From: a virus
Length of the DNA stretch: 21,857 nt
Virus record (IMG/VR): IMGVR_UViG_3300021957_005751
Coordinates: 1-21,857 of that record
Direction: 5' to 3' (one strand)
The notes beneath the pieces were generated by a model that was not told the origin of the DNA, searched no databases, and saw nothing but the letters and a program-made list of their open reading frames with translations. Each line of letters starts with the position of its first letter. Position 1 is the first letter of the stretch. Made by a program: the position numbers and the translations under genes. Of this stretch, positions 1-21,857 are shown in pieces.

Positions 1-138
1 GTCCAAAGCTTGGACAGAAGGAGTGCTTGATGCAAATTTGAAATCTTCGCATTTTGCTATCTTTTCTTGTAACCTGCTGCTCAAAGAGCTTGTTCCTATG
101 ATTTTGAAACTTGTTTGCATTATTTATTATAATAATCA

Positions 139-158
139 TGACAATCGCCTATTTGTCA
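139..158. promoter_or_regulatory. Perfect 6-bp dyad (TGACAA-N8-TTGTCA) with promoter-like elements
   Basis: TGACAA at 139-144 and TTGTCA at 153-158 form a perfect inverted repeat around an 8-base centre. The right arm overlaps a consensus -35 hexamer TTGACA on the - strand (159-154). Downstream of it on that strand lie TATTAT (134-129, spacer 19) and TATAAT (131-126, spacer 22); both spacers are longer than the usual 17. On the + strand a TATTAT at 190-195 could be a -10 for gene L, but its -35 is poor. It may be an operator or divergent promoter; AT-rich chance matches are equally possible. Confidence 0.25.
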
Positions 159-206
159 ACGATTTTTTAGAGTAATCCTTATTTATTTTTATTATAGTGT
201 GAGAAT

Positions 207-216
207 AAGTGTAAAT
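207..216 (+). promoter_or_regulatory. Pre-start motif AAGTGTAAAT upstream of gene L
   Basis: The ten bases AAGTGTAAAT end six bases before the ATG of gene L. The same ten bases end seven bases before the ATG of the third fibre gene (18532-18541). These are the only two confidently called genes here that start after a real gap instead of overlapping or abutting the previous gene. There is no purine-rich Shine-Dalgarno sequence, so the motif may be a late-promoter or translation element of this phage. Two occurrences in AT-rich DNA are thin evidence. Confidence 0.25.
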
Positions 217-222
217 TAAAGC

Positions 223-2106
223 ATGGCATCTGAAGGAAGGAATAAGGCAGCAAAAAGTTTATTGGATCTACAACCGACAGCGGTTCTAGAGCTTTTCTTG
301 TTATACCCTGATTTTAAAAACGAACCTAGTAAGTTTTATACTTTCCATCCGGGTTCTGTATTCAAGAATCCTGTAGTCTGGAATGGGTTGCAATACATGC
401 CTTTGTCCGTAGACACAGAAGGTTTCGGCATATTCGGGGATGGTACTTTACCTAGACCTAAGATAAGAATAGCCAATACAGATAAGATAATTACTGTATT
501 GCTGCAGCAGTACTCAGACCTCAAAAATGCCGTAATATACAGAAAGAAAGTCTTTGTAAAACACTTAGATGATGCCAATTTTGATGGCGGTAACCCTTTT
601 GGTGTTGCAGATGGCAATGCAGAGATAACAGAGGAAAAGTATTTAATCGGTCAAAAAGTACTAGAAAACTTCAATTATGTGGAGTTTGAGTTAAATTTAC
701 CAACAGATCTAGACAATTTTGATGTAAACCAAAGGACTGTAAACGCCAAGTATTGCTATTGGCAGTATAGGGGGTTAGGCTGCGGATACCAAGGTAAGCC
801 TATAGAAACAGCAACTGCGGAACCTTTCAAAGACCCAAATGGCAATATTGTGCCTGTTGATCTACAAGACGATTTCAACACTTCTCGTTTTGAATACAAC
901 GCAAACAATCAGTATTTTGTGGCACGTAATGGTGATGATAATAAGCTTACAGCCTGTTACATTGAAAACAAAAAATTAATAATAGATAGGGATAAGAACG
1001 GACTGCCAATCTACTTTAGGGCTTGGTATGTGTGTGTTCAAGCTCATAGCTCAACAAACCCACAGTTCCCAGAAGGGAATCCTAGTTATTGGCAACAGGA
1101 TAATTGCAGTAAAAGCATACAGTCTTGTAAAAGAAGGTTTAGTGAGACAAAAACTTACCAAAAGTTTATCGGTGCGGCATCACAAAATTTGAAATATGTC
1201 TCATTTAAAGAGAGGTCAGAGTCAAGTCCTGTCGGTATTCAGTTTGCTAGTGCAGCTAGTTTATTTACTAGTGCTAATTCAGTTTTGACCTTTCAAAACT
1301 CAAACGCAAAAGCTTTCAGCATAACCTTTTGGTTGAGAAATACAAAATCGCAGGACTCAATAAAGACCATATTCTCTTCTAGTCACGATGGTCAAATCAA
1401 TAGGGTCCAGAACACAACAAAAAAGACTTCACCTTTATACTACTACCAAAAGGGTGTAAAGAACGTCTTGAGTGAATCTTTTGGAGAAGAAACTCGAAAA
1501 GAAAACGTCTTTGGTTTTGCTTCCATTGTTTGGAATAAAGAGCAGTTGATTCACTCTTGGAATGACACTGTAAAACAAAAAGCCCAAGGTGTTGTAAGCA
1601 CATCTGACAATACGCCAGATTTCTTTTCTTTGTTTGAGCTTCAACAAATTGGGACAGCGCCTCGTCACAATGTGTCTTTTATGGGTGATATCGCTCAAGT
1701 TTGTGTTTGGGATCGGGCTTTAACAACTGATGAGCTTACAAAATTAAGAAAGACAAATGTGTCTAGGGATGCTCCATTCAAAGATGTGTTTATGCCTCTG
1801 GAGTATTCTCAGTGTACTGGGGAGTTAGCTACATTAACTGAGGAAGCTGGTGCAGGTGGTTTAGTAGCTTGGTATGATATGAATACAGGAGCTTTAGGTT
1901 CAGAAACCGGACTTTTAGACAGCTCTTCTCACAATCTTCATCTCACTGGTTATGGGGATTTAAGAGCTGACAACTTTGAAACAGTTAGTTATATTAACGA
2001 AACTACAGACTTTGTAGAAAGCACTCAAGAATACTTCTTTTTGCCTTTCGGAGGGTTTCCGGGGACAGATGGATACGACTACAACCCAAGACCTTCCCAA
2101 CAATGA
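223..2106 (+). CDS. L: Phage minor tail protein L (lambda gpL family) with inserted LamG-like domain
   Basis: Homologue of lambda gpL, the Fe-S-cluster tail-tip protein that helps form the tip complex with I and J. The N-terminal part (about 1-165) carries the gpL beta-rich domain. It is followed by the family signature CYWQYRGLGCGY (Cys178, Cys187) and a second pair in DNCSKSIQSCKRRF (Cys295, Cys302); these four cysteines are the likely cluster ligands. The protein is 627 residues against 232 in lambda. Most of the excess is a LamG/concanavalin-like domain at about 335-515 (SITFWLRN, then AQVCVWDRALTTDELTKLR), with further beta-rich sequence to about 600. The glycine-rich gpL end LPFGGFPG reappears only at 607-614, so the domain interrupts the gpL fold. 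The ATG at 223 is preferred because the family similarity starts soon after it; no Shine-Dalgarno is visible. Its stop overlaps the next gene by ATGA. Confidence 0.88.
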   Translation: MASEGRNKAAKSLLDLQPTAVLELFLLYPDFKNEPSKFYTFHPGSVFKNPVVWNGLQYMPLSVDTEGFGIFGDGTLPRPKIRIANTDKIITVLLQQYSDLKNAVIYRKKVFVKHLDDANFDGGNPFGVADGNAEITEEKYLIGQKVLENFNYVEFELNLPTDLDNFDVNQRTVNAKYCYWQYRGLGCGYQGKPIETATAEPFKDPNGNIVPVDLQDDFNTSRFEYNANNQYFVARNGDDNKLTACYIENKKLIIDRDKNGLPIYFRAWYVCVQAHSSTNPQFPEGNPSYWQQDNCSKSIQSCKRRFSETKTYQKFIGAASQNLKYVSFKERSESSPVGIQFASAASLFTSANSVLTFQNSNAKAFSITFWLRNTKSQDSIKTIFSSSHDGQINRVQNTTKKTSPLYYYQKGVKNVLSESFGEETRKENVFGFASIVWNKEQLIHSWNDTVKQKAQGVVSTSDNTPDFFSLFELQQIGTAPRHNVSFMGDIAQVCVWDRALTTDELTKLRKTNVSRDAPFKDVFMPLEYSQCTGELATLTEEAGAGGLVAWYDMNTGALGSETGLLDSSSHNLHLTGYGDLRADNFETVSYINETTDFVESTQEYFFLPFGGFPGTDGYDYNPRPSQQ

Positions 2107-2498
2107 ATGAAAAACAAGCTTTAGAAACTATAAAAAAAATATGCGAATCTAACGAATATATAGAGATTTGTGGTTTTTTGGGTTACGATAGGTCTTCAGA
2201 TAAGTATGTCGTTAGTCAACAAGATAACATATCAGAAGATCCTTCTAAATACTTTATGATAGATCCTATTGACTACCTATTGTTCAAGGACAAGTGTGAA
2301 ATGGTGGCTGTTTACCATAGCCATACAGAGGGTAGTGAGCAACCTTCTAAGTTCGACATCAAAATGGCAGAGAGTTGTTGCGACCCTTTTTTGATTTACA
2401 GCCTAGAAACTAAAAAAATTCATATTTATAAGCCTAAAAACATGGATTTAGATGTAAGTATACTTAACAGGGTAAAGGATTGCAATGACCAAAATTAA
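2103..2498 (+). CDS. K: JAB/JAMM-domain tail tip protein (N-terminal half of lambda gpK)
   Basis: A 131-residue Mov34/MPN/JAB metalloprotease-fold protein matching the N-terminal domain of lambda gpK, a tail-tip assembly protein. The JAMM zinc motif is complete: Glu21 in EICGFLGY, His72 and His74 in YHSHTEG, Ser82 and Asp85 in PSKFD, which fits H-x-H-x7-S-x2-D. An active zinc hydrolase is therefore possible. Lambda gpK also has a C-terminal NlpC/P60 cell-wall hydrolase domain; it is absent here, and the next gene in the other frame is the I homologue, not a split NlpC/P60. The start overlaps the L stop (ATGA) and the end overlaps gene I by 14 bases, so translation is probably coupled. The family is clear; the target (tail protein processing, or an isopeptide-like substrate) is unknown. 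Confidence 0.85.
   Translation: MNEKQALETIKKICESNEYIEICGFLGYDRSSDKYVVSQQDNISEDPSKYFMIDPIDYLLFKDKCEMVAVYHSHTEGSEQPSKFDIKMAESCCDPFLIYSLETKKIHIYKPKNMDLDVSILNRVKDCNDQN
2475..2479 (+). promoter_or_regulatory. Shine-Dalgarno AAGGA of gene I
   Basis: AAGGA lies five bases before the ATG at 2485, inside the end of the JAB gene. It is the clearest ribosome binding site in the window and supports the chosen start, which creates a 14-base overlap. Most other genes here lack one. Confidence 0.6.
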
Positions 2499-3075
2499 AC
2501 TACATGGTATACTGGCTAAGGAGTATGGAGAAATCTTCAACATGGAGATCTCCAAGCCAAGAGATGTTATAAAAGCTATAGATTGCAATCGTTCTGGGTT
2601 CAGGAGAAGAGTGGTGGATCTGCAGAAGGAGGGGTTTATTTACGATATTCTGGTGGACCGAAAAAGGATGAACAAGGAGTCATTCTTGAATAGCAAGAAC
2701 CCTAAGCAGATAGATTTAGTCCCTGTGATAGTCGGTTCTGGGTTAACAGTTTTAGAAGCTATACTTGTTGCGGTGGCTCAAGTAGTTATAAGTTACGCTC
2801 TAATGGACCCCGGAACATTGGATGGTGGGGAGGCGACAGTGGGAAGCACCAAAGGCTCCTTACTTTTTCAAGGGGGGAATGCAAACATAGCGAGCCAAGG
2901 TAGCCCAATACCTATAGGTTACGGCAGGTTGAAGGTAGGCTCTCAGATAGTGCAAAGCTCTGTAAAATCCTTCCCACAATCCATAGAGTCGTCCAAGGTT
3001 ATGACATCGAATCAATTAACCATTATTGATTCACCTGAGGCTGAAGTAAAATCTAATAAGGTGGACACTGCATAA
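2485..3075 (+). CDS. I: Tail assembly protein I (lambda gpI family)
   Basis: A 196-residue homologue of lambda gpI, a protein needed for tail-tip assembly that acts together with L and J. Residues 1-80 form the ubiquitin-like beta-grasp region (MTKIKLHGILAKEYG at the start, a typical gpI opening). A hydrophobic, alanine/valine-rich segment follows at about 80-106 (IVGSGLTVLEAILVAVAQVV), resembling a membrane-active or membrane-spanning helix. A glycine-rich linker leads to the conserved C-terminal motif SPIPIGYGRLKVGSQIVQS (140-158), which is diagnostic for the family. The final 35 residues are polar and not conserved. Position between K and J is the canonical order. Its TAA overlaps the J start as TAATG, implying re-initiation. 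Confidence 0.88.
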   Translation: MTKIKLHGILAKEYGEIFNMEISKPRDVIKAIDCNRSGFRRRVVDLQKEGFIYDILVDRKRMNKESFLNSKNPKQIDLVPVIVGSGLTVLEAILVAVAQVVISYALMDPGTLDGGEATVGSTKGSLLFQGGNANIASQGSPIPIGYGRLKVGSQIVQSSVKSFPQSIESSKVMTSNQLTIIDSPEAEVKSNKVDTA

Positions 3076-6000
3076 TGAAACATCTAGAAAAAAAAATAAA
3101 TCTAAGAGGTGGTTTGTTCGGTAGTAAACCCAAAGTTAAACCAGCTACTTTAAGGCCACCTGCTATCGGGGATTTCCAATTTGCCTCTTCCTTTAGTTAT
3201 GTGGAGAACCTAGATCTTATATCAGACGGGCCTATAGAGGGCTTGGTGAACAAAGAAGGCTCGCTGCTTGACCCCCAGAACTTGTCACAAGGTGTCTACT
3301 TAAACGGAACACCAGTTCAGGTTTCCAATAATTCCAAGGTGCTGGATGTAGAGATTGACTCCGATTTTAAAAAAATATCAAGTGGTGGATCTGAAATCTT
3401 TGATACGACTGCAGCGCTAGCTAGTAAATCCTTCTTTAACACCATAGAAAATGAAAGAGGGAGGAAAGGTGTATTTTTGCACCACGCATCCGATTACAGT
3501 AACAAAAAACCTGTGCAAAGGTTGTATAATGTTGTCCAAGGTTTGAGTACTTTCAGGTATTTGTCCACATCTCAATTCACTTCTGCAATAACAGGCAAAG
3601 GTGCATTGGTGACAAATGGCTATACACAAATACACGTATCTTCTGATGCTAACAATGATATAGCATTGGTTTTCGCCTCTAGACCTATCAGGTCTGAGAA
3701 AGAAGGTGAGGTTGTTAATCATAGGGCTTTCCAGTTTGGCGAAACTAGTTTTTCAAGTGTGGGTGAAGTTCAAAATGCAAGAAGCCAAGCCTTAAAAACC
3801 TTTGCAGATACAAACAGTAGAAAGCTGTTGTCAGATTTGTTGGATATCTGGGACGATGTAACAAACTACCCAGAGGGTCACCCGATGAGAGTATCCATAG
3901 ATAGGGCTATGAGGATCAACTTTGGCCAGAATTGGCAGTCGCAAGCTTCAGAATCTAGTAGGGAACTTTATTTCCTTAAAAAGATTTTTGGCAAATTAAG
4001 AAGTTACGACAAAGGTGGGGCTATAGTTCTCTTTTCAGACGACTTCTCAATTCAAAGCAGCAGGACAATCACCCAATCTAGCGTTTCAATTCAACCTGCA
4101 AGTTCTACCACTTCAGAGAGTCCACTAGCTACAAGAAATAGGGTAGTTAACTTGCTTATCCCTGTTTTAGATTCTGGCGGTGTAACGAATGGAAGTGTTA
4201 TAGGTATTTATGTTGTATTGACAGACGACACTGAATCTGACGATTTGCCAAAATCTTACAAGAATAAAGCTATTCAAGTCGGTGAGTCTGCAATGGATTT
4301 CTTTAAAAACTTAAACGGTTTTAAACTTTTCGAAAACCCAACTGACATTCTTGACCAGAACTCTACTGTAAAGTACAACTACTCTAACGTTTTAGTCGAA
4401 GAAAGGCTTGGTGAATCATCACAATTACCATTTCGTTATTTTAACGAAGTTTTTATTGATAAAAATATAAACGAAAGGCTTTATGGCCCTTACCGACTCA
4501 ATGGGGAGGTGCAAAGGTTAAGGGTTCAGTCTGGAGATAAGCCAGAGGATTTAAAAAAAGATGATGCAGATTTTATGTTTTATACTTCTGATACTGACGG
4601 TGATCTACTGCCAGACTCAGAAGGTAGCAATGACAACCTAAGGGATGGAAAAGGCACTGCAAATAGAAGTTTTACAGATTGGAATTCAACTAATTCAGCC
4701 AATAACTTAGACGAAGAAGCAGTCTCTGTTACTCATGTGATCTACAACCCTAATGTAGAAGAGGTTTTTATAACATTGCAGGTTGATGCTCTATTTGACA
4801 CTAACGAAAGAGATAGAAACCCTGAAAGTGATAAAGCTATAAAAGCTGGAGATAAAATACCAGCAGTTGTAAATTTTGAGATTGAAGTCGGGGTGATAAA
4901 AACAGATGGCACAGAAGTACCTAAAGATACTAGAAGGTACAGGATGGCTGCTGTTATAGAAGGGACCACCTTGATAGATATTGGGAATGCTCACTCGACA
5001 GGTCAATATTCAGACTTTGAGTATTTGCAATTAGTTGACGGGGGTAGTGTAGAGAACCCAGTCTCAGAACCATTTAAACTTCCACCTGTAAAGCAGGTTA
5101 ACACGACAGACAGTATAGAAAGCGTGTCTGAGAAAAGATACGTAAGAGTAACCAAGTTATCTACTGAAACATTTTCCATATTAATAAGCAAAGATGTTTC
5201 CCTTTATAAGGTAACGGAAATATTAAAATGTAATTTGCGCTACCCTTACTCCGCTATAATAGGCACTAAGTTGGACTCAAGACAGTTTTCTAGCATACCG
5301 GAAAGAAGGTTTGATGCTAGGTTGAAAAGGGTATTGATCCCCAGTAATTACCACCCGACAAGAGACGACTCTTTAAAAACAGACAAGAGGTATCACGATA
5401 AAAAGACTGACTTAGATAGTTTGAGTCAAAATGATAAGTTGGTTTATGATGGTGATTGGAATGGAACTTTTGTAGAGGGCTGGACTGATAACCCAGCTTG
5501 GATAGTTTTTGACCTGTTAACAAACCCTAGGTATGGATTTGGGCAACATATTTCAGAGGACGAAGTTAACAAGTGGGAGTTGTATAAGATAGGTAGGTTT
5601 TGCGATGCTGTGGATAACGATGGAAATTTTGTTGGTGTACCGGACGGGAGGGGCGGCCTAGAACCTAGGTTTTCTTGTAATATATTATTCAATAATAATG
5701 AGAAAATTTATGATGCGGTGCAAACAATATCTAGTTTGTTCAGAGGTAAAACTTTTTTTAGAAGCGCAGAAGTTTCTTTCGCTGACGAAAGGGTGAAGGA
5801 ACCTATAGCGTTATTTAATAACATAAATGTAAAAGACGGATTGTTTAACTACGCAAATTTAAGAAGGGACCAGCAGTTTAATACTGTCGAGGTTGGCTAC
5901 TTAGACAGGTTTGAGGATTTTGTTCCAAAGATTGAGGTGGTAGAAGATGCTGAAGATATACGTAACAGAGGTGTTTTCAAAAATAGAATAGACGCCTTGG

Positions 6001-7508
6001 GTGTCACCTCTAAAGCTATGGCTAGGAGAATAGGCCAGCATCTTGTCTACAGGACCGTAAAGGAGAATCAAAAGGTTGCATTTAATACAGGGTTGGAAGC
6101 TTTGCTTTGCCAACCCGGAGATTTAATCATAGTGGAGGATGAATTAAAGAGTAACAAAACTAACTTTGGAAAAGTACTCAGTGTGGACTCAAGCAGTGAA
6201 TACTTAAGGTTGAGTAGCCCGATTGATAGTTCTATACAGACAGGCTTATTGACTGTCTATATCCCAACAGGTGACAGCACAACTCAAGAGCTTTCAGATT
6301 TGGCGATCAGTGGCAGAGAGAGAGTAAAGGGTGCTTTTTCTATAACAGGAGACAATGCTATACCCGGACTAGATGACTATACTGGGTTTTATAACTTCTC
6401 TGGCTATTTAAGCGCTTACTCGCAAAGCGTTTTCGATAGTGAGGATGACGGTGAGTATATATTTGTAGATTACCCTGTGTATACAGGCACTGAGAACAAA
6501 AAGATCTATTATCATGTCGATGACCTAGACGGTCCAGACCCCTTAGGGAAGTGGATATTCGCATCAGGATCCCTGTTGGCCCATGAGACAGATTTAACCA
6601 CTACGGCTTCAAAAAATGAATATGATTTTTACAGTAGGATAGTGAGTGGTTCTACGGATTTGGAACGAAACTACTCGTTGTTTACATTGAACAACAATGC
6701 ACATTCAAAAGTTTATTACTACGATGGGTCGCTAAGCAATGGCTCTATATCAGGTGCTGATATATTTTCTGGTGTGGACAATTCGACTAACGGGGTGTCT
6801 ATATCAGACATCACCATAGGTTCTAACCCTCAGATCTTAACACTTCAAGTTACAGGATTAGTAGGGAATGTAGCTGATGAGATAGGGTCTTATGTCAGTG
6901 GGGTGGATCTACCTGACTACCTACAGCATATAAAACTAGGGAGCCCTTATCGTTTTGAAATCAAAGAAGCTTCTGACTTTTTGTACAAAATAGATTCTAT
7001 AAAAGAAGATACCCCCAATGACTACCTAGTGTCAGCTTCAAAATTTGACACAGGGAAGTACGAACTAATAGAAAACAATATTTCTTTCGAGCCAAAAGAG
7101 AACACTTACGCTTATCAAGTTCAAACCCAAGTGGGTGATGTGACATATGACACTTTGTCTTCTCCTCAAAATCTATCTTTGACGACAGGTTTGGGGACAA
7201 ACGCCAACACTTTCTTTATAAGTGGTGATTGGGACCAAGTGACAAACAATAATGGGTACAATGCCATCTTGAATTATGCAAATGGGTCAGTATCAGAATC
7301 TTCTATAACACAGAACACAAACTCAGTTAAATTCGATAACATAGGGGTTATCGGGAAGTTCACTTTAAATGTGAAAACTATAGGAGATAATACAAACAAC
7401 ACAAGCAAGTTCTTTGATTCTGATTATAGCACCATAACATCATTCTTTCTTTACGATAACCTTTCAGTTTTAGACCGACCAGTTGTAACTAATATTACAT
7501 TCTCATAA
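3075..7508 (+). CDS. J: Central tail tip / host specificity protein J (lambda gpJ family), enlarged
   Basis: A 1477-residue homologue of lambda gpJ (1132 residues), the trimeric central tip protein that plugs the tail and contacts the receptor. The N-terminus has the family motif NLDLISDGPIEGL (45-57) followed by LSQGVYLNGTPVQ. The conserved core runs from about 689 to 1025: YPYSAIIGTKLDS, then DWNGTFVEGWTDNPAW, LLTNPRYGFG (about 794-823), GGLEPRFSCN near 860 and CQPGDLIIVEDE near 1012, all with clear lambda counterparts. Between about 90 and 689 the protein is much longer than lambda and includes DTDGDLLPDSE at 506-516, a D-x-D-x-D loop resembling calcium-binding TSP3/EF-hand loops. After the core come beta-rich, fibronectin-III-like segments to the C-terminus, where host specificity usually resides. 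The start is fixed by TAATG overlap with I and a weak AAGGTGG ten bases upstream. Confidence 0.9.
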   Translation: MKHLEKKINLRGGLFGSKPKVKPATLRPPAIGDFQFASSFSYVENLDLISDGPIEGLVNKEGSLLDPQNLSQGVYLNGTPVQVSNNSKVLDVEIDSDFKKISSGGSEIFDTTAALASKSFFNTIENERGRKGVFLHHASDYSNKKPVQRLYNVVQGLSTFRYLSTSQFTSAITGKGALVTNGYTQIHVSSDANNDIALVFASRPIRSEKEGEVVNHRAFQFGETSFSSVGEVQNARSQALKTFADTNSRKLLSDLLDIWDDVTNYPEGHPMRVSIDRAMRINFGQNWQSQASESSRELYFLKKIFGKLRSYDKGGAIVLFSDDFSIQSSRTITQSSVSIQPASSTTSESPLATRNRVVNLLIPVLDSGGVTNGSVIGIYVVLTDDTESDDLPKSYKNKAIQVGESAMDFFKNLNGFKLFENPTDILDQNSTVKYNYSNVLVEERLGESSQLPFRYFNEVFIDKNINERLYGPYRLNGEVQRLRVQSGDKPEDLKKDDADFMFYTSDTDGDLLPDSEGSNDNLRDGKGTANRSFTDWNSTNSANNLDEEAVSVTHVIYNPNVEEVFITLQVDALFDTNERDRNPESDKAIKAGDKIPAVVNFEIEVGVIKTDGTEVPKDTRRYRMAAVIEGTTLIDIGNAHSTGQYSDFEYLQLVDGGSVENPVSEPFKLPPVKQVNTTDSIESVSEKRYVRVTKLSTETFSILISKDVSLYKVTEILKCNLRYPYSAIIGTKLDSRQFSSIPERRFDARLKRVLIPSNYHPTRDDSLKTDKRYHDKKTDLDSLSQNDKLVYDGDWNGTFVEGWTDNPAWIVFDLLTNPRYGFGQHISEDEVNKWELYKIGRFCDAVDNDGNFVGVPDGRGGLEPRFSCNILFNNNEKIYDAVQTISSLFRGKTFFRSAEVSFADERVKEPIALFNNINVKDGLFNYANLRRDQQFNTVEVGYLDRFEDFVPKIEVVEDAEDIRNRGVFKNRIDALGVTSKAMARRIGQHLVYRTVKENQKVAFNTGLEALLCQPGDLIIVEDELKSNKTNFGKVLSVDSSSEYLRLSSPIDSSIQTGLLTVYIPTGDSTTQELSDLAISGRERVKGAFSITGDNAIPGLDDYTGFYNFSGYLSAYSQSVFDSEDDGEYIFVDYPVYTGTENKKIYYHVDDLDGPDPLGKWIFASGSLLAHETDLTTTASKNEYDFYSRIVSGSTDLERNYSLFTLNNNAHSKVYYYDGSLSNGSISGADIFSGVDNSTNGVSISDITIGSNPQILTLQVTGLVGNVADEIGSYVSGVDLPDYLQHIKLGSPYRFEIKEASDFLYKIDSIKEDTPNDYLVSASKFDTGKYELIENNISFEPKENTYAYQVQTQVGDVTYDTLSSPQNLSLTTGLGTNANTFFISGDWDQVTNNNGYNAILNYANGSVSESSITQNTNSVKFDNIGVIGKFTLNVKTIGDNTNNTSKFFDSDYSTITSFFLYDNLSVLDRPVVTNITFS

Positions 7509-7509
7509 C

Positions 7510-10500
7510 ATGGATAACTTTTATACATATACTCCTTCTTCTTCAGAATTAAATACCGGGATGTTTGAGTTTGACTCTGTATATAGTGGGAACACTACAG
7601 ATGTTACTCAAACTTCTAGTGGAAGCGGTGTCCATAATTATAGAGACTTAACATTAAACCTTCGGATTCAAGACAGGGATGGGCAAGAGGTAACGGACGC
7701 CAGAGACTTTCTAAAAAGTGCGTTTCTTACAGAAGCGAATATAAGTATACTAGAGCCAGACGGCACAGTGGCCTATGCTAATTACCAATCTGGTTACAAG
7801 CAGTCCAGTTTTACCTTTACTGAGCAGAACAACATAGATATCTTTGGTTTCTATGCCCCACATTTTGGTATAAAAACTGAGATTAAAGATAGGGACGATA
7901 ATGTTACTACTAGTGAGTTTTATTTTTATGGTAATAGACCAAGAGTTTCATCTGTTACTGTCACAGATACAGCTACTGGACACAAGTTTACCTCTTCTTA
8001 TGGTTCTGCATCTACCCAAGCATTGTCTGGGATTTCTGGGCAATTAAAAGTCGATTTTGATTTCTTTAACAGCCCAGAGTATACTAATTTCGATCATGTT
8101 GATATATACTGGGCTTCTACGGTGGGTTACTTTAACGACAACCCTTTGTCAGCGGACCATCTCGCAGCCACAAAAACCTTATCTCAAAACAAGAACCAAA
8201 GCGTGTTTTTGTATGAGGAGAATATACCTCAGTTCACAGGTAGTGATCTGTACCTAACGATAAAACCATACAGTACAATTGGTCTGGGTGATCAGTGGAC
8301 AGTTGGCCCCTTCAAATTTCAGTATGCAGAGAAGCCCAATACAAATTATCTGACTGAGATATCTAGCGGTGACGTAACAGGAGCCTTAGGGTTTTTGCCT
8401 ATAAGCGGGGGTTTGAATTTACAAGATGTTACTGAGGTTGGGGCCGAGACAACAGAAGATGTTACTTTTAAAGGTGGGCTCACTATAAATAACACAGACT
8501 CCTCTATAGTTTTTTACAACCCTGAAAACTCAGCAGAAAATGCTAAAATTGTAGCGTCCCATACTAGTAGTGAAAGCTCCTTGCTGTTTCAAGCGGACAA
8601 GTTCTTATTTAACGTTTCAGGGGCTTCAGACGAAGTCTCTATAGAAGGTAATACCATAGGCTCTTACGCTTCTGCAATCCTACTGGGGACAGCCAATACT
8701 GTGCATGGTGATTATGATGCTATCATAGCAGGAACACAGAACGTCATATCTGGGGATGGGACTTACTCATCTGATTTTGACTTTATTGGAGCAGGTTCCG
8801 GTAACAAGATTACAGGTTCTAGTTACTCTAGTATAGTCGGAGGAATAGGTAACTACATATACAAAGGCTCTAGCAACAGTTTCATCGGTGGAGGCACAGG
8901 CAACGTACTAGAAGCTTCTCCCAATAGTGTTATAGGTGGGGGCGTTAACAATTACATAGATAGCGCAGAGTCTGTACAGATATTTGGGTCTTATATAACT
9001 GGATCTACCCCTTTAGATGGCTATATTTATTTATCGGATAATCAAAACAGGTCAAAAATACCTGATGCGTCAGATACGCTATTTATAGATTTCGAAGGAG
9101 GAGTAGATGTAAAAACAGGAGACCTTACTGTAGCACAAGGCATAACGATGGGGGGTAATACAGTAGCCACTCAGTCGTGGGTCTCCTCTCAAAACTACTT
9201 GACTTCTGAAACTGACGATCAAACCCTTGACGAAGTCCTATCCCAAGGTAATACCTCTGCAAGCGGAATAACAGTAGGCGCTTCAACTATTAGTGGGTCT
9301 CTTGAGGTCTCAAACAATGACACAGGTATATCAGATATTTTTCATGTAGACGGTTTGAATGGCCGTTTATTCGGGGTAACTGATGAAGTTACCGGGACTG
9401 TATTTTCAGTCAACGATGCCGCTGGTCTTCCTATCGTAGAAGTGGAATCCACCTCTACATACGACAAGATCACAATGGGCGAGTATGGTAGTGATCTTAT
9501 TGTTTTAAGTGGTCAGACTAGCGCACAACTAACTGGTTCTCAAATTGCTTCTCAGTCATGGGTTGGCCAACAAGGGTTTCTTACTTCTGAGACTGACGAT
9601 CAAACTCTTGATGAAGTTCTTTCCCAAGGTAATACTTCTAATTTAGGCATCGATGTAGGGGCAATAACTGGGTCTGGTAATATATTTTTACAGGGAGATG
9701 CTCAACACGTTTTCTTTGGAGGCGCTAATACTTTTGTCGGTGAGTCCTCTAATAGTCAAAGGTTGCAATTAAGAGGGGGTGGCAGCACTAGTTCTGATAC
9801 TGTTATTATAGATAACGATGCTAAGATGGGTTTCGGGACAACCCCTTCTTACGGATTACATTTAAAAACAAATCCTGATATATTCTTTGAAGGTAATATA
9901 GCCCAAAATGATTATTTATTTGATGGGGGTGGTGAGAATCTAACTGTTTTTAGAGACCCTGATAATACCAATAGGACATACTTAACTTTTGATAAAGATG
10001 ATGAACTTTACGTTGGTCGTCAAGGGTCTGTTGATTTTATAGTTAATGGAACTAACCAGCTAAATACTCTGATACAAACAGATGCATCAGAAAACGATGT
10101 ATTTTTCCCTGATGGCAAATACGGGTTTGGGTTTGAAGGTGTTGAGCCTTCCGCTTTAGTTCATGTAAGTGGTGATTCTTTCTTTGATGGTAATGTTGGC
10201 ATAGGAACAATTAATCCAAGTGAGGAACTAGATGTTATAGGAGACGTAAAAGCTAACCGCTATATTATACAAGATGGAGCTTCCTCTATATCAAGAAATG
10301 GAAGTATTGCCCGTATATACTCAAATGCAGGAACTGATTTTTCAGTATGGCTTGGAGGTTTCCATGAGGCTTTATCTATAAGAAAGTCTGCTACAGATGG
10401 CCTTATAGGAATTAACGATACTACTCCATCTTATCAATTAGATGTAAACGGTACAGGTCATTTCGTTTATGACCTCTACGTTGATGAGGATATCACGATG

Positions 10501-13500
10501 GGCGGTAATATTGTCCTCACTGGGATTACCAGCGGCGACATCACTGGAGCGCTAGGTTACACCCCGCTCTCTTCTGAGACTGACGATCAAACTCTTCAAG
10601 AAATCCTTGATGCAACTCCTTCCGCTACAGGAACGATTAACGTTGACGTTTTCTCTGGGGTTACTGGTGTTCTTGATGTTATCCAAGCTACTGGAGATTT
10701 AACGCTTCGACCTTTAGGTTCTGATGGTAATGGGGGTAAATTAATTCTAGATGGAGATTCTTTTACTAGTGCGTTAAAGATTGAGAATTATGGTCAGATA
10801 GAATGGGGTGCATCAACTTATACATTTGGATTAAGTTCAACTTATTGGCAGTGGAAGAGTTGGTCTAAACCTATTGAAATTCAAGGTGGTGCTGGAACCG
10901 TTATGTATATCGGTACTCCAGCAGGTGATGGCAACGTTGGTATTGGGACAAGTAGTCCTAGCTCACCTTTACATATTGATGGCGGTACAACTTCTGAAGT
11001 TTTAAAGATAGAGGCTGATAATGACCCTTATCTTAGATTTGTTGAAAACGGCGCTAACAAAGGTTACATTCAATACACTAGTAATAGCGCTTACATTCAG
11101 AATAATAATGCTGCTGGCGCATTATACATTAGAATGGGGAGTACCAATACAGCCACTTTTAAAGGAGATGGTGACTTTTCTGTTGATACAGACACTTTAT
11201 ATGTAGACGCTGCCAATGACAGAATTGGCATCAATAATGCAGCACCCGCTTATGATCTAGACGTAAACGGTACAGGTCATTTCGCTTATGATCTCTACGT
11301 TGATGAGGATATCACGATGGGCGGTAATATTGTCCTCACTGGGATTACCAGCGGCGACATCACTGGAGCGCTAGGTTACACCCCGCTCTCTTCTGAGACT
11401 GACGATCAAACTCTTGATGAGGTTTTAACTCAAGGAAACGTCTCCTCTCAAGAGATGACCGTGGGTAAAGTTGAGGCTGAAGAGTTTATCGGTAATTTAC
11501 GAGGAGCTGTTTCATTCACAGCTAATGCAGGAGAAGCTCTTACAAAAGGTGATGTTGTTTATATCTCTGGCGTGTCTGGTAACAAGACGGTGGTTGCTAA
11601 AGCTGACGCTGATGATTCTAATAAAATGCCAGCATTTGGTGTGGCAAATGAAACTGTCAATATTAACGCTGATGTCACTATTATTAACTTCGGCGCAATA
11701 AACAATCTTGATACAGATACTCCGAATTGGGATGAAGGTGATGAGCTTTATGTTAGTAATACTGCGGGGACTTTAAGTAAAACGGCTCCTTCTGGTGAAG
11801 GTTCTCAAATCCAGAAGATGGCAAAAGTCACAAAAAGACATGCATCTACTGGTTCTATTACCATCATGGGCGCAGGTCGAACCAATGCAGTCCCCAACCT
11901 GAATGAAGGTCGTTTATTTGTTGGTAATTCTAGCAATGAGGCTGTAGCAGATGATACTGCTTATGTTGATATTGCTAATAGTAGGGTTGGTATAGGAACA
12001 ACCAGTCCTATCGAAGAGCTACACGTTGCTGGAAATGCTTTGATAACAGATGGGGTAATGCCAACTTTGGGCAACTATGCATTTGGGTTCGGTAGACACT
12101 CAGGTGGGCCAAGTGTTTACGGGGGAATGTATGGCAACGGTCTTAATAGATATTTAACCTTAAGAGGAGCCAACGGAATTAAATTTTTCGTGAATAACCA
12201 CGCAGGTGACAGTGTATTTACTATAGACGGAGATCCGGGCAACGTTGGTATAGGGACAACTAGTCCCGATTCAAGACTACATGTAGTAGGTAGTGCAGAT
12301 TCAGATGCAGCTTCTCTGGGGTCTGAAATAGTAGCATCTCAAACGGCTTCAGGAACGAACTGGTCGGGTAGTTCTATAGCCACAGGTTATACGCATACTG
12401 CTGGGAGTACGGATGTTTTACTAAGTACTTTAAATGCTACAACTAACAAGTTGTATAGGGTCGAGATAGAAACCACAAATGTCACAGCGGGTAGATTAGA
12501 TAAGGTTAGTTTTGGTGGTATTGAGCAGACCGTATATATAAGCGGTAACACAACTCGGGTTTTATCTTTAAAAGCTATAAGTACTGGGCCTTTAACTTTT
12601 GAGTGTCAGAGTGCGTTTGTTGGAACAGTTACAGTTTCTTCAGTAAAAGAAATTGTAGCTTCAGATTCTCTATCTGTTCTTACAAACTCTGGGGGTTCTG
12701 GCAGGTTAGAAACTAGAGTTTTTTCTTCAACTGATTTCTTCTTAGGCGATTCCGCTGGTGAGAATAGAGTATCATCGGGTAACAATATAGGAATAGGAAA
12801 TTTTGCTTTGCAAAGAATTGCCACAGAGGGTATTAACCTTGCGATAGGTAACAGATCTTTAAGTAATTTAGTAAATGGCGCATATAATGTAGCAATAGGT
12901 CATGATATTTTAGGAAATTACCAAAAGAGCGGTAACGTTTATAACATAGGGATAGGCAACAACGTCATGGACGGGAGTTCTATAACGGGCAATAGTAATA
13001 TCATGATGGGCTTCTGGGCAGGAGCTGATATGACTTCCGCTAGTGGTAATCTAGGTATTGGATATGCTGTATTCGGGGATCTTACTAGTGGTAGTGCCAA
13101 TCTATCTCTAGGTAATCATAGCTTAACGAATGCTACTTCAGGAGGTTCTAATGTAGCTTTAGGTAGTAGAGCTTTAAATTCATTAACTACAACATCTCAA
13201 AACATTGCGATAGGGTATCAAGCAGGTCGATATGCTATTGGGAATGCTGCAAATGAAACACCAAGTTCTTCTATTTATATAGGTTACAACACCAAAGCAG
13301 CAGCTAATGGAGAAACGAATCAAATTGTCATTGGGGCTAGCGCAGAAGGAATCGGTGCTAACACGGTCACTTTAGGTAACGACAGTGTTGTTACAACCGC
13401 TCTTAAAGGTAACGTCGGTATAGGAACAACTAGTCCTGATGCTCCACTCTCCGTAAAAGTAGGTTCGTCAACGACAGAAGCTAAAGTATTTGAGCTTCTC

Positions 13501-15648
13501 GCTAATGGTGGTCGAGCATTGTCCATCTTACAACCAGATAACGCTCAGTCAGCGGACCCTTGGACGTTTGCGACAAATAATAGTTATACGTTCAGAGTTG
13601 ATGCCATCGATGCCCTGAATATTGACTATGCTGGCAACGTTGGTATAGGGATAACTGATCCTGACACGGAGCTAGAGGTTGGTGGCACAATTAAAGCCTC
13701 AACTCATTCGGATGCTATAGTCATAGGAAGCCCGACAACGGTTAAGTGGAAGATGGGTGTTTACGGTGCTAACGATTTACTTATTAGAGATCCTAATAAC
13801 AACACTAAACTATCGATACTAGCAGACGGCAGCGTTGGTATAGGAACGACGAGTCCGTCAGAAAAACTTGATATTTTCGGAAATATATTAATTTCAGATA
13901 CAGCTAACGATAAATATTTCGGTTCAAACGTGAACCTAATCCTTAACGCAGATGCAGACGGTAACAGCGGAGATGCGTATAGAAACATCATATTCCAGAA
14001 TAGAGGTTCTGAAACAGCCCGTATTGATTCTTCTGGCAATGTTGGTATAGGAACAACGAGTCCGTCCTCTCGGTTGTCTGTCCAAGGCGAAGAGCAACAT
14101 ACTACATCAACAATTAGTTATGCTGATGCTTTATTAGATATTTATAATGATTGGGAAAGCAACACTAATGAGAAAGGGGCCATCTTAACGTTTAGTGATA
14201 ATTATTATGATGGATCAAATTACCATAGAACCACCAGAGCTGCGATTAAAGGTGGCACAGATAATGTAGGCAATACTGCTGATGGTTTCTTAGGCTTCTA
14301 TACAGATTCGGGAGGTGCTAATAGCGCAAACGAAAGAATGCGGATAGACCATGATGGTAACGTTGGTATAGGAACAACGAGTCCGACAGACAAACTTACC
14401 ATTCAACAGACTACTGATGGGAGCGGTGTAAAAATTCTTGGATTTGACGATGAATCTGGTGAGAGTTTGCATCTTTCTATACAAAGTAGTGGTAATTCTC
14501 GACTAAATGCGACAAGATCTATTAATATTTATAGTGGTGACTCTTATGGAGGAGGTATTGGTAGCGGATCAATTACTGGGGTTACTTGGGATGCTTTTAA
14601 CCAATTTAAGTTTACAGCAGAAAGTAACGCAAGGATTCCTTTATCAATTGAGGGTGCGGTTTCCCAAGTAGGAGATCTCTTTAATATTACTAGTAATGGT
14701 GGTAGTGCTGGTGATCTACTAACTGTTGATTCCGCTGGTAACGTCGGTATAGGAACAACAAATCCAATAGCGCCTTTGGACGTAGACGGAAATATCTACT
14801 CAAATGGTGCTTTGTTAGTAGATAGAATATTCTCTAGAGGAGGGTCAACAGATCTAAAACTGGATGCTAGGTCGGGCTACGGTGTAAATGTCAGAGGAAG
14901 CGGCAATGCATCAATAGCTTATTTTGATTATGACTCTGGTAGCGTTGGTATAGGAACAACGAGTCCATCTGAAAAATTAGACGTTCAAGGCAATGTTAAA
15001 TTAACAGGGAATCTTAATGTTGGAGGTTATATTCATCCAAATGACGAAAATGGTAATTTACGTATATTTGGGGGCAATGACACAACAAACGATGCTCAAA
15101 TATTGTTACATGGAAATGCTGATTCTTGGGGTTCATTAGAATTTAATTATGGGTATGACTCTACAAATAGCTTTTTAAAAATTAGCCAAGGCTCTAATGA
15201 GCATTTGCGTATAACAAACGGCGGTAAAGTTGGTATAGGGACAAATAGTCCTGACTATGAACTGCACGTTATTGGAACTGCTTCCTTCACTGACACAGTA
15301 GCGGGAGCCTACTTTGAGGAGAACGCATCTAACCCAGAATTAAAAGAGTTAGATACAGGAACGATTCTTACTATGGACGAAGAAGGCGAGATAGTTCCCT
15401 CTTGTAAGGCGAATGACACAATGGTCTTTGGAGCTTCTAAGAGGGGTTACAAGCAGCCGATTGTAATGGGAGCGGAACCTATTAAGATGACAGGGCCGAT
15501 TAAGGTCGGAGACTTCATCACAACCTCTAGTAGATACGGTCACGGGATGAGGTCGGAAACAAAAGAAGTTGGAACAATTATAGCACAAGCTATGGAAAGT
15601 GGAGATGGAGACTCTTATAATATTAAAGCAATGATAAGAAAAATGTAA
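7510..15648 (+). CDS. Giant modular tail fibre protein (2712 aa) with VGIGTTSP and YadA-like repeats
   Basis: Probable trimeric receptor-binding side or tip fibre. Residues 1-285 are non-repetitive, beta-rich and may attach to the J C-terminus (inference from adjacency, one base after the J stop). SGDVTGALGF at 286 opens the shaft. Trimeric-autotransporter (YadA head-like) repeats occur at about 388-500 (VGGIGNYI, IGGGTGNV) and 1755-1965 (NVAIG, NLSLGNHSLT, NIAIGYQAG). Linkers SETDDQTL begin at 566, 693, 1022 and 1295, the third with Q for D after TL. About fifteen (V/I)GIGTTSP-x-LDV modules are spread from about 773 to 2574. A GDVVYISG-type globular domain is at about 1318-1460 and a jelly-roll-like domain at about 1597-1720. 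The C-terminal ~100 residues carry GPIKVGDFITTSSRYGHGM, a common phage-fibre terminal domain. No Shine-Dalgarno is visible. The fibre role is well supported; the receptor is unknown. Confidence 0.88.
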   Translation: MDNFYTYTPSSSELNTGMFEFDSVYSGNTTDVTQTSSGSGVHNYRDLTLNLRIQDRDGQEVTDARDFLKSAFLTEANISILEPDGTVAYANYQSGYKQSSFTFTEQNNIDIFGFYAPHFGIKTEIKDRDDNVTTSEFYFYGNRPRVSSVTVTDTATGHKFTSSYGSASTQALSGISGQLKVDFDFFNSPEYTNFDHVDIYWASTVGYFNDNPLSADHLAATKTLSQNKNQSVFLYEENIPQFTGSDLYLTIKPYSTIGLGDQWTVGPFKFQYAEKPNTNYLTEISSGDVTGALGFLPISGGLNLQDVTEVGAETTEDVTFKGGLTINNTDSSIVFYNPENSAENAKIVASHTSSESSLLFQADKFLFNVSGASDEVSIEGNTIGSYASAILLGTANTVHGDYDAIIAGTQNVISGDGTYSSDFDFIGAGSGNKITGSSYSSIVGGIGNYIYKGSSNSFIGGGTGNVLEASPNSVIGGGVNNYIDSAESVQIFGSYITGSTPLDGYIYLSDNQNRSKIPDASDTLFIDFEGGVDVKTGDLTVAQGITMGGNTVATQSWVSSQNYLTSETDDQTLDEVLSQGNTSASGITVGASTISGSLEVSNNDTGISDIFHVDGLNGRLFGVTDEVTGTVFSVNDAAGLPIVEVESTSTYDKITMGEYGSDLIVLSGQTSAQLTGSQIASQSWVGQQGFLTSETDDQTLDEVLSQGNTSNLGIDVGAITGSGNIFLQGDAQHVFFGGANTFVGESSNSQRLQLRGGGSTSSDTVIIDNDAKMGFGTTPSYGLHLKTNPDIFFEGNIAQNDYLFDGGGENLTVFRDPDNTNRTYLTFDKDDELYVGRQGSVDFIVNGTNQLNTLIQTDASENDVFFPDGKYGFGFEGVEPSALVHVSGDSFFDGNVGIGTINPSEELDVIGDVKANRYIIQDGASSISRNGSIARIYSNAGTDFSVWLGGFHEALSIRKSATDGLIGINDTTPSYQLDVNGTGHFVYDLYVDEDITMGGNIVLTGITSGDITGALGYTPLSSETDDQTLQEILDATPSATGTINVDVFSGVTGVLDVIQATGDLTLRPLGSDGNGGKLILDGDSFTSALKIENYGQIEWGASTYTFGLSSTYWQWKSWSKPIEIQGGAGTVMYIGTPAGDGNVGIGTSSPSSPLHIDGGTTSEVLKIEADNDPYLRFVENGANKGYIQYTSNSAYIQNNNAAGALYIRMGSTNTATFKGDGDFSVDTDTLYVDAANDRIGINNAAPAYDLDVNGTGHFAYDLYVDEDITMGGNIVLTGITSGDITGALGYTPLSSETDDQTLDEVLTQGNVSSQEMTVGKVEAEEFIGNLRGAVSFTANAGEALTKGDVVYISGVSGNKTVVAKADADDSNKMPAFGVANETVNINADVTIINFGAINNLDTDTPNWDEGDELYVSNTAGTLSKTAPSGEGSQIQKMAKVTKRHASTGSITIMGAGRTNAVPNLNEGRLFVGNSSNEAVADDTAYVDIANSRVGIGTTSPIEELHVAGNALITDGVMPTLGNYAFGFGRHSGGPSVYGGMYGNGLNRYLTLRGANGIKFFVNNHAGDSVFTIDGDPGNVGIGTTSPDSRLHVVGSADSDAASLGSEIVASQTASGTNWSGSSIATGYTHTAGSTDVLLSTLNATTNKLYRVEIETTNVTAGRLDKVSFGGIEQTVYISGNTTRVLSLKAISTGPLTFECQSAFVGTVTVSSVKEIVASDSLSVLTNSGGSGRLETRVFSSTDFFLGDSAGENRVSSGNNIGIGNFALQRIATEGINLAIGNRSLSNLVNGAYNVAIGHDILGNYQKSGNVYNIGIGNNVMDGSSITGNSNIMMGFWAGADMTSASGNLGIGYAVFGDLTSGSANLSLGNHSLTNATSGGSNVALGSRALNSLTTTSQNIAIGYQAGRYAIGNAANETPSSSIYIGYNTKAAANGETNQIVIGASAEGIGANTVTLGNDSVVTTALKGNVGIGTTSPDAPLSVKVGSSTTEAKVFELLANGGRALSILQPDNAQSADPWTFATNNSYTFRVDAIDALNIDYAGNVGIGITDPDTELEVGGTIKASTHSDAIVIGSPTTVKWKMGVYGANDLLIRDPNNNTKLSILADGSVGIGTTSPSEKLDIFGNILISDTANDKYFGSNVNLILNADADGNSGDAYRNIIFQNRGSETARIDSSGNVGIGTTSPSSRLSVQGEEQHTTSTISYADALLDIYNDWESNTNEKGAILTFSDNYYDGSNYHRTTRAAIKGGTDNVGNTADGFLGFYTDSGGANSANERMRIDHDGNVGIGTTSPTDKLTIQQTTDGSGVKILGFDDESGESLHLSIQSSGNSRLNATRSINIYSGDSYGGGIGSGSITGVTWDAFNQFKFTAESNARIPLSIEGAVSQVGDLFNITSNGGSAGDLLTVDSAGNVGIGTTNPIAPLDVDGNIYSNGALLVDRIFSRGGSTDLKLDARSGYGVNVRGSGNASIAYFDYDSGSVGIGTTSPSEKLDVQGNVKLTGNLNVGGYIHPNDENGNLRIFGGNDTTNDAQILLHGNADSWGSLEFNYGYDSTNSFLKISQGSNEHLRITNGGKVGIGTNSPDYELHVIGTASFTDTVAGAYFEENASNPELKELDTGTILTMDEEGEIVPSCKANDTMVFGASKRGYKQPIVMGAEPIKMTGPIKVGDFITTSSRYGHGMRSETKEVGTIIAQAMESGDGDSYNIKAMIRKM
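8671..9009 (+). repeat. First YadA-head-like repeat block in the giant fibre
   Basis: Residues about 388-500 contain repeated hydrophobic-glycine-glycine-asparagine steps (AILLGTANTV, DFIGAGSGNKI, SIVGGIGNYI, SFIGGGTGNVL, SVIGGGVNNYI) spaced 14-18 residues apart. This periodicity is that of the left-handed parallel beta-roll in trimeric autotransporter heads, which implies a trimeric shaft segment. The fold is inferred from pattern only. Confidence 0.65.
9530..9605 (+). repeat. 76-bp exact repeat, copy A (linker in giant fibre)
   Basis: These 76 bases are identical to 18847-18922 in the third fibre gene, 9317 bases downstream. They encode the linker TGSQIASQSWVGQQGF followed by LTSETDDQT, in the same reading frame in both genes. 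Identity stops sharply at both ends, suggesting a recent copy or recombination between the two fibre genes. Confidence 0.9.
10441..10596 (+). repeat. 156-bp near-identical in-frame repeat, copy 1
   Basis: This copy matches 11260-11415 with only three mismatches, and its last 123 bases (10474-10596) are identical. It encodes DVNGTGHFVYDLYVDEDITM followed by a GGN...SGDITGALGYTP linker and SETDDQTL. The offset of 819 bases equals 273 codons, so recombination between the copies would keep the frame. Confidence 0.92.
11260..11415 (+). repeat. 156-bp near-identical in-frame repeat, copy 2
   Basis: Second copy of the 10441-10596 repeat. It differs at three positions near its 5' end, one of which changes Val to Ala (GHFAYD instead of GHFVYD). 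It ends in SETDDQTL, after which this copy continues DEVLTQGN where copy 1 continues QEILDATP. Confidence 0.92.
12772..13405 (+). repeat. Second YadA-head-like repeat block in the giant fibre
   Basis: Residues about 1755-1965 repeat a (N)-hydrophobic-(A/G)-(I/L)-G step: NNIGIGNFAL, NLAIGNRSL, NVAIGHDIL, NIGIGNNVM, NLGIGYAVF, NLSLGNHSL, NVALGSRAL, NIAIGYQAG. Spacing is about 20-28 residues. This is close to the head repeats of trimeric autotransporter adhesins and suggests a rigid trimeric beta-roll section. Confidence 0.75.
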
Positions 15649-15650
15649 TC

Positions 15651-15833
15651 ATGGAAGCGATTTTAAAATACAATAAAAATACCCAAAAGGTGACAATAGA
15701 AGATGAGTGCTGTGACTACGTGATTTGTGATATTGCAGAAAATGATGATGAGGTTATTATTAGATTTGATCATGATATAAAACCAGAACTCTTACCAGAA
15801 CTCTTCTTTGATCAACCAGAACCAATTGAATAA
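15651..15833 (+). CDS. Small acidic protein of unknown function (60 aa)
   Basis: I do not recognise this family. The product is 60 residues with 17 acidic and 5 basic residues, three cysteines (20, 21, 26) and a proline/glutamate-rich end (QPEPIE). The middle looks like alternating beta strands (YVICDIAE, EVIIRFDHDI). It starts two bases after the giant fibre stop and its TAA overlaps the next ATG as TAATG, which argues for a real, coupled gene although no Shine-Dalgarno is present. Its place between two large fibre genes suggests a fibre-assembly chaperone or small accessory tip protein, but that is inference from position and charge only. Confidence 0.6.
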   Translation: MEAILKYNKNTQKVTIEDECCDYVICDIAENDDEVIIRFDHDIKPELLPELFFDQPEPIE

Positions 15834-18526
15834 TGTCTGCATATACTTCGACACAAACTGGGTTATGGAATGACTCTGCTACTTGGGGTGGTGGAGGCTA
15901 CCCATCTACAGATGATACCGCTACAATTAATCATGAAGTGGTTTATAATCTTACGAGTAGTTCTTCTCCTTTCCATGGGGATGTAACAATCAACTATTCT
16001 AATGGGGGCGGCCACTTACGTCATTTGACAGGAACCCATATGAATATGAATGGAGTCCTAAGGGTGAATGGTGGCATCTACGAAATGGTTGATGATGTTA
16101 CATTGGCTTTTACAGGCGACAACAGTCACGATCATGGTTTGTATATAGACAGTGATAATCATACTACATTTTTGGCTACAGGTACGACCCCCGTAGCTGA
16201 AACAAGAATGTCAACTAGTGGGGATGCTGGAGATCTTTATATACCAGTAGAAGATGCTTCAAGTTTCCAGACGGGAGATTGGATATCTGTGTTTTTTAGA
16301 TATGGGGATTTAAAATCTAGGGAAGATTTCTTGAACGAAGTGAATTACCCTAGTGGAGTTTTACAAGGTGATGGGGTTCTCAATACAGGTCAGTATTCTG
16401 GAGCTGTATTCACTTCAAATGAAAATAGGTTACACAATGAAGGCTCTCGCAATGTGTCGGAAGGATTCATCATCCATGATATTGATTCAAACAATATTTA
16501 TCCCCGTGATTTGGTTGGGCCTGAAGCCACCATTACAGCGGTCACATCTAATACTATAACAGTAGACAATGCAAAAGTATTTAGAGAAAGTCAACCAATT
16601 ATTTTTGGTAATGGTTCTACTAGGACGGCTTCTACAATAACAAGTATAAATTATAGCATAAACAAGATTACTCTAGCGGATACCCTTTCTGATTCTAATG
16701 TTATCGGTGAAAAGGTTTATCTGGGCGGTTTAAAGATACACAAATACAAAAGAACTGTTGTAAGAACTGTAGGTAATCAAGTCGCTTCTGAAGCGGCGGC
16801 TAACGCCACAACAATTACATTGAATAATGTGGGAGATTATTCTGTCGGCGACAAGTTTTATGTAGAGCATACGGTAGAAGAGTATAGTGATTGGGCGACT
16901 GTACTCCCAAATGACTCTAACTCTTGGTTTCAAGATCCACAGATAAGGCATGAAATTACAGGGATTAATGGGAGTACCTTAACATTTAGTCCCGCTTTAC
17001 CATACAAGGTTTATGCTGGAAGTTTTGCATATAAAGCTAACAGACCAATAACTATTAAAGGCGCTTCCGATGACCCTAGCGATGGAACTTGTAAACCTTA
17101 TATATATGCAGTTAATAGTGGTTCAACTAGGACTCAAGGGTTAATGACCCGTTATAGCCGTAAACTATTAATGAAAGATGTCGAGGTTTTGGGTGTCGGG
17201 AATAGTAGTAGTAATTATCAGTTTTTTGTTAGAGGAGGTTGCAATGATGGATACTGGAGGTATAGTACTGTTATAGAAGGTGTTGTTTCGGATGGTATGG
17301 GTAACAATAATTTTTCGTATTTACGTCTTGATGGTAGTCATTATATGACTCATACTAATATTATTTCAGCGAATTCATATAGAACTTATTACGGAGGACG
17401 AGAAGGTTGTTCTTTGGTTAATTCCGTGGCTTTAAATGGTAGGAGAGCTGCGGATGGTGTTGGTACGCAAAACGTTGCAGGTAAGGTTGCTTATATTAGA
17501 GCCACAAGATGTCGTGAGAACTTTAGAATATATTCTAGGAGTATGGGTATGGCAATAGCGGCATACCAGATATATGCAGAAAATAGATACTATAATTATT
17601 GTTTTTTGAGTAGGAATTATATTCATCAATGTCATTTTAAAGGGGAGCATGGTTTAGTTAGAGATTTCCACAATGAATGTTATGCTTCTTACATTAAGTT
17701 TGATCATATAGCGCAATCTGGGAGTACTAATTCTCGTTATTTTTATAATGCATCTAGCGATAGGTTGGGTTATTACCATGCTTATGGTGGGACTTTATAT
17801 GAAATGAATTACGAGATTGATAATGATGTTATGTTCCATGGGTTTATGATTAAAAACAACCTCAGAGAATCGGCTTTTGAAGCAAGCAATTCATGGGGTA
17901 ATAATTATTATTACCCTACTGGAGATATGAGAGTTTTAATGTTAAGACCAAATGAAACAGTAAAAATAAAAGTAGCGGTTAAATTACATGAAAACAACCC
18001 AAATGTAAATTGGGCTGACAGACCTTACTTAATTTACTTTTTGGGTGGCCACCAATCAGGGCATAGAAATTCCGCAAGAGGTGTTCCTTATTTAAATATA
18101 ACAGGCAGTGAGGCCATGGATCATGACTTTGATTTTGTGGGAGATGTGAGTAAGATGGGCAAAAATATACTATTTCCAGACCATAACTATGGATATGAAG
18201 GTTCTGAAAACTATGATAGTAGCGATATGGTAAATTCATTTTCAAGCAGACCACAGTTTGACTCTAAGACTCAATATGTAGAACAGACCCTAACAATCAC
18301 AAATGAAGCTGCATTTACAAGATCTTGTACTTATGGGTTGTTAGCTATAAATTCTGATGCTTCTAGTTATGGTTTTTACTTTAAAGATATGGTCATAGCC
18401 AGAAGTCATTCTCAGACATTACTTGGTAAATTGGGGGATAAATTTAGAAGGCTCCTCCCTGCTTATGTTACCAAGGGAATATCAGCAACAAAGCAAAAGA
18501 AACGTATTGGTGGTGCAAGATTATAA
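15833..18526 (+). CDS. G8-domain tail protein with probable beta-helix (897 aa)
   Basis: Probable receptor-binding or glycan-targeting tail protein. Residues 1-120 match the G8 domain pattern: GLWNDSATWGGGGYPSTDD (Trp12, Trp18, Pro24), then TINHEVVYN and a run of strands. Two similar short domains follow at about 125-190 and 320-395 (DASSFQTGDWISVFFR; DYSVGDKFYVEHTVE). From about 405 to 665 repeated short strands with glycine/asparagine turns resemble a right-handed parallel beta-helix, as in pectate-lyase-like spikes. About 690-870 looks like a jelly-roll or carbohydrate-binding C-terminal domain. The last residues are strongly basic (KQKKRIGGARL). No catalytic residues could be identified, so lyase or hydrolase activity is possible but unproven. 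Start is fixed by the TAATG overlap with the small acidic gene; the next gene follows after a 22-base gap. Confidence 0.72.
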   Translation: MSAYTSTQTGLWNDSATWGGGGYPSTDDTATINHEVVYNLTSSSSPFHGDVTINYSNGGGHLRHLTGTHMNMNGVLRVNGGIYEMVDDVTLAFTGDNSHDHGLYIDSDNHTTFLATGTTPVAETRMSTSGDAGDLYIPVEDASSFQTGDWISVFFRYGDLKSREDFLNEVNYPSGVLQGDGVLNTGQYSGAVFTSNENRLHNEGSRNVSEGFIIHDIDSNNIYPRDLVGPEATITAVTSNTITVDNAKVFRESQPIIFGNGSTRTASTITSINYSINKITLADTLSDSNVIGEKVYLGGLKIHKYKRTVVRTVGNQVASEAAANATTITLNNVGDYSVGDKFYVEHTVEEYSDWATVLPNDSNSWFQDPQIRHEITGINGSTLTFSPALPYKVYAGSFAYKANRPITIKGASDDPSDGTCKPYIYAVNSGSTRTQGLMTRYSRKLLMKDVEVLGVGNSSSNYQFFVRGGCNDGYWRYSTVIEGVVSDGMGNNNFSYLRLDGSHYMTHTNIISANSYRTYYGGREGCSLVNSVALNGRRAADGVGTQNVAGKVAYIRATRCRENFRIYSRSMGMAIAAYQIYAENRYYNYCFLSRNYIHQCHFKGEHGLVRDFHNECYASYIKFDHIAQSGSTNSRYFYNASSDRLGYYHAYGGTLYEMNYEIDNDVMFHGFMIKNNLRESAFEASNSWGNNYYYPTGDMRVLMLRPNETVKIKVAVKLHENNPNVNWADRPYLIYFLGGHQSGHRNSARGVPYLNITGSEAMDHDFDFVGDVSKMGKNILFPDHNYGYEGSENYDSSDMVNSFSSRPQFDSKTQYVEQTLTITNEAAFTRSCTYGLLAINSDASSYGFYFKDMVIARSHSQTLLGKLGDKFRRLLPAYVTKGISATKQKKRIGGARL

Positions 18527-18529
18527 ATA
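18522..18529 (+). promoter_or_regulatory. TATAAATA, T4-late-promoter-like octamer before the third fibre gene
   Basis: TATAAATA matches the T4 late promoter consensus exactly. It overlaps the stop codon of the G8 gene and lies about 20 bases before the next ATG, with AAGTGTAAAT between. Lambda-type siphoviruses do not normally use such promoters, and AT-rich DNA yields chance matches, so this is only suggestive. Confidence 0.2.
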
Positions 18530-18531
18530 AA

Positions 18532-18541
18532 AAGTGTAAAT
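18532..18541 (+). promoter_or_regulatory. Pre-start motif AAGTGTAAAT upstream of the third fibre gene
   Basis: The same ten bases occur at 207-216 before gene L, at nearly the same distance from the ATG (seven versus six bases). The downstream bases are also AT-rich (AAAT here, TAAA there). It could be a shared leader or promoter element. Confidence 0.25.
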
Positions 18542-18548
18542 AAATACA

Positions 18549-21500
18549 ATGGCGGCGACAGGACACAACATACTGACAACCAGTGATACTATATCATTCA
18601 GGGATCAAACTACAGGCTTAGCCTCAATATCCTATGATCATGCTACAGATAGCTTGAGTATAGCTCATGATGGAACTGGGGCGATTTCTTTTGGAGACAC
18701 AGCATCAGATATATTCATTGGTGATGGGGTTAGTTCAGTAGATATTATCTATGAAGTCGATGGGGCTATCAAAGGAGATACTAGTGTGAATCTTACACTA
18801 GGCTCTTCTGATTCCAACCTTTTGATAGCTTCAGAAAATGCAACTATAACTGGTTCTCAAATTGCTTCTCAGTCATGGGTTGGCCAACAAGGGTTTCTTA
18901 CTTCTGAGACTGACGATCAAACCTTAGATGAGGTTCTGACTCAAGGAGGTACTTCCACCCAAAGCATGAGAGTGGGGGATATAACAGGTAGCAATCTTAC
19001 TCTTGATGATGATTCAAATATTTATGCAAATGGGTCAGGTTATTTAAGGTTAGGTAATAATTCTGGAGGTCAAATTTATGTAAGCGGTAATGCTGGTCAA
19101 AGCATTATTAGTCCTGTATCAAATGATCTGTATATACAAACTGAAAGAGATGGAGATGACATAATTTTCAAAGGTGGAGCGTCTGTCACAGAAATCATGA
19201 GGTTGGATGCTGACACGCAGAGGGTCGGTATAGGAACAACTAGCCCATCACAAAAACTAACAGTCGAAGGAAATATAGAACTGGGAACGGGTGGTTATAT
19301 TTACGGAGATACCACAACGCCTAATCTTAGGTTAAGTAATGCTGCTGGTGCGCTTTTACAATACGGTACATCATCATTGCAAAACGGTGGTTCACTGCAA
19401 TTTGTAACAGCTTCGGGTACGTTATTCAGAGTAAATAGCGGAGGTGGTGGTTATTTCAATGGCGGCAACGTTGGCATAGGTACAACCACTCCTTTATATA
19501 AATTAGAAGTAACTGGGCAGGTCCAAACCCACGAGAGGTTAAGAATTGGTTCAGGTGGGGATAACCAAGATGGAGAACTTAGAGCTAGAGTTATTAGACT
19601 CTCTAATGACACAGGTAACTCCACAGCTAAGATCTCTTCAACAGGTCAATATGGAAGAGATCTTATCTACCATGCACTTGATCACAATTTCCGCTATTAC
19701 ACTAGTACAAGGTTGAAGTTAAATCAAACCGAAGCTGTATTTAACGACGATGGTGCTGATGTAGACTTTAGAGTTGAGGGAAGTGGAGAAGCTAATGCTC
19801 TATTCGTAAGAGGTTCTGACGGTAATGTTGGTATAGGAGCTAATCCATATTCAAAACTCCATGTAGAAGGCAATACACCTATAATTCAAATACGAGAAAC
19901 ATCTGGTGCTGCTGAAGCTGGCATTTCAATTAACCATGCAGTATCAGGTAATCATGTTAACTTCTTTATTGGAACTTTGGACGGTAACGCTAGAAAGCTT
20001 ACTATAGGAGGAACTATTACTAATGGTCATTCTACAGATACAGCCCAAGCAGCAGCTTCATTAATGCTTATTGATGAACAGACTGGCAACGTTGGTATAG
20101 GAACAACATCTCCGGGTTATAAATTAGAAATCGCTGATGATACTGATTCAACAGTCAATCTTTTACGCTTGAGGAATTCTGACACATCATATGCACAGTC
20201 ATGGGATTTTAAACTCGATACATCTAAAGATTTGGTTATTACTGGTGGTAGTGGTAATGGTGGTGTACATATAGTTCCGGGTAATAGAGGATTCAAAGTA
20301 AGTGGTTCGGTAACTGCCACTAGTTTAGATATAAATGGTGAAGCTAATATATCAGATCATTTAGTTGTTAAGGGAACATCTTCATCACCACTTAGTAGTT
20401 TGTTTGCTGGTTCTTTAGTAGTTCAAGGGGTTGGTAATGAAGATCCTATTATAGCTGTAACAGATGCTAACACAGGGGGCGCTGCGGCTGGTGTATTTCA
20501 TCAGTCATCTACAAGCCCCACTTTTCCTGCTCTTGTAATAAACGCTGCTTCTAGTGGTAGTGAGCAACCTTTAATCTCTGCTAGAACAAATGTTAGTAAT
20601 ACAACAGGGCTTGGTGGTACACAAGTTTTCGCTGTTGATGGAGACGGAGATGCAACTTTTGCAGGTTCTGTAACAGCTACATCACTTATTAAATCAGGGG
20701 GAAGCTCAAGCGAGTTCCTTAAAGCTGACGGTAGTGTAGATAGTAACACTTACATAAGTTCAGAAACCGTAACGAGTTTAGCATTAACTTCTGGTTCTTT
20801 GGTTTATACAAATGAAAGTGGTACAGCGAATAGTATTTCTTTAGCGGCTTACTTAGATGAAGATTCTAGATCGATTGCTTCTGGTTCTTTAAATAGCACA
20901 TCTGGTATTGTTACATTTACAAGGGATGATTCGACTACGTTCACATTAGATCTTTCAGATCTTCTTGACGACACTAACCTTGTCACTTCGGTAGCAGGGA
21001 AGAGCGGCGTTGTAAGTTTAGTGAAAGGAGATGTTGGCTTAGGCAATGTAACAAATGAAAGTAAGGCTACGATGTTCTCTAGTCCAGCTCTTACAGGAAG
21101 TCCTACAGCCCCTACACCTTCTCTGAGTGACGACAACACGAATATAGCCACTACAGAGTATGTTAAAGGCCAAAATTACTTAACGTCATTCACAGAAGCA
21201 GACACTCTAGGGACTGTTGTTAGTAGAGGTGCAACGACTACTTCAGCTATAACACTTGGCCCTTCCGCAACAAATGGAGGGAGAATACTTTCTCAAACTT
21301 ATAGTGGTAGTAGTAGGCTAGGAGTTCTGAGTTCTCATTACAGTAGCGGCAGTTTCCTTTTGGGTTTTGGAGCAGAAGGTAAGAGTGGAGCCAATGGCTA
21401 TGTTTCTACGTATGATAATTTTAGTGGTGGGCATAATGTTTTGATACTTGCTAGCTCTACTTTAAGTTGGAGGGCTGATAGTTCCAATTCTCAAACAACT

Positions 21501-21857
21501 GTAGGCAACAGCCTAACTTTAAGTGAAAAGTTTAAAGTTGATAGATCTGGTGTTTTAACAATGGGTGATGGTTTTACTTCGACTAAAGGAAATACTGCTT
21601 ATACACATACTTCAGATACAAATAACCCGCACAGCGTTACGAAAACCCAAGTTGGGTTAGGTAGTGTAACTAATGAAAGTAAGGCTACGATGTTCTCTAG
21701 TCCCACTTTTACAGGAGATGTAGGATTTGACCATAAAAAGGTTTATGGATTACAAAGAACTGTACCAACTACAGTAGATGATATAGTTGAAATAGGTAAC
21801 ACCAATTTAAGTTCTGGTGCTGGCCATATTTCAATGCAGGTGGTGGTTGCTAGTAGC
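18549..21857 (+). CDS. Third modular tail fibre protein, 3' end cut by window edge
   Basis: The frame from ATG 18549 is open for all 1103 remaining codons and leaves the window without a stop. The N-terminus (MAATGHNILTTSDTISFRD) differs from the giant fibre. A linker shared with that fibre follows (SQIASQSWVGQQGF, SETDDQTLDEVL from residue 119). VGIGTTSP-type modules begin at about residues 226, 308, 427 and 515. Further on are classical phage-fibre repeats: TGSPTAPTP with IATTEYV at about 849-873, and HSVTKTQVGLGSVTNE at about 1028. These are typical of long tail fibres. No YadA-like block is seen in the visible part. No Shine-Dalgarno is visible at the start; a 22-base gap separates it from the G8 gene. 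The C-terminal receptor-binding end lies outside the window, so specificity cannot be judged. Confidence 0.85.
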   Translation, partial: MAATGHNILTTSDTISFRDQTTGLASISYDHATDSLSIAHDGTGAISFGDTASDIFIGDGVSSVDIIYEVDGAIKGDTSVNLTLGSSDSNLLIASENATITGSQIASQSWVGQQGFLTSETDDQTLDEVLTQGGTSTQSMRVGDITGSNLTLDDDSNIYANGSGYLRLGNNSGGQIYVSGNAGQSIISPVSNDLYIQTERDGDDIIFKGGASVTEIMRLDADTQRVGIGTTSPSQKLTVEGNIELGTGGYIYGDTTTPNLRLSNAAGALLQYGTSSLQNGGSLQFVTASGTLFRVNSGGGGYFNGGNVGIGTTTPLYKLEVTGQVQTHERLRIGSGGDNQDGELRARVIRLSNDTGNSTAKISSTGQYGRDLIYHALDHNFRYYTSTRLKLNQTEAVFNDDGADVDFRVEGSGEANALFVRGSDGNVGIGANPYSKLHVEGNTPIIQIRETSGAAEAGISINHAVSGNHVNFFIGTLDGNARKLTIGGTITNGHSTDTAQAAASLMLIDEQTGNVGIGTTSPGYKLEIADDTDSTVNLLRLRNSDTSYAQSWDFKLDTSKDLVITGGSGNGGVHIVPGNRGFKVSGSVTATSLDINGEANISDHLVVKGTSSSPLSSLFAGSLVVQGVGNEDPIIAVTDANTGGAAAGVFHQSSTSPTFPALVINAASSGSEQPLISARTNVSNTTGLGGTQVFAVDGDGDATFAGSVTATSLIKSGGSSSEFLKADGSVDSNTYISSETVTSLALTSGSLVYTNESGTANSISLAAYLDEDSRSIASGSLNSTSGIVTFTRDDSTTFTLDLSDLLDDTNLVTSVAGKSGVVSLVKGDVGLGNVTNESKATMFSSPALTGSPTAPTPSLSDDNTNIATTEYVKGQNYLTSFTEADTLGTVVSRGATTTSAITLGPSATNGGRILSQTYSGSSRLGVLSSHYSSGSFLLGFGAEGKSGANGYVSTYDNFSGGHNVLILASSTLSWRADSSNSQTTVGNSLTLSEKFKVDRSGVLTMGDGFTSTKGNTAYTHTSDTNNPHSVTKTQVGLGSVTNESKATMFSSPTFTGDVGFDHKKVYGLQRTVPTTVDDIVEIGNTNLSSGAGHISMQVVVASS
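18847..18922 (+). repeat. 76-bp exact repeat, copy B (linker in third fibre)
   Basis: Identical to 9530-9605 in the giant fibre gene and in the same reading frame. It sits near the N-terminus of this protein (about residues 100-125), just before the first repeat modules, so it could act as a recombination point for swapping fibre shafts. Confidence 0.9.
21054..21085 (+). repeat. 32-bp exact in-frame repeat, copy 1 (third fibre)
   Basis: Identical to 21672-21703. It encodes NESKATMFSSP within the GLGNVTNESKATMFSSPALTG fibre module. The offset of 618 bases is 206 codons, so the two copies are in the same frame. Confidence 0.85.
21672..21703 (+). repeat. 32-bp exact in-frame repeat, copy 2 (third fibre)
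   Basis: Second copy of 21054-21085, within GLGSVTNESKATMFSSPTFTG. Flanking bases differ at synonymous and non-synonymous sites, so only the core of the module is conserved at DNA level. Confidence 0.85.

Follow-up and report, generated by a model that had tools for sequence, protein, structure and literature searches.

One question about lambda-type tips is what the iron–sulphur domain of the tail-tip protein gpL does on their outside (PMC10721106), and the gene L described here raises another: does this conserved tip protein carry a complete LamG-type domain within its own chain, and what might such a domain do there? The gene lies in the window, by which we mean the whole 21,857-nucleotide stretch of viral DNA that was analysed (IMG/VR record IMGVR_UViG_3300021957_005751). 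A first-pass annotation had proposed a LamG-like domain between the last cysteine motif of gpL and the LPFGGFPG end. Profile matches, the predicted fold, LamG-free relatives and a family of insert-bearing homologues all support this proposal, and it is now nearly certain that a complete LamG-type domain is inserted at that place. The features of the gene and of the three genes downstream are as follows.

223–2106, + strand: gene L, encoding the gpL tail-tip protein with two inserts, 627 amino acids (open reading frame and profiles)
262–723, + strand: HDI core, a lambda gpL-like tube-ring domain, residues 14–167 (fold match 8iyk_L, Z 13.6)
754–783, + strand: predicted iron–sulphur cysteine pair 1, C178-X8-C187 (invariant in 38 homologues; spacing as in lambda Cys173/Cys182)
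841–1098, + strand: insert A, about residues 207–292, tentatively CBM5/12-like (absent in canonical gpLs; weak CBM_5_12 matches)
1105–1128, + strand: predicted iron–sulphur cysteine pair 2, C295-X6-C302 (invariant in 38 homologues; spacing as in lambda Cys205/Cys212)
1141–2040, + strand: insert B, holding the LamG domain, residues 307–606 (4–13 residues in canonical gpLs, 4 in L203)
1183–1998, + strand: LamG/pentraxin-like fold, residues 321–592 (PF13385 over 359–505; fold Z 13.2)
2041–2064, + strand: gpL C-terminal motif LPFGGFPG, residues 607–614 (sequence)
2103–2498, + strand: gene K homologue with a JAB/MPN domain only, 131 amino acids (PF14464, E = 5e-10; phrog_30)
2485–3075, + strand: gene I homologue (phrog_32, E = 2e-24)
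3075–7508, + strand: gene J homologue, central fibre/hub (PF13550, E = 2e-15)

The window protein matched PF05100 at E = 8e-37 (127 bits against a curated Pfam cut-off of 25) and TIGR01600 with 133 bits (NCBIfam cut-off 70.75), and PHROGs likewise assigned the product of 223–2106 to gpL. With the family profile as query, lambda gpL (8iyk_L) was recovered from PDB sequences at E = 5e-27, and the same structure was the best fold match for residues 14–167 (Z 13.6). In lambda, the [4Fe–4S] ligands of gpL are Cys173/Cys182 and Cys205/Cys212 (PMC10721106). The corresponding residues of the window protein, C178, C187, C295 and C302, are all invariant across 38 homologues, and the predicted ligands are all retained in this insert-bearing gpL. 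The HDI core fold, the four cysteines with equal spacing within each pair, the LPFGGFPG-type end and the L-K-I-J gene order are shared with lambda gpL (PF05100, TIGR01600; 8iyk_L) and its T1 and RcGTA homologues; relative to lambda gpL, between cysteines 2 and 3 the window protein has about 85 additional residues, and after cysteine 4 it has 300, which hold the LamG domain. Translation placed SCKRRF (with Cys302) and LPFGGFPG (607–614) where the first-pass annotation had read them, along with SITFWLRN and AQVCVWDRALTTDELTKLR, which it had taken as hallmarks of the inserted domain.

The insertion point can be fixed exactly from canonical gpLs and a LamG-free relative. The canonical set comprises the cultured phages S-H1, vsMR and PARCL1pr and 34 IMG/VR relatives whose complete sequences were read. 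These proteins have 4–13 residues between the CxxRF (SCxxRF) motif and the LPFGGFP-type end, compared with 300 in the window, consistent with the earlier statement that the last cysteine motif of a canonical gpL is followed almost directly by the C-terminal end. The LamG-free relatives L203 and L204 read SCKIRF-GNEN-LPFGGFPGTDGF, whereas LamG-free L197, L199 and L201 have a spacer of about 40 residues at the LamG site. Surveying gpL homologues for insertions at this point, as had been suggested, returned about 75 with an insert at the LamG site and the canonical ones without. One further relative of about 1,100 amino acids (L205, 3989–7309) keeps the LPFGGFPG end and has an insert of about 790 amino acids at the LamG site, in which no recognisable Pfam domain was found; we rejected it as a LamG homologue, as profile comparison was not significant except for a 14-residue IWRRKLT motif. 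A comparison of alignment A5 with L106, one of its own rows, is circular and was left out of account.

Searching the whole protein against Pfam matched PF13385 (Laminin_G_3) to residues 359–505 above the cut-off (E = 9e-7; 29.6 bits against 27.6), and insert B alone gave E = 2.8e-7 and 31.2 bits. The same profile was matched by 10 of 27 family inserts at E ≤ 0.1. An AlphaFold2 model of the window gpL built from 38 phage homologues, with a mean pLDDT of 61.5 (moderate confidence), contains a LamG-type fold over residues 321–592. Its top match was 4dqa, a Bacteroides protein annotated as putative carbohydrate-binding (Z 13.2, rmsd 3.1, 184 aligned), in a search whose background best Z is typically 7–8, followed by PAPP-A, pentraxins (Z about 10–11) and laminin LG domains. 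These matches, with 4dqa and the pentraxins foremost, bear out a ConA-like jelly-roll fold for insert B. The fold had been placed at residues 335–515; it is indeed present there, but its extent is wider (321–592). In the model, long strands open and close the domain (residues 311–326 and 585–599), which would suit a domain whose two ends come together where it enters gpL, and residues 595–627, including the LPFGGFPG region, have pLDDT below 50. A profile search of the insert B alignment against PDB sequences returned weak matches to pentraxins (E ≥ 0.016) and spurious ones to antibodies, and PHROGs contained no family for insert B. With Laminin_G_3/pentraxin-like lectins (PF13385; 4dqa, pentraxins, PAPP-A) the window domain shares an over-cut-off profile and a whole-domain fold match; it differs in being inserted with both ends within gpL, and is 10–15% identical to solved members.

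The other insertion, insert A, had gone unnoticed in the first-pass annotation. Cys187 and Cys295 are separated by 107 residues in the window, compared with about 21–34 between cysteines 2 and 3 of canonical gpLs, and the additional stretch of about 85 residues shows the pattern Y..GD.V ... YVCV..NSGQ.PE.NP.YW. Matches to CBM_5_12 (PF02839) reached at best E = 0.02 and 15.4 bits, below the Pfam cut-off of 26.2, and were seen for insert A of 7 of 34 family members at E ≤ 1. The predicted fold of insert A weakly matched four Vibrio chitin deacetylase structures in their C-terminal regions (Z 4.5–4.8 over about 50 residues); these were the only matches with Z ≥ 2 among 254 chains, and we take the regions to be carbohydrate-binding modules. 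Foldseek gave no significant match for insert A, and an insert A profile matched nothing among PDB sequences. The sequence pattern and the weak CBM_5_12 matches suggest a chitin-binding type of module. Insert A resembles CBM5/12 modules (PF02839) in its aromatic/GD.V/W pattern and its weak match to the Vibrio chitin deacetylases, and differs from them in its sub-cut-off score and in sitting inside the iron–sulphur ligand set of gpL. Because it falls below the Pfam cut-off, with no PDB sequence match and nothing significant from Foldseek, we rejected its designation as a proven CBM5/12 and do not file it as such.

Both inserts and their places are a conserved family trait. Two scans of IMG/VR yielded about 75 full-length homologues on separate contigs, every one with both inserts, and the same architecture occurs on a 37 kb MAG contig (L196). 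These homologues, which carry the architecture in one open frame, refute an assembly artefact or the fusion of a neighbouring gene as the origin of the insert, an idea that the metagenomic source might otherwise favour and that we consider vanishingly improbable. The phages with this gpL are uncultured and mostly marine, from sea and brackish water; among 50,697 phage genomes in GenBank, no record covered 80% of the window protein, L086 or L203, and in open-access papers we found no published report of a LamG or lectin domain in gpL. A quick tree built from gpL core columns, with insert columns excluded, set canonical gpLs apart (SH-aLRT 100) from all insert-A proteins, among which the L197 type, with insert A only, was deepest and L203, also with insert A only, lay beside L205. 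The simplest history is that insert A was gained first and LamG later, with either one loss or one separate gain in addition. We did not accept a host assignment from the MAG contigs L196 (Flavobacteriaceae) and L197 (Bacteroidota), as gpL was found among 395 genomes of its phylum only in the genome holding L196, so that both may be stray phage contigs. Clade contigs also encode secreted proteins with PEP-CTERM-like C-termini (L196, 7969–8685, + strand; L208, 1086–1916, − strand), with the PEP-CTERM profile NF038120 scoring the L196 protein below its cut-off (E = 1.3e-4) and the L208 protein not at all; these proteins hint that the host has an exosortase system and makes exopolysaccharide.

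The L-K-I-J order is present in the window and in related loci. No NlpC/P60-type peptidase domain was detected in the K homologue (2103–2498), which consists of the JAB/MPN domain only, whereas gpK of many lambdoid phages is larger; a short K follows gpL throughout the clade. A divergent gene lies beside the start of the L operon in the window (1–123, − strand), in L196 (9265–9960, − strand) and in L197 (37–567, − strand), separated from gene L by an AT-rich gap. The divergent genes of the window and L196 look similar by eye, and that of L196 had no Pfam match. Two very large fibre-like proteins (7510–15648 and 18549–21857) share repeated modules, for example SQSWVGQQGFLTSETDDQTLDEVL and many VGIGTTSP repeats, and between them lies an 897-amino-acid protein without Pfam matches (15833–18526). 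These fibre proteins are further candidate adhesins and may carry out the main receptor binding, in which case the phage might adsorb without its LamG domain.

Sequence divergence within gpL bears on what the LamG domain does. Homologues other than L008 are 55–70% identical to the window protein over residues 1–206 and 12–27% over the LamG part; for L008 the values are 91% and 46%. Between close relatives, strong purifying selection acts on the LamG domain (L009, 172 codons: pN 0.002, pS 0.156). Synonymous divergence there, at 0.156, is far below the 0.536 of the core, a sign of recombination inside gene L. An exchangeable binding domain would agree with this pattern, but synonymous sites are saturated between lineages, so we did not accept positive, diversifying selection on LamG as proven.

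We favour, at somewhat better than even chances, a reading in which the LamG domain is an accessory glycan-binding adhesin exposed at the outside of the tip, comparable to an evolved Dit, and it probably gives the tip an additional hold on sugars of the bacterial surface. The best fold match, to the putative carbohydrate-binding 4dqa, and the chitin-module resemblance of insert A support this reading, as do the much faster divergence of LamG than of the core between lineages, the purifying selection on it within a lineage and the signs of recombination. The lambda tip has three gpL copies in a ring with the iron domain on the outer surface (PMC10721106), where the LamG domain would be displayed, and the C-terminal region of gpL is hypervariable and presumably near the cell wall (PMC13243795). 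By extension from the lambda structure, gpL would form a trimer around the tip, with three LamG domains exposed on the outside, above the central fibre J. By analogy, these would bind surface polysaccharide weakly and multivalently, and the tip would stay attached to the cell for as long as J or the side fibres need to reach the final receptor.

The LamG fold is also used for protein–protein contacts and structural roles, and many of the LamG/LNS and pentraxin domains that the predicted fold matches bind proteins. The domain might instead be architectural, packing on J, the Dit ring or the side-fibre bases to stabilize or assemble the tip without touching the host, which would agree with its strong purifying selection within a lineage, its retention in nearly all clade members and the prevalence of β-sandwich decorations in tails (PMC10721106). 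We regard this as unlikely, if still worth weighing, because 12–27% identity between lineages, compared with 55–70% for the core, is unlike a domain with a fixed partner and because the L-K-I-J operon is unchanged in LamG-free relatives. An adhesin for a protein receptor (a pilus, outer-membrane or S-layer protein) rather than a sugar is suggested by these protein-binding fold matches, but the best of the matches is annotated as carbohydrate binding and the adjacent insert A resembles a sugar-binding module, leaving this option improbable in our judgement. More speculatively, two sugar-binding modules would bracket cysteines 3 and 4, and contact with polysaccharide might strain or shield the iron–sulphur domain and so help to trigger tip opening; we give this little credence, but if true it would make the gpL cluster part of a surface sensor.

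The accessory adhesin reading finds its closest parallel in the evoDit of lactococcal skunaviruses, where evolved Dit proteins promote adsorption and made classical-Dit phages into which they were cloned fully infectious on EPS-bearing hosts (PMC10688798). In both systems a carbohydrate-binding-type domain sits in a conserved tail-tip ring protein and an accessory adsorption role is proposed. The window protein is not itself an evoDit and the likeness is in working only, as its carrier is gpL, a trimeric iron–sulphur hub protein, rather than the hexameric Dit; moreover, its domain is LamG-type and its host is uncultured and probably Gram-negative. Canonical gpL, gpL with insert A only and gpL with insert A and LamG form a natural series, which shows that the exposed iron–sulphur domain of gpL is a place where binding-type domains dock, and L203 and the window clade provide matched relatives for probing the host contacts of the tip. 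On the accessory adhesin reading, the ‘evolved Dit’ principle would apply beyond Gram-positive siphophages, reaching the iron–sulphur hub protein of lambda-type tails in marine and brackish waters.
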